A stretch of 64,000 nt of DNA, taken from Mariniflexile sp. AS56. GTDB lineage: Bacteria; Bacteroidota; Bacteroidia; Flavobacteriales; Flavobacteriaceae. Numbering within the stretch: the first letter of the stretch is position 1; the number at the start of each line of letters is the position of its first letter. Below the pieces are notes generated by a model. It saw nothing but the letters and a program-made list of their open reading frames with translations, did not search any database and had not been told where the DNA came from. Location of the stretch: assembly GCF_030552475.1 (NCBI RefSeq), contig NZ_JAUPED010000006.1, positions 62,001 through 126,000 on the forward strand, read 5' to 3'. The translations under genes were made by a program, and so were the position numbers. Positions 1 to 64,000 of the stretch are shown one piece after another.

Positions 1-2550
1 ATAATTATTAATACTACTAATAGTACTTAACCTTGGGTTGGCGTTACCATTTGGAAGATCGCTATTTACGCTTCCGAAGTAGTTGCCTAAACCACCATGT
101 TTAAAATAAGCGTAATTGTTAAGGTTAATATCATAACCGGAAACTCCCATACCTACAACATCTAAGTTGAAGCCTTTAAAGGCAACACCCACATTAATAC
201 CATAGTTAAATCGTGGTGTGTTATTACCAATAGCGCGTTGGTCTCTTACATCAATAACATTATCTCCATTTTGGTCTACGTACCTAACGTCGCCTACTTT
301 TACATCTCCAAATTGAGGTAGGGCAGAACCTATATTATCTGCCGTAAAAAGACCATCACTTACGTAACCAATAATGTTATCTTCCGCTTGACCTTGTTGT
401 AATCTGTATTGATCTGGGTAAGGTACTTCTGCAATTTTTTCGCCGGTAATCTTATTATAACCTGCGTTTACACTTACGTAATATTTAAAAGTATCAAAAC
501 TATCACTAAAAGTAATGTTTGAATTAAAACCTTTATTACTTCTTTGGGTAAAGTTTAATTGAGGTAAATACACATCATCTCCTAAAGCACTTGCATAAAG
601 TTGACTGGCCTTTGTTAATTGATCTTGAATATCAATACTAAAGTAATTAATATCTAATTTCAACTTTTTGAACATACTTAATTCAAAACCAGCAAACATT
701 TGATTGTAAACTACCCAGTCGATATCTTCGTTACCTGTAGTCGCTTGTCTGTATCCAAATTCATCTTGTGAATTATTTCCAGTACCTAGAAAAATGGTGC
801 CATTATTTCTACCACCACCCCATGTGTCTAAATAATAGAATGTAGAAGCTGTATATTCTGTTCCTACCTGTCCAAAAGAGGTTCTGAATTTTAAATAATC
901 GACCGTTTTACTATCCTTTAAGAAGTTTTCATTGGATGCGATCCAAGAAAAACCAAGGGTAGGGAATAGGTTGGTTCTATTGTGACCAATAAACTTAGAA
1001 CTACTGCTAGAGTTTAAGTTGGCGTAAACAACATATTTATCTAATAACGCAAACGATCCATTTAAATTAAAGGTTAGGTTACGTTTATCTGGTTGTGTAG
1101 ATTCTCTATTAGGTTGGTAATACAAGAGATGACTGAAATTTAAGTTTAATGAAGCGTCATTCATGTCCTTAAAGTAGTTAAAGTTACCACCGTAAGCAAA
1201 GTTTCTTTGAATAGCTGCATTCGATCTACCTACGTTAAGGTCTATCGATTCTTGTTTGTACAAATTTAAGGCTAATGAATCTAGTCCAGCTTCATCTTGT
1301 AAGTTTTCTAGGGTATATAAAGCTGGTGTATTGTTTGTTATAAGCGAGTGCGCATTATACGTTCGCATCATCACATACGTACTATACTTAAGTCCTGGTA
1401 CATAGTCTTTAAAATCGAAATCTAAGCCTAAATCGAAAACCATATTGGCTGTATAATCTGTTCTAGTTCCTCCGTTTTCTAATTCAGATAATAAGTTTGT
1501 GTTGAACTGGTTACTTACTACATAGGCAGAATCACCCACTTTTAAAGGGAAAGCGTTTGCTGGTGTTGAAGTAATCCAATTAAACATAGCATCAGCATTA
1601 AGTACGGGTCTGTCATCTTCTCCAAACTTTCCATAAACACTGGCATGTGTTGTTAATAAGTTATTAATTTTAGTGTTTATTTTGGTTCTGAAAGTAAGGT
1701 TTCTTCCTTTAATAGGGTCACCAATTTTCTCAATACCTTTCCAATCGGAATACCCTAGGAATGCACTGTATGATACATTTTCTTCACCACCATAAAAATT
1801 AAACGATGCAAAATTAGATGGAGACGAATCTTCCAGAAAAGTATCCTGTCTGTTTACATTAGGAAAGTTTATAGGGTCTGAACCGTTGCTATAGGCAGCA
1901 ATTGCTTCAGGGCTATAAATAGCGCCTAAACCATCATTGCTCGCAGCTTGGTTTATAACTGTTGCGTACTCTGAAGCTGATAACAGCTTAGGTAAGCGTG
2001 TTGTGGTATTAAGACCTCTTTGATAGTTAACCTCTATAGTAGGTTTTCCTATTTTACCTCCTTTGGTAATCACGTAAATAAGTCCGTTATCACCTAAGTT
2101 TCCTAACAAAGAATTAAAAGTACCATCACTAAGTACTAATACTTCTTCAACTTCTCTTAAATCTACTTGTAAACCTCTAGGTTGGCCATCAATTAACACA
2201 TAAGGCGTACCTCCGTTTAATGTATAGGTATACCCACCATCGGCACCAGGTGTATTTGTTTGTCTTATAATTTTTAATCCTGGTACGCGTCCTCTTAGGG
2301 CTTCAGATAAGTTATCACCAGGTGTTTTACGAAGGTCATCACCAGAGACTCTAAATACGGCCCCTGTTGAATTACTTAAATTGAAAACCCCAAAAGGTGT
2401 TGTCAACATCTCGTCTTTACTAGTTGTTTGGAGCGAATCTTGTGCTGCCAAATTAGTTAGAGGTGTATTTTGAGCCACACCAATATTAATAACTACCGCA
2501 TTTAGTAAGCAGAAAATAAAAATTTTCAATTCTGTTATGGTTAGTTTCAT
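1..2550 (-). CDS. SusC-like TonB-dependent receptor, partial (3' end beyond the left edge)
   Basis: Outer-membrane TonB-dependent receptor of the SusC/RagA type, importing oligosaccharides together with a SusD lipoprotein. An open frame of 850 codons runs from an ATG at 2550 to the window edge without a stop. A signal peptide ends near VAQN (about residue 27). A plug domain follows (about 65-170, with LSEALRGRVPGL and a YVLIDG strand), then long beta-barrel sequence. Unlike the SusC at 4538-7594 it has no N-terminal carboxypeptidase-regulatory-like domain; the plug begins about 40 residues after the signal peptide. It lies 56 bases downstream of susD and is probably in the same operon. Its own SusD partner would lie outside the window. 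The family call is firm; the substrate is not visible. Confidence 0.93.
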   Translation of the reverse strand, partial: MKLTITELKIFIFCLLNAVVINIGVAQNTPLTNLAAQDSLQTTSKDEMLTTPFGVFNLSNSTGAVFRVSGDDLRKTPGDNLSEALRGRVPGLKIIRQTNTPGADGGYTYTLNGGTPYVLIDGQPRGLQVDLREVEEVLVLSDGTFNSLLGNLGDNGLIYVITKGGKIGKPTIEVNYQRGLNTTTRLPKLLSASEYATVINQAASNDGLGAIYSPEAIAAYSNGSDPINFPNVNRQDTFLEDSSPSNFASFNFYGGEENVSYSAFLGYSDWKGIEKIGDPIKGRNLTFRTKINTKINNLLTTHASVYGKFGEDDRPVLNADAMFNWITSTPANAFPLKVGDSAYVVSNQFNTNLLSELENGGTRTDYTANMVFDLGLDFDFKDYVPGLKYSTYVMMRTYNAHSLITNNTPALYTLENLQDEAGLDSLALNLYKQESIDLNVGRSNAAIQRNFAYGGNFNYFKDMNDASLNLNFSHLLYYQPNRESTQPDKRNLTFNLNGSFALLDKYVVYANLNSSSSSKFIGHNRTNLFPTLGFSWIASNENFLKDSKTVDYLKFRTSFGQVGTEYTASTFYYLDTWGGGRNNGTIFLGTGNNSQDEFGYRQATTGNEDIDWVVYNQMFAGFELSMFKKLKLDINYFSIDIQDQLTKASQLYASALGDDVYLPQLNFTQRSNKGFNSNITFSDSFDTFKYYVSVNAGYNKITGEKIAEVPYPDQYRLQQGQAEDNIIGYVSDGLFTADNIGSALPQFGDVKVGDVRYVDQNGDNVIDVRDQRAIGNNTPRFNYGINVGVAFKGFNLDVVGMGVSGYDINLNNYAYFKHGGLGNYFGSVNSDLPNGNANPRLSTISSINNY

Positions 2551-2606
2551 TTGTTTGATTTTATAATTTTTAGTTTGTGGAATCTCACGTTTTTGAATTC
2601 GTTTGT

Positions 2607-4526
2607 TTACCACCCCTCTGTTTGTCTAAATGTTGGTACAGCTTCAATTTCTGAACTAGGAATTGGCCACCAATAGTTCTTGTCAGAAAATGTTTTTCTA
2701 AGATCATTTTGTTCTACATTTTCAAAACTAAAACCAGTAGGGTATAGAGCAGATGTTCCACCTTGCCAGCGCATTTCTAAAAATTCAACTTTTAAATTTT
2801 CATCTAAATGTGCTACTTTCCATCTTCTTATATCATCATATCTAAAACCTTCAAAACACAGTTCAATGGCACGTTCATTTCTAATACGCTCTCTAAAGCT
2901 TTCTTTAGAGCCTGTATAAGAAGCGTGTACATTTGGCATGCCTACTCTATTTCGTATCATATTAATGGCCTCGATCGCTGTTAGGTTAGCTCCAGGAGCG
3001 GTACCTGTTGGTCCATAAGCTTCGTTCACTGCTTCTGCATAATTTAAATACACTTCACCCATTCTGAACAAAATATTATTGGCATAATAATCTAATTGAC
3101 CTTTCCACCCTTGGGTTAAAAAATAACCATTAGGAATCCATTTTCTAATCCGGTATCCCGTTTTATTTTTAACCTGCCATAGTCTATTATTTGGCGTATT
3201 GGGATCGTGAATATCTAATCCAAGGTTTCCTTGTTCGTTCACAATTGCTAAATCGGCAAAGCCAGATCTATTTGTTGCATTTGAGGATGTTACCGTCCAT
3301 GGCACACCATCAAATAAAATGGCATTGTAGAATCTAGGATCTCTGTTTATAAAAGGTTCTTGTGGATTGTATGAAGGATCATTCTCAATAGCCAAACCGT
3401 TTTTTGTTTCAAATTTGGCGACAAAATTAGCTAAGGCACCTATGTTCATCGGGTTGTTATTTCCTTTTGCGATGTCAAAACCAGTTGTTAAATAGGTTCT
3501 AGGTAGAGGCACTAAGGTACCACCACCACCAGCAGTAAAATCGTTTACTTCCATGAAAATAACTTCTGGAGGTAATGTTTTAGATTTCCCAGGGCCTACA
3601 AACATGCTTCTGTAAGGCTGTAATGCTTCTGGTTCTGGCTCAAAAAGATCGGCGCCTTCGTGATCAACATCTATGCTATTGGCATTAGGCGCACTAGCAA
3701 GCGTGTATAATCCATTATCATTAGCGAAATTAATAAGGTTTGAAGCTGCTGCTGCGGCATCTACCCATGCTTGTTGGCTATTAGCTGTGTTTACTAAAGG
3801 GCTGGCTCCGAATAATGTTACTCTAGACTTTAAGGCGTAAGCGGCACCTCTTGTTGGGCGACCTAAATTCTCTGCAGTCCAACTTACAGGAAGTAAACTT
3901 ATGGCAACATCTAAATCTTCTAGCATATTTGCTAAATTACTTTCGTAGGTTTCTCTTTCTTGATCAAATGGGTTATTAAGGTTTAAGTTTTCCTTTAAAT
4001 AAAGAAGACCTCCGTGACGCTTCGTCATTAGATGGTAAAAATAAGCTCTTAGAAAATAAGCTTGCCCTTTTAACTCATTAACCTCGGCTTCAGTAGCGTT
4101 TATTATTTTGTCACTGTTTGCAAGAAAACTGTTTACGGTTCTAATACCTCTCCAAGATTCAAAATACCTGGAAACAAAATTTGGTGTTTGACCTTGACCT
4201 ACATCACCATTAAGGTTCATTAAGGTTAAATAGTCTGAATTTGCATAAGACTGGTACCTTTCTGGCACATTGTTATTCATTCTTCCAGGGTAGCCTTCTC
4301 CTGCCATGGTCATGGCTGGGAGTACATCTGGATTGTTGGATTTTGCACTTACTTCCGATATTAAACTGGTATAAGCACCATCTAAAAATCTTTTAGCCAA
4401 ACGAATATCGCTAAAAACATCGTCTTGGTCTAATCCTTCGAAATCTTGGACTTTTTCTAAATAATCTTCACAGCTGAAAAATAGACTAACAAAGATTAAA
4501 ATGAATGTATATTTTGTTGTTTTCAT
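2607..4526 (-). CDS. SusD/RagB-like surface glycan-binding lipoprotein
   Basis: Outer-membrane lipoprotein that captures glycan and forms the lid on SusC. The N-terminus is a lipoprotein signal with Cys19 after SLFFS. The 639-residue length fits the family. TPR-like helices occupy the first half (AEVNELKGQAYFLRAYFYH, about 145-165). The C-terminal RagB/SusD signature is present: NNILFRMGEVYLNYAEAVNEA, then INMIRNRVGMP and RERIRNERAIELCFEGFRYDDIRRW. The start lies 11 bases downstream of the susC stop, so the two are almost certainly co-transcribed and paired. Ligand specificity cannot be read from the sequence. Confidence 0.97.
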   Translation of the reverse strand: MKTTKYTFILIFVSLFFSCEDYLEKVQDFEGLDQDDVFSDIRLAKRFLDGAYTSLISEVSAKSNNPDVLPAMTMAGEGYPGRMNNNVPERYQSYANSDYLTLMNLNGDVGQGQTPNFVSRYFESWRGIRTVNSFLANSDKIINATEAEVNELKGQAYFLRAYFYHLMTKRHGGLLYLKENLNLNNPFDQERETYESNLANMLEDLDVAISLLPVSWTAENLGRPTRGAAYALKSRVTLFGASPLVNTANSQQAWVDAAAAASNLINFANDNGLYTLASAPNANSIDVDHEGADLFEPEPEALQPYRSMFVGPGKSKTLPPEVIFMEVNDFTAGGGGTLVPLPRTYLTTGFDIAKGNNNPMNIGALANFVAKFETKNGLAIENDPSYNPQEPFINRDPRFYNAILFDGVPWTVTSSNATNRSGFADLAIVNEQGNLGLDIHDPNTPNNRLWQVKNKTGYRIRKWIPNGYFLTQGWKGQLDYYANNILFRMGEVYLNYAEAVNEAYGPTGTAPGANLTAIEAINMIRNRVGMPNVHASYTGSKESFRERIRNERAIELCFEGFRYDDIRRWKVAHLDENLKVEFLEMRWQGGTSALYPTGFSFENVEQNDLRKTFSDKNYWWPIPSSEIEAVPTFRQTEGW

Positions 4527-4537
4527 AGTTTTAATTT

Positions 4538-7500
4538 TTAAAAGCTCATATTTAAACCTAGGTTAATTCTTTGTAGTATAGGGTAAGAACCCGGTGAATT
4601 ACCTTCAGGATCGGCATATTTCAAGTCTGAAAAGGTAAGTAGGTTTGTGCCACTAAGATATAATCTTAAATTGTTTAGACTGTTACTGTTGTCCATATTA
4701 AAATCATAGCCAATGTATACGTTTCGTAATTTAATATAGTCTAAACTCACAATTCTTGCTGTTGTTGCTGCGGCTAAATTAGGGTTGTCCAGCCCTACGT
4801 GTAATGCTGGATAACTCGCATCAGTATTGGTTGGTGTCCAATAATCTAATTGGCCAAAACGTCCAACGGATTCTCCACCTGGTAGTGCGTAGGCTAAACT
4901 TCCATTAACAAGCCCTTTATGGCCTTCGATACCGTTAATTAAGGTACTCATAGACCATCTTTTATAAGACCAGTTAAGTTTTAAACTATAACTGTGTTGA
5001 GGTGCATCTGGTAAATCGAAACGAATCATATCTTCTAAATTATTTCCAATTACAGTTCCATTGGCGTTATAATCTATATATCTATAATCTCCCAATCCAG
5101 GGTTACCAGCATAATATGGGTAGTTTACTAGTTCGTCAATATTTTGAAAATAGCCATCTGTTTGTAATAAAGCCGAGGCCCCAGCTGGTTTACCTGCTAT
5201 TTTTGTGTATTCTGGCGTCCCAGGTCCATCTGCAGGACTTGAGAGAATACGGTTTTCATAGAAACCATAAACGGCGGTTGCAGAATATTTAAAGCCTCCT
5301 GGTGTTTTGTTTTTATAAGTTAGTGTGGCTTCGTAACCATGACTCTCTGATGCTCCTAGGTTAGCAAAAGGAAGACTGGCGTTAGAACCAAAGTAAGCTG
5401 GAATTGTAGCCGAAGGTCTGTTAATCAAACCATCTCTTTGGTCTTTGAAAAATTCAACTTCTCCTGATATTTTATTATTAAAAAAACCGAATTCAATACC
5501 TAAATTTTGTTTTGTAACAGTAGACCATGTTAATAGTTCGTTACCTATTTGAGATTCAGAGATAGGGAACAGACGGTCTGTGTCACCTTCACCAAAGTTA
5601 TATCTCCATGTTTCTCTTGGTCTTGAAGAATCATAGAAACTTAAATATTGCCAGCGGTTGTTACCCAAGCCACTTTTGGTACCAGTTGTACCATGAGAAT
5701 ATCTAATTTTAAAGTTATTGATAGCAGGAATGGCCTTTTTTACAAATTTTTCTTTAGCTAAATTGATACCTACAGAGTAAGATGGGAAAAACTTAAAACG
5801 AGAACCTCTTGCGAAAGTTTCATCGCCATTATACGAGCCATTTAACTCGAAAAAATAACGTGTATCATAATCATAGGTCGCTCTGCTCACCCAAACTTCT
5901 TCAAAATAAGGGAATTGCGTATTGTTAATTCTCTTATTACGGCTAAAAGCAGCTAAACCTGTAACATTATGTTTTCCAAAAGAACGCTTATAATCTAATT
6001 GTGCTTTTTGATAGGTTATTTCTTGAGTACTTGTAATGTTTTCGTCACCTAAATTAAAGTCGAATGGGCGCTCATAATCTCTACCTTCAAAAGAATCCCA
6101 TGTACCATCACGTAATAAATCATAGCGATCTAGTCGTGATTCTACTGATGAATCAAATGAAATGGTGCTCGTTGTTTCGTAATTACTTATAAAGTTATAC
6201 TTACCAATAAAAGACAAACCTTTTGTAACAAAATCCAATTCTTGTTCTAATTGGAAATCCATAGAAAAGACAGTGTTCAACACATTAGAAGATCCACTCA
6301 AGTTGTTACCTACAGTACCACTAATTGGGAATCTTTTTTCTACTAATCCGGGATAAAGCGGGTCTGGGTATTGCTCTAATACCGATTCTGGGTAAAAAGG
6401 TACGCTTCCTCCAGGGGATAATGTATATAAGCCTAAAAAGTTACCGCTTCCGCCAGCCTTATTCTGGTCTTCAACACGGTTACTAATACTGGTTTTTAAT
6501 TTGGTTGTTTTAGATAGGGTGAAATCTAAATTTCCACGAAAAGAGTATCTTTTAAATTTATACTCAGGATCGAAGTTAAAAAACTGTTGTGAATGGGTAA
6601 TATCACCTTCTTGTAAATATCCAGCAGAAGCATAATATTTTACGAAATCAGTACCACCTCTTACAGAGACCGATTGATTCGAACTTGTTACGTAATCTTT
6701 TGTGGTGTAATCAATCCAATCTGTATCGGGGTAGATGTATGGTAAATCGCCATCTCTCCAATGGTTCAAATCAGTTTGCGAAGAAAAACCACTATCAAAA
6801 GCAGCATCATTATAAACCCCTACATTACGTAAACTCTCAGCAGTATAAGCATCTAAAGAATCATACGTATCTGGGTATAGTTTTACAGCAAATTCACTAG
6901 TAAAACTTACTTTAGGCCTACCTATTTTTCCACGCTTCGTTGTTATAATAATAACACCATTAGCACCTCTAATACCGTAAACTGCTGTTGCAGCACCATC
7001 TTTAAGTGTACTAATACTTTCCACGTCTCTTGGGTCTATGTTTGAAAATCCACCTACAATTTCGACACCATCTACTAAAATTAGTGGGTTTGCATTTCCA
7101 CGAATAAATATTTGACCATCATCTGCTCCAGGTTGTCCACTACTTTGAACAATGTTAAGTCCAGGTGATAGACCACTAAGGGCATTGGTTATGTTGGCAG
7201 AACCAGTTTCTAATAGTTCGGTTCCTTTAACTTGATTAATAGCTCCTAAAACACTTTCTTTCTTTTGACTACCGTAACCTACAATTACAATTTCGTCTAA
7301 AGCAGAAGCGTTTTCTTTCATTACAACATCTAGCTTCTTTTGAGATTTAATAGTAATTTGTAGATCTTCGAAACCTACATAAGAATATATAAGAACGGCT
7401 CCCTGTTTAACGTTCAATGTATAATTTCCATCAAAATCTGTTACGGCACCGGTTGATGTACCTTTTACTATAATATTAACACCTGCAAGAGGCATGGTCG

Positions 7501-7594
7501 TTTCGTCTGTGACTGTTCCTGAGACCACGGTTTGTGACCATGCAGAGACGAGACTAAAACAACATAGAAAGAGTGTAAGTATTTTTAACTTCAT
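4538..7594 (-). CDS. SusC-like TonB-dependent receptor
   Basis: TonB-dependent outer-membrane transporter of 1018 residues, the usual SusC length. In order: a signal peptide ending near VSAWSQ; a carboxypeptidase-D-regulatory-like domain (about 22-97, VSGTVTDETTMPLAGVNI); a TonB-box/plug region (EIVIVGYGSQKKESVLGAI, then NPLILVDGVEI and GANGVIIITTKRG); and a beta-barrel ending in the aromatic terminus LGLNMSF. It is first in a minus-strand unit followed by susD and a second susC. The upstream region carries one of the best copies of the shared promoter element (7683-7738), so it is probably induced with the rest of the locus. Confidence 0.97.
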   Translation of the reverse strand: MKLKILTLFLCCFSLVSAWSQTVVSGTVTDETTMPLAGVNIIVKGTSTGAVTDFDGNYTLNVKQGAVLIYSYVGFEDLQITIKSQKKLDVVMKENASALDEIVIVGYGSQKKESVLGAINQVKGTELLETGSANITNALSGLSPGLNIVQSSGQPGADDGQIFIRGNANPLILVDGVEIVGGFSNIDPRDVESISTLKDGAATAVYGIRGANGVIIITTKRGKIGRPKVSFTSEFAVKLYPDTYDSLDAYTAESLRNVGVYNDAAFDSGFSSQTDLNHWRDGDLPYIYPDTDWIDYTTKDYVTSSNQSVSVRGGTDFVKYYASAGYLQEGDITHSQQFFNFDPEYKFKRYSFRGNLDFTLSKTTKLKTSISNRVEDQNKAGGSGNFLGLYTLSPGGSVPFYPESVLEQYPDPLYPGLVEKRFPISGTVGNNLSGSSNVLNTVFSMDFQLEQELDFVTKGLSFIGKYNFISNYETTSTISFDSSVESRLDRYDLLRDGTWDSFEGRDYERPFDFNLGDENITSTQEITYQKAQLDYKRSFGKHNVTGLAAFSRNKRINNTQFPYFEEVWVSRATYDYDTRYFFELNGSYNGDETFARGSRFKFFPSYSVGINLAKEKFVKKAIPAINNFKIRYSHGTTGTKSGLGNNRWQYLSFYDSSRPRETWRYNFGEGDTDRLFPISESQIGNELLTWSTVTKQNLGIEFGFFNNKISGEVEFFKDQRDGLINRPSATIPAYFGSNASLPFANLGASESHGYEATLTYKNKTPGGFKYSATAVYGFYENRILSSPADGPGTPEYTKIAGKPAGASALLQTDGYFQNIDELVNYPYYAGNPGLGDYRYIDYNANGTVIGNNLEDMIRFDLPDAPQHSYSLKLNWSYKRWSMSTLINGIEGHKGLVNGSLAYALPGGESVGRFGQLDYWTPTNTDASYPALHVGLDNPNLAAATTARIVSLDYIKLRNVYIGYDFNMDNSNSLNNLRLYLSGTNLLTFSDLKYADPEGNSPGSYPILQRINLGLNMSF

Positions 7595-7682
7595 AATTTC
7601 ATAATTTAATTAGTTTTTAGTTTTGGTTTTAAGTTTTATTTAATCCTACGAGTAAAAAATCAGTGTTAAGATATTACTTCTA

Positions 7683-7738
7683 CAAAATTAGCAGGTTTAA
7701 TCGTTTAGGGTTTCTCAATTAAGGGGTTCAAATGTTAC
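7683..7738 (-). promoter_or_regulatory. Shared PUL promoter element, copy in front of susC (site A)
   Basis: Read on the minus strand, the box starts with GTAACATTTG at 7738. CCCCTTAATTGAGAAA follows at element positions 13-28. A TAATTTTG -7 element (TAnnTTTG type) lies at 7690-7683, exactly 48 bases after the box start. The susC ATG is 89 bases further on. A second TTAACATTTC lies just upstream and makes an 11-base direct repeat. Copies at 11264-11319 and 22917-22972 share sequence and spacing. I infer an activator site overlapping the -33 region, probably for the HTCS encoded here. Confidence 0.75.
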
Positions 7739-7805
7739 AGAAATGTTAATTCCTGTATGAAAAGCACTCAAAATGTAAAGAACTTAGGTTTACGATGTGT
7801 TTCCT

Positions 7806-7848
7806 AAAAAAAAGCTTTGCTGTATTCAATTTGGTTATTTTACAGCAA
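7806..7848 (-). terminator. Intrinsic terminator of the GH2 gene
   Basis: On the minus strand, TTGCTGTA (7848-7841) pairs with TACAGCAA (7824-7817) across a 16-base loop, followed by AGC and eight T (7813-7806). The left arm lies inside the last codons of the GH2 gene, so the stem spans the stop codon. It separates the GH2 transcript from the susC promoter at 7738. Confidence 0.65.
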
Positions 7849-10800
7849 TTTCATCTATAAAAAGACCGCTGTTATTTAAGGTTTCTATGGTTATAGTGTT
7901 CGCACCACGATCTATTTTAATAGGTGCTTTTACTTGATTCCAAGTACTTCCCTTGGTTGCTGTATTGGGTAAAAATAGTTCGCTACTTACTATCTGTCCA
8001 TTCACTATAACTTTAATATGGGTCCCAGATTTGCTTGCTGTTTTTGAACTATAACGAATATATAAATCGGCATTACCCGCACCACCATCATTTTCTTGAT
8101 ACCAAGAGATGGAAGCGCCTTTTTGATCCATGCTAACATAGCCACTACCATTAAAACCTTCTCCTTTTGATGCTATTTGTGCATTTTTAATAGTGGCATC
8201 TTCAGCTTGATCTCCTATTTGCCCTTGAGACGCTAGGGTTTCATTCCATGTAAAACCTTCGTTTTGTCCAAAAGTTTCCTCTAAAACTTGTATAGGCTTC
8301 CCATCAACAACGATTAACGCTTTTACAGTTGTTTCCAAGTTAATTTGAAAAGCTTCTGTATAAATGGCAGATTGCTGGGTTGGAGTGTCTCCATTTGTAG
8401 TGTAATAAATATCTATTTTAGGATTGATTTTTGCGCCTCTTAAATTGATAATATTAATATCGATGCTCACTTGGTTAGAAGTAATTAACTTCTTTTCTCC
8501 CAAAATACAACTCGCCAATAGATTAATAGGTTCTGCTGGGTTTGTAGACGTAATGTAAGCACGCGTTAAGCCGTAAAAAGCTTTTCTATGGTTAGGACCT
8601 ACATGTTGTTCTACATCCACAGGACTTCCATTATCTAAGGCTTTTATTTTACCTGCTCCAATGACATTAAAATAGGTTCTGTTTTCTCCATATGGATAAA
8701 AGGTTCCATGGGCATCTGTAGTGGTAACACGAACTTGCACAATATCATCCGTTATATTTCCTAACGATTCACCATCTACTGATAATTTAATTTTAGAAGG
8801 TTGCTTTGCTGTTTTTATTATTTCTTCTGAAATTGCTTTCCCAGCTTTATAACCAACAGCTTTTAAGGTTCCTGGTTTCCAAGGCACCATCCATTGGCAT
8901 TGCATGGTTTCCCATGCTGTTCCTGGCGTTTGTTTTCCTAAGGATGTATTATTGAAAAATAGCTCCACTTCATCACAATTGGAATAAACCCACACAGGAA
9001 TTTCAGTACCTAAAGCCACTTTTGGATGTGTCCAATGTGGTAAAATATGCACCATTGGCTTGCTAGTCCATTGACTTTGATATAAATAGAATAAATCTTT
9101 TTCAAAATTAGCTAAATCGATAGCACCTCCCATGAAGGCTCTAAAAGGCCAACCTCCGTGTACATAACCTGCTTCGCCAATATAATCATGACCCGTCCAA
9201 CGGAAAGAGCCTGCATACGCCGGAATATCTCTTAGTTGCGCAATGTTTAATCGTGAAGAAACACGTACCGTGGCGTTATCATAACTGGAGTTGAAAATTT
9301 GTTTTCTGTTTTCTCTGTCTGCTTCCGCTACCCAATCGTGTGTAAAAACTTCTTTTTCGGTTAAGTCTGCAATGGCATAAGGTCTTTGGTTTTTATTAGG
9401 GAAGCCATCTCGAAACCATGTTTTTGTTCTGTAATAGCCTCTAACTTGCCAAGTATGGGTGTTTTCTGTACCTATAAAGACTTTGCCTTCTTGGTTTTTT
9501 TCTAAATTTTCTAGAAAACCTTTCTTTTCGCTGCTTCCGTTTACTCCTAAAACATTCATGAATTCAGATCCTGAATGTCCTGAAGTTACTGGTCGGGTAG
9601 GGTCTAAGGCATTGCAAGCTGCAACCAAATCTTTACCAATAGCGCCACGTGTTTCATTACCAACGCTGTAAATAACAATGGATGGGTGGTTTCTGTCTCT
9701 TTTTATCCAATCGGTTAAATCTTGCTTCCACCAGGTATCGAAATGATGTGCGCCATAATCGTTAGTAGCTTTTTTCATCCAACCATCAAAAATCTCATCC
9801 ATAACCAACATGCCTAATTCATCACAGATGTCGTAAAAATCGGGTGTTTGTGGATTGTGAGCAGTTCGAATCGCATTCACGCCCATATCTTTTAATTGCT
9901 GAATTCTAAAACGCAGTATTTTGTAAGGTACCGCAGCACCTAAAGCGCCAGCATCTTGATGGTTACATACACCTTGTAATTTTACGTTTTTACCGTTTAA
10001 CCACATGCCAGTTTCTGGTTTCCACTCCACATCTCGAATACCAAATTTGGTTTCAACTAGGTCTACCACCTTGTTGCCTATTCGTAATTCGGTTTTTAAA
10101 GTATATAAGTAAGGTGTTTCAGTAGACCAACGATTGGGGGTATTGATGTCTAATTCGGTTTTAATTACAGCTTCTTTATCTAGCTTTGTTTTATCTTTTG
10201 TAGTCGCTACTACAAGACCATTTTTATCAATAATTGAAGTGATTAGTTTTGCGTTTTTGCGTTTATCATTATTACTAACTAGTTGTGTTTCAATAAGAAT
10301 TTTGTTCCCTTCAGTTCTAATAAAAATCCCATCTCTGGAAATACGGGCTTTGTTCTTTACGTCAATCCATGTGTTTGCATAAATACCACTTCCAGTGTAC
10401 CAACGTGCTGATGGTTGCTTATCATTATCAACGCGAACAGCAAATGTTATCGTCTCAGAATTTTGAGCTAGTTCACTAATATCATATGCAAAAGAAATCC
10501 ATCCATAAGGTCTGGCACCTAATTCTTTACCATTTGCCCAAACGGTACTATTCATAAATACACCATCAAAAGCAATTTCAATATGGTTTCCTTTCCAAGT
10601 TTGAGGAACAGTAATTGTTTTTCTGTACCATCCAAAACCAGCAGGTAAATAGCCGCATTGTGCGCCCATAGGGTTGCTTTCGTCATACGCGCCTTCAATG
10701 CTCCAATCGTGTGGTAAATTTAAAGTTCTCCAGGAAGCATCATCAAATGCCATTTGTTCGGCACCGGCAACATCTTCTTGTACAAATTTCCAATTCGCAT

Positions 10801-10927
10801 TGAAATTTAGTCGCTCGATATTAGTTTGTCCTTGAACATGAAATCCAGTGAGTGTTAGACATAGACTTAAAAACAGAATCAAGTTTGTGATACTTTTTGT
10901 TTTACAATTCCCTTTGTAGTTAAGCAT
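7835..10927 (-). CDS. GH2 family beta-galactosidase-like glycoside hydrolase with C-terminal CBM6/35-like module
   Basis: Retaining exo-glycosidase of clan GH-A, most likely a beta-galactosidase acting on imported oligosaccharides. The 1030 residues comprise a signal peptide (to about residue 33), a jelly-roll sugar-binding domain ([34 protein letters not shown]), an Ig-like domain, a TIM barrel ([29 protein letters not shown]), DUF4982-like Ig domains ([18 protein letters not shown]), and a C-terminal beta-sandwich (about 905-1030) resembling CBM6/35. The likely acid/base is Glu425 in SVGNETRG and the nucleophile Glu488 in IGTENTHTW. It is a single-gene minus-strand unit with promoter element E upstream and a terminator at its end. 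Beta-galactosidase is the commonest activity for this architecture, but GH2 also includes other exo-activities. Confidence 0.93.
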   Translation of the reverse strand: [1030 protein letters not shown]

Positions 10928-11008
10928 ACTTTTATTTTATAATTAGTAGTTGAATTTTTATTCAAAACCCATGTGTTTTGGGTAGGTTTTATAATGTATA
11001 ATAGATTT

Positions 11009-11064
11009 CAAATATATCAACTTAAATGCGCCTTTGCTTATCAATTACTACCCACAAATGTTGC
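11009..11064 (-). promoter_or_regulatory. Shared PUL promoter element, copy in front of the GH2 gene (site E)
   Basis: On the minus strand the box begins GCAACATTTG at 11064, with TAATTGATAAG from element position 18. A perfect TATATTTG (TAnnTTTG) lies at 11016-11009, again 48 bases after the box start. The GH2 ATG is 82 bases downstream. Positions 13-15 differ from the other copies (GGT instead of CYC), but the two flanking blocks and the spacing are kept. Confidence 0.7.
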
Positions 11065-11116
11065 AAACATATAAAAGCCTGAGCACAAACGCCTAAAAAG
11101 AGGTGTTTGCAACATT
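11057..11116. repeat. Perfect 13-base inverted repeat in the divergent control region
   Basis: AATGTTGCAAACA (11057-11069) and TGTTTGCAACATT (11104-11116) are exact reverse complements with a 34-base spacer. The left arm is the start of promoter element E on the minus strand. The right arm presents the same GCAACAT half-site on the plus strand. No TAnnTTTG lies 48 bases after the right arm (TAAAAGTT is found there), so it may be an extra regulator site, not a second promoter. Confidence 0.65.
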
Positions 11117-11263
11117 ATACAGCTTCTTTCTTTTAAGTGCTAATGTCGACATAAAATAAAAGTTATAAACCTTTAAAATGAGTTTTGAAAAGTACCGTGG
11201 TAAATTTTTAAAGAGGATTTAATCATTGAATAAAGGTTTTTCAACGGAAAACGCACTTAATAA

Positions 11264-11319
11264 GTAACATATCACCCCCTTAATTGAGAAATTAAATTTC
11301 ATTAAACAACTTAAATTTG
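11264..11319 (+). promoter_or_regulatory. Shared PUL promoter element, copy in front of plus-strand unit 1 (site B)
   Basis: GTAACATATC starts at 11264. CCCCTTAATTGAGAAA occupies element positions 13-28, identical to site A over those 16 bases. TAAATTTG, a perfect TAnnTTTG, lies at 11312-11319, 48 bases after the box start. The sulfatase ATG is 131 bases downstream, leaving a leader of roughly 120 bases. This should drive the six-gene unit that ends at the terminator near 22845. Confidence 0.78.
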
Positions 11320-11449
11320 AAGTGTAATACACTTGGCACTAAATAATTGTGTGAATTAAAAAAAAGGGAAGTTCATTTTTATTTTTTTTAATTGAAAAAA
11401 GAACGGTCCAACAATTTCTGTGTAAAGAATATTTAAATAGTTAGTTAAT

Positions 11450-12982
11450 ATGAAAAAAATAAAATTACCTGTATTCCTTTTTGGCATTGCCTTAATGGTT
11501 TTAAACATGAGCTGTAAGAGTAAAGTTCAAAATGCAACGGCAAATGTGGAGGGCGATTTCCAAAAACCAAACATAGTTGTTATATATCTGGACGATTTGG
11601 GATATGGCGACTTAAGTTGCTATGGAGCTACAGAACTTCACACTCCTAATATCGATGCTTTGGCAACTGGAGGTGTGAAATTCACGAATGGTTATGCAAC
11701 TTCTGCCACTTGTACACCAAGTAGGTATGCGCTGTTAACCGGAATGTATCCGTGGAAAAATAAAGATGCTAAAATATTACCAGGAGATGCCCCTTTGTTA
11801 ATAGATGTGCAACAGCAAACTTTACCAAAATTACTATCTAAAGCGGGGTATCAAACAGGTATTATCGGGAAATGGCATTTAGGTTTGGGTTCTGGTGATG
11901 TAAACTGGAATGAAACTATTAAACCAAGCCCGAATGAAGTAGGTTTTGATGTGTCTTATATTCTAGCAGCTACACAGGATCGAGTGCCAACTGTGTATAT
12001 TGAAAATGGAAATGTAGTTAATCTAGATAAAAACGATCCTATAGAAGTTAACTATAAAAAGAATTTTGAAGGCGAACCTACCGCTATTTCTAATCCGGAA
12101 ATGCAAACAATGACATGGCATCACGGTCATAACAATAGTATTGTAAACGGAATTCCAAGAATTGGTTATATGAAAGGTGGTGAAGCAGCAAAATGGAGTG
12201 ACGTAGATATGGCTGATCATTTTTTAGTGAAAGCTCAAAATTATGTGAAGACACATAAAGAGAAACCGTTCTTTCTGTATTACGCCATGCAACAACCGCA
12301 TGTACCAAGAACGCCACATCCGCGTTTTGTAGGTAAATCTGGAATGGGCCCAAGAGGCGATGTTATTTTAGAAGCCGATTGGTGTATTGGTGAATTCATG
12401 AAAACTTTAGAGGCAGAAGGTGTTTTAGAAAATACATTGATTGTGTTTTCTAGTGATAATGGCCCTGTTTTAAATGATGGGTATTATGATGATGCTGTAG
12501 AGAAACTAGGAAATCATGACCCAAAAGGAGGTTTACGTGGTGGTAAATACAGCTTGTTTGAAGCAGGTACTCGTGTTCCTTTTATTACCTATTGGAAAAA
12601 TCACATCAAGCCAAATGTGTCTGATGCTTTAGTGTGTCAAATAGATTTGTTAGCCTCTTTAGGGAGTCTTGTAGGTGTTGAAGATAAAACAACAGACAGT
12701 GAAAATATATTGAATGCTTTATTAGGTGAAGCAGAAAAAGGACGCGGTCATTTAATTATTGAAGCAAATTCGAATACCGCTTTAAGAAGCGGTGATTGGA
12801 TTATGATTCCGCCATACAAAGGCAGTCCTATGAATAAAAAAGTAGGAACGGAAACAGGGGTTTCATTACAATACCAATTATTTAATTTGAAGGAAGACCT
12901 TGGTCAAGAAACTAATTTAGCCAAATCGAACCCTGAGAAATTGGAAGACATGGTTCAAATTTTCGAAAGATTAAAACAATAA
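11450..12982 (+). CDS. Formylglycine-dependent sulfatase (S1 family), lipoprotein
   Basis: Hydrolyses sulfate esters on sugars. The 510-residue protein starts with a lipoprotein signal (Cys22 in MSCKS), so it is anchored in a membrane facing the periplasm or surface. The metal-site motif is DDLGYGD (48-54). The active-site signature CTPSR places the formylglycine Cys at residue 88, followed by ALLTG. IGKWHLG, HVPRTPHPRF and SSDNGP are present. The IGYMKGGEAAKW segment resembles S1_15-like sulfatases, but I cannot confirm the subfamily. It is the first gene of plus-strand unit 1, directly behind promoter element B. Confidence 0.95.
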   Translation: MKKIKLPVFLFGIALMVLNMSCKSKVQNATANVEGDFQKPNIVVIYLDDLGYGDLSCYGATELHTPNIDALATGGVKFTNGYATSATCTPSRYALLTGMYPWKNKDAKILPGDAPLLIDVQQQTLPKLLSKAGYQTGIIGKWHLGLGSGDVNWNETIKPSPNEVGFDVSYILAATQDRVPTVYIENGNVVNLDKNDPIEVNYKKNFEGEPTAISNPEMQTMTWHHGHNNSIVNGIPRIGYMKGGEAAKWSDVDMADHFLVKAQNYVKTHKEKPFFLYYAMQQPHVPRTPHPRFVGKSGMGPRGDVILEADWCIGEFMKTLEAEGVLENTLIVFSSDNGPVLNDGYYDDAVEKLGNHDPKGGLRGGKYSLFEAGTRVPFITYWKNHIKPNVSDALVCQIDLLASLGSLVGVEDKTTDSENILNALLGEAEKGRGHLIIEANSNTALRSGDWIMIPPYKGSPMNKKVGTETGVSLQYQLFNLKEDLGQETNLAKSNPEKLEDMVQIFERLKQ

Positions 12983-13026
12983 AATAAAAGGAAGTTAAAC
13001 TTTACTCCAAGAAAACGCACAAGCAA

Positions 13027-14463
13027 ATGGCTAAAATCAGAAACCTTATAAGCATCGGTATCCTTGCATGCTGTTTCAATACTAAGGTGATGGCATTTCA
13101 GAAAAACCAAGAAAAACCCAATATCATTTTCATTATGGCCGATGATTTGGGGTATGGCGATTTGGGCAGTTATGGACAAACAAAAATTAAAACGCCGCAT
13201 CTAGATAAAATGGCCTCTGAGGGTATGATTTTTACCAATCATTATGCCGGTTCTACGGTGTGTATGCCTTCCCGTGCCAGTTTACTAACAGGTTATGATC
13301 AAGGTCATGCCAGTGTGAGAGGGAATCCTATTTGGACGGAAAGTGGTAACCCTGTGAACCTTCAACGGAATGAAATTACAGTTGCTACCGAGCTTAAAAA
13401 AGTGGGATATAAAACAGCTATCATTGGGAAATGGGGGCTTTCTGAAGGTGTTACTAATGAGAATATGCCATCGGAACATGGTTTTGATTATTTTTTAGGG
13501 TACAAAGAACACCGTCATGCACATCATTATTACTGGGATACATTATACCGTAATAATGATGCTTTTATTTTAAAGGATAATAAGTACGCCTTAAAACAAG
13601 GTAAATACACACACGATGTTTTTGTAAACGAGGCATTGGCTTATGTGGAAAAGGAAAAGAACCATCCGTTTTTTCTGTACTTAGCACTAACAATTCCTCA
13701 TTTAGAATTAACGGTTCCTAAAGATTCCAAAGAACCTTATCAAAAATTAGGATGGCCTAAACGAAAAATGAATACCACAGGCCATTATAAAAATGATGAA
13801 GAAGGAAATACCGCATATGCTGGTATGGTCTCTCGAATGGATAGAGATTTAGGGCGCTTATTTGAGAAACTAAAGGCTCTAGGAATTGAAGATAACACCA
13901 TTATTTTCTTTACAAGTGATAATGGGCCTGAATATGAAAGATATGATAAATTCTTTAATAGCAACGGCGCATTAAAAGGAGGGAAAAGAGATTTATATGA
14001 TGGCGGAATACGTATCCCGTTTATAGTTAAGTATCCCGGTAAAATTGCTCCGGGTTCTAAAAGCAGTCACATCTCTGCTTTTTGGGATTTCTTACCAACC
14101 GTTTGTGAATTGGTTGGAGTGACACCTACTCATAACGACATAAACGGAATTTCTTTAGTACCAGAATTGATGGGAAATCAAAAGAAACAAAAAAAGCATG
14201 ACTATCTATACTGGGAGTTCAACGAAAAACAAGGACCTATTCAAGCCATTCGTAAAAACGATTGGAAATTGGTTTGGAAACTTGAAGGAAAACCAGAGTT
14301 ATACAATCTTTCTACTGATATAGGGGAAACCAAAAACCTTGCTTTGCAAGAACAAGATAAATTAAACGAAATGCTCACATTACTTAAAAAGATTAGGACA
14401 GAGCATAAAGAATTTCCTTTAACCACGAGGGAAATAGCACTAAGAAAGCGCCTTAATAATTAA
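13027..14463 (+). CDS. Formylglycine-dependent sulfatase (S1 family), GKWGL type
   Basis: Exported sulfatase of 478 residues. A signal peptide (to about residue 24) precedes DDLGYGD and CMPSR, with the formylglycine Cys at residue 79. The usual GKWHLG is replaced by GKWGLS, and EHRHAHHYYWDTLYRN follows. That combination is typical of S1_16-like sulfatases, a group that includes enzymes acting on 4-sulfated galactose-type sugars; the subfamily and position are inference. TSDNGPEY and a C-terminal subdomain (DWKLVWKLEGKPELYNL) complete the fold. It lies 44 bases after the first sulfatase, in the same operon. Confidence 0.95.
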   Translation: MAKIRNLISIGILACCFNTKVMAFQKNQEKPNIIFIMADDLGYGDLGSYGQTKIKTPHLDKMASEGMIFTNHYAGSTVCMPSRASLLTGYDQGHASVRGNPIWTESGNPVNLQRNEITVATELKKVGYKTAIIGKWGLSEGVTNENMPSEHGFDYFLGYKEHRHAHHYYWDTLYRNNDAFILKDNKYALKQGKYTHDVFVNEALAYVEKEKNHPFFLYLALTIPHLELTVPKDSKEPYQKLGWPKRKMNTTGHYKNDEEGNTAYAGMVSRMDRDLGRLFEKLKALGIEDNTIIFFTSDNGPEYERYDKFFNSNGALKGGKRDLYDGGIRIPFIVKYPGKIAPGSKSSHISAFWDFLPTVCELVGVTPTHNDINGISLVPELMGNQKKQKKHDYLYWEFNEKQGPIQAIRKNDWKLVWKLEGKPELYNLSTDIGETKNLALQEQDKLNEMLTLLKKIRTEHKEFPLTTREIALRKRLNN

Positions 14464-14513
14464 AGGCAGATAAAAAACTATTTTAAAAACGATAATAACT
14501 AAACCAACTAATA

Positions 14514-16664
14514 ATGAAACATATTTTACAATGTACCTGTTTATTCTTGCTATGTACTTCAAGTTTATTCAGTCAAACTAAAGTCTTGTCATTACAGAAT
14601 GCTACCGGAATTGTAACCGATAATTTAGGCTCGGTAATTAAATGGGAAAACCAAATTGTAGGCTATGGAGATGCCACACAAAGTAATACAAATCTTGGTG
14701 CCGAAGAATCACAAGAAACCTACCCAGGAAAAACAACAGTTCTATTTAATAGAGACGGCTCGTTTCTAGAACTTGAAGGTTCAAATACTTCTATTTCAGA
14801 TAACGCTTACAGTGTTTTTTATGTGGGCAAAACAGAGAATTTAACAACGAATAAACCTGCGGGCTTATTAGGAAACTATGATATGAGTGGAGGGTTTTCT
14901 AGTTGCTATGGCATTAGGTTTGTAAGGCTGCAAGATGGCACCATTGGTTTTGACTATGCACGACCAAATTATACACGGGTAACTTTAGGGACTAATCAAA
15001 TAACTGAAAATAGTTATTTCTTTTTTGGTTTTACGATGGATGCTTTAGGGAATTATCAATATTTTGATAGCACTTCTCCTCTAATAACGTCAGGCACTAT
15101 CACTAACAACATGCGTGCTAACCCTAATGAAAATCTTAAATTTAATATTTTTGAAGAAGTAGCTGGAGCACAAACATACAACCACACAGAGGTTGTAGAA
15201 TTAACCATGTTTGATGGCGCACTTTCTACGACTCTATTTGAAGATGAATACACGCGATTAGCCACAGAATACCCAGAACTTGTTACAGCAGAATTTTCAG
15301 TGGCAGATGTGTTGCCAGCTAACCGTACTGGGTTGCCTGCCACATCTGATATTGTAATAAACTTTAGTCAAAATGTAGATGCTACTTCTGTATTACCAAA
15401 AATTTATGTTGATAAAAGTGATGTGGAAGCGACTGGAACATGGAGTTTATCACCTTCTAACACACTTACTTTTTCACCAGATCAAAATTGGCCAGCGAAT
15501 GTATTAGTGTCTTTGCAAATACAAGAAGGACTAAAATCGACTGATGGTATTGCCATCGATTTATCTAAAGGATCAAAATACAATTTCATAGTAGAAACAG
15601 ATGAAGATTATGGTGTTTCAGAAAATATAGTACTAACATCCATAGCAACGGTGGATTTTCCTCAAGAAGGGCACACCTTAGGAATGAAATTAAACTTACC
15701 AACCAATAGAACTCATAAAATGCCTGTGCATATTTGGGTACACGGTGGCGGTTGGTCAGGAGGAACCGCCGCTGCATCTGCAGGGGCTTATTCTCCTCAT
15801 GGAGAATATTTAGCTGAAAATTTAGGGATTGCGACTTTAGGAATTGCATATAGATGTTCAGGTTCTAGCGGAACTTTTACTTTGGCAATGGAAGATGTAG
15901 CTACCGCATACCAATGGGCTTTAGATAATGCAGATGCCTATAATTTTGATATGACTAAAGTCTTTTTTAGTGGAGGGTCTGCGGGAACACCTTTAGCAGC
16001 CTTAGCATCGCAAAGGCTTCCTAATGTTATTGGGTTTATTGGATTTAATGGAATTTATGATTTTGTAAATGATGCAGGTGATTTTGGTACAGGCAATTGG
16101 TACAAGCAAAATGTGCCAAGTGAAGAGGCTAACTCACCTATTTTTCAACTTAAAACCAATCCACCAGCAACGATCATGATGCATGGTGATGCAGATACAA
16201 CCATATCCCATACTCAAAGTACGCTTTTTGCAGACGCTATTAATACGAATGGAGGCGATGCCACGGCAGTAATATACCCAGGTGAAGTTCATGCCTTTTT
16301 TAACCCCGGAAAACCAGCTTATGAAGATGTTTTAATTGAAATGGTCAATTTTATGTCTCAAGCACTTAAAACAGCAGAAAGTTTGGGAGTTAATGATTTA
16401 CGCATAAATGATGCTAAGCTATTAGCGTATCCCAATCCGGTAAAAAAAGGGGATACTCTTAATATTGCTTTAGATTCAAGTGGCATCCAAGGGGAACCAC
16501 AAGTTCAAATAGTGAATCAATTAGGGCAGCAATTGGCGAAACCAGCTATGCATGTCGATACGAATACACTTTACATCGATACCCAAAAATATGAAGAAGG
16601 TATTTATTTCTTGAGCATTTTTGTGAATCAGACGTCTAAAACTGTAAAGTTTGTAATTCAATAA
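14514..16664 (+). CDS. Secreted LamG / Ig-like / alpha-beta hydrolase esterase with T9SS tail
   Basis: Multidomain secreted protein, 716 residues. It has a signal peptide (to about residue 20), a concanavalin/LamG-like domain (about 22-255), an SbsA-type Ig-like domain (about 258-360) and an alpha/beta hydrolase (about 370-620). The hydrolase shows an HGGGWSGG oxyanion motif, nucleophile Ser in FFSGGSAGTP, Asp in MMHGDADTT and His in GEVHAFFN, a complete triad of the carbohydrate-esterase (BD-FAE-like) type. A T9SS sorting domain covers about the last 75 residues (AYPNPVKKGD to KFVIQ). It probably removes ester groups from the polysaccharide outside the cell. The actual ester (acetyl or other) is not visible. 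Confidence 0.88.
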   Translation: MKHILQCTCLFLLCTSSLFSQTKVLSLQNATGIVTDNLGSVIKWENQIVGYGDATQSNTNLGAEESQETYPGKTTVLFNRDGSFLELEGSNTSISDNAYSVFYVGKTENLTTNKPAGLLGNYDMSGGFSSCYGIRFVRLQDGTIGFDYARPNYTRVTLGTNQITENSYFFFGFTMDALGNYQYFDSTSPLITSGTITNNMRANPNENLKFNIFEEVAGAQTYNHTEVVELTMFDGALSTTLFEDEYTRLATEYPELVTAEFSVADVLPANRTGLPATSDIVINFSQNVDATSVLPKIYVDKSDVEATGTWSLSPSNTLTFSPDQNWPANVLVSLQIQEGLKSTDGIAIDLSKGSKYNFIVETDEDYGVSENIVLTSIATVDFPQEGHTLGMKLNLPTNRTHKMPVHIWVHGGGWSGGTAAASAGAYSPHGEYLAENLGIATLGIAYRCSGSSGTFTLAMEDVATAYQWALDNADAYNFDMTKVFFSGGSAGTPLAALASQRLPNVIGFIGFNGIYDFVNDAGDFGTGNWYKQNVPSEEANSPIFQLKTNPPATIMMHGDADTTISHTQSTLFADAINTNGGDATAVIYPGEVHAFFNPGKPAYEDVLIEMVNFMSQALKTAESLGVNDLRINDAKLLAYPNPVKKGDTLNIALDSSGIQGEPQVQIVNQLGQQLAKPAMHVDTNTLYIDTQKYEEGIYFLSIFVNQTSKTVKFVIQ

Positions 16665-16745
16665 TTCAACTAGGAAAACGAAAATAATAATTAAGCATTT
16701 TATAAATCTATAATTAAGATTTAAAAAGAAACTAAACTATACTTT

Positions 16746-18923
16746 ATGAAAATTAAATTACTTTATGCATTCGCACTTTTTTGTGCTATGAATTCTTTTG
16801 CTCAAACGGATCCTTGCGGCACTAAAGTAGATGATACTTTCGAGGAAGCCGGAGCCTTGCCAAATGGCTGGACAGAATATAATACCTCGGGACGAGTAAC
16901 TGTTGAGGGAGGTAAACTGAAGTTTAACCACAATACCACGAAGCCTTCGGCGTATCGTACTTTCAGCCCAACTTCTAGCGATTTGTCTTTTTCTTTTGAT
17001 GTCTCTGCGTCACGTAATTCTGTGAATTGTCAAATTCACTTGGTGTCGTCAACAGGTAAATACTTATCTAGTATTGCCGTTGGGGTAGGACCAGCGACTA
17101 TAAAATATGCAACAACCATGGAAGGTGGCGTTCCTAGTGGTTTTATACCAGGAACACCTGAAGTAAGTTTTAAAACGAATACCGTTTATACGCTTTCTGC
17201 GCAAGTAGATTTTACTTCAAAAAAAGTAAATATTTACAGTAATGGTGAACTAATGGCAACTGATGTTCCTTTTTTAGAAACGGCAGAAGATGTTGCTGAA
17301 ATTGATATTCAGTTAATTTATATGTATTCCAATAATGGGCAATTCTATTTCGATAATATTTCCTTGATAAGTGGAGAGGCCAACAGATTACAATTAACTA
17401 GCAACGTAAATGCTGCAGAAAATTTAGTAGCATCTGCATCTATTGGCACTAGCTATAATCAATACCCACAATCTGCTGTTGATGCTTTTCAACTGGCAAT
17501 TGATGATGCTAATGCAGTACTTGCCAATTGCGATTCCGCTTCAAATACTATAGATACATCTATGTCAGATCTTCAAGCGGCTCAAGATATTTTAGATGGG
17601 TCTCGAGTAAATGATCCGGTTCTTAAAGTGTACGATGGTTTTAATTTTTCAGGTGAAGAACACGAAATATACTGTGGTTATTACAATGGTGGTTTAGGAG
17701 CCTATGAAGATTGGGCTGTTTCATTTACGCTTGAAAAAGGGTATATGGCAACGTTTGCTCAAGATGTGAATGGCTTAGGGGTTAGTAAAATATATATTGC
17801 TCAAGATCATGCTATTGAGATTAACTTGCCTGCAGATTTGCAGCGTTCTATTTCATTCATTCGTGTGAGTCCTTGGTTTCCTGTAGGTAAAAAAGGAAGT
17901 TTAGGAGGCGATATAAAATGGAGTTCGGCAGATAACTATAATACTACTTGGCATTATAACTGGGGCTTGGAATCGCCTAGTCAGAGCTCAGGAGTGCAAT
18001 TTGTTCCAATGGCGTGGAGTAAGTCTGATAATTGGACATCGCTTGAAAAGATGAAAGCAGTTGGGGAGAACATGTCCTTTAATAATCTCATGGCGTTTAA
18101 TGAACCGGATAACTCGGGACAATCGAACTTAACGGTAGAAGAGGCTTTGGATGCTTACCCTAAACTTTTGGCTTCTGGTCTTAGACTGGGTGCTCCTGGT
18201 GTTGAGAATGTACAATATAGTTCAACAAATGATTCGTTTAATGAAGATTCTTGGATTAAAGCATTTATGGACGGGTGTGTAGCACGTGGTTACCGTGTTG
18301 ATTTTATTCCAGCTCATGATTATGTGCGTCGTTCAAAGTCTAGCTTCTTGGAACGTTTTAAAGGTCTTCATGACCGATATAATCTTCCGATATGGGTAAC
18401 AGAATACAACTATGGAAACCCAAATATGGGGTCGGCAAATATTACAGTAGAACAAGGTTACACTAATATAAAGGGCTTAACTGAAGTTCTTGAAGGGGCA
18501 GATTTTGTTGAACGTTACAATTGGTATTATTTCTTTGGTGCAGCTTCCGGTATAGGCGGTATAACTGATGGCGAACTGAATATCACGGGGCAATTTTATC
18601 GAGACCTTGAATCACAAAATCCCTCATACATTCAAGAAGTGTATGCGCAAGGCCAATTAAGTACTTCCGATTTTGATAGAGATAAAGGGTTAAGCATTTC
18701 GCCAAACCCGGTTACAAAAGGTATAATTACGGTTAACTATAGAGACTCTTACTTCTCAAAAGATACTACAATTAGAATTTTTAATAGTTCAGGACAAGAA
18801 TTAAAAAAGTTAAATGATGCATCTAAACAAATTGATGTTTCTAAGTTCAGTAATGGCATTTATTTCATTCAGTTCATTTCTTCGGAAACAAATGTGACAA
18901 AAAAAATTATAGTTAATCAATAA
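16746..18923 (+). CDS. Secreted GH128-like glycoside hydrolase, copy 1, with T9SS tail
   Basis: Of 725 residues, the first 20 are a signal peptide. A beta-sandwich domain follows (about 22-215, DTFEEAGALPNGWTEYNTSG), then a helical FIVAR-like linker (about 220-290), a crystallin-like segment (about 295-385), and a catalytic core resembling PF11790/GH128 (about 400-640). In that core AFNEPDNSG gives acid/base Glu453 and PIWVTEYNYG gives nucleophile Glu553. A T9SS tail (SISPNPVTKG to KKIIVNQ) follows. Characterised GH128 enzymes are mostly endo-beta-1,3-glucanases, which does not fit the rest of this sulfatase-rich locus, so the substrate is open. It is a tandem paralog of the next gene. Confidence 0.82.
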   Translation: MKIKLLYAFALFCAMNSFAQTDPCGTKVDDTFEEAGALPNGWTEYNTSGRVTVEGGKLKFNHNTTKPSAYRTFSPTSSDLSFSFDVSASRNSVNCQIHLVSSTGKYLSSIAVGVGPATIKYATTMEGGVPSGFIPGTPEVSFKTNTVYTLSAQVDFTSKKVNIYSNGELMATDVPFLETAEDVAEIDIQLIYMYSNNGQFYFDNISLISGEANRLQLTSNVNAAENLVASASIGTSYNQYPQSAVDAFQLAIDDANAVLANCDSASNTIDTSMSDLQAAQDILDGSRVNDPVLKVYDGFNFSGEEHEIYCGYYNGGLGAYEDWAVSFTLEKGYMATFAQDVNGLGVSKIYIAQDHAIEINLPADLQRSISFIRVSPWFPVGKKGSLGGDIKWSSADNYNTTWHYNWGLESPSQSSGVQFVPMAWSKSDNWTSLEKMKAVGENMSFNNLMAFNEPDNSGQSNLTVEEALDAYPKLLASGLRLGAPGVENVQYSSTNDSFNEDSWIKAFMDGCVARGYRVDFIPAHDYVRRSKSSFLERFKGLHDRYNLPIWVTEYNYGNPNMGSANITVEQGYTNIKGLTEVLEGADFVERYNWYYFFGAASGIGGITDGELNITGQFYRDLESQNPSYIQEVYAQGQLSTSDFDRDKGLSISPNPVTKGIITVNYRDSYFSKDTTIRIFNSSGQELKKLNDASKQIDVSKFSNGIYFIQFISSETNVTKKIIVNQ

Positions 18924-18932
18924 GATCAGATT

Positions 18933-21068
18933 ATGAGAAAATTAAATACACTACTAATTATATTATTTTTTACCATCTCTGGTTTTGCTCAAACAACTAC
19001 CTGTGGTAGTGTTGTTGACGATACGTTTGAAGTGGACGGAGCTTTACCAAGTGGCTGGACCGAATACAACACCTCGGGGCGTGTTACTGTAGAGGGCGGT
19101 AATTTGAAATTTAACCACAATACCACCAAGCCTTCGGCGTATCGCACATTCAGTCCTACTTCTAATGATTTGGCCTTTTCTTTTGATGTATCTGCTTCAC
19201 GTAATTCTGTGAATTGTCAAATTCACTTGGTGTCATCAACAGGTAAATACTTATCTAGTATTGCTGTAGGTGTTGGACCAGCGACTATAAAATATGCTAC
19301 AATCATGGAAGGTGGCGTTCCTAGTGGTTTTATTCCTGGAACACCAGAAGTAAGTTTTAAAACGAATACCGTTTACACACTTTCTACTCAAGTTGATTTT
19401 ACAAATAAAAAAGTAAATATTTATAGTGACGGCATATTAATGGCGGCCGATATCCCTTTTTTAGAATTAGCCGAAGATGTTACTAAAATTGATATCCAAT
19501 TAATTTATATGTACGCCAATAATGGGCAATTCTATTTCGATAATATATCGATATTACGTGGAGAAGCCAACAGATTGCAATTAACGAGCAATGTGGCTGC
19601 TGCTGAAAATTTATTGGCATCTGCATCTATTGGAGATAGTTATAATCAATATCCACAGTCTGCTGTTGATGCTTTTCAATTGGAAATAAATGATGCTAAT
19701 ACGGTACTTTCAGATTGTGATTCTGCTTCAAATACCATTGACACGTCTATTTCAGACCTGCAAATAGCTCAAGATATTTTTGAAGGGTCTCGAGTAAATG
19801 ATCCAGTTCTTAAAATTTATGAGGCTTATAATTTTGCTGGTGAAGAACATGAAATGTATTGTGGTTACTATAATGGTGATTTAGGCGCTTATAATGATTG
19901 GGCAGTTTCTTTTACTTTAGAAAAAGGATATATGGTCACTTTTGCAGAAAATATAAACGGTACGGGAGTAAGTAAAGTATATATAGCCGCCGATACTGAT
20001 TTAGCAATTAATTTACCAGCAACTTTACAAAAGAAAGCCTCTTTCATTCGTGTTTCGCCATGGTTTAATGTGCAAAAGAAAGGAATGGCTGGAAAAGGTA
20101 CAGATGTTATAGTTGAGTTTGATAATTCGTGGCATTATAACTGGAGTATTTCAGGTTCAGATGTGGGTGATGCCAAATTTGTTCCAAATCAATGGAGTGG
20201 AGGTTCTGTTGCTAACGCAATAAGTTTAGGTAATAGAATGGACATCTCACATTATATGTCTTTTAACGAACCCGATGGATCAGAGCAAGCAAATATGACC
20301 GTAGATAGAGCTATTGAAAAATATGAAGATATGCTCGCTTCTGGTTTACGTTTAGGTTCACCAGCAAATAAAGATAATGCAAAAGGAGGCGTATGGCGTG
20401 ATGAATTTATGACCAAAGCTGAAGCTGCAGGATATCGTGTAGACTACATTGTAGTTCATTATTATAAAAAAACCTCACCTGCAAATTTTTACAATTGGTT
20501 GAAAGCTATTCATGATAAATGGCAACGTCCTATCTGGATTAAGGAATTTAATTATGGAGCAACTTGGACCGATCAACCTGCTTCAAATGAGGCAGCAAGA
20601 GATGGGTTGCAATCTTATATGAATATGTTAGATAACACTAGTTTTATAGAGCGTTATGCTGTATTTACTTGGCAACCAGATAAACCGGTTTATTCTTTAA
20701 TGACTGTTCGTAATCCAGTAACCTTAAGTAGTTCTGGCATCATGTATAGAGATCATACATCACCATTAGCTTACAGTCAGGAGTCCTATGCACAAGGCGA
20801 ACAACTATCTGTAAATAACAATGCGATGTCAACGCATGTTTTGGTTTCAAAAACAGTAGTGTCAAATGGTTTTTTAAATTTGATTTATTCAGATGAAATC
20901 AAAAACAGTAGAATAGAACTTAGTATTTACAACACCTCAGGGCAGCTTGTAAATAAGGTGTCTGACTCTAGTACTGAAATAAATGTTAACCGCTTGTCTA
21001 GTGGTTTATATATTGTTAAAATAGAATCTAGTTTGGGGGTTTTTACTAAAAAATTTATAATTCAATAA
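18933..21068 (+). CDS. Secreted GH128-like glycoside hydrolase, copy 2, with T9SS tail
   Basis: Has the same architecture as the preceding gene in 711 residues: signal peptide, beta-sandwich, FIVAR-like helices, crystallin-like segment, GH128-like core and T9SS tail. The likely acid/base is Glu446 in SFNEPDGSEQ and the nucleophile Glu538 in PIWIKEFNYG. The N-terminal 200 residues are nearly identical to copy 1, with long shared DNA stretches around 17041-17190 and 19227-19376. The catalytic halves differ clearly (HYYKKTSPANF against HDYVRRSKSSF). It starts 9 bases after copy 1 ends. The pattern fits duplication followed by catalytic divergence, possibly to cut a different linkage or sulfation pattern. 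Confidence 0.82.
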   Translation: MRKLNTLLIILFFTISGFAQTTTCGSVVDDTFEVDGALPSGWTEYNTSGRVTVEGGNLKFNHNTTKPSAYRTFSPTSNDLAFSFDVSASRNSVNCQIHLVSSTGKYLSSIAVGVGPATIKYATIMEGGVPSGFIPGTPEVSFKTNTVYTLSTQVDFTNKKVNIYSDGILMAADIPFLELAEDVTKIDIQLIYMYANNGQFYFDNISILRGEANRLQLTSNVAAAENLLASASIGDSYNQYPQSAVDAFQLEINDANTVLSDCDSASNTIDTSISDLQIAQDIFEGSRVNDPVLKIYEAYNFAGEEHEMYCGYYNGDLGAYNDWAVSFTLEKGYMVTFAENINGTGVSKVYIAADTDLAINLPATLQKKASFIRVSPWFNVQKKGMAGKGTDVIVEFDNSWHYNWSISGSDVGDAKFVPNQWSGGSVANAISLGNRMDISHYMSFNEPDGSEQANMTVDRAIEKYEDMLASGLRLGSPANKDNAKGGVWRDEFMTKAEAAGYRVDYIVVHYYKKTSPANFYNWLKAIHDKWQRPIWIKEFNYGATWTDQPASNEAARDGLQSYMNMLDNTSFIERYAVFTWQPDKPVYSLMTVRNPVTLSSSGIMYRDHTSPLAYSQESYAQGEQLSVNNNAMSTHVLVSKTVVSNGFLNLIYSDEIKNSRIELSIYNTSGQLVNKVSDSSTEINVNRLSSGLYIVKIESSLGVFTKKFIIQ

Positions 21069-21132
21069 GGTTTACGTTTATAAAAGAACAGGACAAGATC
21101 TAAAGTGGATTTAAAGTGTGAAAACCAACAAA

Positions 21133-22791
21133 ATGAAATTAATTAAAATGATGAAAAGATTACATGTGAATAAAATTAAAATAATAGGTATTGTTTTAAT
21201 TTTAGGTTGCTTCAATTTTAAGGCATTTAGCCAGACTATTTATACCAACGACATGGATTATGTTTTAGGAGACACAAAGCAACGCTTCATTACAGGGGCA
21301 GTGACAACACAAGCGCAGGCAGATAATTTGTTAACGGGATTTAAGACTATGAAGGTAAATGGAATACGTATTCCTATTTTTCCAATAGGTGAGAACCCAG
21401 AACCAGCTATAATGGACTATTTTTTCGAACAAGCTCTTGCTCAAGGGTTTCCTGTTTTTGCGAATCCAGCACAAGATTCTGGGGCACGTAGAATAGCGAG
21501 TGGTTCTCTAAAAAGCGCAGATTTAATTACAACCAGAGACAATCCGAATGCAACCGCAACCGTTATTAATGTGGTTTCTCAATTTGCATTAGACCACCCA
21601 GGACTTAAATGGATTAATCCCTTTAATGAAGATGGAAAACCTGGAGATGCTTGGAGTGCAGCGCAAATGAATGCGATCTATAGTGGCGTTAAAGCAAACA
21701 TGGAATCGTATTTTGCTAACGGCCAAATTCCAAATGTTCCTGAGTTAATAGGGCCATGTGTTTGGGGGCTTCCAGCGTCTATATTAGTAATGGAACAAAC
21801 CAATATCGGTGAATATATTACTGTGGCATCAAGCCATAATTTAGGTTTTAATCACGGGAGGTGGCCCGATTTTATTGCCTTAGCAAATGCGAATACAACT
21901 GGAGGTGTTTCCAATCCTTTACCTGTTTGGGATTCTGAAGTGAATAACAGTAATAATGGAGGTCTTTCACGAATTGATGCGGCAATAGCAAATGAAGTAG
22001 ATGGCTTAGTTATATACAATTCTGGGAATACCATTAATATCAATAATGGAAAAATAGGCGACCTTAATGAAGTCTATATGTCTAAGTATTTAAAGCCATT
22101 TGTTAACCTTGCACTTACTGGTACAGCTACACAGTCATCAACAAATCCAAGTTGGAATATGGAGGCTTCTCGTGCCATTGATGGTGATATTGCAGGGAGC
22201 TTTTCGGGGGGAAACGGATCGATTTCATTAACAAGTAGTGAAACAAACCCTTGGTGGCAGCTAGATCTCGGTTCTAATACAGAAATAGGATCTATTAAAG
22301 TATTTAATAGATCGGATGGATGTTGTAAAGCCAATATGTCTAATTTTACAGTGACAGTCACAAACACTAGTGGTGCAGAAGTTTTTTCTGAAACTTTCAC
22401 AGATTTTCCAGATCAAGCACAGGTAGTTGAAACAGGTAATGTAACTGGTAGAATTGTTAAAATTCAATTAAATGCAACAGCGGCCTTAGCAATAGCAGAA
22501 GTACAAGTTTTTGCTCCAGAATCACAATTATCCATAGCTGATTATAGTGAAGGTGTTGAAGTAAGGGTCTATCCAAATCCGGCTTCCGATAGTGTTACGG
22601 TGGCAGCACCTATATCCATATATAATCAATATGAAGTATTCAACATTAATGGACAGAAAATGTTAAGTCATAAAATTTCAAACGATGCGTCTGAAATAGT
22701 GATTGACTTAGGTGAGCTATCCAAAGGTATTTATATATTAAAATTAATGGGAGCGGAATCTTCTAAAATCCATAAGCTTATTAAGAATTAG
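21133..22791 (+). CDS. Secreted clan GH-A-like protein with F5/8C (F-type lectin-like) module and T9SS tail, copy 1
   Basis: Opens at GTG 21118, but the ATG at 21133 (MKLIKMM) gives a more normal signal peptide and is preferred. The mature protein begins near SQTIYTNDMDY. A TIM-barrel-like domain (about 35-320) has Glu at NPFNEDG (Glu166 from this start) and at VWDSEVNN (Glu269), placed as an acid/base and nucleophile pair. An F5/8-type C module follows (about 325-455, ASRAIDG, NPWWQLDLG, NRSDGCCK), then a T9SS tail (VYPNPASD to KLIKN). I do not recognise a CAZy family for the catalytic domain. It is the last gene of unit 1, paralogous to 23108-24745. Confidence 0.8.
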   Translation: MKLIKMMKRLHVNKIKIIGIVLILGCFNFKAFSQTIYTNDMDYVLGDTKQRFITGAVTTQAQADNLLTGFKTMKVNGIRIPIFPIGENPEPAIMDYFFEQALAQGFPVFANPAQDSGARRIASGSLKSADLITTRDNPNATATVINVVSQFALDHPGLKWINPFNEDGKPGDAWSAAQMNAIYSGVKANMESYFANGQIPNVPELIGPCVWGLPASILVMEQTNIGEYITVASSHNLGFNHGRWPDFIALANANTTGGVSNPLPVWDSEVNNSNNGGLSRIDAAIANEVDGLVIYNSGNTININNGKIGDLNEVYMSKYLKPFVNLALTGTATQSSTNPSWNMEASRAIDGDIAGSFSGGNGSISLTSSETNPWWQLDLGSNTEIGSIKVFNRSDGCCKANMSNFTVTVTNTSGAEVFSETFTDFPDQAQVVETGNVTGRIVKIQLNATAALAIAEVQVFAPESQLSIADYSEGVEVRVYPNPASDSVTVAAPISIYNQYEVFNINGQKMLSHKISNDASEIVIDLGELSKGIYILKLMGAESSKIHKLIKN

Positions 22792-22828
22792 TTTTAAGAG
22801 AACGTCTATTTACTAGTACACAATTAAC

Positions 22829-22861
22829 AAAGCAGCATCTATCATGGATGCTGCTTTTTTT
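22829..22861 (+). terminator. Intrinsic terminator of plus-strand unit 1
   Basis: AGCAGCATC (22831-22839) pairs with GATGCTGCT (22847-22855) across a 7-base loop, extended by A-T pairs and followed by a run of T to 22861. It lies 40 bases after the stop of the clan GH-A protein and 56 bases before promoter element C, so it divides the plus-strand cluster into two transcription units. Confidence 0.85.
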
Positions 22862-22916
22862 GTTTGAGTAGGATTCTATGTTATTAGCTTGAATTCAATA
22901 AGAAAGCAATGGTTTA

Positions 22917-22972
22917 GCAACAAATTGACTCCATAATTGAGAATTTAGAAAGCTCTGAAAATGTTTACTTTG
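22917..22972 (+). promoter_or_regulatory. Shared PUL promoter element, copy in front of plus-strand unit 2 (site C)
   Basis: Starts GCAACAAATT at 22917, with CTCCATAATTGAGAA at element positions 13-27 and TTACTTTG at 22965-22972. The TTTG is in exactly the same register as in sites A, B and E. The -7 element is imperfect in its first two bases (TT for TA). The next ATG is 136 bases downstream. It would serve the 17 plus-strand genes from 23108 to 51940, unless weaker internal promoters exist. Confidence 0.7.
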
Positions 22973-22986
22973 TGTTAAAGAGCTAA

Positions 22987-23026
22987 AACACCTATTTTCC
23001 TATTTAAAAAAACGGAAAAGGGTGTT
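22987..23026 (+). other. Stem-loop in the 5' leader of unit 2
   Basis: AACACC (22987-22992) plus TTTTCC (22995-23000) can pair with GGAAAA (23014-23019) plus GGTGTT (23021-23026), with a small internal bulge and a 13-base A-rich loop. It sits about 10-15 bases after the predicted transcription start of site C. No T run follows at once, so it looks like a leader stability element, not a terminator. The rest of 22792-23107 shows only the terminator and promoter element already listed. Confidence 0.45.
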
Positions 23027-23107
23027 TGTAAAATGAGTAGTTCGATGTTTTAAGTTGGTCAAAACCGATTAAAAACAGACCTCAAAGTTCACTTAAATTT
23101 CAGAAAA

Positions 23108-24745
23108 ATGAGAATAGAAAATTACACAAAAAGTATTAAAGTTATTTTATTTGCCTTGGTAACGGGATGTCTTAGTTTTAACTCGTTTAGCCAAACTATT
23201 TATACTAATGATATGGATTATGTGCTAGGTGATACAAAGCAAGCATTTATTACAAATCAAATTACAACCATAGAAAAAGCAGATAATTTACTTAAAGGTT
23301 TTGCTAAATTGAAGGTAAACGGTATTCGTATCCCGCTTTTTGGAAGAGGTGTTGATGGTGTCGATCTTAATCCTAACAAATCAATGATGGATTATTTTTA
23401 TAATCAAGCCTTGGCTCAAGGTTTTGATATTTTTGCAAACCCTGCCCAAGGAGGTGGAGGCCATAGAGTAGCAAATAATAGACTTAATGGAAATGGTTCT
23501 AATGAAGGTGCAGAGTCATCTGTAAATGGTGTTCAAGCTGCAACCGATGAATTGGTTAATAGAGTCATACAATTTTCAAATCAATATCCAGGATGTAAAT
23601 GGATAAATCCATTTAATGAGGATGGAAGGGCAACTAATAGTACTTGGAGTATCAGTCAAATCAATGAAATATATCAAAGACTTTATAATCATGGTGTAAA
23701 CGGTGCAGAATTAATAGGACCTTGTACTTGGGGGCTTCCTGCGGGAATTGACATGTTGCAGAATACTGCTATTGCAGATTATATTACTGTTGCAGCAACC
23801 CATAATTTAGGTTTTAATCATAACCAATGGTCTAGCTTTATAGCTTTGGCTAAGGCTGAAGGTTTTCCTGTTTGGGATTCTGAAGTGAACCATAATGATG
23901 CAAAAGATAACGGAACACGATTAGAAAAAGCCATTGAGAATAAAGTTGACGGCTTGGTTTTATACAATTCATGGAATACCATTAGTTTAACCGATGGGTC
24001 TATAAACCCAGCGGCACAAAATCAAATGCTTTTATACCTAAAAGACTATACGATACCCGTTAATATCGCAGTTAACGGTACAGCATCACAATCATCAACA
24101 AATCATGATTGGAATATGGAAGCGTCTCGTGCAATTGATGGAAATACTGCAGGTAGCTTTGCATCTGGAAACGGATCTATTTCACTTACCAATGTTGAAG
24201 AAAATCCTTGGTGGCAAGTTGACCTTGGAGCGAATAAAAGAATAGATGATATTAAAATTTTTAATAGAACAGATTCTTGCTGTAAAAATAGAATGTCGGA
24301 TTTCACGGTATATGTTATCGATGCTAGCGGAACAACTACCTTTTCTAAAACATATACAATAGCTCCAGATCCTTCGGTTGTAGTTAATGCAGGTAATGTT
24401 CAAGGGCAAATTATTAGAATACAGTTAAATTCAAATAACGCCTTAGCTTTAGCAGAGGTACAAGTTTACGAAGCAGAAGCAGGTTTGTCTGTTAATGATA
24501 AAGAAACGATTCCTGTTTCTGTGTACCCGAATCCAGTTTCCGATATCTTTAAGGTGGCAGCACCCATAGCGACATTCAACCAATTTGAAATCTATAACAT
24601 TAGCGGACAACAAATTTTAAGTGGTAACATTTCTAATAGTGCTAGAGTATTTGAGGTTAATTTAAGTGCTTTTTCTAAAGGGATTTATGTGTTGAAATTA
24701 CAAGGTGATCAAGTTTCAAGAACATTAAAAGTTATTAAAAAATAA
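23108..24745 (+). CDS. Secreted clan GH-A-like protein with F5/8C (F-type lectin-like) module and T9SS tail, copy 2
   Basis: 545 residues, paralogous to the gene at 21133-22791 along its whole length. It has a signal peptide to about residue 29 and a TIM-barrel-like domain (about 30-315) with Glu171 in NPFNEDGRA and Glu259 in VWDSEVNHN as the probable catalytic pair. The F5/8C module (about 320-450) includes SSTNHDWNMEASRAIDGN, NPWWQVDLG and NRTDSCCKNR. A T9SS tail runs from VYPNPVSD to KVIKK. Short of a family name, I read it as a surface or extracellular glycosidase, perhaps endo-acting. It opens unit 2 behind promoter element C, so the two paralogs are controlled by separate copies of the same element. 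Confidence 0.8.
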   Translation: MRIENYTKSIKVILFALVTGCLSFNSFSQTIYTNDMDYVLGDTKQAFITNQITTIEKADNLLKGFAKLKVNGIRIPLFGRGVDGVDLNPNKSMMDYFYNQALAQGFDIFANPAQGGGGHRVANNRLNGNGSNEGAESSVNGVQAATDELVNRVIQFSNQYPGCKWINPFNEDGRATNSTWSISQINEIYQRLYNHGVNGAELIGPCTWGLPAGIDMLQNTAIADYITVAATHNLGFNHNQWSSFIALAKAEGFPVWDSEVNHNDAKDNGTRLEKAIENKVDGLVLYNSWNTISLTDGSINPAAQNQMLLYLKDYTIPVNIAVNGTASQSSTNHDWNMEASRAIDGNTAGSFASGNGSISLTNVEENPWWQVDLGANKRIDDIKIFNRTDSCCKNRMSDFTVYVIDASGTTTFSKTYTIAPDPSVVVNAGNVQGQIIRIQLNSNNALALAEVQVYEAEAGLSVNDKETIPVSVYPNPVSDIFKVAAPIATFNQFEIYNISGQQILSGNISNSARVFEVNLSAFSKGIYVLKLQGDQVSRTLKVIKK

Positions 24746-24762
24746 AGGTTTATATCGGAATA

Positions 24763-27366
24763 ATGTATTTAAAAAAACTAGTTTCATTAGTTGTTGTTAG
24801 CCTTTGTTTTCAACTAGTAGTCGCTCAAAATAATCAAGGAATTATACATGTTGACACAAAAAATGGTCATGAGATTAAAGTGGGCTCTAGCGGATTTAAT
24901 GTGCGTATTGCAGATAAAAGTTGGAGTTTTCTGCATCCAGATTTTAGGCAAGTCGTACATGAATTAAAACCAGGGTGGCTTCGTTATTTTTCTGGCACCA
25001 TGGGTGATGCTTTTAGCAGTGCTACAGGGCAGTATGATATGGATTATGCCATGATGTTCGACCATCCAAAACAGTACCTTAAAGGCTATAGGTTTACTGA
25101 AATTAAAGGTCCGCACCGCATCATCGATTTATATGATTTACTAAGTGAAATTAATGGGAAATTAATCATAACAATCAATGGTTTTTCCGAAACACCAGAA
25201 ATGACTTATGAGTTGGCCCGTTTTTGTAAAAACAATAATATAGAAGTCGCTACATGGCAATTTTGCAACGAACCCTATTTTTATGTGCCTCACAGAGAAC
25301 GCTATTGGTGGAATAACGGGTACGATTACGCTGCAAAAATGAAACCTCATGCCGATGCTATTAAAAAGGTATATCCAGACGCTTTTCTGGCATTAAATAA
25401 TACTTGGGATGGTATTTGGGGCTTTATGAAAGAAATTAATAGCTACCAAAAAGAGCAAGGAGCTTATTGGAATGTATTTTCTAAACATTCGTACGCACCA
25501 CATACAGGTAAAAAGGAGTCCGTAGAAAGCGCTTATAAAAGAGCCAACACCAAATTATTAGAAGCTACGTCTCCTGCTGCTATGCAGGAAATTGAAGCGT
25601 ACGCATCCAAAGATATCCCAATGGTTATTACCGAATTTGGAGTTTGGAACGCACCCTTAAACGGAATCTATTCAAGTATTTATAATATTGAATACGTGAT
25701 GCGCCAATTACAACATACAAATACGTGGTATGTAGGCGCGCATGAAGTTAGTAGTAAATATGCCCCAAAAAAGAATATTAATAATGAGATAGAAGCTGCT
25801 TTTAAAAACGGCACAACACTTAATACCGATAGTATTTTAACAGGTATAAACAGAACTTTGGAAGGGAAAGCCTATGAAATTTACCATAAGGTCACGAACC
25901 ATTCCGATTATATTTTCGACTCTAGTATTACAAGTGCTTTTAAGGCTCCAGGGCTAAAAAACGCTGTTGAAACGGGCTGCTTCACACAAGCTTACCGTGG
26001 TATAAATGGTTATGATTATCTAGTATTTACCAACAGAACCAATCAATCTAAAGATTTTGAAATTGTAATTGATGGTGTGCCGCTAAATAAAAAAATAGAG
26101 GTAAGTTATATTACAGCCGATTCCATAGAGGTTGAAAACACCGAAATTAAACAGTCCAGCTTCAATTCAGGTAAAATTAACATTCCTGCCTTTAGTGTCT
26201 CTGTAGCAAAATGGGCTTCCAAATTGGTAACCAAACCTGCTGTTCCAACTATTTATAAAGGCGAAGTGCTTGCTAAAAGCATCAAATTAACTTGGGGAGC
26301 TATTGAAAATGTACAACATTACACCCTTTTTTATGGTGAAGATGCTAAAAATTTAAATAAGACAATTAAGATTGAAGGTGCTTCCGTAAACACAATCGAG
26401 ATTAATAATTTGAATACTAACGCGACTTATTATTTTAAAATGAGTGCAGAGAACGAACAAGGTGTAAGTCCGTTTTCAAATGAAATTAATATAAAAAACA
26501 GTATTCCTGAAACACCTGAAATTTTTAAAATATCAAGAAGAAATACAACAGCTACCATTTTTTGGAAAAGTGTTGCAAATACATCGGGTTATACGCTTAA
26601 ATATTTAAATGAAACATCAGGACAAGAAACTTTAGTGGAAACCAATAATGTGTATGGTTATAGGGTTGAAGGTTTGGAATATGATGTTCCTTATCAATTT
26701 TCTGTAGCAGCGAATAATGGGCTTGGTCGTGGGCAGTTTTCAAAAGTAAATACACTTGTTTTATCTGAAAAGGTTCCGTTTAGTCCAAGAAATGTATCGG
26801 CCATTAAAGCTGAAGATGGTAGTGTATCTGTAAAATGGCTTGCCCAAGATTCCATCCATCCGGAAACGACTTACAATGTGTATAGAGGGAAAGAACTTCA
26901 TAAGTATCAAAAAATAGCAGAAGGAATTAAAACAACCTTTTATAAAGATACTTCAGTAGAAAATGATCAGGTTTATTTCTATACCGTAAAAGCGGAAACA
27001 TCTGCTGGTGAAAGTAATTTTTATCCGAATACTGCAACTTTATTAAGTTTTGAGGATGAATTCGCAATCGATATTCAGTCGGTTAAAAAAGAAAACGATG
27101 GCTTTTTGTTTAAAGTCGCTTTTCAAAATATTCTGTTAGATGGAGACTATTCATACGGACTCAAAATAGAGAATATATCCTATTTAACGGTTGAAGAACA
27201 ATTGGTTCATGGTCGAGACTTGTCGCATAATTCAAAAACGTTTGAGGTCTTTGTACCCAATTCAGATTTGGCTAAAAAATCAAAATACGCGATTAAGGCG
27301 TTTATAAACACCAATGGGAAAAGCCTTTTTAGTAAGTTGCCAAATAAGAGTATTCAGACAGATTAA
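24763..27366 (+). CDS. Clan GH-A-like glycoside hydrolase with three fibronectin type III repeats
   Basis: 867 residues with a signal peptide to about residue 21. The N-terminal TIM-barrel domain (about 25-350) has WQFCNEPYFYV (Glu170, likely acid/base) and PMVITEFGVWN (Glu291, likely nucleophile), an arrangement as in GH39/GH51/GH79-type enzymes. A small beta domain follows (about 390-490), then three FN3-like repeats beginning near 495, 580 and 680, and a C-terminal domain of about 100 residues. There is no clear T9SS tail. It starts 17 bases after the previous stop. I cannot assign a CAZy family; an agarase-like or other endo-glycosidase role is possible but unproven. Confidence 0.75.
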   Translation: MYLKKLVSLVVVSLCFQLVVAQNNQGIIHVDTKNGHEIKVGSSGFNVRIADKSWSFLHPDFRQVVHELKPGWLRYFSGTMGDAFSSATGQYDMDYAMMFDHPKQYLKGYRFTEIKGPHRIIDLYDLLSEINGKLIITINGFSETPEMTYELARFCKNNNIEVATWQFCNEPYFYVPHRERYWWNNGYDYAAKMKPHADAIKKVYPDAFLALNNTWDGIWGFMKEINSYQKEQGAYWNVFSKHSYAPHTGKKESVESAYKRANTKLLEATSPAAMQEIEAYASKDIPMVITEFGVWNAPLNGIYSSIYNIEYVMRQLQHTNTWYVGAHEVSSKYAPKKNINNEIEAAFKNGTTLNTDSILTGINRTLEGKAYEIYHKVTNHSDYIFDSSITSAFKAPGLKNAVETGCFTQAYRGINGYDYLVFTNRTNQSKDFEIVIDGVPLNKKIEVSYITADSIEVENTEIKQSSFNSGKINIPAFSVSVAKWASKLVTKPAVPTIYKGEVLAKSIKLTWGAIENVQHYTLFYGEDAKNLNKTIKIEGASVNTIEINNLNTNATYYFKMSAENEQGVSPFSNEINIKNSIPETPEIFKISRRNTTATIFWKSVANTSGYTLKYLNETSGQETLVETNNVYGYRVEGLEYDVPYQFSVAANNGLGRGQFSKVNTLVLSEKVPFSPRNVSAIKAEDGSVSVKWLAQDSIHPETTYNVYRGKELHKYQKIAEGIKTTFYKDTSVENDQVYFYTVKAETSAGESNFYPNTATLLSFEDEFAIDIQSVKKENDGFLFKVAFQNILLDGDYSYGLKIENISYLTVEEQLVHGRDLSHNSKTFEVFVPNSDLAKKSKYAIKAFINTNGKSLFSKLPNKSIQTD

Positions 27367-27435
27367 TCTTGTCAGCTTCAATAATTGTATTATTTTTAAA
27401 AAATCCATGTTTTCAGAATCAAAACAACCAAAACA

Positions 27436-28944
27436 ATGAAAATAGTTAGAGTTCTTTTAGTATTAATTTTAATAGTGTCTTGCCAAGCAAAAAAAGGACT
27501 TAAAAAGGAAACTATAGTAAGTTCTACGAATGCACCAAACATTGTTTATATTCTAGCAGATGATATGGGCTATGGCGATGTATCTGCTTTAAATCCAGAA
27601 TCGGGTATTCAAACACCAAATATGGATAAACTTATTGAGGAAGGTATGCATTTTACAGATGCACATACCAATTCGTCTGTTTGCACACCTACAAGATATG
27701 GTATTCTTACAGGTGCTTATGCTTGGAGAAGCCGATTGAAAAAAGGGGTGTTAAATGGTTACGACCCATCTTTAATTGATGAAAATAAACTTACTGTAGC
27801 TTCTTACCTAAAAAGTAATGGCTATAACACGGCATGTATTGGTAAATGGCATTTAGGTCTAGGCTTACAAACCAAAGAAACAGGTGCGGCTATTACTATG
27901 AAAAAGGGCTTTAGCAATGTCGATTTTAACAAAAAAATCACGGGACCAAATAATTTGGGTTTCGATTATTCATACATTATTCCAGCATCTTTAGACATGC
28001 CACCTTATGTATATTTTGAAGATGGTACAGCCGAGGAGTTACCGACAGATTATACCGATGGAAAAAACCAAAATAAAGATGGTCGCGGTGTTTTTTGGAG
28101 GTCAGGAGAAAAGGCTCCAAGTTTTGAGTTTGATCATGTTTTAGATCATTTTACAAAGAAAACAGTATCCTATATCGATGCACAGAAAGATGAAGCAACC
28201 CCCTTCTTTATTTATTTTCCATTAACAGCACCACACACCCCTTGGTTGCCAACGGGCGATGCTAATGGGAAAACGGAAGCAGGGCGTTATGGCGATTTTG
28301 TTACAATGGTAGATGATGCTGTGGGTGCCGTTGTTATAGCTTTAGAAAAAGCAGGAAAATTAGAGAATACCTTAATTATTGTGACTTCAGATAATGGTTC
28401 GCACTGGAAACCAGAAGATAAGCAAGCATATGCACACCGTGCTAATTATATTTTTAAAGGACAGAAAGCCGATATTTATGAAGCAGGACACAGAGTGCCA
28501 TATATTGCAAAATGGAGTGGTGTTATTCCTGCAGGACATCAATCCAACCAAACGATGTGTACAACAGATTTAATGGGTACCATAGCTGGATTATTAAACA
28601 AGCCTACAATTGAAAATGGCGCAGAGGATAGTTATAACCTTTGGCCCGCTTATACCTCGAATGTTGAAAAACCAATAAGAGTGGCAACGGTGCATCATGC
28701 TTTTGATGGGATGTTTTCCATTAGAAAAGGACCATGGAAATATACCGAACATTTGGGTTCAGGTGGGTTTACTCAACCTAAAAGGATGGAACCAAATAAT
28801 GGTGAAGCCGCTGGAACTTTATATAATTTGGACACCGATATACAGGAAGAAAATAATGTTTATAGCGAGCATCCAGAGGTTGTAAAAGAACTAAGTCTAC
28901 TTTTAGAGCAGTATAGAAATCAAGGATATAGTAATAAATCATAA
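27436..28944 (+). CDS. Formylglycine-dependent sulfatase (S1 family), lipoprotein, CTPTR type
   Basis: Sulfatase of 502 residues with a lipoprotein signal (Cys16 in IVSCQA). The metal motif is DDMGYGD (48-54), and the formylglycine Cys83 lies in CTPTRYGILTG, followed by AYAWRSRLKKGVLNGY, a recognisable subgroup signature. GKWHLGLG, TAPHTPWLPT and TSDNGSHW support a working active site. It differs enough from the other eight sulfatases to suggest another sulfate position. It is part of unit 2, 69 bases after the FN3 enzyme. Confidence 0.95.
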   Translation: MKIVRVLLVLILIVSCQAKKGLKKETIVSSTNAPNIVYILADDMGYGDVSALNPESGIQTPNMDKLIEEGMHFTDAHTNSSVCTPTRYGILTGAYAWRSRLKKGVLNGYDPSLIDENKLTVASYLKSNGYNTACIGKWHLGLGLQTKETGAAITMKKGFSNVDFNKKITGPNNLGFDYSYIIPASLDMPPYVYFEDGTAEELPTDYTDGKNQNKDGRGVFWRSGEKAPSFEFDHVLDHFTKKTVSYIDAQKDEATPFFIYFPLTAPHTPWLPTGDANGKTEAGRYGDFVTMVDDAVGAVVIALEKAGKLENTLIIVTSDNGSHWKPEDKQAYAHRANYIFKGQKADIYEAGHRVPYIAKWSGVIPAGHQSNQTMCTTDLMGTIAGLLNKPTIENGAEDSYNLWPAYTSNVEKPIRVATVHHAFDGMFSIRKGPWKYTEHLGSGGFTQPKRMEPNNGEAAGTLYNLDTDIQEENNVYSEHPEVVKELSLLLEQYRNQGYSNKS

Positions 28945-29007
28945 ACGGATAGTTTGTTTTTAAAGTGAAAGCATTCCTAAATTAAATTTCAACAAATAAC
29001 ATATAAT

Positions 29008-30927
29008 ATGCATCTTAAATCATTTTCATTACTAAAACACAATCTGCTGCTTTTAATAGTGTTTTTCACACTGAATGCTTGCGCTAATAAAAAGCCCATC
29101 TTGACAGTGAAATCTCCAGAAGGCAAACTATCTGTTGTTATAAATAACGACCAAAATAAGGTGAGTTATACATTGTTGAAAGAAGGGAAAGCGCTTATAA
29201 ACACTTCAGAAATATCCATTTTATCAAGTGAAGCTTCAGCAATAATTAAAAGTTCGAAATTAAGCTCAGAAAATAACACATGGCAGCCTGTTTGGGGGCA
29301 ATTCAGCGAAATAAAAAACGAGTACAATGAACTTGTTTTAGATGTTGAAATTGAAAAAACGAAGGCGAAACTGTATGTGCGTGTTTATAACGAGGGTATC
29401 GGATTAAGGTATCAATTGGAAGGTTATTCAGAAGGAGCAGAAGCTAATTTTTATTGCGAGTATAATTTAAGTAATACAGATGTGTTGTATTGTCCGGCAG
29501 GAGAAAATGTTCCTTTAGGTCCCATTGTTGTTCAAGAATTAGCATCTGCTGAAAAGCAACCTAAATTAGTGATGCCTATTGTAGTAGATAAATCGGAAAA
29601 CACTTTTTTATCGCTATTAGAATCTGATTTATTTGTAGCTCCTGAATTCGGGGTTATAAAATTCAATTTTAATAAAGCGAAAAATACGGTTGCTTCTTCA
29701 AACAAAAAGAAACTTACAGGAAAGTCTTCCTTAACACCTTGGCGCGTTATTTTAGTTAATAGTCGTGTGGGCGATTTAGTAACCAATACAGTGCCTCTTA
29801 ATTTAGCAACACCCAACCAATTAGAAGATGCTTCTTGGGTAACCCCAGGGAAAACACTTTGGGATTGGAGAGTGCACGATTATAAAACAAAAGATGGGTT
29901 TACCTATGGTATAAACACTGAAAGCTATAAGCGATTTATTGATTTTGCTGAAGAAAAAGAAATCGAGTACTTTTTAATAGATGCTAATTGGTTTTCAAAA
30001 GTGACTAAAGGCCATTTTGAAGTGCCTGAGGAACTTGATCTTGAAGCAGTGTCTGAATATGCAGCGAGCAATGGTGTTAAGTTGATCCTTTATTACGATA
30101 GGCATAAAGGTGATTTTGGAGACGAAGCTTTGTTTCCTTATTTCCAATCTTTAGGAATGAGCGGTATTAAATATGGTTTCATGGGGCACAATGTCTCTTT
30201 TACGCTTGATGCGATTCAAAAAAGTGCAGAAAATTATTTATTAGTCGATTTCCATGACTCACCAGTACCTTTTACAGGTATAGAACGCACATTGCCAAAC
30301 GCTATAACGAAGGAGTATTGCCATGCGCAACAAGATTCAAGAAGAGCTTTCACTCCAGAAACCTTTATTAAAATGGCTTTAATTAATGCGATTCAAGGGC
30401 CCTTAGATATGAATAATGGAAATTTCGATTTAACTGGAATTAACAACGGGAGCAGACTAAAAGGACCTAAAAAACAAGATTCTTATTTTTCTACGGTAGC
30501 ATCAGAAGCGGCTCGTACCTTAATAATATATAGTGGCTTGGTGTGTATACCAGATGCTCCAGAGGCTTATCAGGAAAAAGCAGATCTTTTCGAATTCATT
30601 CAAAAAATGCCAGTTGGAAAATGGGATGAAAGTAAAGTGCTTCATGCTAAAATGGGCGACTATATTTCAACAGCTAGAAGGCATGGTGAAGCTTGGTTTA
30701 TTGGCTCGGTTTACAATCAAAAAGGAGGAACGCTTACTATCAATTTAGATTTCCTAAAGGAAGGTAAGAATTACGAAGTAACTTTTTATGAAGATACCGC
30801 GGAAACGCATTGTAAAACCAATCCAGAAGCCTACCAAGTAAGAACAGCCGTTGTTAAAAAAGGGGACCTTATAAAAGCACAAATGGCTCCTGGTGGAGGC
30901 CATTGTATGTGGATTAGACCAGAATAA
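29008..30927 (+). CDS. GH97 family alpha-glycosidase, lipoprotein
   Basis: GH97 members are alpha-glucosidases (inverting) or alpha-galactosidases (retaining). This 639-residue protein has a lipoprotein signal (Cys25 in LNACANK), the N-terminal beta-super-sandwich (VKSPEGKLSVVINNDQNK), the barrel start (TLWDWRVHDYKTKDGFTYG, EYFLIDANWF) and the C-terminal beta-sandwich. The segment GIKYGFMGHN carries Gly where I expect retaining members to have their Asp nucleophile, so an inverting-type site is more likely. DFHDSPVPFTGIERTLPN and TKEYCHAQQD contain candidate acidic residues. In this locus an alpha-glucosidic or alpha-galactosidic side branch would be the target. Confidence 0.9.
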   Translation: MHLKSFSLLKHNLLLLIVFFTLNACANKKPILTVKSPEGKLSVVINNDQNKVSYTLLKEGKALINTSEISILSSEASAIIKSSKLSSENNTWQPVWGQFSEIKNEYNELVLDVEIEKTKAKLYVRVYNEGIGLRYQLEGYSEGAEANFYCEYNLSNTDVLYCPAGENVPLGPIVVQELASAEKQPKLVMPIVVDKSENTFLSLLESDLFVAPEFGVIKFNFNKAKNTVASSNKKKLTGKSSLTPWRVILVNSRVGDLVTNTVPLNLATPNQLEDASWVTPGKTLWDWRVHDYKTKDGFTYGINTESYKRFIDFAEEKEIEYFLIDANWFSKVTKGHFEVPEELDLEAVSEYAASNGVKLILYYDRHKGDFGDEALFPYFQSLGMSGIKYGFMGHNVSFTLDAIQKSAENYLLVDFHDSPVPFTGIERTLPNAITKEYCHAQQDSRRAFTPETFIKMALINAIQGPLDMNNGNFDLTGINNGSRLKGPKKQDSYFSTVASEAARTLIIYSGLVCIPDAPEAYQEKADLFEFIQKMPVGKWDESKVLHAKMGDYISTARRHGEAWFIGSVYNQKGGTLTINLDFLKEGKNYEVTFYEDTAETHCKTNPEAYQVRTAVVKKGDLIKAQMAPGGGHCMWIRPE

Positions 30928-31023
30928 AAAATGAGAGTTGAAACGGGCATGATCTTTAATGGTGGAAAAACCAAGTGAGATTTGTACAATACATAGGATT
31001 ATTAAAAAAATAAATATTTAAAA

Positions 31024-32616
31024 ATGAATAAATTAGTATCAATTACACTATGCTCACTTTTGTTAGTGGCCTGTGGAGGGAAAAAGGGAGTGCAAAAACC
31101 AACAAAACCTAATATTCTTTTTGTGCTAGTAGACGATTTAGGCTATGCCGATTTAAGTGTGATGGGAAGCCAGTATTATGAAACGCCAAACATCGATAAA
31201 ATCGCCAAATCTGGAACCGTTTTTACAAATGGATACGCAGCTTGTACCGTTTGTAGCCCATCGAGAGCCAGTTTAATGACGGGGCAATCTCCTGCACGAC
31301 ATGGTATTACACAATTTGAAGGATTAAGAAATAGTGGGCAAGCTTGGAAAGAACGTAAACGATATACCAAATTATTACCCCCAGAATTTAGACATCATTT
31401 AGATTCTAGTTCGGTAACCTTACCAGAAGCTTTTAAAGAACAAGGCTATGCTACTTTTTTTGCGGGTAAATGGCACTTGGGTGGTGAAGAACAAAAATCG
31501 TTACCAACAGATCATGGTTTTGATGTAAATATAGGTGGAAACCACGCTGGTGGCCCTAATGGTGGCTATTTTTCTCCATTTAACAATCCGAATTTACCAA
31601 ATTTACCAGAAGAAAAAGGGCTGAATTTGTCTATGAAATTGGCAAATGAAACAAGCAAATTCATTAAAACAAACAAGGACAAGCCGTTTCTTGCCTACCT
31701 GTCATTTTATGCCGTTCACGGAGGTATACAAACCACAAAAGAAAAATGGAATAAGTACAGAAATAAAGCAGAAAAAATGGGAATCGCTGAAGAGGGTTTC
31801 GAAATGGAGCGCGTACTTCCTGCTAGAAAACATCAAGATAATCCGGTTTATGCAGGGTTAATTGAGCATGTAGATGAAGCTATTGGAACGGTAATGCAAA
31901 CATTAAAAGATTTAAATTTAGATAAAAACACCATTGTTGTTTTTACTTCGGATAATGGAGGTGTTACTTCTGGTGATAACTTTTCTACAAATCAACTTAG
32001 TTTAAGAGGAGGAAAAGGATACCAATGGGAAGGTGGAATAAGAATACCATATTTTATTCATGTGCCTTGGTTGAATCAAGATGGCGCAAGTATCAATGTA
32101 CCTGTATCTGGTACAGATTTATATCCAACCTTGTTAGATTTATCGGGTTTACCACTTAAACCTACAGCACATATGGATGGGGTTAGTTTAAAACCACTTT
32201 TATTAGGAGAAAATATAGATGAAAGACCTCTGTATTGGCATTATCCGCATTATGGAAATCAAGGTGGCGAACCAAGTTCTATTATTAGAAAAGGAAAATG
32301 GAAACTCGTTTATTATTGGGAAGACCTTCATGCTGAATTATACAATTTAGATACAGATTTGGGTGAACGTACCGACCTTGCAGAAAGCAATCCTGAAATG
32401 GCAGAACAAATGGAAACCCAACTTTTAGATTGGTTGCATTCTATGGATACACATTATGCCGTTGAAGATCCTTTATGGGACAAGGCAGCTCGTGAAAAAT
32501 GGTTAGAACATCAAAAAAAAGTATTATTACCAAGACTAGAAAAACAACGTAAAGAAATGTTGAGCCCAGATTGGAAACCTAACAAAGATTGGTGGGGGAG
32601 TGAGGTTACAAATTAA
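31024..32616 (+). CDS. Formylglycine-dependent sulfatase (S1 family), lipoprotein, CSPSR type
   Basis: Sulfatase of 530 residues with lipoprotein Cys17 (LLVACGG). DDLGYAD marks the metal site, and Cys77 in CSPSRASLMTG is the formylglycine position. GKWHLGGEE, a glycine-rich GGNHAGGPNGGYFSPF segment, FYAVHG and TSDNGG follow. The GGYFSPF segment is also seen in the minus-strand sulfatase at 58178-59626, so those two probably belong to one subgroup. A charged C-terminal extension (about 475-530, WLEHQKKVLLPRLEKQRKEM) is longer than in its neighbours. It is a unit 2 gene between GH97 and another sulfatase. Confidence 0.95.
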   Translation: MNKLVSITLCSLLLVACGGKKGVQKPTKPNILFVLVDDLGYADLSVMGSQYYETPNIDKIAKSGTVFTNGYAACTVCSPSRASLMTGQSPARHGITQFEGLRNSGQAWKERKRYTKLLPPEFRHHLDSSSVTLPEAFKEQGYATFFAGKWHLGGEEQKSLPTDHGFDVNIGGNHAGGPNGGYFSPFNNPNLPNLPEEKGLNLSMKLANETSKFIKTNKDKPFLAYLSFYAVHGGIQTTKEKWNKYRNKAEKMGIAEEGFEMERVLPARKHQDNPVYAGLIEHVDEAIGTVMQTLKDLNLDKNTIVVFTSDNGGVTSGDNFSTNQLSLRGGKGYQWEGGIRIPYFIHVPWLNQDGASINVPVSGTDLYPTLLDLSGLPLKPTAHMDGVSLKPLLLGENIDERPLYWHYPHYGNQGGEPSSIIRKGKWKLVYYWEDLHAELYNLDTDLGERTDLAESNPEMAEQMETQLLDWLHSMDTHYAVEDPLWDKAAREKWLEHQKKVLLPRLEKQRKEMLSPDWKPNKDWWGSEVTN

Positions 32617-32730
32617 GTAAACAATTTAATAGCTGTAAATAAGGAGATATTCTTTTTTTTAGTTTCCTAGAGAAGAAAATGAAACCTCATGCTAGCTGCT
32701 TTATATGAATGATTTTAGATTAAATCAATA

Positions 32731-34137
32731 ATGATTAGACTTGTGTCTTTTATTTTATTATGTTTTTTGAGCGTTTCTATGAACGCTCAAAAACCCAATT
32801 TTATAATCATCCTAACAGACGATCAAGGTTATAATGATTTAGGTTGTTTTGGTTCCCCGAATATTAAAACACCCAATATAGACCAAATGGCAAAAGAGGG
32901 CATGAAGTTTACAAGCTTTTATGCTCAAACGGTGTGTGGCCCTTCACGTGCAGCATTGCTTACCGGTAGTTACCCTATAAGAATTGGGGAGCCAAACAAT
33001 ATGAAAGCTCTTCATACGCAACTGCATCCAAAAGAAATCACTATTGCAGAAATGCTTAAAGCAAAAGACTATAAAACCGCTTGCCTTGGTAAGTGGCATG
33101 CTGGCGAAAAAGAAGGTCAAATGCCCAATGAACAGGGCTTTGATTATTTTGTTGGAACACCACGCTTTAATGGATACACCAAGTTGATAGAAGATACGCC
33201 ATTCAGATGTAAATTATTAAGGAATAGAGATACCATTCAAACTATAAATACGATGGAGGAGATGGGGCAACTCACCAAAATCTACACAAAAGAAGCCATT
33301 AGTTTTATTAAACAGAATAAAGAAAATCCTTTTTTTCTGTATTTAGCTCACAATATGCCACATGTTCCTTTAGGGGCTTCGGAGAAATTTAAAGGAAAAT
33401 CTGAAGGCGGATTTTATGGGGATGTGATTGAAGAACTCGATTGGAGTGTGGGAGAAATTCTCAAGACCTTAAAAGAACAAGGTCTGGACGAAAATACTTT
33501 AGTGATTTTTACATCAGACAATGGTCCTTGGATAGAAGATGTTATAGGTAACCATGCAGGAAGTGCCAATCCATTAAAAGGAAACAAAATGCAAACCTGG
33601 GAAGGTGGTATTCGAGTTCCTGCGGTTTTGCAATGGAAAGGCAAAATAGAAGCAGGAACGGTAAGTGATGAAATTGCCACAACCATGGACTTTTTTGCAA
33701 CTTTTGCTGAACTTTCAAACGCTGAAATACCCAAAGATTTAACTATAGACGGTAAAAGTTTTACAGATATCATTTTAAAAAATGGAGAAAGTCAACATGA
33801 CTATTTCTATTATTATGCATACACGCACTTACAAGCAGTAAGAGACAAAGACTGGAAATTGGTATTACCAAGACCAGAAAAACCAAAGTATATGGGTTGG
33901 TGGGCACGGAAAATAGATGCTGTTGATGAGGTTCAGTTATACAATTTAAAAAATGACAAAGAAGAACAGATTAATCTGGCAACAAAATACCCTGAAAAAG
34001 TAGAAGAACTCATGGCTTCAATTGAGGAAGGGCGCAAAGAATTAGGCGATAACAATGTTATAGGTGCTGGAGCTCGTTTTTTCGATGATAAACCAAAAGA
34101 TCAACGACTGCATAACTACAATAAATGGAACAATTAA
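32731..34137 (+). CDS. Formylglycine-dependent sulfatase (S1 family), CGPSR type
   Basis: Exported sulfatase of 468 residues with a signal peptide ending near SMNAQ. DDQGYND is at the metal site, and Cys69 in CGPSRAALLTG is the formylglycine residue. GKWHAG replaces the common GKWHLG. HNMPHVPLG and TSDNGPW are present. It resembles the sulfatase at 40151-41611 in its DDQGY motif and C-terminal half (TTMDFFATFAELSNAEIP against TTMDFLPTFAKLANAEIP), so the two look like diverged relatives. Its 3' end overlaps the first open codons of the next frame, but that gene probably starts 20 bases later. Confidence 0.95.
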   Translation: MIRLVSFILLCFLSVSMNAQKPNFIIILTDDQGYNDLGCFGSPNIKTPNIDQMAKEGMKFTSFYAQTVCGPSRAALLTGSYPIRIGEPNNMKALHTQLHPKEITIAEMLKAKDYKTACLGKWHAGEKEGQMPNEQGFDYFVGTPRFNGYTKLIEDTPFRCKLLRNRDTIQTINTMEEMGQLTKIYTKEAISFIKQNKENPFFLYLAHNMPHVPLGASEKFKGKSEGGFYGDVIEELDWSVGEILKTLKEQGLDENTLVIFTSDNGPWIEDVIGNHAGSANPLKGNKMQTWEGGIRVPAVLQWKGKIEAGTVSDEIATTMDFFATFAELSNAEIPKDLTIDGKSFTDIILKNGESQHDYFYYYAYTHLQAVRDKDWKLVLPRPEKPKYMGWWARKIDAVDEVQLYNLKNDKEEQINLATKYPEKVEELMASIEEGRKELGDNNVIGAGARFFDDKPKDQRLHNYNKWNN

Positions 34138-34157
34138 ATACGTTAATACAAATCAAA

Positions 34158-35207
34158 ATGAAATTACAACAATTCACATTATTAATGCTGATTTTCACCT
34201 TCTTAGGATGTAAAACACAAGCTCAGAAAATGAAGATAGATTATGTAGGTAATGCTGCAGATAATGCAGGAATGCATGTTTGGGGTTCTTCACCTATACA
34301 AGATAAAGAAGGGAAAACACATCTTTATGCGGCACAATGGTCTACCAAAACACAGCCTGATTTCAATGGTTGGTATAAAGATTGTGAAATAGGCCATTAT
34401 GTGAGTGATAGTCCAGAAGGCCCCTTTGAGTATCTAGGTATTGCGGTACCAGACCGAGATGGGATGTTTAATTCACCTCACAATCCAACTATTAGCTATA
34501 TCGATGGACAGTATCAACTTTGTTTTATTGTTAATGAAAACGACGATTTAACGACCCAACGCATCGTGATGTATGTGGCCGACGATCTGAAAGATACTTG
34601 GAGACCGGCAAAAGGAGGAGAAGCTGATGGTACTATTTTACGTCAAACTAAAGATTCTACAGTATGGAATTATACCGCAAGATTAGGAGTTTCTAATCCG
34701 TCATTAATTAAATACAAGGGAAAGTACTCTTTATATCATAAATCGGTAGTCAGAAAAGAACCTAAAGGATATGTTTACTCCTATGGTGTTGTAGTTGCAG
34801 ATGCTGTTGAAGGGCCTTATATCCATAAGCCTACAAGAGTAACCGAGGAAAAAATGCCACTTGAAGATGCTTTCGCTTTTACAATGAAGGATTCCGTATA
34901 CATGATAAGTCGCGATTTTAGAGCTTCTTTAGGGAATAGCGGCGGTGGTTTGCTATGGAAGTCGGGGGATGGTTTTTCTTTTCCTGCTGAAAAAACAGTA
35001 CGTGCTTATGAAGATTTGCAACATTATGTAGGTGAAGAATATTTGAAAGATGCTGTTTCATACCGAGGTAAAAAAGATGGTCATCTTGAACGTGCGCAAA
35101 TACTTTTCATTGATGATAAACCAGCTTATTTGTATTTAGCTACGGGAGTTCAGGTAAAACCAGGTTATGGAAGTAGTTCACATGTATTTAAGATTAGTTT
35201 TGAATAA
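34158..35207 (+). CDS. GH43-like five-bladed beta-propeller glycosidase, lipoprotein
   Basis: The frame opens at 34125 inside the sulfatase gene, but the ATG at 34158 gives a proper lipoprotein signal (Cys18 in TFLGCKTQ), so that start is chosen; 349 residues. Propeller-like repeats are visible: MHVWGSSPIQDKEGKTHLYA, SDSPEGPFEYLG, FNSPHNPTISYIDGQYQLCF, VSNPSLIKYKGKYSLYH and ERAQILFIDDKPAYLYLA, the pattern of GH43/GH117-type folds. Acidic residues in these blades would form the active site, but I cannot assign them. Function is probably an exo-glycosidase on a terminal sugar. The family is not certain. Confidence 0.75.
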   Translation: MKLQQFTLLMLIFTFLGCKTQAQKMKIDYVGNAADNAGMHVWGSSPIQDKEGKTHLYAAQWSTKTQPDFNGWYKDCEIGHYVSDSPEGPFEYLGIAVPDRDGMFNSPHNPTISYIDGQYQLCFIVNENDDLTTQRIVMYVADDLKDTWRPAKGGEADGTILRQTKDSTVWNYTARLGVSNPSLIKYKGKYSLYHKSVVRKEPKGYVYSYGVVVADAVEGPYIHKPTRVTEEKMPLEDAFAFTMKDSVYMISRDFRASLGNSGGGLLWKSGDGFSFPAEKTVRAYEDLQHYVGEEYLKDAVSYRGKKDGHLERAQILFIDDKPAYLYLATGVQVKPGYGSSSHVFKISFE

Positions 35208-35213
35208 TAAATT

Positions 35214-37796
35214 ATGAAAAAATCATGCTTTTGTTCCTCATCTATATTGTTTTTATTAATTGTTGTAAGCAATAGTTTTGCCCAACAAAAAAAGTGGCCC
35301 GTTTTAAAAACATATACAGGAGAATATTTAAAACGTATTGCCATGCCAGTTGGAGGTATTGGTACAGGTACCATTTCATTAACAGGAAATGGGGCTATAC
35401 AGGATTGGGAAATTATGAGTTATCCAGCAAAAGGATTTAACGCCATTATACCTAAAGGACCACCATCAAACCGTGCCGCTTTTTTTGCTATTAATATTCA
35501 AGAAGAAGGAAGCCAAGGGCAAGCTATTCTGTTAGAAGGTCCTGTATCAGATCGTTATTATGACGGCGAACGGGGGGCGGTTGCAACCAACCATGGGTTA
35601 CCGCGTTTTGCCGAAGCCACCTTTAAAACAGCCTATCCTTTTGGACAGGTACTTCTTAAAGATAAGGAGTTGCCAGTGCAGGTAACAGTGGGTGCATTTA
35701 ATCCACTCATTCCTGGAAATGTCGATGCTAGTAGCATACCTACAGCGATACTCAGTTATAAAGTTAAAAATATTTCTAATAAGCCTGTTTCCATTTCTTT
35801 AGCAGGAACGGTTCAAAATTTTATTGGTTTTGACGGAAGTAGAGGTAAGACCGATAAAAATATAAACACGTTTAAAGATCAAGATGGAGTTAAGGGAATT
35901 CACTATACCTCCAATGGTGTTGATAAAAACAGTTTTCAATATGGAACATTTAGTTTAACAACCAATAGTAAAGAGCAGATTTCATATCGTACCAATTGGA
36001 TTCCTCAAAAGTGGGGAGATACCACGCTAGATTTTTGGGATGATTTTACCGAAGATGGACTCTTAGAAGAAAGACCTACTTATGATGCAGATGCTCCTAT
36101 GGGCTCACTTGCCGTAAAAACCACTTTGGCTCCGGGTGAAGAAAAAGACATTCGTTTTTTTATAACCTGGCATTTTCCAAACCGTCCAGCATGGCGAAAC
36201 CAAAAAGTTAATGTTGGCAATTATTATACCAGCAAGTATGAAGATTCTTGGGATGTGGCTAAACAAACAATAGCCAAACTTTCAGACTTAGAAAAAGGAA
36301 CAGAAACTTTTGTTAATACATTTTTAGCTAGTGATATTCCTCAAATAACCAAGGAAGCTTCTCTTTTCAATTTAGCACATTTAAGAACACAGTTAGGATT
36401 CAGAACTAAGGAAGGTCATTTTTTAGGGTTTGAAGGTACTGCTGATAATGTGGGGCGAGGTATTGGTTCTTGTACGCATGTATGGAATTACGATCAAACA
36501 ACCCCTTTTCTTTTTGGAGAGATTGCACAAACTATGCGAGATACGGAGTTTGGGTACGCTACCACAGAAGAAGGTTTGATGAGCTTTAGAATAGAGCTTC
36601 CATTGAGTACATCGGCTCAAAAACATGGAGTGGCTGCTGCTGATGGACAAATGGGTAGTATCATGAAGTTTTATAGAGAATGGCAATTATCAGGAGATGA
36701 TGACTTTTTAAGGAAGCATTGGCCAATGGTAAAAAAAGCATTAGAATTTTGCTGGATAAAAGGTGGTTGGGATGCTAATAAAGATGGCGTGATGGAAGGT
36801 TCGCAGCATAATACCATGGATGTAGAATATTTTGGACCTAACCCACAAATGGGGTTTTGGTATCTCGGTGCTCTAAAAGCATCTGAAAAAATGGCGAAAC
36901 ATCTGGGTGAAAAATCTTTTGCTAAAACTTGTAAAAGTTTATATGACAACGGTTCAAAATGGATGGATGCAAATTTATTCAATGGTGAATATTACGAGCA
37001 AGATATTCAGCCCCCAATGCTACAAGAAAATGTAGCACCCGGTCTTATGATGGGCATGGGAACTAAGGATTTAACCACTCCGGATTATCAGTTAGGAAAA
37101 GGTGTTTTGGTCGATCAGTTAGTTGGTCAGGTATTGGCTCACATTCTTGATTTTGGATATTTGGCAAACGAGAAAAATATTAAGAAAACCCACGAGGCGA
37201 TTATTAAATATAACCATAGAGAAAACCTTTCCAAACATCCAAATTTTATGCGTTCTTATGCCTTGGGTGACGAGTCTGCTTTATTAATGGCAGCTTATCC
37301 TGGTGAACGTCCAGACAAACCGTTTCCGTATTTCACAGAAGTGATGACAGGTTTCGAGTATACAGCGGCCGTTGGGATGCTGTATGAAAATCAGGATGCT
37401 ATCGGCCTTAAAACGATGCAAGATGTGAGGGATCGTTATGATGGTAAAAAAAGAAACCCTTTTAATGAAGCCGAATTTGGCAATCATTATGCACGAGCGA
37501 TGATGGCTTGGGGAAGTGTATTGGCTACCACAGGTTTTAATTATTCTGCAGTAGATAAATCGATGAAATTTAATGCAAAAGATGGTACGTACTTTTGGTC
37601 TAATGGTTACCAATATGGAAATGTTAAAATAGCAACTGAAGGTTCAATGAAAACAGTGGCTCTTACCGTTTTAAATGGTTCTGTAAATCTTAATTCATTT
37701 ACTCTTAAAGGGTTTGGTGCTATTTCATTTAAAAGAGGAAAAACTTTCAAGCAAGATGAAACAGTTTCATTTAAAATAAAAACGAATCATAAATAA
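35214..37796 (+). CDS. GH116 family beta-glycosidase
   Basis: 860 residues with a signal peptide ending near NSFAQ. The N-terminal beta-sandwich starts at RIAMPVGGIGTGTISLTGNGAIQDWEIMS, the hallmark of the GBA2/DUF608 type. The (alpha/alpha)6 catalytic domain covers about 360-790. Glu538 in HNTMDVEYFGPNP is the probable nucleophile, and the region around RPDKPFPYFTEVMTGFEYT forms the second half of the site. Family activities are beta-glucosidase, beta-xylosidase and N-acetylglucosaminidase; a beta-galactoside-like substrate here would be inference. It starts 6 bases after the previous gene in unit 2. Confidence 0.9.
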   Translation: MKKSCFCSSSILFLLIVVSNSFAQQKKWPVLKTYTGEYLKRIAMPVGGIGTGTISLTGNGAIQDWEIMSYPAKGFNAIIPKGPPSNRAAFFAINIQEEGSQGQAILLEGPVSDRYYDGERGAVATNHGLPRFAEATFKTAYPFGQVLLKDKELPVQVTVGAFNPLIPGNVDASSIPTAILSYKVKNISNKPVSISLAGTVQNFIGFDGSRGKTDKNINTFKDQDGVKGIHYTSNGVDKNSFQYGTFSLTTNSKEQISYRTNWIPQKWGDTTLDFWDDFTEDGLLEERPTYDADAPMGSLAVKTTLAPGEEKDIRFFITWHFPNRPAWRNQKVNVGNYYTSKYEDSWDVAKQTIAKLSDLEKGTETFVNTFLASDIPQITKEASLFNLAHLRTQLGFRTKEGHFLGFEGTADNVGRGIGSCTHVWNYDQTTPFLFGEIAQTMRDTEFGYATTEEGLMSFRIELPLSTSAQKHGVAAADGQMGSIMKFYREWQLSGDDDFLRKHWPMVKKALEFCWIKGGWDANKDGVMEGSQHNTMDVEYFGPNPQMGFWYLGALKASEKMAKHLGEKSFAKTCKSLYDNGSKWMDANLFNGEYYEQDIQPPMLQENVAPGLMMGMGTKDLTTPDYQLGKGVLVDQLVGQVLAHILDFGYLANEKNIKKTHEAIIKYNHRENLSKHPNFMRSYALGDESALLMAAYPGERPDKPFPYFTEVMTGFEYTAAVGMLYENQDAIGLKTMQDVRDRYDGKKRNPFNEAEFGNHYARAMMAWGSVLATTGFNYSAVDKSMKFNAKDGTYFWSNGYQYGNVKIATEGSMKTVALTVLNGSVNLNSFTLKGFGAISFKRGKTFKQDETVSFKIKTNHK

Positions 37797-37803
37797 TTAA
37801 ACT

Positions 37804-39081
37804 ATGAAACATTTTAGGTCTTTCAAATTGAAATTTACGTTAATTTATATAGTAATGCTTTCTGTTTTTTTAGTCGGATGTAAATCGAAAGAGTCTGACA
37901 AAAAGGTAGATAATAAAGATGAGGCGGGTTACATTAGTTATGCTGATGATGTCGCTTTTATGAAAGATTATATAGATGTTCTTGAACTTACTGATGCATC
38001 AGGAAAAGCAAAAGTAGCTGTTTCTAAAGCCTTACAAGGTCGGGTGATGACGAGTAGTTCATCAAATAATGAAGGAAGAAGCTATGGTTGGATAAACCGA
38101 GCGCTTTTTAAATCGAAAGACACACTAGAGCATATCAATGTTTTTGGAGGGGAAGAACGTTTTTGGATAGGACCAGAAGGGGGGCAGTTTTCAATCTTCT
38201 TTAAAAAAGGAAGTGCATTTACTTTAGATGATTGGTATACACCGAAACTAATAGATTTAGAACCATTCGATGTAGAAAAATCAGCTACAAACGCCGTTAC
38301 TTTTTCTAAAAAAGCATCTTTGGTAAATTATTCAGGTTTTAAGTTTGATTTTGGTATTGAGCGTGAAGTAAAAGTACTATCAACTCAAGAAATCACAAAA
38401 GCCTTAGGCGTTGAACTGAATGATGAAATCAATGTAGTTGCCTATCAAACCACCAATTCTTTAACCAATTTAGGGGATGCTAATTGGGAAAAAGAAACAG
38501 GTTTGCTGTCTATTTGGCTTTTAGGGATGTTTAATCCATCACCAGAAACCACCATTGTAATTCCTTATATATCTGGTGATGAAGTAGAACTTGGCATTCC
38601 TGTAAACGATGATTATTTTGGAAAAGTACCTTCGGAACGTTTGATAGTTAAAGAGAATACCTTGTATTTTCAAGGAGATGGTGAATTTAGAAGTAAAATT
38701 GGTTTATCTCCAAAACGCGCAAAGAATGTGTTGGGGTCTTATGATGCTTTAAGTAAAACACTAACTATAGTGAAATATAATAAACCAGAAGCAGTTACAG
38801 ATTATGTAAACTCGCTATGGGAACTACAAGACAAACCTTATTCAGGCGATGTTGTGAATTCATATAATGATGGAGCTCCAAAACCCGGAGAAAAACCATT
38901 AGGACCTTTTTACGAATTAGAAACTTCTTCACCAGCTTTAAATTTAAAAGTAGGTGAACGAGGCGTTCATATTCAATTGACTTCTCATTTTGAAGGCAGT
39001 ACAGAGCAGCTTACTAAAATTTCAGAAAAGGTGTTAGGTGTTTCAATTTCAGAAATTAACAATGTATTTAATCTTAAGTAA
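37804..39081 (+). CDS. Conserved lipoprotein of unknown function, possibly mutarotase-like
   Basis: 425 residues with a lipoprotein signal (Cys26 in FLVGCKSK) and a charged linker, then a single beta-rich domain. GRVMTSSSSNNEGRSYGWINRALF and FGGEERFWIGPEGGQFSIFF recall DUF6786/DUF4380-type sequences, whose predicted fold is a galactose-mutarotase-like beta-sandwich. That resemblance is from memory of motifs, not a search. It sits 7 bases after GH116 and 20 bases before the GH117-like gene, so it is tightly embedded in the operon. A role in handling released sugars, such as anomer conversion or binding, is plausible; nothing proves catalysis. Confidence 0.7.
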   Translation: MKHFRSFKLKFTLIYIVMLSVFLVGCKSKESDKKVDNKDEAGYISYADDVAFMKDYIDVLELTDASGKAKVAVSKALQGRVMTSSSSNNEGRSYGWINRALFKSKDTLEHINVFGGEERFWIGPEGGQFSIFFKKGSAFTLDDWYTPKLIDLEPFDVEKSATNAVTFSKKASLVNYSGFKFDFGIEREVKVLSTQEITKALGVELNDEINVVAYQTTNSLTNLGDANWEKETGLLSIWLLGMFNPSPETTIVIPYISGDEVELGIPVNDDYFGKVPSERLIVKENTLYFQGDGEFRSKIGLSPKRAKNVLGSYDALSKTLTIVKYNKPEAVTDYVNSLWELQDKPYSGDVVNSYNDGAPKPGEKPLGPFYELETSSPALNLKVGERGVHIQLTSHFEGSTEQLTKISEKVLGVSISEINNVFNLK

Positions 39082-39101
39082 TCCTAAAAGTAAAGCAAGT
39101 T

Positions 39102-40118
39102 ATGCGTAAAACGAAAACAGGTTTAGTAATTGTAATAACATGGACTTTTTTACTGGCCTGTAATTCTACTAAAAAATCGAATAGTGTAAACGAAGTAGTT
39201 GCTACTGCTACAGAATCTATAAAATTTTCATATCAGGAAGTTGCAGGAATAGGTAAGGATGCCTTGTATAACAGGCGTGACAATAGCGATATTATAAAAG
39301 TAGGGGATACCTATTATATTTGGTATAGCCGTATGGATAGCCCCGTAACTTCTGGGTATTGGGCAACCATTTGGTATGCAACATCTCAGGATGAAGGACA
39401 TACTTGGACCGAACAAGGTATGGCACTTGGTTTGGGGGAAGAAGGCAAATTTGACAGCCACTCGGTGTTTACCCCAAATATTTTAGCTCATAAAGGAAAA
39501 TATTATTTGTATTACACAGGTGTGAAACCAACACCAGGAAATGAAAACAAGGAGTTTGAAGGTAACTCAACCACAGATATCACCGCAATTGGTCTGGCTG
39601 TATCAGATAGTCCAGAAGGGCCATTTGTAAGAGTTGAAAATAATCCTGTTTTAGAGATTAGTAATGTGGCTTCAGATTTTGATAGCTTTAGAATTGATGA
39701 TGCTAGTTTATTAGTTAAAGATGAAAAAATATGGTTATTCTATAAAGGACGGTCTATTATCGATGGAAAAGATGGACCAAAAAAAACCAAAATGAGTGTA
39801 GCTTATGCTAACGCTGCAGAAGGTCCTTATCAAAAACATAAAGGCGCTTTATTAGATAAAAGTCATGAAGTACTAATATGGAAACGACAAGGAGGTGTAG
39901 CCTCTTTAGCCTCCATTAATGCTACCATAAATTATGCTAAGGATGGTGAGCATTTTTCTGTATTACAAGATAGTCTGAAAAATATACCTAAAGCACCAGG
40001 TTTGTATCGTCCGCATTTAGAAGATGGTAACACTGAAACGGAGATCCCTGGTTGGGGAATCGGAATGATTCAAAAGAAAGGATTAGCATATTTGGTGCGC
40101 TTTGAAATGAAGTCATAG
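39102..40118 (+). CDS. GH117-like (or GH43-like) beta-propeller glycosidase, lipoprotein
   Basis: 338 residues with lipoprotein Cys20 (FLLACNST). Propeller strands repeat as SDIIKVGDTYYIWYSRM, FDSHSVFTPNILAHKGKYYLYYTG, FRIDDASLLVKDEKIWLFYKG and SHEVLIWKRQGGVASLAS. The DGHTW-like block (DEGHTWTEQG) and the late His-Glu (SHEV) fit GH117, a family of exo-alpha-1,3-(3,6-anhydro)-galactosidases from red-algal galactan breakdown. GH43-like enzymes share the fold, so the family is not settled. If it is GH117, it would point to an anhydrogalactose-containing substrate. It is in unit 2 between the unknown lipoprotein and a sulfatase. Confidence 0.65.
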   Translation: MRKTKTGLVIVITWTFLLACNSTKKSNSVNEVVATATESIKFSYQEVAGIGKDALYNRRDNSDIIKVGDTYYIWYSRMDSPVTSGYWATIWYATSQDEGHTWTEQGMALGLGEEGKFDSHSVFTPNILAHKGKYYLYYTGVKPTPGNENKEFEGNSTTDITAIGLAVSDSPEGPFVRVENNPVLEISNVASDFDSFRIDDASLLVKDEKIWLFYKGRSIIDGKDGPKKTKMSVAYANAAEGPYQKHKGALLDKSHEVLIWKRQGGVASLASINATINYAKDGEHFSVLQDSLKNIPKAPGLYRPHLEDGNTETEIPGWGIGMIQKKGLAYLVRFEMKS

Positions 40119-40150
40119 TATAAGGTTTTAAAAAAGATAAGATTATAAAT

Positions 40151-41611
40151 ATGGCAACATGCCTTTTTAATTTGAAAAAATCGAGTGGTTTTAAGATATT
40201 ATTGTTTTGTCTATGGTTTTGTAGTAGCGTTCATGGACAATTAAAAGATAGAGTAAAGTCACCTAATTTCATTATCATTTTTACAGACGACCAAGGTTAT
40301 GGAGATCTTGGTTGTTTTGGCGGAGCGCATGTTAGTACTCCAAATATTGATAGAATGGCAGCAGAGGGAATGAAACTTACCAGTTTTTATGTTGCAGCTC
40401 CTGTTTGTAGTCCGTCAAGAGCTGCATTAATGACCGGATGTTATCCTAAAAGAATAAACATGGCAACTGGCTCAAACTTTGGAGTTTTACTTGCTGCAGA
40501 TTCTAAAGGTTTGCATCCTAATGAAATTACTATAGCAGAAGTTTTGAAAACTAAGGGGTATGCAACAGGAATTATAGGGAAATGGCACTTGGGAGATCAA
40601 CCAGAGTTTTTGCCTACTAAACAAGGTTTTGATGAATTTTATGGATTGCCTTATAGTCATGATATTCATCCCTTCCATTCAAATAATGTGAAGTTTAATT
40701 TTCCTGATTTACCATTATTAAAAGACGAAACAGTGGTTGAATTAAACCCGGATGCAAATTATTTAACACAGAGAATTACAGACAAAGCGGTCAATTTTAT
40801 AGAGAGACATAAAGACGAACCTTTTTTGTTGTACATTCCACATCCTCTTCCACACAAGCCTTTGTATGCTTCTCCTGAGTTTATGAAAGAGGTGTCGAGT
40901 GATATTAAAACAGAGCTAGCTAAAGAAAATGGAAACGTCAATTATAAAGTGAGAGATAAAATTTATCCTCAGGCAATTAATGAAATTGATGCTTCTGTAG
41001 GGAAAATTTTAGCATCTTTAAAAGCCAATGGTTTGGATGAAAACACTCTGGTTATTTTTACTTCGGATAATGGTCCATCAAGAAATGGCTTAGGAAGCGC
41101 TGGTCCTTTACGAGGCAATAAAGGCGAAACGTTTGAAGGAGGAATGAGAGAACCTGCTGTTGTTTGGTGGCCAGGAAATATACCTGCTGGTACTGTTTCT
41201 GATCAAATTTTAACAACGATGGATTTTTTACCAACATTTGCAAAATTAGCAAATGCAGAAATACCGAATGATAGAATTATTGATGGTAAGGATATTTGGT
41301 CCGTTCTTTCAGGAAAACAAGAAGAGAATAAAGCGATACACGAACAATTTTATTATTACAAAGCAAACCAACTAGAAGCGGTAAGATCTGGAAATTGGAA
41401 GTATCGTAAACAAGGTGAAAAAAAGATACTCTATAATCTTAAAACAGATCTGGGAGAAGTTGTAAATGTGGCAAGTAAGTATCCTGAAATTGTTGAAAAA
41501 TTAGATCAATATTTTAACGGTTTTGAAAAAGAATTGGGTATTGGAGAGGAACTCAGTAATAAATGTAGACCAGCCGGATTTGTAGAAAAACCGAAAGCAC
41601 TTAACAAATAG
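40151..41611 (+). CDS. Formylglycine-dependent sulfatase (S1 family), CSPSR type
   Basis: Exported sulfatase of 486 residues. The signal peptide ends near SVHGQ, DDQGYGD marks the metal site, and Cys86 in CSPSRAALMTG is the formylglycine position. GKWHLGDQPEFLPTKQGFDEFYGLPYSHD, PHPLPHKPL and TSDNGPSRNG follow, a layout common in Planctomycetes- and Flavobacteria-type arylsulfatase A relatives. Probably related to the sulfatase at 32731-34137. It lies 32 bases after the GH117-like gene and 44 before GH29. The sulfate position it removes is unknown. Confidence 0.95.
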   Translation: MATCLFNLKKSSGFKILLFCLWFCSSVHGQLKDRVKSPNFIIIFTDDQGYGDLGCFGGAHVSTPNIDRMAAEGMKLTSFYVAAPVCSPSRAALMTGCYPKRINMATGSNFGVLLAADSKGLHPNEITIAEVLKTKGYATGIIGKWHLGDQPEFLPTKQGFDEFYGLPYSHDIHPFHSNNVKFNFPDLPLLKDETVVELNPDANYLTQRITDKAVNFIERHKDEPFLLYIPHPLPHKPLYASPEFMKEVSSDIKTELAKENGNVNYKVRDKIYPQAINEIDASVGKILASLKANGLDENTLVIFTSDNGPSRNGLGSAGPLRGNKGETFEGGMREPAVVWWPGNIPAGTVSDQILTTMDFLPTFAKLANAEIPNDRIIDGKDIWSVLSGKQEENKAIHEQFYYYKANQLEAVRSGNWKYRKQGEKKILYNLKTDLGEVVNVASKYPEIVEKLDQYFNGFEKELGIGEELSNKCRPAGFVEKPKALNK

Positions 41612-41655
41612 AATGAATTGAGTTCATTCTGACTTATATCGTTTAAAAATATAAT

Positions 41656-43512
41656 ATGAAAAAAAGGAATCAAATACTGCTTTGTTTAGTTTTTTTAAAG
41701 GCTGTTTTTTGTGTAAACGCTCAAAAACAACAGAATTTAGTTGATTCACTCGAAAAGTCTGCGCTTCTAAAAAAAGATCTTCCTTGGTTTGCACAATTTC
41801 AAGTTGGGGAACCACCTGTAGAAGGATTTCCTGGCGAATCTTTAGAAGAGAAAAAGATTAGAATTGAAAAATGGGCAGACGCTAAATATGGTCTTTTTAT
41901 ACATTGGGGGCCACAACGAGCAGGCGGTGAATATTTAATTTCAGAAAACGACTTAAAAAAGTTTAATCCTACCGATTTTGATGCCGAAGAATGGGTCATG
42001 ACCGCAAAACGTTTAGGTTTTAAATACATGGTGATTACTGCCAAACATCATGCTGGATTTTCAATGTACGACTCCAAATTAACGGATTATGATATCATAG
42101 AGCAAACACCCTTTAAGCGCGACCCTATAAAGGAATTAGCTGAAGCCTGTGCTAAAGAAAATATGCCTTTCGGTGTGTATTATTCTGTTTGGGATATACA
42201 TCACCCAAGTTATACCGAGAACATTGGTAGCACAGATTATGTTAAATATCATGAGTTCATGTTGGGACAGGTTGAAGAATTATTAACCAATTATGGACCA
42301 ATGATTAGTGTTTGGTTCGACGGAGAATGGGTGAATAGTTGGACGGTAGAGCGTGCTACAGAATTTCGAGACAAAATTAGGGACATACAACCTAATACGG
42401 TAATTGCTAATCGTATTGGTCAGCGAAGAAAAGGAGAAGGAGACCATCACTCACCTGAGAACTTCATGCCCTACATTGGAAACCAAACAGACTATTGGGA
42501 ATCTTGCGCAAAATTTGACGGCAGTTGGTTTTACAATGGTAGTGAAGATTCAAAATCTGCAGAATGGGCACTATATAATCTGTGTTATGCGGCTTCTCGA
42601 GGCGGTAATTTTTTAATGAATCTAGGGCCAACTCCAAAAGGAGCATTTCTTAAAACGAGTGTTAATAAATTAGAGCAAGTGGGAGACTGGCTTCGGGTTA
42701 ATGGCGAATCCATTTATGAAACCGAAAAAGGACCACATTATATTTTAGAATGGGGAACAAGCACCCGAAGAGGAAATACATTGTACTATCACATTTTTGA
42801 CTGGCCAGAAAATGGTCAGCTTATAATACCGGGTTTGAAAACAAAAGTTAGATCAGCTTCTTTTTTAGCAGATGCATCGAACGCAGCTTTAAAAGTTGAA
42901 CGTAAACAAGGAAATGTTTATATCAAAATACCTAAAGTGGCACCCTATAAAATGGCTAATGTTATTAAAGTTGAATTAGCTAACGCGCCAGAAGTAGACC
43001 ATGCCGTAAGGGCTTTTCAAAAAGAATTAAAAACAAAAGACGCCATGCGAGGAGTTCCTGTTGGTGGTTATTTTTTTCCAGCAGGATTTGGAAACAGTCA
43101 TGGTGAAAATTTACATTTTAACTATGGAACGGGAGCAGGGGCACAACGTGAAAACTTAAAGGGATGGACTGAAACTTCTGAATGGGTTGAGTGGGATGTC
43201 TTGGTAGAACAAGATGGAGTATACAATATTGAGATTACTTACGGCAATCTAGTGGATGGAGGTGCATTTCAATTAACTATTGCTGGTAAACGTTTTGAAC
43301 ATACTGTTAAAGCAATTCCATTACATCCAAAAGCTAAAAAATCACCATTAATAGTGAAATACGAAACATTTAATTTGGGTGAGATAACCTTAAAACCAGG
43401 AAGGTACAAATTAATAATAAAGCCTTTAGTAATACGTGATGAAGCTATAAAACTCCATCAAGGTTTGATGACTTTTAGAGATGTTACATTAGTGCCTGTC
43501 AATAATTTATAA
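41656..43512 (+). CDS. GH29 alpha-L-fucosidase (or alpha-L-galactosidase)
   Basis: Retaining exo-enzyme removing terminal alpha-L-fucose; some GH29 members act on alpha-L-galactose. Of 618 residues, the signal peptide ends near CVNAQ. The catalytic barrel (about 50-400) has KYGLFIHWGP, YMVITAKHHAGFSMYDS and SVWFDGEW with nucleophile Asp222. A C-terminal beta-sandwich (about 470-615) follows, including GNSHGENLHFNYGTGAG. It is next to GH95, another family with L-fucosidase and L-galactosidase activities, which strengthens the case for fucose or L-galactose in the substrate. Confidence 0.94.
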   Translation: MKKRNQILLCLVFLKAVFCVNAQKQQNLVDSLEKSALLKKDLPWFAQFQVGEPPVEGFPGESLEEKKIRIEKWADAKYGLFIHWGPQRAGGEYLISENDLKKFNPTDFDAEEWVMTAKRLGFKYMVITAKHHAGFSMYDSKLTDYDIIEQTPFKRDPIKELAEACAKENMPFGVYYSVWDIHHPSYTENIGSTDYVKYHEFMLGQVEELLTNYGPMISVWFDGEWVNSWTVERATEFRDKIRDIQPNTVIANRIGQRRKGEGDHHSPENFMPYIGNQTDYWESCAKFDGSWFYNGSEDSKSAEWALYNLCYAASRGGNFLMNLGPTPKGAFLKTSVNKLEQVGDWLRVNGESIYETEKGPHYILEWGTSTRRGNTLYYHIFDWPENGQLIIPGLKTKVRSASFLADASNAALKVERKQGNVYIKIPKVAPYKMANVIKVELANAPEVDHAVRAFQKELKTKDAMRGVPVGGYFFPAGFGNSHGENLHFNYGTGAGAQRENLKGWTETSEWVEWDVLVEQDGVYNIEITYGNLVDGGAFQLTIAGKRFEHTVKAIPLHPKAKKSPLIVKYETFNLGEITLKPGRYKLIIKPLVIRDEAIKLHQGLMTFRDVTLVPVNNL

Positions 43513-43631
43513 ATTAAGAATAGTAAATAAAAATTAAGTAGATAAAACGAGCATGCTAAAAAGTTTATTACCTAACGTAATGACTAATAGCGAACAGCTT
43601 GTGACCGTTAAAAAACAATAAATACAAACAC

Positions 43632-45944
43632 ATGAAATTCATAATCAGCACCTTATTACTAGTAGGTTTTTATAGTTGTGCTCAAACTCCTGCACCCAAA
43701 GAGCAAACACCTTTAAAGATCTGGTTCAACCAACCCACAACGAAATGGAACGAAGGCCTTCCTATTGGAAATGGAAACCTAGGCGCCATGATTTATGGTA
43801 CACCGAATAAAGAAATTATATGTCTTAATGAAGAAACCATTTGGACAGGCGGTAAAGATTATAACCGAGATAAAAAAGATGCTGGAAAGTATATAGATAC
43901 CATACAAAAACTCCTTTTTTCGGGTGCCTATATGGATGCAGAAGCCGTTGTTCAAGATAAGATTCTTGCAGATCGTTTATCAGATGGTAAAAGCACGTAT
44001 CAAATGTTGGCAAATCTATTTATTGAGACACCAAATTTAGACTCAGTAAGCCAGTATAAACGGGTGTTAAACCTCAATAATTCCGTTGCTTCAACGCGTT
44101 TTGTAAATAATGGTGTTGGATTTAAAAGAGACTACTTTTCTAGTTTTCCAGATAAGGTGATGGTTTATAAATATTCAGCAGATAAAAAAGGAGAAATCAA
44201 TATGTCTGCTTGGGTAAAACGTAATGAACAAACTAAAATTTCAGTGTCTGAAAATCAAATTATATTTTCTGAACATGTAGGTGATGGCCATGGTGTTAAA
44301 TTTCATGCCATCGTTCATTTTGAAACCGAAGGCGGAACAGCAGAAGTAAAGGATGGGAAATTAGTTATTTCTAATGCAGACAGCGTTATTATAAAAGTTA
44401 TCGCTTCTAGTAATTATCGCGGTTCGAATCCTGTAACAGATTGTAAGAACATATGGAAAGGAGTAGCTTCCTCGTCATTTAAAACCCTTTTAGAGAGACA
44501 TACATCCGATTATCAATCGCTATTTAATAGACTGGATTTTAAAATTTCAAACGATACAGGTGATGCTTTGCCAACCGATGAACGTTTAAAGAAAGTAAAA
44601 CAAGGTGCTGAAGATAATTACTTAACCCAACTGCAATATCAATTCGGGCGGTATTTATTAATTAGTAGCTCTAGACCGGGTACGTTGCCTGCCAATTTGC
44701 AAGGTATTTGGGCAGATGGATTTACACCGCCATGGAATTCTGATTATCATATCAACATCAATATTCAAATGAATTATTGGATGGCTGAAATGACAAACCT
44801 AGCAGAATGCCATGAACCCTTTTTAGAATTTGTTGGTAATTTGCGTGAAATGGGACGCCTAACCGCCCAAAAAGTATATGGAGCTAGAGGCTTTGTTGCA
44901 CATCATACCAGTGATGTTTGGCATTCTACAGCGGCATTTGGAAAGGCCAGATATGGTATGTGGCCCATGGGAGCTGCTTGGTGTGCTCAGCATTTATTTA
45001 CACATTATGAATATACTGAGGATATAGATTATTTGAAGAATCATGCCTATCCAATCATGAAAGAAGCTGCTTTGTTTTTTGTAGATTTCATGGTGGAAGA
45101 CCCAAAAACAGGACTTTTAGTTACGGGACCATCTATTTCACCAGAAAATAATTTTTTAACCAAAGAAGGGGAAAAAGCTACGCTGAATATGAGTCCAACC
45201 ATGGATCGTGCCATTGTATTCGAACTGTTTAAAAACTGTATTGCTTCCGCAGAAATTTTAAATAGTGATAAAGAATTTAGCGACCTTCTTAAAAGTAAAA
45301 TTCAACAAATGCCACCGCTTAAAATTGGTAGTGATGGTAGATTGTTAGAATGGGTAGGAGAGCTTAAAGAAGCGCAACCAGGACACAGACATATTTCTCA
45401 TTTATACGCGTTGCATCCATCAAATCAAATTTCAAAATCTAAAACACCAGAATTATTTGAAGCTGCTAAAAAAACAATTGAGGGTAGACTGTCTAAAGGT
45501 GGTGGACATACAGGTTGGAGTCGTGCGTGGATTATCAATTTTTATGCACGTTTGTTAGAAGGTGAAAAAGCACATGAAAACATTTTAGCATTACAACGAA
45601 AATCTACATTACCAAATTTGTTAGATGTACATCCTCCGTTTCAAATTGACGGAAATTTTGGTGTGGTATCTGGAATTACAGAGATGTTAATGCAAAGTCA
45701 TATTGATGAAGTTCATATACTTCCTGCATTGCCAGAAGCATGGGCATCAGGTAGTATTCAAGGTATTGTTGCTAAAAAAGGGTTTGAGATTGATATGACT
45801 TGGGAAGCCGGAAAGTTAAAAAACTTAGTCATCAAATCGAAATTAGGAAATACTTTAAAGCTGCGTTATAAGGATGAAGTCAAGGAAATAGAAACGAAAA
45901 AAGGTCAAGTTTTAAGTTTTAATAGCGAATTGAAACAAATTTAA
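43632..45944 (+). CDS. GH95 alpha-L-fucosidase (or alpha-L-galactosidase), lipoprotein
   Basis: Inverting exo-enzyme for terminal alpha-L-fucose or L-galactose. 770 residues, the usual GH95 length, with lipoprotein Cys16 (FYSCAQTP). The N-terminal beta-sandwich begins IWFNQPTTKWNEGLPIGNGNLGAMIYG, and EEVIW-type ECLNEETIWTGG-like residues follow. The (alpha/alpha)6 domain has GTLPANLQGIWADG, NSDYHININIQMNYWMAE and FQIDGNFGVVSGITEML (near residue 673). It is preceded by a 119-base gap with no recognised promoter and followed after 1 base by a sulfatase, suggesting coupled translation. Confidence 0.95.
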   Translation: MKFIISTLLLVGFYSCAQTPAPKEQTPLKIWFNQPTTKWNEGLPIGNGNLGAMIYGTPNKEIICLNEETIWTGGKDYNRDKKDAGKYIDTIQKLLFSGAYMDAEAVVQDKILADRLSDGKSTYQMLANLFIETPNLDSVSQYKRVLNLNNSVASTRFVNNGVGFKRDYFSSFPDKVMVYKYSADKKGEINMSAWVKRNEQTKISVSENQIIFSEHVGDGHGVKFHAIVHFETEGGTAEVKDGKLVISNADSVIIKVIASSNYRGSNPVTDCKNIWKGVASSSFKTLLERHTSDYQSLFNRLDFKISNDTGDALPTDERLKKVKQGAEDNYLTQLQYQFGRYLLISSSRPGTLPANLQGIWADGFTPPWNSDYHININIQMNYWMAEMTNLAECHEPFLEFVGNLREMGRLTAQKVYGARGFVAHHTSDVWHSTAAFGKARYGMWPMGAAWCAQHLFTHYEYTEDIDYLKNHAYPIMKEAALFFVDFMVEDPKTGLLVTGPSISPENNFLTKEGEKATLNMSPTMDRAIVFELFKNCIASAEILNSDKEFSDLLKSKIQQMPPLKIGSDGRLLEWVGELKEAQPGHRHISHLYALHPSNQISKSKTPELFEAAKKTIEGRLSKGGGHTGWSRAWIINFYARLLEGEKAHENILALQRKSTLPNLLDVHPPFQIDGNFGVVSGITEMLMQSHIDEVHILPALPEAWASGSIQGIVAKKGFEIDMTWEAGKLKNLVIKSKLGNTLKLRYKDEVKEIETKKGQVLSFNSELKQI

Positions 45945-45945
45945 A

Positions 45946-47511
45946 ATGGCATATAAGATGAAAAACAGAAGCTTAAAGTTTATTTTCGGTGTTGTTGTAT
46001 TGGTAAATACCATGATGGCGGCACAAGATAAACAACCAAATATCATTCTTATTTATGCAGATGATCTTGGGCGTGGTTTATTGGGAACATACGGGCAGAA
46101 AATTATTAGTACGCCCAATATTGATAAATTGGCCAATGAGGGGCTTCGTTTTGATAATGCTTATGGTTCCCATTATTGTTCACCTGCCAGAGCTAGTTTA
46201 TTAACAGGTATGCACGATTGCAGAACAGACCAATACAATATTACCCAAGCAGGTATTTACATGCAATTAGATAATGGGTTAAGCTTGGATGAAATAAAAG
46301 ACAGAGTGAATGCGGTGGCAATGCCAGCCAAAAAAGACGCCATTTTTTTAGCCGAAGTGGCGCAAAAAGCAGGCTATACCACGGCCGAATTTGGTAAATT
46401 AGAATGGGGCTTTTCCACAACACCCGAACGTTTGGATCGTCATGGTTGGGATTATCACTATGGTTATTATGATCACCAACGCTGTCATGGATTTTATCCG
46501 TCATTCTTATTTGAAAATGGAAAAAAAGTTGACATTCCTGGGAATACTTTAATTGATTGTGGTAAAAATCCTGAAGGGGAATCGCCTGAAAACTATAAAA
46601 AACGTTGGGATATGACGGGTAGAAAAGTCTATTCCGAAACTATTATAATGGATAAATTGTTGGACTATTTGGAGGTGCAAAGTAAAAAGGAAACCGAACA
46701 ACCATTTTTTGTTTACTTCCCCTCACAATTACCACACGGGCCTATCTCAATTCCAGAAGTAGCACCCGAATTTAAGAACAATCCTAACTTATCTGAACTT
46801 GAAAAGGAATACGCTTCCATGGTTAAAATGCTAGATACAGATGTGGGTCGAATTTATACAAAGTTGGAAGAATTGGGGGTTTTAGATAATACCATTTTAG
46901 TGTTTACAGGCGATAATGGTCATGAACTTTATTACCACCAAAAAGACCGATGTGATAAAACACACGATTTAACAACAGGGCAAACGTATAATAATATAAG
47001 TACAAAATTTTATAGCCATTTGGGAGGTGATGTATTTGATGGTAATGATGGAATGGCTGGTATAAAGCGTTCAAACTGGGAAGGTGGCGTACGTGTTCCA
47101 TTAGTTTGGTATTGGAAAGGGAAAATACAGCCAGGAACGATTTCAAATCAAATGGTGAGTAATTATGATTTTCTTAATACACTAGCCGAAATAGTAGGTG
47201 GAAAAACGCTGAAAGAGAAAGATGGTGTTTCTTATGCGAAAACCCTTTTTGGTAAAAAAAGTAAAGAGAGAACCTATACGGTATATTCATCTACAATGGG
47301 GCCCGCTTTGGTTACTAAAGAAGGTTGGAAACTGCGTTACTTATTGAAAAAGAATGTGTTTCAACTGTATTATTTGCCTGATGATTATAAAGAGGAAAAT
47401 GATTTATCATCAAAATACAAGAAGAAAACCGAATCACTAAAACAAATACTGTATAAAGAGTGTAACAATAATTGGCAAAATGGTGTGAGTGCGAATAAAG
47501 TTAAACCCTAA
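45946..47511 (+). CDS. Formylglycine-dependent sulfatase (S1 family), CSPAR type
   Basis: Exported sulfatase of 521 residues. The frame opens at 45946, one base after the GH95 stop; an alternative ATG at 45958 (MKNRSLKF) is equally good for the signal peptide. DDLGRGLLG replaces the usual GYGD loop. Cys78 (numbered from 45946) in CSPARASLLTG is the formylglycine residue. FGKLEWGFS stands where most have GKWHLG, and QLPHGPIS and TGDNGHE follow. These substitutions mark a separate subgroup from the other sulfatases here. The catalytic Cys and metal ligands look intact. Confidence 0.93.
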   Translation: MAYKMKNRSLKFIFGVVVLVNTMMAAQDKQPNIILIYADDLGRGLLGTYGQKIISTPNIDKLANEGLRFDNAYGSHYCSPARASLLTGMHDCRTDQYNITQAGIYMQLDNGLSLDEIKDRVNAVAMPAKKDAIFLAEVAQKAGYTTAEFGKLEWGFSTTPERLDRHGWDYHYGYYDHQRCHGFYPSFLFENGKKVDIPGNTLIDCGKNPEGESPENYKKRWDMTGRKVYSETIIMDKLLDYLEVQSKKETEQPFFVYFPSQLPHGPISIPEVAPEFKNNPNLSELEKEYASMVKMLDTDVGRIYTKLEELGVLDNTILVFTGDNGHELYYHQKDRCDKTHDLTTGQTYNNISTKFYSHLGGDVFDGNDGMAGIKRSNWEGGVRVPLVWYWKGKIQPGTISNQMVSNYDFLNTLAEIVGGKTLKEKDGVSYAKTLFGKKSKERTYTVYSSTMGPALVTKEGWKLRYLLKKNVFQLYYLPDDYKEENDLSSKYKKKTESLKQILYKECNNNWQNGVSANKVKP

Positions 47512-47524
47512 GAATATAAACCAG

Positions 47525-49654
47525 ATGAAACTGTTCAATAATTATTCAAAAATAAAAACAGCGATACTTTTTACTTGTGGTGTACTTGTTGTGATAGGGT
47601 GTGGCATTAAAGACGTTAAACCTACAGAATCGACAAGTATTAACTTAAAGGAAATTCCAAATATTTTAGATTTAAGGAATCTTGGTACAACGGGTCTTTA
47701 CTCATTAAATAAACAACTGCTTTCACCAAACGGCGATGGTATTATTGCTGAGGTTGCCCTAAAGCTCCCTGAGTATCAAAACGGGATGTATTACCGTCCG
47801 TTTTCTGAAAAATTAGCTTCAGGAAATAGAATGGAAGCACTTTGGTTTACAAACGTTTCAGAATTATCAAATTACAAAAAACAAAAACCGAGGGAAGATG
47901 ATAATATGAGTTTTGGGAGTTTCATTCTACTTCAAAAGAATAATGGAAATTATTTAGCAATTCTTCCCATCGTATCTAAAATGCTAGGAAACACTTTTGA
48001 TGTTGAAAAGGATCATTTCTCATTACAATTAGCCACCTACGGAACCCAATCTATAGACGTTAAAGTACCTCTTTTTTCTTATGCAGAAGCATCAAGTCCT
48101 TATGAAGCAACGCGGTTGGCTTGGGAATTAGCCAAAGAAGCAGAAGGCGTTAAAGGGAATTTTAATTGGCGATCTAACAAAGAATATCCCGAGCCTTTTA
48201 AATATTTAGGATGGTGTACTTGGGAACATTTTAAAAAAGATATTAATGAAGATATCATAACGACTTCCATTCACGACATAAAAACCAGCGATTTACCCAT
48301 TCGTTGGGTTTTAATTGATGATGGGTATTTAGACCAAAGGAACGGACAATTACTGTCATTTGGAGTCGATAAAGTTAAGTTTCCTAATGGATGGAAAACC
48401 ATTACAAGCTTAAAAGACGACAAAATAAAATGGATGGGTATTTGGAGAAATTTTAATGGGTATATGGGAGGCGTATCTACAGAAAACAGTTTAGAAGGTA
48501 TTTCTAGTAATCTCGATACTATTTTTCATGGTAAAAATAACAACCAAACCCGTATGATGGCGAAAAACACGCAAGAATCTGCCAATGCGTTTTATGAGGC
48601 CATGACATCGGATACAAAAAATAATGGATTTGATATGATTAAGGTCGATTTTCAATCCATGAATTTACAATTCAACAAAGGCAAAGAAAACCCTGTATTG
48701 GGTGTGCATTACAATAACAGGGCTTTAGAAACGAAGGTGAAAGAGAAAAACTTAAAATTATTAAACTGTATTGCGATGCAGAATTTTAATGTGTTTAATC
48801 AAACCTATAGCAATATCATTCGATCGAGTGTTGATTATAAAATAGATTTAGATCGTATCGATTTAACCATTGTTCAAAACTTCACCAATGCGCTTTGGTT
48901 GGGGCATGTGCATTGGCTGGATCAAGATATGTTTCATACCAGTTTTAAAGAAACGGCACGCCTTATGGCGGTGTCTAGAGCTATATCTGGAGGACCAATT
49001 TATTTATCCGATGAAACTAAAAATATTGACGCTACGTACTTAAACCCATTGATGTATAACGATGGTGAAATTGTTGGAACGTTAGCACCAGGTGTGCCTT
49101 TGCCAGAAAGTTTAAAACAAGACCCATATGTGGGAAACAAAGCTTTTAAGGTTATTGCACCGCTTAAAAATAAATCTGCCAGTATCATGGCCGTTAATTT
49201 GAATAAAGGGACGCCTCTTAACGCGTCAATTTCCATAAACGATTATCCTTTTGCAGGAGGGATGATACAGCCCTATGCAGGACTTTGGGATATCCCAAAA
49301 GAAGGCATTCTTCTTTATGATGCTTATGGAAAAACAGCAAAACCACTCACAGAAGACTTCAATTTTGAATTGAAAACCAGAGAAGAACGATTGTTTCAGT
49401 TAAGTCCCATTATAGAAGGTTGGGCTGTAATAGGAAGAACCGATAAATATTTGGCTGCAGGTACCGTAGAAGTGAAATCTATTTCTAAAAGCGACATAAC
49501 CGTCACTATGAAAGAATCGGGACCTTTAACGGTTTGGAGTAAAAACGGCGTACCCAAAATTAACGGTGTTCCGTTTAAGAGTTTAGGCGGTCACTTATAT
49601 ATATCTGATGTGGCAATGGCAGTTGCTGGTCAAGAAATTAAGATAACACGATAG
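47525..49654 (+). CDS. GH36-like (raffinose synthase/Sip1-type) alpha-galactosidase, lipoprotein
   Basis: The frame opens at 47489 inside the sulfatase gene; the ATG at 47525 (MKLFNNY) gives a lipoprotein signal with Cys26 (VVIGCGIK) and is preferred, 709 residues. GH36/raffinose-synthase features include YLGWCTWEHFKKDINED, RWVLIDDGYLD, FDMIKVDFQS (nucleophile candidate Asp375) and HWLDQDMFHT (acid/base candidates Asp466/468), then a C-terminal beta-sandwich. An alpha-galactosidase is the simplest function and would remove alpha-galactose branches; members of this clan have other specificities too. It follows a sulfatase and precedes SGNH in unit 2. Confidence 0.88.
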   Translation: MKLFNNYSKIKTAILFTCGVLVVIGCGIKDVKPTESTSINLKEIPNILDLRNLGTTGLYSLNKQLLSPNGDGIIAEVALKLPEYQNGMYYRPFSEKLASGNRMEALWFTNVSELSNYKKQKPREDDNMSFGSFILLQKNNGNYLAILPIVSKMLGNTFDVEKDHFSLQLATYGTQSIDVKVPLFSYAEASSPYEATRLAWELAKEAEGVKGNFNWRSNKEYPEPFKYLGWCTWEHFKKDINEDIITTSIHDIKTSDLPIRWVLIDDGYLDQRNGQLLSFGVDKVKFPNGWKTITSLKDDKIKWMGIWRNFNGYMGGVSTENSLEGISSNLDTIFHGKNNNQTRMMAKNTQESANAFYEAMTSDTKNNGFDMIKVDFQSMNLQFNKGKENPVLGVHYNNRALETKVKEKNLKLLNCIAMQNFNVFNQTYSNIIRSSVDYKIDLDRIDLTIVQNFTNALWLGHVHWLDQDMFHTSFKETARLMAVSRAISGGPIYLSDETKNIDATYLNPLMYNDGEIVGTLAPGVPLPESLKQDPYVGNKAFKVIAPLKNKSASIMAVNLNKGTPLNASISINDYPFAGGMIQPYAGLWDIPKEGILLYDAYGKTAKPLTEDFNFELKTREERLFQLSPIIEGWAVIGRTDKYLAAGTVEVKSISKSDITVTMKESGPLTVWSKNGVPKINGVPFKSLGGHLYISDVAMAVAGQEIKITR

Positions 49655-49693
49655 GGTGCTATTGCAGAATTATGATGTTTAAAATAAAATAAT

Positions 49694-50338
49694 ATGAAAA
49701 AAATAACGTGCTTGTTGGCTTTGGTAGTAATTGTTTCTGCGTTTAAACAGCGCGATTTACCAAAGGTATTAATTATTGGAGACTCCATTTCTATAGGGTA
49801 TACGCCCTTTGTAGAGGCACATTTAAAAGGAAAAGCCGAGGTATTTCACAACCAAGGTAATGCACAGCATACGGGTATTGGTTTAGAGAAAATAGACAGC
49901 TGGTTGGGTAAAACCACATGGGATGTTATTCATTTTAATTGGGGTTTATGGGATTTATGTTATAGAAATCCAGAATCTTTAAATCAAGGGAACCGAGATA
50001 AAAAAGAAGGTTCACAAACTTTTACTCCCGAGCAATATGGTGAAAATTTGGAGAAACTCGTATTGCGATTAAAACAAACGGGAGCAAAACTAGTTTTTGC
50101 AACCACTACTTATGTTCCAGAAGGAGAAGTAGGTAGGTTTGAAAATGCCAATATTGAATATAATAAAGTGGCTCTAAAAATCATGAAAAAACATGGTGTT
50201 AAAGTGAATAACATGAGTAGGTATTCAAAAAGAATTCACAAAAAGCATAGAAAGGCTGGAGGAGATGTTCATTACACCAAGATTGGTTATGAATGGTTAT
50301 CGAAGCCCGTTTCAAAAATAATTGAGAAGCAACTTTAA
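49694..50338 (+). CDS. SGNH/GDSL-type hydrolase, probable carbohydrate esterase
   Basis: Small exported protein, 214 residues, with a short signal peptide to about residue 17. IIGDSISIGY holds the nucleophile Ser of block I, HFNWGLWDL stands for the block III Asn/Gly region, and GGDVHYTKIGYEWL carries the Asp-x-x-His pair. The triad is therefore complete. It could deacetylate oligosaccharides before hydrolysis, working beside the larger secreted esterase at 14514-16664. The substrate ester is not visible. It sits between the GH36-like and ThuA genes with gaps of about 40 bases. Confidence 0.88.
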   Translation: MKKITCLLALVVIVSAFKQRDLPKVLIIGDSISIGYTPFVEAHLKGKAEVFHNQGNAQHTGIGLEKIDSWLGKTTWDVIHFNWGLWDLCYRNPESLNQGNRDKKEGSQTFTPEQYGENLEKLVLRLKQTGAKLVFATTTYVPEGEVGRFENANIEYNKVALKIMKKHGVKVNNMSRYSKRIHKKHRKAGGDVHYTKIGYEWLSKPVSKIIEKQL

Positions 50339-50380
50339 TTTAGCTAGAGTGTTTTTTACCGAATTTAAATAATTAGTAAA

Positions 50381-51940
50381 ATGAAGCAGTACCTTTTAAT
50401 TATTGTATTTACGTGCTTTGGCTATTTTGGAAACACTCAAAATAATAGAATCAGTATCCTTAATTTTAATGGAGATCATGGATATGTCCATCAATCTAAG
50501 AGTGCAGGGATGAATCTGGTAGAAAAGTTAGCTAAAGAAAACGGATGGAAAGTTGTATCCACAGGTGATGCATCTATTTTTACTTCTGAAAAATTATTGC
50601 AGTTTGATGTTATAATCTTCAACAATAATTGTGGAAATAAAGGAAGAATATTGTCTGATAATCAACAAATGGCTTTTCAGGAATATATTAGAAATGATGG
50701 AGGCTTTGTAGGGATTCATTGCGCTGGTGCCATTTGGAATGAAGGCGGTGAATTTCAATTATGGTATGAAGGCTTGATAGGGACTAAACTTGTAGACCAT
50801 CCAAAAGTACAGTCAGCTAAATTGATAGTAGAAAATGTAAATCACCCCAGTACTAAACATCTTCAAAAAGAATGGACTGTTACAGATGAATGGCATCGGT
50901 TTTCCTTCAACCCACGGAAGCATGTCCATGTATTATTGTCTGTAGATGAAGATTCGTATGAAGGTGTACAAAAAATGGGTGGAGACCATCCGTTTACTTG
51001 GTATCAATATTATGATGGGGGACGTTCGTTTTTCACCTCACTAGGACATACCAAAGAAATTTATGCGGATCCAAACTATCAGAAATTGATAGCGGGTGGT
51101 ATTATATGGGCAGCAAATCGTTCACAAATAGAGACTGATTTACCAGTGCAAAACGGACTGCTTTTAGATTTAGATGCTGATAACAACGTACTTGTTGAAG
51201 ATGGAGACAAAGTAAGTGCATGGGGAAATAAAATAGAAAATAGTATTCGAAAATTTGTAAAGCAAGACGAAGGCCGGAAAATTAAAGGTTCAGGTAGGCC
51301 TCAATTAAAAATGAATGTTTCAGGTTTGAATGGGCACAATTCTATTGTGTTTCACCGACAAGAACTTATAAATAATCATGAGGATGCTTTCGACCATTTA
51401 ACCACTGGATCTGGTTTTACGTGGCTTTCTGTGATGTCTGTTTATGAACAAGTAAAAGGAAAACCTGGTGTGAATTCATTTTTCGGGAACTTACGAAATA
51501 CAAACCTCGATAAACAAGGCCAGTTTGAGGGTTTTTGGGGAGGTGTGAATTTAGAAAATCATGTTTGGATGTCGTCTAGAAATGGACTAGAAAAAGGAAC
51601 TTGGAATGTAAATAGCCCGTTGCTACTTGCAAAAGAATCATTTAAAAAAGAGGTTTATTATCTTGTAATGGGACGTCTGGGAGCAGGTGAAGATACGGTG
51701 ACTATGGAGTTATTTGTAAACGGTATAAAACCTATTGTGGTAGAACCGTTTCCAGTAAACCCAAATGCTAACCCATCAAAAATGGCTATTGGCCAGGAGC
51801 GAGATGCTACCAATCATCCCGGAGCAGAATCTTTTGATGGTGAAATAGCCCGTTTCTTGATTTTTGAAAGACCTCTTTCAGATAAGGAATTGAAAGAGGT
51901 GTCAGATTATTTAATAAAAAGGTATACTATCAATCTGTAG
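50381..51940 (+). CDS. ThuA-domain protein with C-terminal LamG-like domain
   Basis: 519 residues with a signal peptide to about residue 19. The N-terminal ThuA-like domain (about 22-245, glutamine-amidotransferase-like fold) shows SILNFNGDHGYVHQS, FIFNNNCGNKG-like strands, GFVGIHCAGAIW, HPFTWYQYYDGGRSFFTSLGH and GGIIWAANR. A linker with DLDADNNVLVEDGDKVSAWG leads to a concanavalin/LamG-like domain (about 265-519) with FNGEIARFLIFERPLS-type repeats. ThuA proteins are common in PULs, some with sugar-oxidising or glycosidase-like roles, but no firm activity can be given. It is the last gene of unit 2, facing the minus-strand sulfatase. Confidence 0.85.
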   Translation: MKQYLLIIVFTCFGYFGNTQNNRISILNFNGDHGYVHQSKSAGMNLVEKLAKENGWKVVSTGDASIFTSEKLLQFDVIIFNNNCGNKGRILSDNQQMAFQEYIRNDGGFVGIHCAGAIWNEGGEFQLWYEGLIGTKLVDHPKVQSAKLIVENVNHPSTKHLQKEWTVTDEWHRFSFNPRKHVHVLLSVDEDSYEGVQKMGGDHPFTWYQYYDGGRSFFTSLGHTKEIYADPNYQKLIAGGIIWAANRSQIETDLPVQNGLLLDLDADNNVLVEDGDKVSAWGNKIENSIRKFVKQDEGRKIKGSGRPQLKMNVSGLNGHNSIVFHRQELINNHEDAFDHLTTGSGFTWLSVMSVYEQVKGKPGVNSFFGNLRNTNLDKQGQFEGFWGGVNLENHVWMSSRNGLEKGTWNVNSPLLLAKESFKKEVYYLVMGRLGAGEDTVTMELFVNGIKPIVVEPFPVNPNANPSKMAIGQERDATNHPGAESFDGEIARFLIFERPLSDKELKEVSDYLIKRYTINL

Positions 51941-51993
51941 ATGCATACTAATTATTTTATTTCTAGTAGTTAAGATCTTCAGTTTTACCGTTG

Positions 51994-53856
51994 TTACTTA
52001 GTCCATAATTCCTCATATGGCATATACCCTGTATTTATGAGAGCAGATTTCAAGTAAAATTGATTGAGTGTTTTATGTTTTCTAAGTGCTATAAGTTCAT
52101 TTTCTATAGGTTTTATGCGGTGCCCTAAGTTTTGTAACGTGGCATAGGCGATAAAATAATTGTTTTTCACTAGGTCTAAAACGTAGTGTAATGCTTCTAA
52201 ATTATTAGCCTGATTTATTAATACTTCAGCACTCATCAAGCGTACCTCGATATTTTCAGCTTCGTTTTTAAAGTTTAAAGTTATTTCTTCAGGAATTTTG
52301 GTTAGGTGTTGATCTTGCAATAATTTAAGAACAGCCACCGTGGCCCAATAGCGAACGGCTGGTTCTTTTGAATTTAAATGCTTTGTTATTGTTTCCATAT
52401 CTGAGAGTTTTGCAGTACTTAAAAATGCAGCAGCATCAATAATAGTACTAACGGGTTGGTTGCTATTTCTAACGTAATTATAGAACGAGGTTGTTTCGTC
52501 TTTTCTACGCATAGACCAAGGGTATAAACCTAAGTCTTTATGTTCTTTCATGAAGTTTAAGAGTTTGTGCTTCATTTCAGAAATTTTATTTTGATGTTCT
52601 TGAGCGTTTATAAGGTTGTTAACCTCGTAGGGGTCGGTTTGCGTGTCAAAAAACTCTAAGGCTTCTGTGGGGTCCCAAAATACGTTTTGAAGGTCATTTA
52701 AGTTGCCTTTTATATGGGCATGATCCCAAGCCTGGTAGGAGGGCATTTGCCATTGATATGATTGTCGCGTACCGTTGGGGTAGGCTGCATTAAAATTCCA
52801 AATAAGTTTAAAACGACCATCTGTTAACCCTCGTGACGGGATAAAACTTTGCTCTTGGTTAGCTCTGTATAAAAACAATTCTGTACTTGGTTCTGGTAGG
52901 TTATTACCTAAAAAAGGCTTCCCCATCATAAACTCTGGTGTTTTAATATTTAGTAAATTAAAAACGGTTGGTGCAAAATCGACGAAGCCTACTAAGTTAT
53001 GATTTACAGAAGGTATATTTGTTTGTGCCAAATGTTTGTATTGCTCTGGAAAATGCACTATTAAAGGCACTCGGGTGCCCGTATCGTACAAGTATGCTTT
53101 TCCTCTTGGTAAACAGCCGCCGTGGTCTGAATAAAAGAAAACGATGGTGTTTTCTGCTTCACCTGAGGCTTTAAGTTCGTCCAACTTCTCTTTAATCCAA
53201 AGATCCATTTCATTTACCGAGTCATAATACCATGCGATATCATCTCTAATTATGGGTAAATTTGGTAAATAAGGAGGTAAAGTAATACTATCTAAAGCGA
53301 TTGTTCTTGGTTCCCTTCCTTTAGTGTTTTTAGTCGCTACGCGTTGTGTATGGGTACCATTGTAATTAAATACTGAAAAGAAAGGTTTGGTTTTGTCTTT
53401 TCTGTTTATGTAGCTCGCATTTTTATTAGTTTGCTCCCAAATGGTTTTCGGCGTATTATTCGCGTTATAATCTGTTTTACTATTGTTGCTACAGTAATAT
53501 CCAGCTTCTTTTAAATATATTGGGAAGTAAAATTCTTCAGGAACTGCTCTTTTTTCACGATGCCAATCTGTAGCTAACATGGGGGCATAAATACTTGATA
53601 TTAAAGTGGAACGTGCTGGAGAGCATTGTGCTCCGTTAGAAAAGGCATTGGTAAATACTATGCTATTTTTAGCCAAAGCATCAATAGTGGGTGTTTTGGT
53701 GAATTCGTTACCATATACAGCTAAAAACGGACTCATATCTTCTACAACTAACCATAAAATATTAGGTCTTTTTTCTTGAGCCTTCGTTATATATGAACTT
53801 ATTAGCATTAATATAACGACAGAAAATAATAAGGATTTGTTTTGTGAGCGTATCAT
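51994..53856 (-). CDS. Formylglycine-dependent sulfatase (S1 family), N-sulfatase-like subgroup
   Basis: Exported sulfatase of 620 residues with a signal peptide to about residue 26. The metal motif is the variant VVEDMSP, and Cys78 in CSPARSTLISS is the formylglycine position. NSKTDYN replaces GKWHLG, and FNYNGTHTQR and YSDHGG follow. This pattern is that of the heparan-N-sulfatase (SGSH)-like branch, which also contains algal-glycan sulfatases. The last 150 residues form helical repeats (EPAVRYWATVAVLKLL, VRLMSAEVLINQA) of HEAT type. It is a separate minus-strand gene; no copy of the shared promoter element is evident in the 236 bases upstream. Confidence 0.92.
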   Translation of the reverse strand: MIRSQNKSLLFSVVILMLISSYITKAQEKRPNILWLVVEDMSPFLAVYGNEFTKTPTIDALAKNSIVFTNAFSNGAQCSPARSTLISSIYAPMLATDWHREKRAVPEEFYFPIYLKEAGYYCSNNSKTDYNANNTPKTIWEQTNKNASYINRKDKTKPFFSVFNYNGTHTQRVATKNTKGREPRTIALDSITLPPYLPNLPIIRDDIAWYYDSVNEMDLWIKEKLDELKASGEAENTIVFFYSDHGGCLPRGKAYLYDTGTRVPLIVHFPEQYKHLAQTNIPSVNHNLVGFVDFAPTVFNLLNIKTPEFMMGKPFLGNNLPEPSTELFLYRANQEQSFIPSRGLTDGRFKLIWNFNAAYPNGTRQSYQWQMPSYQAWDHAHIKGNLNDLQNVFWDPTEALEFFDTQTDPYEVNNLINAQEHQNKISEMKHKLLNFMKEHKDLGLYPWSMRRKDETTSFYNYVRNSNQPVSTIIDAAAFLSTAKLSDMETITKHLNSKEPAVRYWATVAVLKLLQDQHLTKIPEEITLNFKNEAENIEVRLMSAEVLINQANNLEALHYVLDLVKNNYFIAYATLQNLGHRIKPIENELIALRKHKTLNQFYLKSALINTGYMPYEELWTK

Positions 53857-53993
53857 GATTTTTTTATGGTTGATTTAGATAGAGGGATACCCAAAACATT
53901 GTTTGGGTGTGAAATTAACATAACCTTAAGCTGGAAAAGAAGGCTTGTATTGAGGGTAGGATTGGAGGTGTGCCTATTAAATAAAACAGTACT

Positions 53994-54036
53994 AAAAAAA
54001 TTAAAGCTGAACACTATTGTAATTGTTCAGCTTTAA
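53994..54036 (-). terminator. Intrinsic terminator of the LamG-T9SS gene
   Basis: On the minus strand TTAAAGCTGAACA (54036-54024) pairs with TGTTCAGCTTTAA (54013-54001), a perfect 13-base stem with a 10-base loop, followed by seven T (54000-53994). It lies 57 bases beyond the stop codon of the gene ending at 54093. Confidence 0.88.
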
Positions 54037-54046
54037 TTAAATTAAT

Positions 54047-54074
54047 CCTAAGTAATCAGTTCAGATTACTTAGG
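54047..54074 (-). other. Second stem-loop just before the terminator
   Basis: CCTAAGTAATC (54047-54057) and GATTACTTAGG (54064-54074) form a perfect 11-base stem with a 6-base loop. It lies between the stop codon at 54093 and the terminator at 54036-53994, so the 3' end of this transcript would carry two strong hairpins in tandem. It may protect the message from 3' decay. Confidence 0.65.
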
Positions 54075-54092
54075 ACTTCACTAATAATCAAA

Positions 54093-55217
54093 TTATTTTT
54101 TCACAACTTTAATCGTTGCAAGATCTAAACCTTTATTGTTCTTAGTTTTAACAAGGTAAATACCTTTATTAAGTTTTGTCATATCTACACCGTTTAAAGC
54201 ATTTTGAGAACTAACTTTAGCTCCTAGAATATTATAAATATCTACAGAATAAACATCTTTTGATGAGAAATTTAAATAATCTACAACAGGATTTGGGTAA
54301 GCACTGAATATTTCTTTAGTTTGACTGTAAGCTGAAAGGGTACCTCCATTAAATAGTGTCGTAACTTCTGCATCAGATATAGCTCTTTGGTATACTTGGA
54401 TATTATCCATTCTAGTTTGTAAATCTGCAGTTCTTCCATCATTTCTTACTCCATTAGCTGTAAATTCACCTGTAGCAGTGTTGATATGATCTACTCCATC
54501 TCCACTTCCTATAGAGTTTCGCCCACTAAAACCTAGGTACACTTTTCTAGTATCCCATTCTCCACTTGGTTGTGCAACGGTAGAAGTTGTTGATAATGCA
54601 CCATCTTTATATAATCTATAAAGTTTATCTGTAGCGTTGTATGTGATAACAAAATCTCTAGATGTTGGTTCAACCGTACCATATGGAAATCCTCCAGTAG
54701 CGGTACCTATGGCTGTTATATCCAGACCAGTAGTAAATCCACCATTTCTAGAAGTTATTCTATCTGATTTCCAAACTCCAGCATCATTACCTACTATCGT
54801 TATAATTCCACAGTCGGTACTACCCATACCATGACCGAATACCATATAATTCAATCTAAGTGTGAAACTATCAGTACCTAACGCTGTTTCGTTAATTATG
54901 ATGTGCCCCGTGTAATCAGTTTGTAAAAGCTTATTTCCTCCATCAGTAAAAATAGTATTTGCAAATTGAGCACGATCTTCAACTACACCAGTATCTTGTT
55001 GTACTATATCACCTCCATCTGTTTCAAAAAAATACACATTAGCACCTACAAAGGCCAAGACATTTCCTCTTGTATTGTCAGGGTCAACACTGGTAACACC
55101 ACTAGGTAAATTATTAAGAGGGTCTGTTCCTTCAAAATCGATTGTAAATTCTGGACCTTGAGAATAAACTAAAAAGTTAAGGGTTAATAATAAAATGGTT
55201 GAGTAAATTTTTTTCAT
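54093..55217 (-). CDS. Secreted LamG-like protein with T9SS tail
   Basis: 374 residues with a signal peptide ending near LVYSQG. A concanavalin/LamG-like domain follows (about 22-290), with DYTGHIIINETALGTDSFTLRLNYMVFG, DFVITYNATDKLYRLYKDGAL and DNIQVYQRAISDAEVTTLFNGG, the last a typical LamG C-terminal signature. A T9SS sorting tail closes it (SAYPNPVVDYL to IKVVKK). No catalytic residues are recognised. It probably binds the polysaccharide at the cell surface or in the medium. It is monocistronic, behind a weaker copy of the shared promoter element, and ends at a strong terminator. Confidence 0.85.
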   Translation of the reverse strand: MKKIYSTILLLTLNFLVYSQGPEFTIDFEGTDPLNNLPSGVTSVDPDNTRGNVLAFVGANVYFFETDGGDIVQQDTGVVEDRAQFANTIFTDGGNKLLQTDYTGHIIINETALGTDSFTLRLNYMVFGHGMGSTDCGIITIVGNDAGVWKSDRITSRNGGFTTGLDITAIGTATGGFPYGTVEPTSRDFVITYNATDKLYRLYKDGALSTTSTVAQPSGEWDTRKVYLGFSGRNSIGSGDGVDHINTATGEFTANGVRNDGRTADLQTRMDNIQVYQRAISDAEVTTLFNGGTLSAYSQTKEIFSAYPNPVVDYLNFSSKDVYSVDIYNILGAKVSSQNALNGVDMTKLNKGIYLVKTKNNKGLDLATIKVVKK

Positions 55218-55261
55218 TTTAATTTAGTTTTATGGATTAATTAACAACCACTAAACTACAT

Positions 55262-55317
55262 AAAAGTGTAAATGTTTTTGGGGTAAAATGGTGACATGTT
55301 ATGGGGGGAAATGTTGC
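55262..55317 (-). promoter_or_regulatory. Shared PUL promoter element, weak copy in front of the LamG gene (site D)
   Basis: On the minus strand GCAACATTTCCCCCC starts at 55317, matching the first block and C-rich centre of the element. ATAACATGTCA follows instead of TAATTGAGAA. TACACTTTT lies near the expected -7 position, with one extra base between TA and TTT. The ATG is 45 bases downstream. It is listed as degenerate: the first block agrees, the second does not. An imperfect inverted repeat at 55385-55414 is the only other structure in this 224-base gap. Confidence 0.45.
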
Positions 55318-55441
55318 ATTTCACAGTTTAGTACTTAGTAATCAAGTTTATGGGTTTTAATTAATAGTATTTATAACACTTAAGCTTCAATTTACGCTAC
55401 GTGAAATTGTGAAGTTTTTTTGTTCCTTATTAAAACACCAA

Positions 55442-56947
55442 TTACTGGCTCACCATCACTTTATTGGTGTACACTTGCTGTCCATTCGATACTGAAATAA
55501 TATACATACCAGAAACCAATGGGTGATTTAATAATAGAATTGGCTCAAAATTTCGGATGTCATTGTAAATCTCTTTTCCATCGACGGTATACATTTTTAT
55601 GATAATTTTATCGGAAGGATTACTATTAGGGATTTTTATTTGAAAACGACCATTAGCGGACGGATTTGGGATGATTTTTATTTCTTGATTATTAAATGAG
55701 ACTTTACTAGTACTTAAAATAGACTTATTTAAAGTGATTTTAAGATGTGAGTACGAGGTTGCTGGCACCACAATGTTCCAGTTGGAAGCGTTTGTTATTG
55801 GGTATGTGGATGCTGTTCCCGTATCGGTAGAAGTCCAAAGCTTTCTATTAACAATACCATCACCCATATAATTGTTTAATAATTGTAAATCGACGGTGTT
55901 TTCTGTGGTGTTCTTGTTTATAATGTGGACATCGAGCGTCGATTCATTTCCAAAAACAACCAATTTAATATTGCTATTATTAGAGGTAGAGCTAATAACT
56001 TGACCTTCCGCATTATTTACTATGTTTTTAAAACCACTATATTTAACAGGGAGAGCACTTCCATTGGCATATACAAAACGTTTACAAACTTGATAGAAAA
56101 TAACGCCTTCAGCACCACCTCTAATAGGTGCAAAAATATTATCAATACCAGCGATAAGAAGCCCTATGCCGTCTCCCGTGGAATATCTAGTCGCTTCTGT
56201 ATACCAAACGGGATCTTCTGATTTTGCTACTAATGATGCCCATGTACTATCCCAATCAGATTCAGCGATAGATCCATCATCATAAAAATGAGATCCTACG
56301 ATGGCTACGCGGTCTTCAATATCATCGACAGAATTTACAGCAGCTGAAAGGGCATAACTTTCAACACCAACCATTTCAGTGCTTCCTAACTTAGTCATCT
56401 GATTAATAATTTTTAAATAATCAGAATCATCACCTGGATCTTCATTATAAGGTGCTAAATAATCAACGGTAATTCCGGCATCGGTCATGCGTTGCATAAA
56501 ACTATCTAAATATGCTGAATAGGTGGTAAGGTTTAGACTGTAAACATTATAAGCACAACACCCTGTCCAAGAAGCTGGGAATTTTTCAGCATTATGATAA
56601 TTTATACCATAGCCATCACCATTCGCAACACTGGCAAAAATTTTAACATCTGGATTGTAGCTTTTTACAGAGTTTATAACTGTAATAACATTATCATAAA
56701 TATTATCGGTTATGGGTTGTAAAGCAAATATGGGCACTCTTAGTATTTGTAGATTCATATCTTGAAATAACTTGGCAGATACGCTATTGGTATTGCCTTC
56801 AGCCCAAGCTTTAATGGTTAATTTGTTATCGCCTCCAAAAACAACACTTTGGTTAGGTAATGTGGGGTCTATCGTAATAATATCTGATTGTGCATTTACG
56901 GATAAACAAAAAAGAAACAGTATTTTGAGAAGTAGTAGTTTTTTCAT
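55442..56947 (-). CDS. Secreted GH30-like glycoside hydrolase with T9SS tail
   Basis: The frame opens at 56971, but that ATG lies inside a perfect hairpin stem; the ATG at 56947 (MKKLLLLKI) gives a clean signal peptide and is preferred, 501 residues. A TIM barrel (about 25-320) has APYNEDPGD (Glu169, likely acid/base) and VWYTEATRY (Glu251, likely nucleophile). A beta-sandwich (about 325-410, NSNIKLVVFGNESTLDVHIINK) is as in GH30. A T9SS tail closes it (IIPNPSANG to KVMVSQ). GH30 includes endo-xylanases, glucanases and galactanases, so a surface endo-cut on the main chain is plausible here. The subfamily is not recognisable. Confidence 0.85.
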   Translation of the reverse strand: MKKLLLLKILFLFCLSVNAQSDIITIDPTLPNQSVVFGGDNKLTIKAWAEGNTNSVSAKLFQDMNLQILRVPIFALQPITDNIYDNVITVINSVKSYNPDVKIFASVANGDGYGINYHNAEKFPASWTGCCAYNVYSLNLTTYSAYLDSFMQRMTDAGITVDYLAPYNEDPGDDSDYLKIINQMTKLGSTEMVGVESYALSAAVNSVDDIEDRVAIVGSHFYDDGSIAESDWDSTWASLVAKSEDPVWYTEATRYSTGDGIGLLIAGIDNIFAPIRGGAEGVIFYQVCKRFVYANGSALPVKYSGFKNIVNNAEGQVISSTSNNSNIKLVVFGNESTLDVHIINKNTTENTVDLQLLNNYMGDGIVNRKLWTSTDTGTASTYPITNASNWNIVVPATSYSHLKITLNKSILSTSKVSFNNQEIKIIPNPSANGRFQIKIPNSNPSDKIIIKMYTVDGKEIYNDIRNFEPILLLNHPLVSGMYIISVSNGQQVYTNKVMVSQ

Positions 56948-56966
56948 TTTTGAGACAATTTTAAGT

Positions 56967-57006
56967 AACAAAGGAGTGATTAATAACTATAAATCACTCC
57001 TTTGTT
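56967..57006 (-). other. Perfect 15-base stem-loop between two secreted-protein genes
   Basis: CAAAGGAGTGATT (56969-56981) and AATCACTCCTTTG (56992-57004) are exact complements with a 10-base loop; two more A-T pairs extend the stem at each end. It sits between the LamG gene stop (57029) and the GH30-like ATG (56947). Only TTACTT follows on the minus strand, so it is weak as a terminator and could instead cap the upstream message and lower expression of the downstream gene. Confidence 0.7.
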
Positions 57007-57028
57007 TATACTAGTTTTATGCTGATTT

Positions 57029-57985
57029 TTATTTTTTTATAGCTTTTACAGTCGCTATACTAACACCTTCGGAGTTTTGACATTTTACTAAGTAAATACC
57101 TTTTGATAATGCGGACATATCGACACCACCTTTTACTTTTTGCGTGCTTATTTTAGAACCTAATAAGTTATATATTTCTACAGAAGCAATGTCTTTTGTT
57201 GAAAAATATAAACGGTCTGTTACTGGGTTTGGGTAGGCATTGAATGAGGATTTTGATTGAATATCATTAACACCAAGGACGGTTGAGCTATATAAACTCG
57301 AAATAAAAGCATCATCAGCAGCACCCGAATAAATACGTAAATCGTCAATGGCACCTGTAAAACCTCTTGCGGCTGGATTTCCATTGTAGTCGTTACCTAC
57401 TCTAAGTTTTGAAGCCGTTGTATCAACATCTGTCTGCCAGTTGTTATTGGCAAGAAATGCACCATTTATATATAATTTAATACTATTAGGACCAACAGAG
57501 TTATCAAATACAACAGCCACATGGTACCAAGTATCAACAACTAAATCTGGTGACGATACATTAAAACCTTTACCTTGAATCTCAATTCTAAGTTTCACAC
57601 CCTGAGCTTGGAAGGTCCATCGTTTAAAATTTACAGCTTCACCTAAGCCAACTATAGCCTGCCCGCTACCAACAATGGATGTTAATTTTATCCAAGCGGC
57701 CATGGTTCGTGATGCATTTCCAGAAATGCTAAAATCGGTGGCAGTTTCTAAATAATCTGCAGCAGTAAAGCCGGTTACTGCTCCATTTGTTACACCGTCT
57801 TGTCCTTTTTCAAAGGCGGCAGTAAACCCTGTAGATTCTGTTAAATTCCAATTTGTAGTTTCGTCAAGTAAGTTTCCATCAAACTTATAATGGGCCTCTA
57901 ATGTTTGCGCATTTAAACTGTTTCCTGCCAAAATAAGAACAGTCATCGTGAAGAGTGATTTTAGAAAAGTAGTTTTTTGTTTCAT
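57029..57985 (-). CDS. Secreted LamG-like protein with T9SS tail
   Basis: 318 residues. The signal peptide ends near SLNAQT. A classic LamG/concanavalin domain (about 27-230) has LEAHYKFDGNLLDET, RTMAAWIKLTSI, DTWYHVAVVFDN, SIKLYINGAFLA and GFTGAIDDLRIYSGA. A T9SS tail follows (NAYPNPVTDRL to VKAIKK). No hydrolase motif is visible. It is likely a secreted or surface glycan-binding protein and the first gene after promoter element H, upstream of the GH30-like enzyme. Its T9SS tail is closely similar to that of the LamG protein at 54093-55217. Confidence 0.88.
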   Translation of the reverse strand: MKQKTTFLKSLFTMTVLILAGNSLNAQTLEAHYKFDGNLLDETTNWNLTESTGFTAAFEKGQDGVTNGAVTGFTAADYLETATDFSISGNASRTMAAWIKLTSIVGSGQAIVGLGEAVNFKRWTFQAQGVKLRIEIQGKGFNVSSPDLVVDTWYHVAVVFDNSVGPNSIKLYINGAFLANNNWQTDVDTTASKLRVGNDYNGNPAARGFTGAIDDLRIYSGAADDAFISSLYSSTVLGVNDIQSKSSFNAYPNPVTDRLYFSTKDIASVEIYNLLGSKISTQKVKGGVDMSALSKGIYLVKCQNSEGVSIATVKAIKK

Positions 57986-58026
57986 TTTAATAAAGTTTAA
58001 ATAGTTAGTAATAATGCTAAACTATT

Positions 58027-58082
58027 TAAAATCTATCTAAATACTGGGGAGTATTGTAGCAATAAAGGAGTGAAAATGTTTC
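58027..58082 (-). promoter_or_regulatory. Shared PUL promoter element, copy in front of the LamG/GH30-like unit (site H)
   Basis: On the minus strand GAAACATTTT starts at 58082, followed at element positions 13-23 by CTCCTTTATTG. TAGATTTT lies at 58035-58028, one base closer than in the other copies. The LamG ATG is 43 bases downstream. The two sequence blocks match site C well (CTCC, then ATTG); the -7 ends TTTT instead of TTTG. Confidence 0.55.
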
Positions 58083-58177
58083 AGTTTTGAAAGAATGAGA
58101 TGAATATGATTTTAATTGTCCTTTTTAAGTGTTATATCTACTGATTTGTAACGTATTATCCTGGTTTCATTGATGCC

Positions 58178-59626
58178 TTATTGAAATTTAGTTTGCTGCT
58201 GTGTGTCAAATTCTGCTGAATATTCAATGTTTCTTTCAGTGGGTACAGGGGCATTGGATTCAAGTCTCCAAGTCTCTAGTTTTTTATAAAGCTCTTTTGT
58301 TTTCTGTGGGTTTTGTTCCGCAAGGTTATGTTGTTCACCTGCATCTTCCTTTAAATTATAAAGTTCCATGGCGTTATCTTCAAAATAATGATGTAATTTC
58401 CAATGTCCTGAGATTATTACAGAGCCAGGTCTAGTTCTAAATAAAGGATCTCTACTACCATCTTTTCCCTTATTGTAAGCTTGTAAGTAAATAGGGAAAT
58501 GAAAGAATAAGTCTCTGTCTTTTATAGTTTCTCCTTTAACAAGGTTGTTTAAATCTAAACCATCCAATACTTTAGCTCGGTTTTTTGGTTGTGCGATGGT
58601 TTGAAGCGTAGGGTAAAAGTCTAAATTTGAAACATTTGTATGGGTTACCGTATTGGCTGTTAAATGATCTGGCCATTTTATGATTAAAGGTACACGAACA
58701 CCACCTTCATAATACGAGCCTTTTCCGGCACGTAAGGGATCTTGATGCGAAATGGCACGAATACCTCCGTTATCTGAAGTAAAGATAATGAGGGTGTTTT
58801 TTTCTAAACCTTTTTCTTTTAAAGAAGCGAGTAACCTGCCTACGTTTTCATCCATAGAGGCTACCATAGCTGCGTATTCAGGGTTGTTTTGTCCGGCTAC
58901 ACCTTTCTTGTTTTTGAATTTTTCAATTAAATGTTCCTTGCCCATAATGGGGGTATGAACAGTGTAATAGGGTAGGTAAACAAAGAACGTACTGTCTTTA
59001 AATTTTTCAATAAAATTAATGGCTTCATTTGTTAAGCGATCTGTTAAATACTCGCCATCAGGACCATTTTTAATAAAATCGATGTTATACGGTGAAAAGT
59101 AACCACCTTTACCAGGGTTTCCTTTACTGCTGCCTCCCACATTTATATCAATACCTTGTTTCGATGGATCTTCTCCCACATGCCATTTCCCAAAACTCGC
59201 AGTGATATAGCCGGCCGATTTGAGCATTTGAGGTAACGTATAAATAGAATCATTGAGGTGATCTGTATTTTTTATAGGAATGATTTGTCGTGTTTTTATT
59301 TGCCCCCTATCTGAAGGACTCACGGTGAAAACTCCATGTCTGGGTGTGTTCAATCCAGAAATCATACAGGCTCTACTAGGCGCACAGTTGGCGGCACCAG
59401 CATAGGCATTTGTAAACACAAGACCTTCTTTTGCTAAAGCATTTAAGTTGGGCGTTTCGTAATAGGTACTCCCCATAAAGCCGAGGTCTTTCCAACCAAG
59501 GTCGTCAACATTAATAAGTATAATGTTTGGTTTTTTTATAGCTTTTTCTTTTGAAGCCGTTTTACAACCTAGTGCTAATAAGACAAAAAATATAAGGGCA
59601 GTGTTTAAAAGTTTTTGTAATAGCAT
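58178..59626 (-). CDS. Formylglycine-dependent sulfatase (S1 family), lipoprotein, CAPSR type
   Basis: Sulfatase of 482 residues with lipoprotein Cys21 (LALGCKTA). The metal motif is the variant DDLGWKDLG, and Cys81 in CAPSRACMISG is the formylglycine residue. GKWHVGEDPSKQGIDINVGGSS, GGYFSPYNIDFI, YTVHTPIMG and TSDNGG follow. GGYFSPY links it to the sulfatase at 31024-32616. Its ATG overlaps the stop of the HTCS gene by one base (TAATG), so the regulator and this sulfatase are translationally coupled. It may supply basal activity that generates the inducing sugar; that is inference. Confidence 0.95.
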   Translation of the reverse strand: MLLQKLLNTALIFFVLLALGCKTASKEKAIKKPNIILINVDDLGWKDLGFMGSTYYETPNLNALAKEGLVFTNAYAGAANCAPSRACMISGLNTPRHGVFTVSPSDRGQIKTRQIIPIKNTDHLNDSIYTLPQMLKSAGYITASFGKWHVGEDPSKQGIDINVGGSSKGNPGKGGYFSPYNIDFIKNGPDGEYLTDRLTNEAINFIEKFKDSTFFVYLPYYTVHTPIMGKEHLIEKFKNKKGVAGQNNPEYAAMVASMDENVGRLLASLKEKGLEKNTLIIFTSDNGGIRAISHQDPLRAGKGSYYEGGVRVPLIIKWPDHLTANTVTHTNVSNLDFYPTLQTIAQPKNRAKVLDGLDLNNLVKGETIKDRDLFFHFPIYLQAYNKGKDGSRDPLFRTRPGSVIISGHWKLHHYFEDNAMELYNLKEDAGEQHNLAEQNPQKTKELYKKLETWRLESNAPVPTERNIEYSAEFDTQQQTKFQ

Positions 59627-62600
59627 TAATCTTGATCTTTATATTTTTTAATGTATTCGGTAGGGCTCATACCATATTCTTTTTGGAAACATTTACCAAA
59701 ATATTTTTGATTATTAAATCCTGTCATGTATGCTATTTCAGAAAGGTATAAATCATTTGTTCTAAGCAGTTGTTCAGCGCGTTTTAATCTGATTTTCTTA
59801 ATGAAGTTTACGGGCGTATCATTTAAAATGGTTTGCAGTTTTCTATAAAGGTTGGCGCGACTCATACCAACTTCAGAGGCTAAGTATTCTACGCTTAATA
59901 AATTGTCATTCATAGATTCTTCAATAATAGCGACTAATTTGCGTATAAAGCGTTCGCTGTTTGAATCGACTTCAATTTCAGAAGGTTCTGCAGTTATCAC
60001 TTTACCAAATTGTTTTTTAAGTTGACCTCTTGCTATAAAGGTGTTTTTTACTTTCCATTTCACAAACTCTAGGCTGAACGGCTTTTCAATATAATCGTCG
60101 GCACCTAAACTTAAGCACTCTATTTTTGTTTCTTCAGAGTTTTTTGCGGTAAGCATGAATATAGGAATGCTGTTTATTTCTGGGTTTGCTTTAATTTGTT
60201 TTAACATAGAAATTCCATCTTCTACAGGCATTAATATATCGCTAATAATAAGCTGTGGTTTTTCTTTTAAAACGGCTTCATAACCTTCTTTTCCATTGGA
60301 TGCTTCAGTAATATTAAAGTCGTCTTTTAATTCTTCTTTAAGCATTTGCCTTAAATCTAGGTTATCCTCAACAAGCAATACTTTCGGTTTGTTGGTTTGT
60401 GGCTGGGTTTTAGCATCATTAGCCATCGCGACTTCTTCTATAACCTGAAATTCAGAATTTTTTATAAAGTTCTTTTTCAATGGTTCAGCCATTTGCAGGC
60501 GTTCCCCTTTAGTATATTTATTTTTATCTATAGGAAGAAGAAACGTAAATTTAGTATAGGTGTTTTCCTTACTTTCAACCGTGATAATACCGTGATGTCT
60601 ATCTATTAGTTTTTCAACTAATTCCATACCAATTCCGGTTCCTGGAATGTTGTTACTAGTCGATTTTGTTGCCTGATAATATCTATTAAAAATAAAAGGT
60701 AAATCGGATTCTGGTATGCCAACACCGTTGTCTTGAACCGTACATTTAATATAAGTTCCTTTGTCGAGGCGGAGTGTTGTCGCGCTTTCAGCGGTAATAT
60801 CGACCTTTTCTAAATTCACATTTATTTCTCCTTGTTTTGGGGTATACTTAAAGGCGTTAGAAAGTAGATTGAAAAGTATTTTTTCTAATATGTCAACATC
60901 ATACCACCCTTTAATTTCTTTCTCACTGGACGTAAATCCATATTTAATTTGATACATTTTAGCAAAGTCATTAAAAGCCTTTTTTATAATTTCAATGTCT
61001 TTAACAATATCATTTTTGGATATTCTAAGTTCAAATTTACCGGCATCAAACTTTCGGATGTCCATAATTTGATTGATTAGCCTACGCATTCTTAAGGTGT
61101 TATTGTAAATGCGTTGCGAGGTTACGGGACTAAGCGTGAAATTCTTTTCTTTTATAACTTTTTCAATGGTGCCAAAAATTAAAGACAGTGGCGTACGTAA
61201 CTCATGAGAAATATCGGTAAAAAACACCATTTTCATCCGGTTATGTTCATTGTCCTTTTCTCTACTAATAGTCTCTTTTACTAAATTCTTCTTTAAATTG
61301 TACCATCTTCGAACTAAAACAGCACCAATAAAAAGTAAAATGGCAGAAAAAAGGAAATAAGCGAAATAAGCCAAATTACTTCTCCAAATAGGTGGCTCTA
61401 TAGTGAATTTTAAGGCTGTTGGTGTCTCGTTCCAGAACCCGTCGCTGTTAGAACTTTTTACTTTAAAGGTGTAAGAACCAGGAGGCAAGTCGTTGTAATT
61501 GGCATTTCTATTTGATCCGTTTGTGTAAATCCAATAATTATTAAGGCCTTCTAGTTTATACGCGTATTCATTTTTAATAGGTGCTGTAAGGTCTAAGGAT
61601 GAGAAGCTTACAACAATATTGTTTTGATTATAAGGAAGCTCAATAGGGTTTTTGGATCCTATTTTAATATCGCTAGATGTGTTTAATTCTGAATTGGTTT
61701 GATCTGCTTTGGTAGCGCCAAGTGTTTTAAAATTAGTAATAACGGTTGAAGGAGTCTTGGTGTTTTGAGAAATTTCATTTGTTAAAACACTATAAAACCC
61801 ATTAGAACATCCAAAATATATTTGATCGCGCATGTTATTTGTTGCGCTAGATTTATAAATAAATTGGCTTTCTTGAATACCTTCTTCTATACCGAAATGT
61901 CTAAATTTTTCCTTCTTTAAATTATACCGAATCAATCCATCTTGGGTACTCAGCCAAATGTTTTTATTTCGATCTTCCTCGATTGACGAAATAGTATTGG
62001 AAACCAAACCGTTTGATTTAGTGAAATGTTTAAACTTATTGGCACCTTTAATGTATTGGTTTAATCCACCACCTCTGGTTCCTATCCAAATGGTGCCGCT
62101 ACTATCTTCAAATAAACTTAAAATAGCGTTTGATGTTAATCCGTTTTCTATGGATGGTAAATATTCTTCAATAGATTCATTATTAAAATCAACCTTAAAA
62201 AGGCCTTCCCCTCGTGTACCAATCCATAATTCATTTGTTATAGTGTATAACAAGGTTGATGTATGGTTATTGGCTAGTTTGGTTTTAACGGCTTGTTTAA
62301 ATTTTGATAGTTGATTTTCGGAGTTAATTATGTCTACGCCTCCATTCCATAAACCTACCCATATTTCATTATTGTTTATTACAGCAATATCATTTATTAT
62401 GTTTTTGAATTTTTTTATCTCTGTTAGTTTTAAGTTACGTTTCTGGGGTGTGTAGCTGTCTGTTATATATAGTGCTGAGTTGTTTACTAAAAGAAGTTTA
62501 TCTTTTTCGAAATTCCTGTATATAAGATTGAGGTTATTAATTCCTGTTTCAATTTTAAAGTAAGTATTTAACTTGGGGTTGTATTTGTATAACCCATCGT

Positions 62601-63741
62601 TCATGGCAACTAAAATGGTGTTTGGGTTATAGAATAATAGACTCCGCCCAATAGCATTATCAATCTTGTTTATGGTTTCTATTTTATTAAAATTGAAAAT
62701 AGAGGTTCGCCCTAAATATTTGTTAATACCTTTTAAAGTACCAATCCATAAGTTTCCGTTGGTATCAAATGTTGTATTGGTTATATGGTTGCTTTTTAAA
62801 CTGCCTTTTGAAGGGCTTTGAGAAAAGTTGGTAAACTCATAACTATTATCATTTCTAACAGCTTTAAATAACCCTCCTGTTGTGCCTATCCATATATCAT
62901 TATTGGTTGGGTTTAGTGTTAGGTATGTAGACGTTGCATTAGGAGCCGTAGGATTCATAAAGTTTTCATAATGCTCTAAAATCTCAACTTTGTAGTCTGT
63001 TTTATTATAACCTAAAACAAAAAGACCTTTGTCTGTAAGTGCTATAATTTTGTTGTTTTCAAAAAGTTTTAAAGACTTAATACTTTTTTTGAAATTGGAT
63101 TGTATGTATTCATTTTTATCGTTTAGAATAAAAATGCCTTTTGGTGTACCCAACCAATACCTTCCAAAATGGTCTTCTTCAAAAGAGTTTATTTGTCTTT
63201 CAAAGCTAATTAAATTAGCATCGTTCGTATAATTGAATTTGGTATCAAAATAAGTTTTGTCATATTCCTTAGTCGTTCTAATTTTAACAAGCCCTGTATT
63301 CCTTAAATTGGCCCAAATATCTCCATTAGAAGACTTATTTAGTACCGTTACTGTAATATTTTTGTAGAAGCCTTTAAATTTATTTTCACTTCTGTTATAG
63401 TGTATTAAATAGCTTTCACTTCCAATCCAGAGATTTGTGTTGTCGTCTTCTATAATAGAATTTATACCATTGTTAGGAATGGAGTGTTCGTCGAAAACGT
63501 CTAGCTGGAAAGAGATTAAATTATTACCATCGTAGCGGTATAGTCCTGTATCACACCCAATCCATAAATAACCATAACTGTCTACAAATTGTGTATTCAC
63601 TTTTTTATTAAAGGGCACACCTTGTATTTCCAACTCATGAAAATAAGTGTCGTTTGATTGGGCATAACTAAATGTGAAACTTAGTAGAAATAGATAAAAG
63701 GAGCAAGTTGTTAGGGGACGAATTTTATTTCTAAAAAACAT
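59626..63741 (-). CDS. Hybrid two-component system regulator (HTCS)
   Basis: Single-protein sensor and transcription factor of 1371 residues. A signal peptide or first membrane segment (about 8-27) precedes a periplasmic two-component-regulator propeller (about 35-690, repeats such as YGYLWIGCDTGLYRYDG and GTIWIGTRGGGLNQY). A Y_Y_Y domain (about 720-785) and a transmembrane helix (about 790-812) follow. Next come a HisKA domain with His846 in DISHELRTP, HATPase (DNGVGIPESDLPFIFNRY, GTGIGMELV), a receiver (about 1115-1235) with Asp1168 in IISDILMP, and an AraC-type HTH (about 1270-1368, LASEVGMSRANLYRKL). It would sense an oligosaccharide from this glycan and activate the PUL promoters. All phospho-transfer residues are present. 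Confidence 0.97.
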   Translation of the reverse strand: MFFRNKIRPLTTCSFYLFLLSFTFSYAQSNDTYFHELEIQGVPFNKKVNTQFVDSYGYLWIGCDTGLYRYDGNNLISFQLDVFDEHSIPNNGINSIIEDDNTNLWIGSESYLIHYNRSENKFKGFYKNITVTVLNKSSNGDIWANLRNTGLVKIRTTKEYDKTYFDTKFNYTNDANLISFERQINSFEEDHFGRYWLGTPKGIFILNDKNEYIQSNFKKSIKSLKLFENNKIIALTDKGLFVLGYNKTDYKVEILEHYENFMNPTAPNATSTYLTLNPTNNDIWIGTTGGLFKAVRNDNSYEFTNFSQSPSKGSLKSNHITNTTFDTNGNLWIGTLKGINKYLGRTSIFNFNKIETINKIDNAIGRSLLFYNPNTILVAMNDGLYKYNPKLNTYFKIETGINNLNLIYRNFEKDKLLLVNNSALYITDSYTPQKRNLKLTEIKKFKNIINDIAVINNNEIWVGLWNGGVDIINSENQLSKFKQAVKTKLANNHTSTLLYTITNELWIGTRGEGLFKVDFNNESIEEYLPSIENGLTSNAILSLFEDSSGTIWIGTRGGGLNQYIKGANKFKHFTKSNGLVSNTISSIEEDRNKNIWLSTQDGLIRYNLKKEKFRHFGIEEGIQESQFIYKSSATNNMRDQIYFGCSNGFYSVLTNEISQNTKTPSTVITNFKTLGATKADQTNSELNTSSDIKIGSKNPIELPYNQNNIVVSFSSLDLTAPIKNEYAYKLEGLNNYWIYTNGSNRNANYNDLPPGSYTFKVKSSNSDGFWNETPTALKFTIEPPIWRSNLAYFAYFLFSAILLFIGAVLVRRWYNLKKNLVKETISREKDNEHNRMKMVFFTDISHELRTPLSLIFGTIEKVIKEKNFTLSPVTSQRIYNNTLRMRRLINQIMDIRKFDAGKFELRISKNDIVKDIEIIKKAFNDFAKMYQIKYGFTSSEKEIKGWYDVDILEKILFNLLSNAFKYTPKQGEINVNLEKVDITAESATTLRLDKGTYIKCTVQDNGVGIPESDLPFIFNRYYQATKSTSNNIPGTGIGMELVEKLIDRHHGIITVESKENTYTKFTFLLPIDKNKYTKGERLQMAEPLKKNFIKNSEFQVIEEVAMANDAKTQPQTNKPKVLLVEDNLDLRQMLKEELKDDFNITEASNGKEGYEAVLKEKPQLIISDILMPVEDGISMLKQIKANPEINSIPIFMLTAKNSEETKIECLSLGADDYIEKPFSLEFVKWKVKNTFIARGQLKKQFGKVITAEPSEIEVDSNSERFIRKLVAIIEESMNDNLLSVEYLASEVGMSRANLYRKLQTILNDTPVNFIKKIRLKRAEQLLRTNDLYLSEIAYMTGFNNQKYFGKCFQKEYGMSPTEYIKKYKDQD

Positions 63742-63849
63742 GTGTGTGGCTATTTATTTGTTAAGTTGGGAAGCGTTTCCACTTCTAATAATTGTTGAGA
63801 TAATGGTGAAATCAACGATTGTACAATATCTTATTTTTTTTCTGACACT

Positions 63850-63878
63850 GCAACATTTTTACCACCCAATCATGTTGT
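63850..63878. repeat. Inverted GCAACAT/ATGTTGT half-sites upstream of the HTCS gene
   Basis: GCAACAT (63850-63856) and ATGTTGT (63872-63878) face each other with a 15-base spacer; the arms match in 6 of 7 positions. These are the same half-sites as in the shared promoter element. Neither direction has a good TAnnTTTG 48 bases on, so it is not called a promoter. It lies 109-137 bases upstream of the HTCS ATG and could be an autoregulatory site. Confidence 0.5.
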
Positions 63879-63933
63879 AAAAGGAGCGTAATAATGTCTC
63901 AAAACGGCAATATCTTAACTTTTTAAGGATTTT

Positions 63934-63989
63934 GCAACATATGAGAGCAACAAAAGAGAATATTAGTTTGAATGTTGGTTGTAAGTTTG
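63934..63989 (+). promoter_or_regulatory. Shared PUL promoter element facing the right edge (site F)
   Basis: GCAACATATG starts at 63934, GAGAA occupies element positions 23-27 as in sites A-C, and TAAGTTTG, a perfect TAnnTTTG, lies at 63982-63989, 48 bases after the box start. The centre lacks the CYCC block. It points to the plus strand beyond the window. The remainder of 63742-64000 shows no gene; no HTCS promoter could be identified with confidence. Confidence 0.6.
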
Positions 63990-64000
63990 GTACTGTAAAA

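What the first reader, a model, noticed from the sequence alone, without database searches (positions are those of the whole stretch)
21133..24745. Paralogous pair of unassigned clan GH-A-like enzymes carrying F5/8C modules
Both proteins share a barrel starting TIYTNDMDY, with Glu at NPFNEDG and at VWDSEVN, placed like an acid/base and nucleophile. I do not recognise a family. They are secreted by T9SS and each lies under a different copy of the shared promoter (unit 1 end, unit 2 start). Among the gene products here they are good candidates for a new endo-acting family.
Basis: partly seen in the sequence, partly recalled or inferred. Interest (0 to 1): 0.68.

Follow-up and report, generated by a model that had tools for sequence, protein, structure and literature searches.

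The report
Unassigned sugar-cutting barrel enzyme pair
Two neighbouring genes of a marine bacterium encode secreted enzymes with the barrel and glutamate pair of a large group of sugar-cutting enzymes, but they match no family in the databases held here, so they are a concrete lead for a new enzyme acting on sulfated algal polysaccharides.

Summary
Two genes (21133-22791, 23108-24745, +) encode proteins 53% identical along their length: signal-like start, ~285-aa N-terminal domain, F5/8C module, type IX sorting tail. The N-terminal domain matches no Pfam, NCBIfam or PDB-sequence family. Models of both paralogues (pLDDT 88 and 95) are (beta/alpha)8 barrels. Most of their best structural matches are clan GH-A glycosidases, and no family stands out. 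Asn-Glu follows strand 4 and a second Glu ends strand 7, the GH-A acid/base and nucleophile positions; both are kept in all 41 members found, two of which fit neither letter pattern used in the scan. The domain is rare (6 of 397 genomes of the window's family, its own included), occurs in four phyla with varied binding modules, and lies near sulfatases in 27 of 33 loci. Most likely it is a retaining GH-A glycosidase, probably endo-acting on a beta-linked stretch of a sulfated, fucose-containing polysaccharide. Endo action, substrate and CAZy status are untested. The F5/8C module resembles F-type lectins but lacks the fucose-site His in 13 of 13.

The parts
21133..22791 (+). First paralogue, 552 aa from the ATG at 21133 (557 aa from GTG 21118): signal-like start, GH-A-like barrel, F5/8C module, T9SS tail
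21229..22101 (+). Barrel domain of the first paralogue (291 aa; model pLDDT 95.4, pTM 0.93)
21628..21630 (+). Glu166 (barrel residue 134), proposed acid/base, in Asn-Glu-Asp after strand 4
21937..21939 (+). Glu269 (barrel residue 237), proposed nucleophile, end of strand 7
22126..22476 (+). F5/8C module of the first paralogue, F-type-lectin-like, without the fucose-triad His
22567..22782 (+). Por_Secre_tail (T9SS sorting domain) of the first paralogue
22829..22857 (+). Intrinsic terminator-like hairpin with T-tract between the two genes
22929..22944 (+). Weak copy (3 mismatches) of the element found exactly at 7711-7726 (-) and 11276-11291 (+)
23108..24745 (+). Second paralogue, 545 aa, same architecture
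23189..24052 (+). Barrel domain of the second paralogue (288 aa; model pLDDT 88.1, pTM 0.89)
23618..23620 (+). Glu171 (barrel residue 144), proposed acid/base, in Asn-Glu-Asp after strand 4
23882..23884 (+). Glu259 (barrel residue 232), proposed nucleophile, end of strand 7
24083..24439 (+). F5/8C module of the second paralogue, F-type-lectin-like, without the fucose-triad His
24521..24733 (+). Por_Secre_tail of the second paralogue

Best explanation
The two genes encode secreted glycoside hydrolases whose N-terminal domain forms a family of its own within the clan GH-A fold. The barrel (predicted) holds the substrate. The Glu after strand 4 (Glu166 / Glu171) most likely acts as acid/base and the Glu at the end of strand 7 (Glu269 / Glu259) as nucleophile, so cleavage would proceed with retention through a glycosyl-enzyme intermediate (inferred from the clan). 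The proteins leave the cell by the type IX system (inferred from the sorting tail) and are held near the polymer by a lectin-like F5/8C module (inferred). They most likely cut a beta-linked (equatorial) bond inside a sulfated, fucose-containing heteropolysaccharide. Nearby sulfatases, GH29/GH95, GH97, GH2, GH43-like enzymes and SusC/D would finish and import the pieces (inferred from the locus). The two paralogues are an old pair with probably complementary specificities.
For: Fold: two confident models; most structural hits are GH-A enzymes. Active site: of 37 columns invariant in 39 members the only two Glu are those in NED and WDSE. All 41 members have both, including 20 that do not fit the scan's first letter pattern, 4 that do not fit the second, and 2 that fit neither. 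Family status: no Pfam model over the domain in 39 of 39, no credible NCBIfam model, no PDB sequence below E 0.27 with a 39-row profile. Modularity: the same domain occurs alone or with F5/8C (13 of 39), ricin-B (5), LamG (2) or other modules. Context: an ORF similar to a window sulfatase in 27 of 33 loci; with one locus per genome, 48 such ORFs in 532 kb against about 10 expected from the genome-wide density of first-look candidates. The CAZyme set fits the published description of fucose-containing sulfated polysaccharide loci (PMC6298971, section 16 read).
Against: No activity data exist. The fold servers do not say which residues superpose, so the Glu positions rest on strand order, not on coordinates; in the second model strand 4 is only two residues long (128-129). 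Not every structural hit is GH-A: 1 of the 50 listed Foldseek rows and 6 of 50 (from rank 15 on) are other barrels. CAZy models were not available. A GH-A barrel could be exo-acting. The F5/8C modules lack the His of the fucose-binding triad in 13 of 13, so they do not point to fucose. The nearest solved sulfatases to one conserved neighbour are not fucoidan enzymes: two entries named arylsulfatase and N-acetylgalactosamine-6-sulfatase, then a kappa-carrageenan sulfatase.
Confidence: 0.7

Rival explanations
1. The domain already has a CAZy GH number or a characterised member in print that is not represented in Pfam, NCBIfam or the PDB, so it is only a further member of a known GH-A family.
For: CAZy reaches at least GH195 (PMC13063451, passages), and recent families may lack a Pfam model (general knowledge). 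One carrier, Wenyingzhuangia aestuarii, belongs to a species from which new GH families have been described (PMC11943901, passages).
Against: Seven literature searches listed no paper that I recognised as describing such a protein, but I saw listings and passages only, only open-licence papers are held, and a sequence cannot be searched for. Profile searches of PDB sequences gave nothing credible.
Confidence: 0.25
2. The enzymes are GH-A hydrolases that work on chain ends or on released oligosaccharides, not within the polymer.
For: The GH-A clan holds both endo and exo enzymes (general knowledge). Eight of 39 members end within one residue of the barrel, so they lack a T9SS tail and a C-terminal binding module.
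Against: Both window proteins and in all 18 of 39 members carry Por_Secre_tail, and many carry binding modules, which suits action on polymer outside the cell. Families that are mostly exo-acting (GH29, GH95, GH97, GH2, GH116) are present separately in the locus.
Confidence: 0.25
3. They are endo-alpha-L-fucanases, i.e. functional counterparts of GH107/GH168/GH174/GH187.
For: The locus has GH29, GH95 and nine sulfatases. Carriers include Tamlana fucoidanivorans and Wenyingzhuangia aestuarii. The F5/8C module is F-type-lectin-like.
Against: From general knowledge, clan GH-A enzymes cut equatorial bonds, while alpha-L-fucosides in their usual chair are axial. The module lacks the fucose-triad His in 13 of 13.
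Confidence: 0.1
4. The barrel is not hydrolytic: a binding or scaffolding domain, or another enzyme class on a TIM barrel.
For: TIM barrels serve many enzyme classes. Among 50 listed Foldseek rows, one search has L-galactose dehydrogenase, and one search has a GH20 hexosaminidase (rank 15), methylthioalkylmalate synthase, two pyruvate kinases and two GH13 enzymes.
Against: The highest-ranked hits are GH-A glycosidases in both models, and the two invariant Glu sit at the GH-A catalytic positions.
Confidence: 0.05

Closest known systems
Clan GH-A as a whole (GH113, GH5, GH30, GH39, GH53 structures)
   Same: (beta/alpha)8 barrel, Asn-Glu after strand 4, Glu at the end of strand 7, invariant Arg in strand 2 and His at the end of strand 6; listed VIA rows Z 16.7-19.8 over 236-264 residues
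   Different: Identity only 7-16% in those alignments; no family stands out (50 rows within about 2 Z units in each list); no PDB sequence match
GH113 beta-mannanases (5yli, 4cd6, 3civ)
   Same: Best structural row for both models: 5yli Z 18.8 (rmsd 3.5 A, 244 residues) and 19.8 (3.3 A, 242 residues)
   Different: 10-13% identity for these three, no sequence-level match, and no GH26- or GH92-type Pfam match in the window that would suggest a mannan pathway
GH30 (XynC-type, 3kl0) and the B. fragilis protein 3clw
   Same: XynC is the top Foldseek row for the second model; 3clw has Z 17.8 (4.0 A) and 19.3 (3.6 A) over 264 residues
   Different: Eight of 39 members end within one residue of the barrel, so the beta-structure that accompanies GH30 barrels (recalled) is not part of this family; no Pfam GH30 match in any of 39
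L032:15182-17341 (720 aa, Marinilabilia rubra), L093 (Verrucomicrobiota bin) and L031:9633-12065, unnamed proteins
   Same: Distant sequence kin over strands 4-7 with NE or KE and a second Glu aligned: L032 E 9.6e-7 and L093 E 1.4e-6 for a whole genome, L032 hhalign E 4e-5, alignments
   Different: Match covers only about 100-116 of 273 positions; L031 is weaker (E 4e-5 against a small ORF set, hhalign E 0.0016, not listed at E 0.001). L032 and L031 have no Pfam family over that part
Endo-fucanase families GH107, GH168, GH174, GH187
   Same: Similar setting: GH29/GH95 and sulfatases in marine Bacteroidota
   Different: Different reaction expected. FunA (GH168) relies on D206 and E264, 58 residues apart (PMC7401878, passages); here two Glu lie 88 (23108 gene) or 103 (21133 gene) residues apart. 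No sequences of these families were available for a direct test
F-type lectins / CBM47 (FBP32, Anguilla agglutinin)
   Same: The C-terminal modules match them at E 1e-18 to 1e-8 and share the Arg, mostly the Asp, and the Cys-Cys pair
   Different: The His of the fucose-binding triad is missing in 13 of 13, and one residue is inserted before the Cys pair in 12 of 13 (motif from PMC5712786, passages)

Membership tests
Clan GH-A | (beta/alpha)8 barrel | tested here: met
   First model: eight strands and eight helices in alternation, pLDDT 88.1. Second model, pLDDT 95.4: the same order, but strand 4 is only two residues long in DSSP. GH-A enzymes top Foldseek and VIA lists
Clan GH-A | Acid/base Glu preceded by Asn at the end of strand 4, nucleophile Glu at the end of strand 7 | tested here: met
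   By strand order in the models and presence in 41 of 41 members; not by superposed coordinates. That these positions define the clan is recalled
Clan GH-A | Retaining mechanism on equatorial glycosides | not testable with these tools
   needs kinetics / NMR
A named family in Pfam or NCBIfam | Match above the curated cut-off over the barrel domain | tested here: not met
   0 of 39 members in Pfam at E 0.001; in NCBIfam five families with one member each, best E 0.012
A family with a solved structure (by sequence) | Significant sequence or profile match to a PDB chain over the barrel | tested here: not met
   phmmer (all rows lie in the F5/8C or tail regions); profile searches (none; one row, E 0.27, a BLUF protein)
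Any CAZy GH family | Match to CAZy/dbCAN family models | not testable with these tools
   No CAZy library on hand
GH113 | Sequence similarity to GH113 beta-mannanases | tested here: not met
   GH113 structures are in the PDB, yet the profile finds none at E up to 10; only the fold is shared
GH30 | Barrel with accompanying beta-structure (recalled) and GH30 Pfam match | tested here: not met
   No Pfam GH30 model in 39 members; eight members end within one residue of the barrel
GH168 / GH174 / GH187 / GH107 endo-fucanases | Sequence similarity to the founding enzymes | not tested
   Founding sequences were not retrieved here
F-type lectin / CBM47 | Sequence similarity | tested here: met
   PDB phmmer hits to FBP32 and fucolectins
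F-type lectin / CBM47 | Fucose-binding triad His...Arg.Asp....Arg/Lys | tested here: not met
   His absent 25 and 27 residues before the Arg in 13 of 13; the Arg and Cys-Cys were used to locate the site, so their presence is by construction
Type IX secretion cargo | C-terminal sorting domain | tested here: met
   Por_Secre_tail above cut-off in both
FCSP-type polysaccharide utilisation locus | GH29 and GH95 with GH43, GH2, GH97 and sulfatases beside SusC/D | tested here: met
   Pfam of the window genes against the description in PMC6298971; GH117, also named there, was not identified; one of the two GH43-like proteins is below the Pfam cut-off

The most novel reading that the evidence does not exclude
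The pair belongs to an unrecognised glycoside hydrolase family of clan GH-A that spans four bacterial phyla and supplies the endo-cleavage of a beta-linked part of a sulfated, fucose-containing algal polysaccharide for which no endo-enzyme is known.
Probability: 0.45. Interest if true: 0.65.

Novelty: new variant of a known kind. Interest (0 to 1): 0.52.

Why it matters
Sulfated fucose-containing polysaccharides are broken down slowly and matter for marine carbon storage (abstract of PMC12786026, seen), and enzymes that open their chains are the scarce tool. A coherent family with exact catalytic-residue predictions, short stand-alone members (310-333 aa) that should be easy to express, and a conserved sulfatase neighbourhood makes the question directly testable. 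It is nonetheless one of many candidate GH families in such loci, not a new kind of chemistry.

Tried and rejected
A recent tandem duplication was rejected: in the tree the first gene forms a clade of four (100/100) with one copy each of Flavicella, Polaribacter Hel1_85 and an uncultured Polaribacter. The second sits in a clade of nine (100/100), ten with a Carboxylicivirga protein (96/85). The duplication is therefore older than the spread of these loci; whole-locus transfer is not excluded.

That the F5/8C module proves fucose binding was rejected, since the triad His is missing in 13 of 13 (one of the 13, L021, has a His elsewhere within 40 residues upstream).

Close kinship with other barrels of the window was tested. 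hhalign of the family profile with the PF11790 protein at 16746 (E 0.066) and the 867-aa protein at 24763 (E 0.25) gave nothing. The 443-aa neighbour in Tamlana (L047:10974-12302) gave E 0.005 at 7% probability and is not counted as kin, though its own Pfam match is GH59 at 27.8 bits.

The plasmid collection holds no relative. A sample of 395 genomes of the window's phylum gave only the window's genome. GH168-, GH174- and GH187-type structures were not seen among the listed rows of the fold searches; that absence proves nothing.

Bias told: the 33 loci were collected with two letter patterns that contain PFNE and PVWDSE, so the invariance of those letters is partly by construction. The nine proteins of A1 (two from the window, seven) and the two found were not collected that way. 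Of 41 members, 21 fit the first pattern, 37 the second, 19 both and 2 neither. From, three weak matches (38.9, 29.5 and 28.8 bits) were left out of the count of 41. The 33 loci come from 27 genomes and some overlap (L018/L030, L019/L028, L026/L039). The Planctomycetota and several other rows are metagenome bins, whose label may be wrong.

The sulfatase control is rough. The background is the number of first-look candidates (2628 over 134.7 Mb; most genomes stopped scoring at 57-58), which should overstate it. The local count (48 in 532 kb) takes only ORFs of at least 150 aa similar to the window's own sulfatases. 24 of 27 loci exceed their own expectation.
Full report
OBSERVATION. For the first, an in-frame GTG at 21118 is an alternative start. 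The proteins are 53% identical with 69% positives over 559 aligned columns. Pfam sees an F5/8C module and a Por_Secre_tail in each and nothing over the N-terminal ~320 residues. The starts look like signal peptides by eye (a basic stretch, a hydrophobic stretch, then FSQ). phmmer against PDB sequences matches only the F5/8C modules (FBP32, fucolectins and others) and the tail region.

FAMILY. A similarity search of 299 genomes of the window's family found the N-terminal domain in 5, and a profile search of 397 found it in 6, the window's own genome included both times. A sample of 395 genomes of the phylum gave only the window's own. A scan of a collection of 84,980 species genomes with letter patterns from nine aligned domains (A1) returned 33 loci from 27 genomes. 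Such a scan gives a lower bound. By record title, 15 of the 27 are Flavobacteriaceae; the rest are Marinilabiliaceae, Reichenbachiellaceae, Cyclobacteriaceae, a Bacteroidales bin, Pontiellaceae, Opitutaceae and another Verrucomicrobiota bin, and one Planctomycetota bin. Together with the window this gave 39 distinct proteins. A profile search of the same 27 genomes gave 39 strong matches, of which two were new, and three weak ones, so 41 members are known here.

NO NAMED FAMILY IN WHAT COULD BE SEARCHED. None of 39 members has a Pfam match over the domain at E 0.001. NCBIfam gives five scattered single-member hits, best E 0.012. The 39-row profile finds no PDB sequence better than E 0.27; the nine-row one finds none up to E 10. 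CAZy itself was not available, so 'unassigned' means unassigned in these libraries. Seven literature searches listed no paper that I recognised as describing such a protein; only open-licence papers are held, and I read passages or one section, never a whole paper.

FOLD. The barrel of the 23108 gene was predicted with 9 rows (pLDDT 88.1, pTM 0.89) and that of the 21133 gene with 39 rows (pLDDT 95.4, pTM 0.93). Both show the order of strands and helices of a (beta/alpha)8 barrel; in the second model strand 4 is only two residues long. Most listed Foldseek rows are clan GH-A glycosidases (family names partly from titles, partly recalled). Clear exceptions are 1 of 50 rows (an L-galactose dehydrogenase) and 6 of 50 (a GH20 enzyme at rank 15, methylthioalkylmalate synthase, two pyruvate kinases, two GH13 enzymes). 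VIA-align 2 gives Z 18.8 (rmsd 3.5 A, 244 residues) and Z 19.8 (3.3 A, 242 residues) for GH113 5yli. 3clw (Z 17.8, 4.0 A, and 19.3, 3.6 A, both 264 residues), GH5, GH30 and others follow within about 2 units, with Cwp19 of C. difficile, which I do not count as GH-A, among them. No family stands out, and identities are 7-16%. A shared fold alone shows no function.

ACTIVE SITE. In the second the same residues are Asn133-Glu134, His203-Asn204 and Glu237. In protein numbering these Glu are 171 and 259 (23108 gene) and 166 and 269 (21133 gene). Among 37 columns invariant in 39 proteins, the only two Glu are these. Because the scan's patterns contained PFNE and PVWDSE, this is partly built in. However, all 41 members have NED and WDSE, including 20 that do not fit the first pattern, 4 that do not fit the second, and two (L091, L092) that fit neither.

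KIN. Two proteins give weak but real similarity to the family profile over strands 4-7: L032:15182-17341 (E 9.6e-7 for its genome) and a frame in L093 (E 1.4e-6). The first is supported by hhalign at E 4e-5, probability 70%. A third, L031:9633-12065, is weaker (E 4e-5 against a small ORF set; hhalign E 0.0016; not listed at E 0.001). L032 and L031 lack a Pfam family there. The family may thus be one branch of a wider unassigned GH-A-like group.

MODULES. Of 39 members, 13 carry F5/8C, 5 ricin-type, 2 LamG, 2 a C92 peptidase-like domain and 18 a Por_Secre_tail. Eight end within one residue of the barrel. The barrel is the only common part, as expected of the catalytic unit. The F5/8C modules resemble F-type lectins (Arg, mostly Asp, Cys-Cys) but have no His 25 or 27 residues before the Arg in 13 of 13 (motif read in passages of PMC5712786), so the ligand is open.

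LOCUS. The window holds two SusC-like proteins (one cut by the window's edge) and a SusD, GH2, a pair of PF11790 proteins, an 867-aa protein, GH97, GH116, two GH43-like proteins, GH29, GH95, a GH36-like protein (PF05691), DUF6786, esterase-like proteins, nine sulfatases and a hybrid two-component regulator. ORFs similar to the window's sulfatases lie in 27 of 33 fetched loci, SusC-type in 13, GH29 in 9, GH97 in 9, GH2 in 8 and the regulator in 8. In one locus per genome there are 48 sulfatase ORFs in 532 kb, against about 10 expected from the genome-wide number of first-look candidates. This set fits the description of fucose-containing sulfated polysaccharide loci: GH29, GH95, GH117, GH43, and GH2, 3, 31, 97, with xylofucoglucans or -glucuronans named as possible substrates (PMC6298971, section 16); GH117 was not identified here. 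The closest solved structures to the sulfatase at 13027 are entries named arylsulfatase (7an1) and N-acetylgalactosamine-6-sulfatase (7ana), then a kappa-carrageenan sulfatase, so galactose sulfate is also possible.

OPERON AND PAIR. A 13-pair hairpin with a T-tract follows the first gene (22829-22857), and the second gene starts 316 bases after the first ends. In the tree the first gene's clade has four members, each from a genome that also has a member of the second gene's clade. The pair is old and kept together, which suggests complementary roles.

MECHANISM. Shown by computation: sorting tail, predicted barrel, conserved Glu pair, modularity, locus. Inferred: secretion, retaining hydrolysis, endo action, beta-linked target. 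The GH-A clan acts on equatorial bonds (general knowledge), which speaks against a pure alpha-L-fucan backbone and for a beta-linked part of a fucosylated, sulfated polymer.

VERDICT.

Noticed in passing
24763-27366: The 867-aa protein directly after the pair has three fn3 repeats but no Pfam match over its first ~500 residues and no PDB match for residues 20-496. It contains CNEP and ITEF stretches like another unassigned GH-A enzyme, and homologues occur in 7 of 33 loci.
   Followed up: partly
16746-18923 and 18933-21068; L031:9633-12065: The two PF11790 proteins share an N-terminal ~200-aa module (EYNTSGRVTV...) by eye with an 811-aa protein of a Bacteroidales bin whose later part is weakly similar to the finding's family: probable module shuffling within such loci.
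   Followed up: partly
L041:9803-11404 and L046:8657-10165: Two of 39 members match a C92 papain-like amidase domain (PF05708); from the C-terminal sequences these appear to be the Verrucomicrobiota and Planctomycetota bins, an odd partner for a polysaccharide hydrolase.
   Followed up: no
L018:9911-13246, L020:9887-13208, L024:9941-12743: In three related loci the two paralogues stand in the opposite order to the window, with gaps of only about 16-70 bases.
   Followed up: no
L092 (same genome as L029, Marinoscillum furvescens): A third family copy in this genome lies inside a 1726-aa open frame and has the lowest score of the 39 strong matches (324 bits).
   Followed up: partly
G785 contig C1, 588235-588384 (same genome as L032): A short stretch matching the last ~50 positions of the family profile with one stop inside (38.9 bits): probably the remnant of another copy.
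   Followed up: no
L047:10974-12302 and L045:10969-12291: A 441-443-aa neighbour of the family gene has IDNEF and WSTEP stretches and, for L047, a marginal GH59 match (27.8 against a cut-off of 27 bits): possibly another unassigned GH-A enzyme.
   Followed up: partly
55442-56971: A 509-aa protein whose only Pfam match is a sub-threshold T9SS tail; a 56% identical stretch lies in the Marinilabilia rubra locus L032.
   Followed up: no
G000 contig C23, about 203-275 kb: The window's genome has a second cluster of open frames (848-1121 aa) with regions 37-49% identical to the F5/8C part of the pair.
   Followed up: no
7711-7726 (-) and 11276-11291 (+): A 28-base element (GTAACATnTnAnCCCCTTAATTGAGAAA) stands before both the SusC gene and the gene at 11450, a possible site of the locus regulator.
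   Followed up: partly
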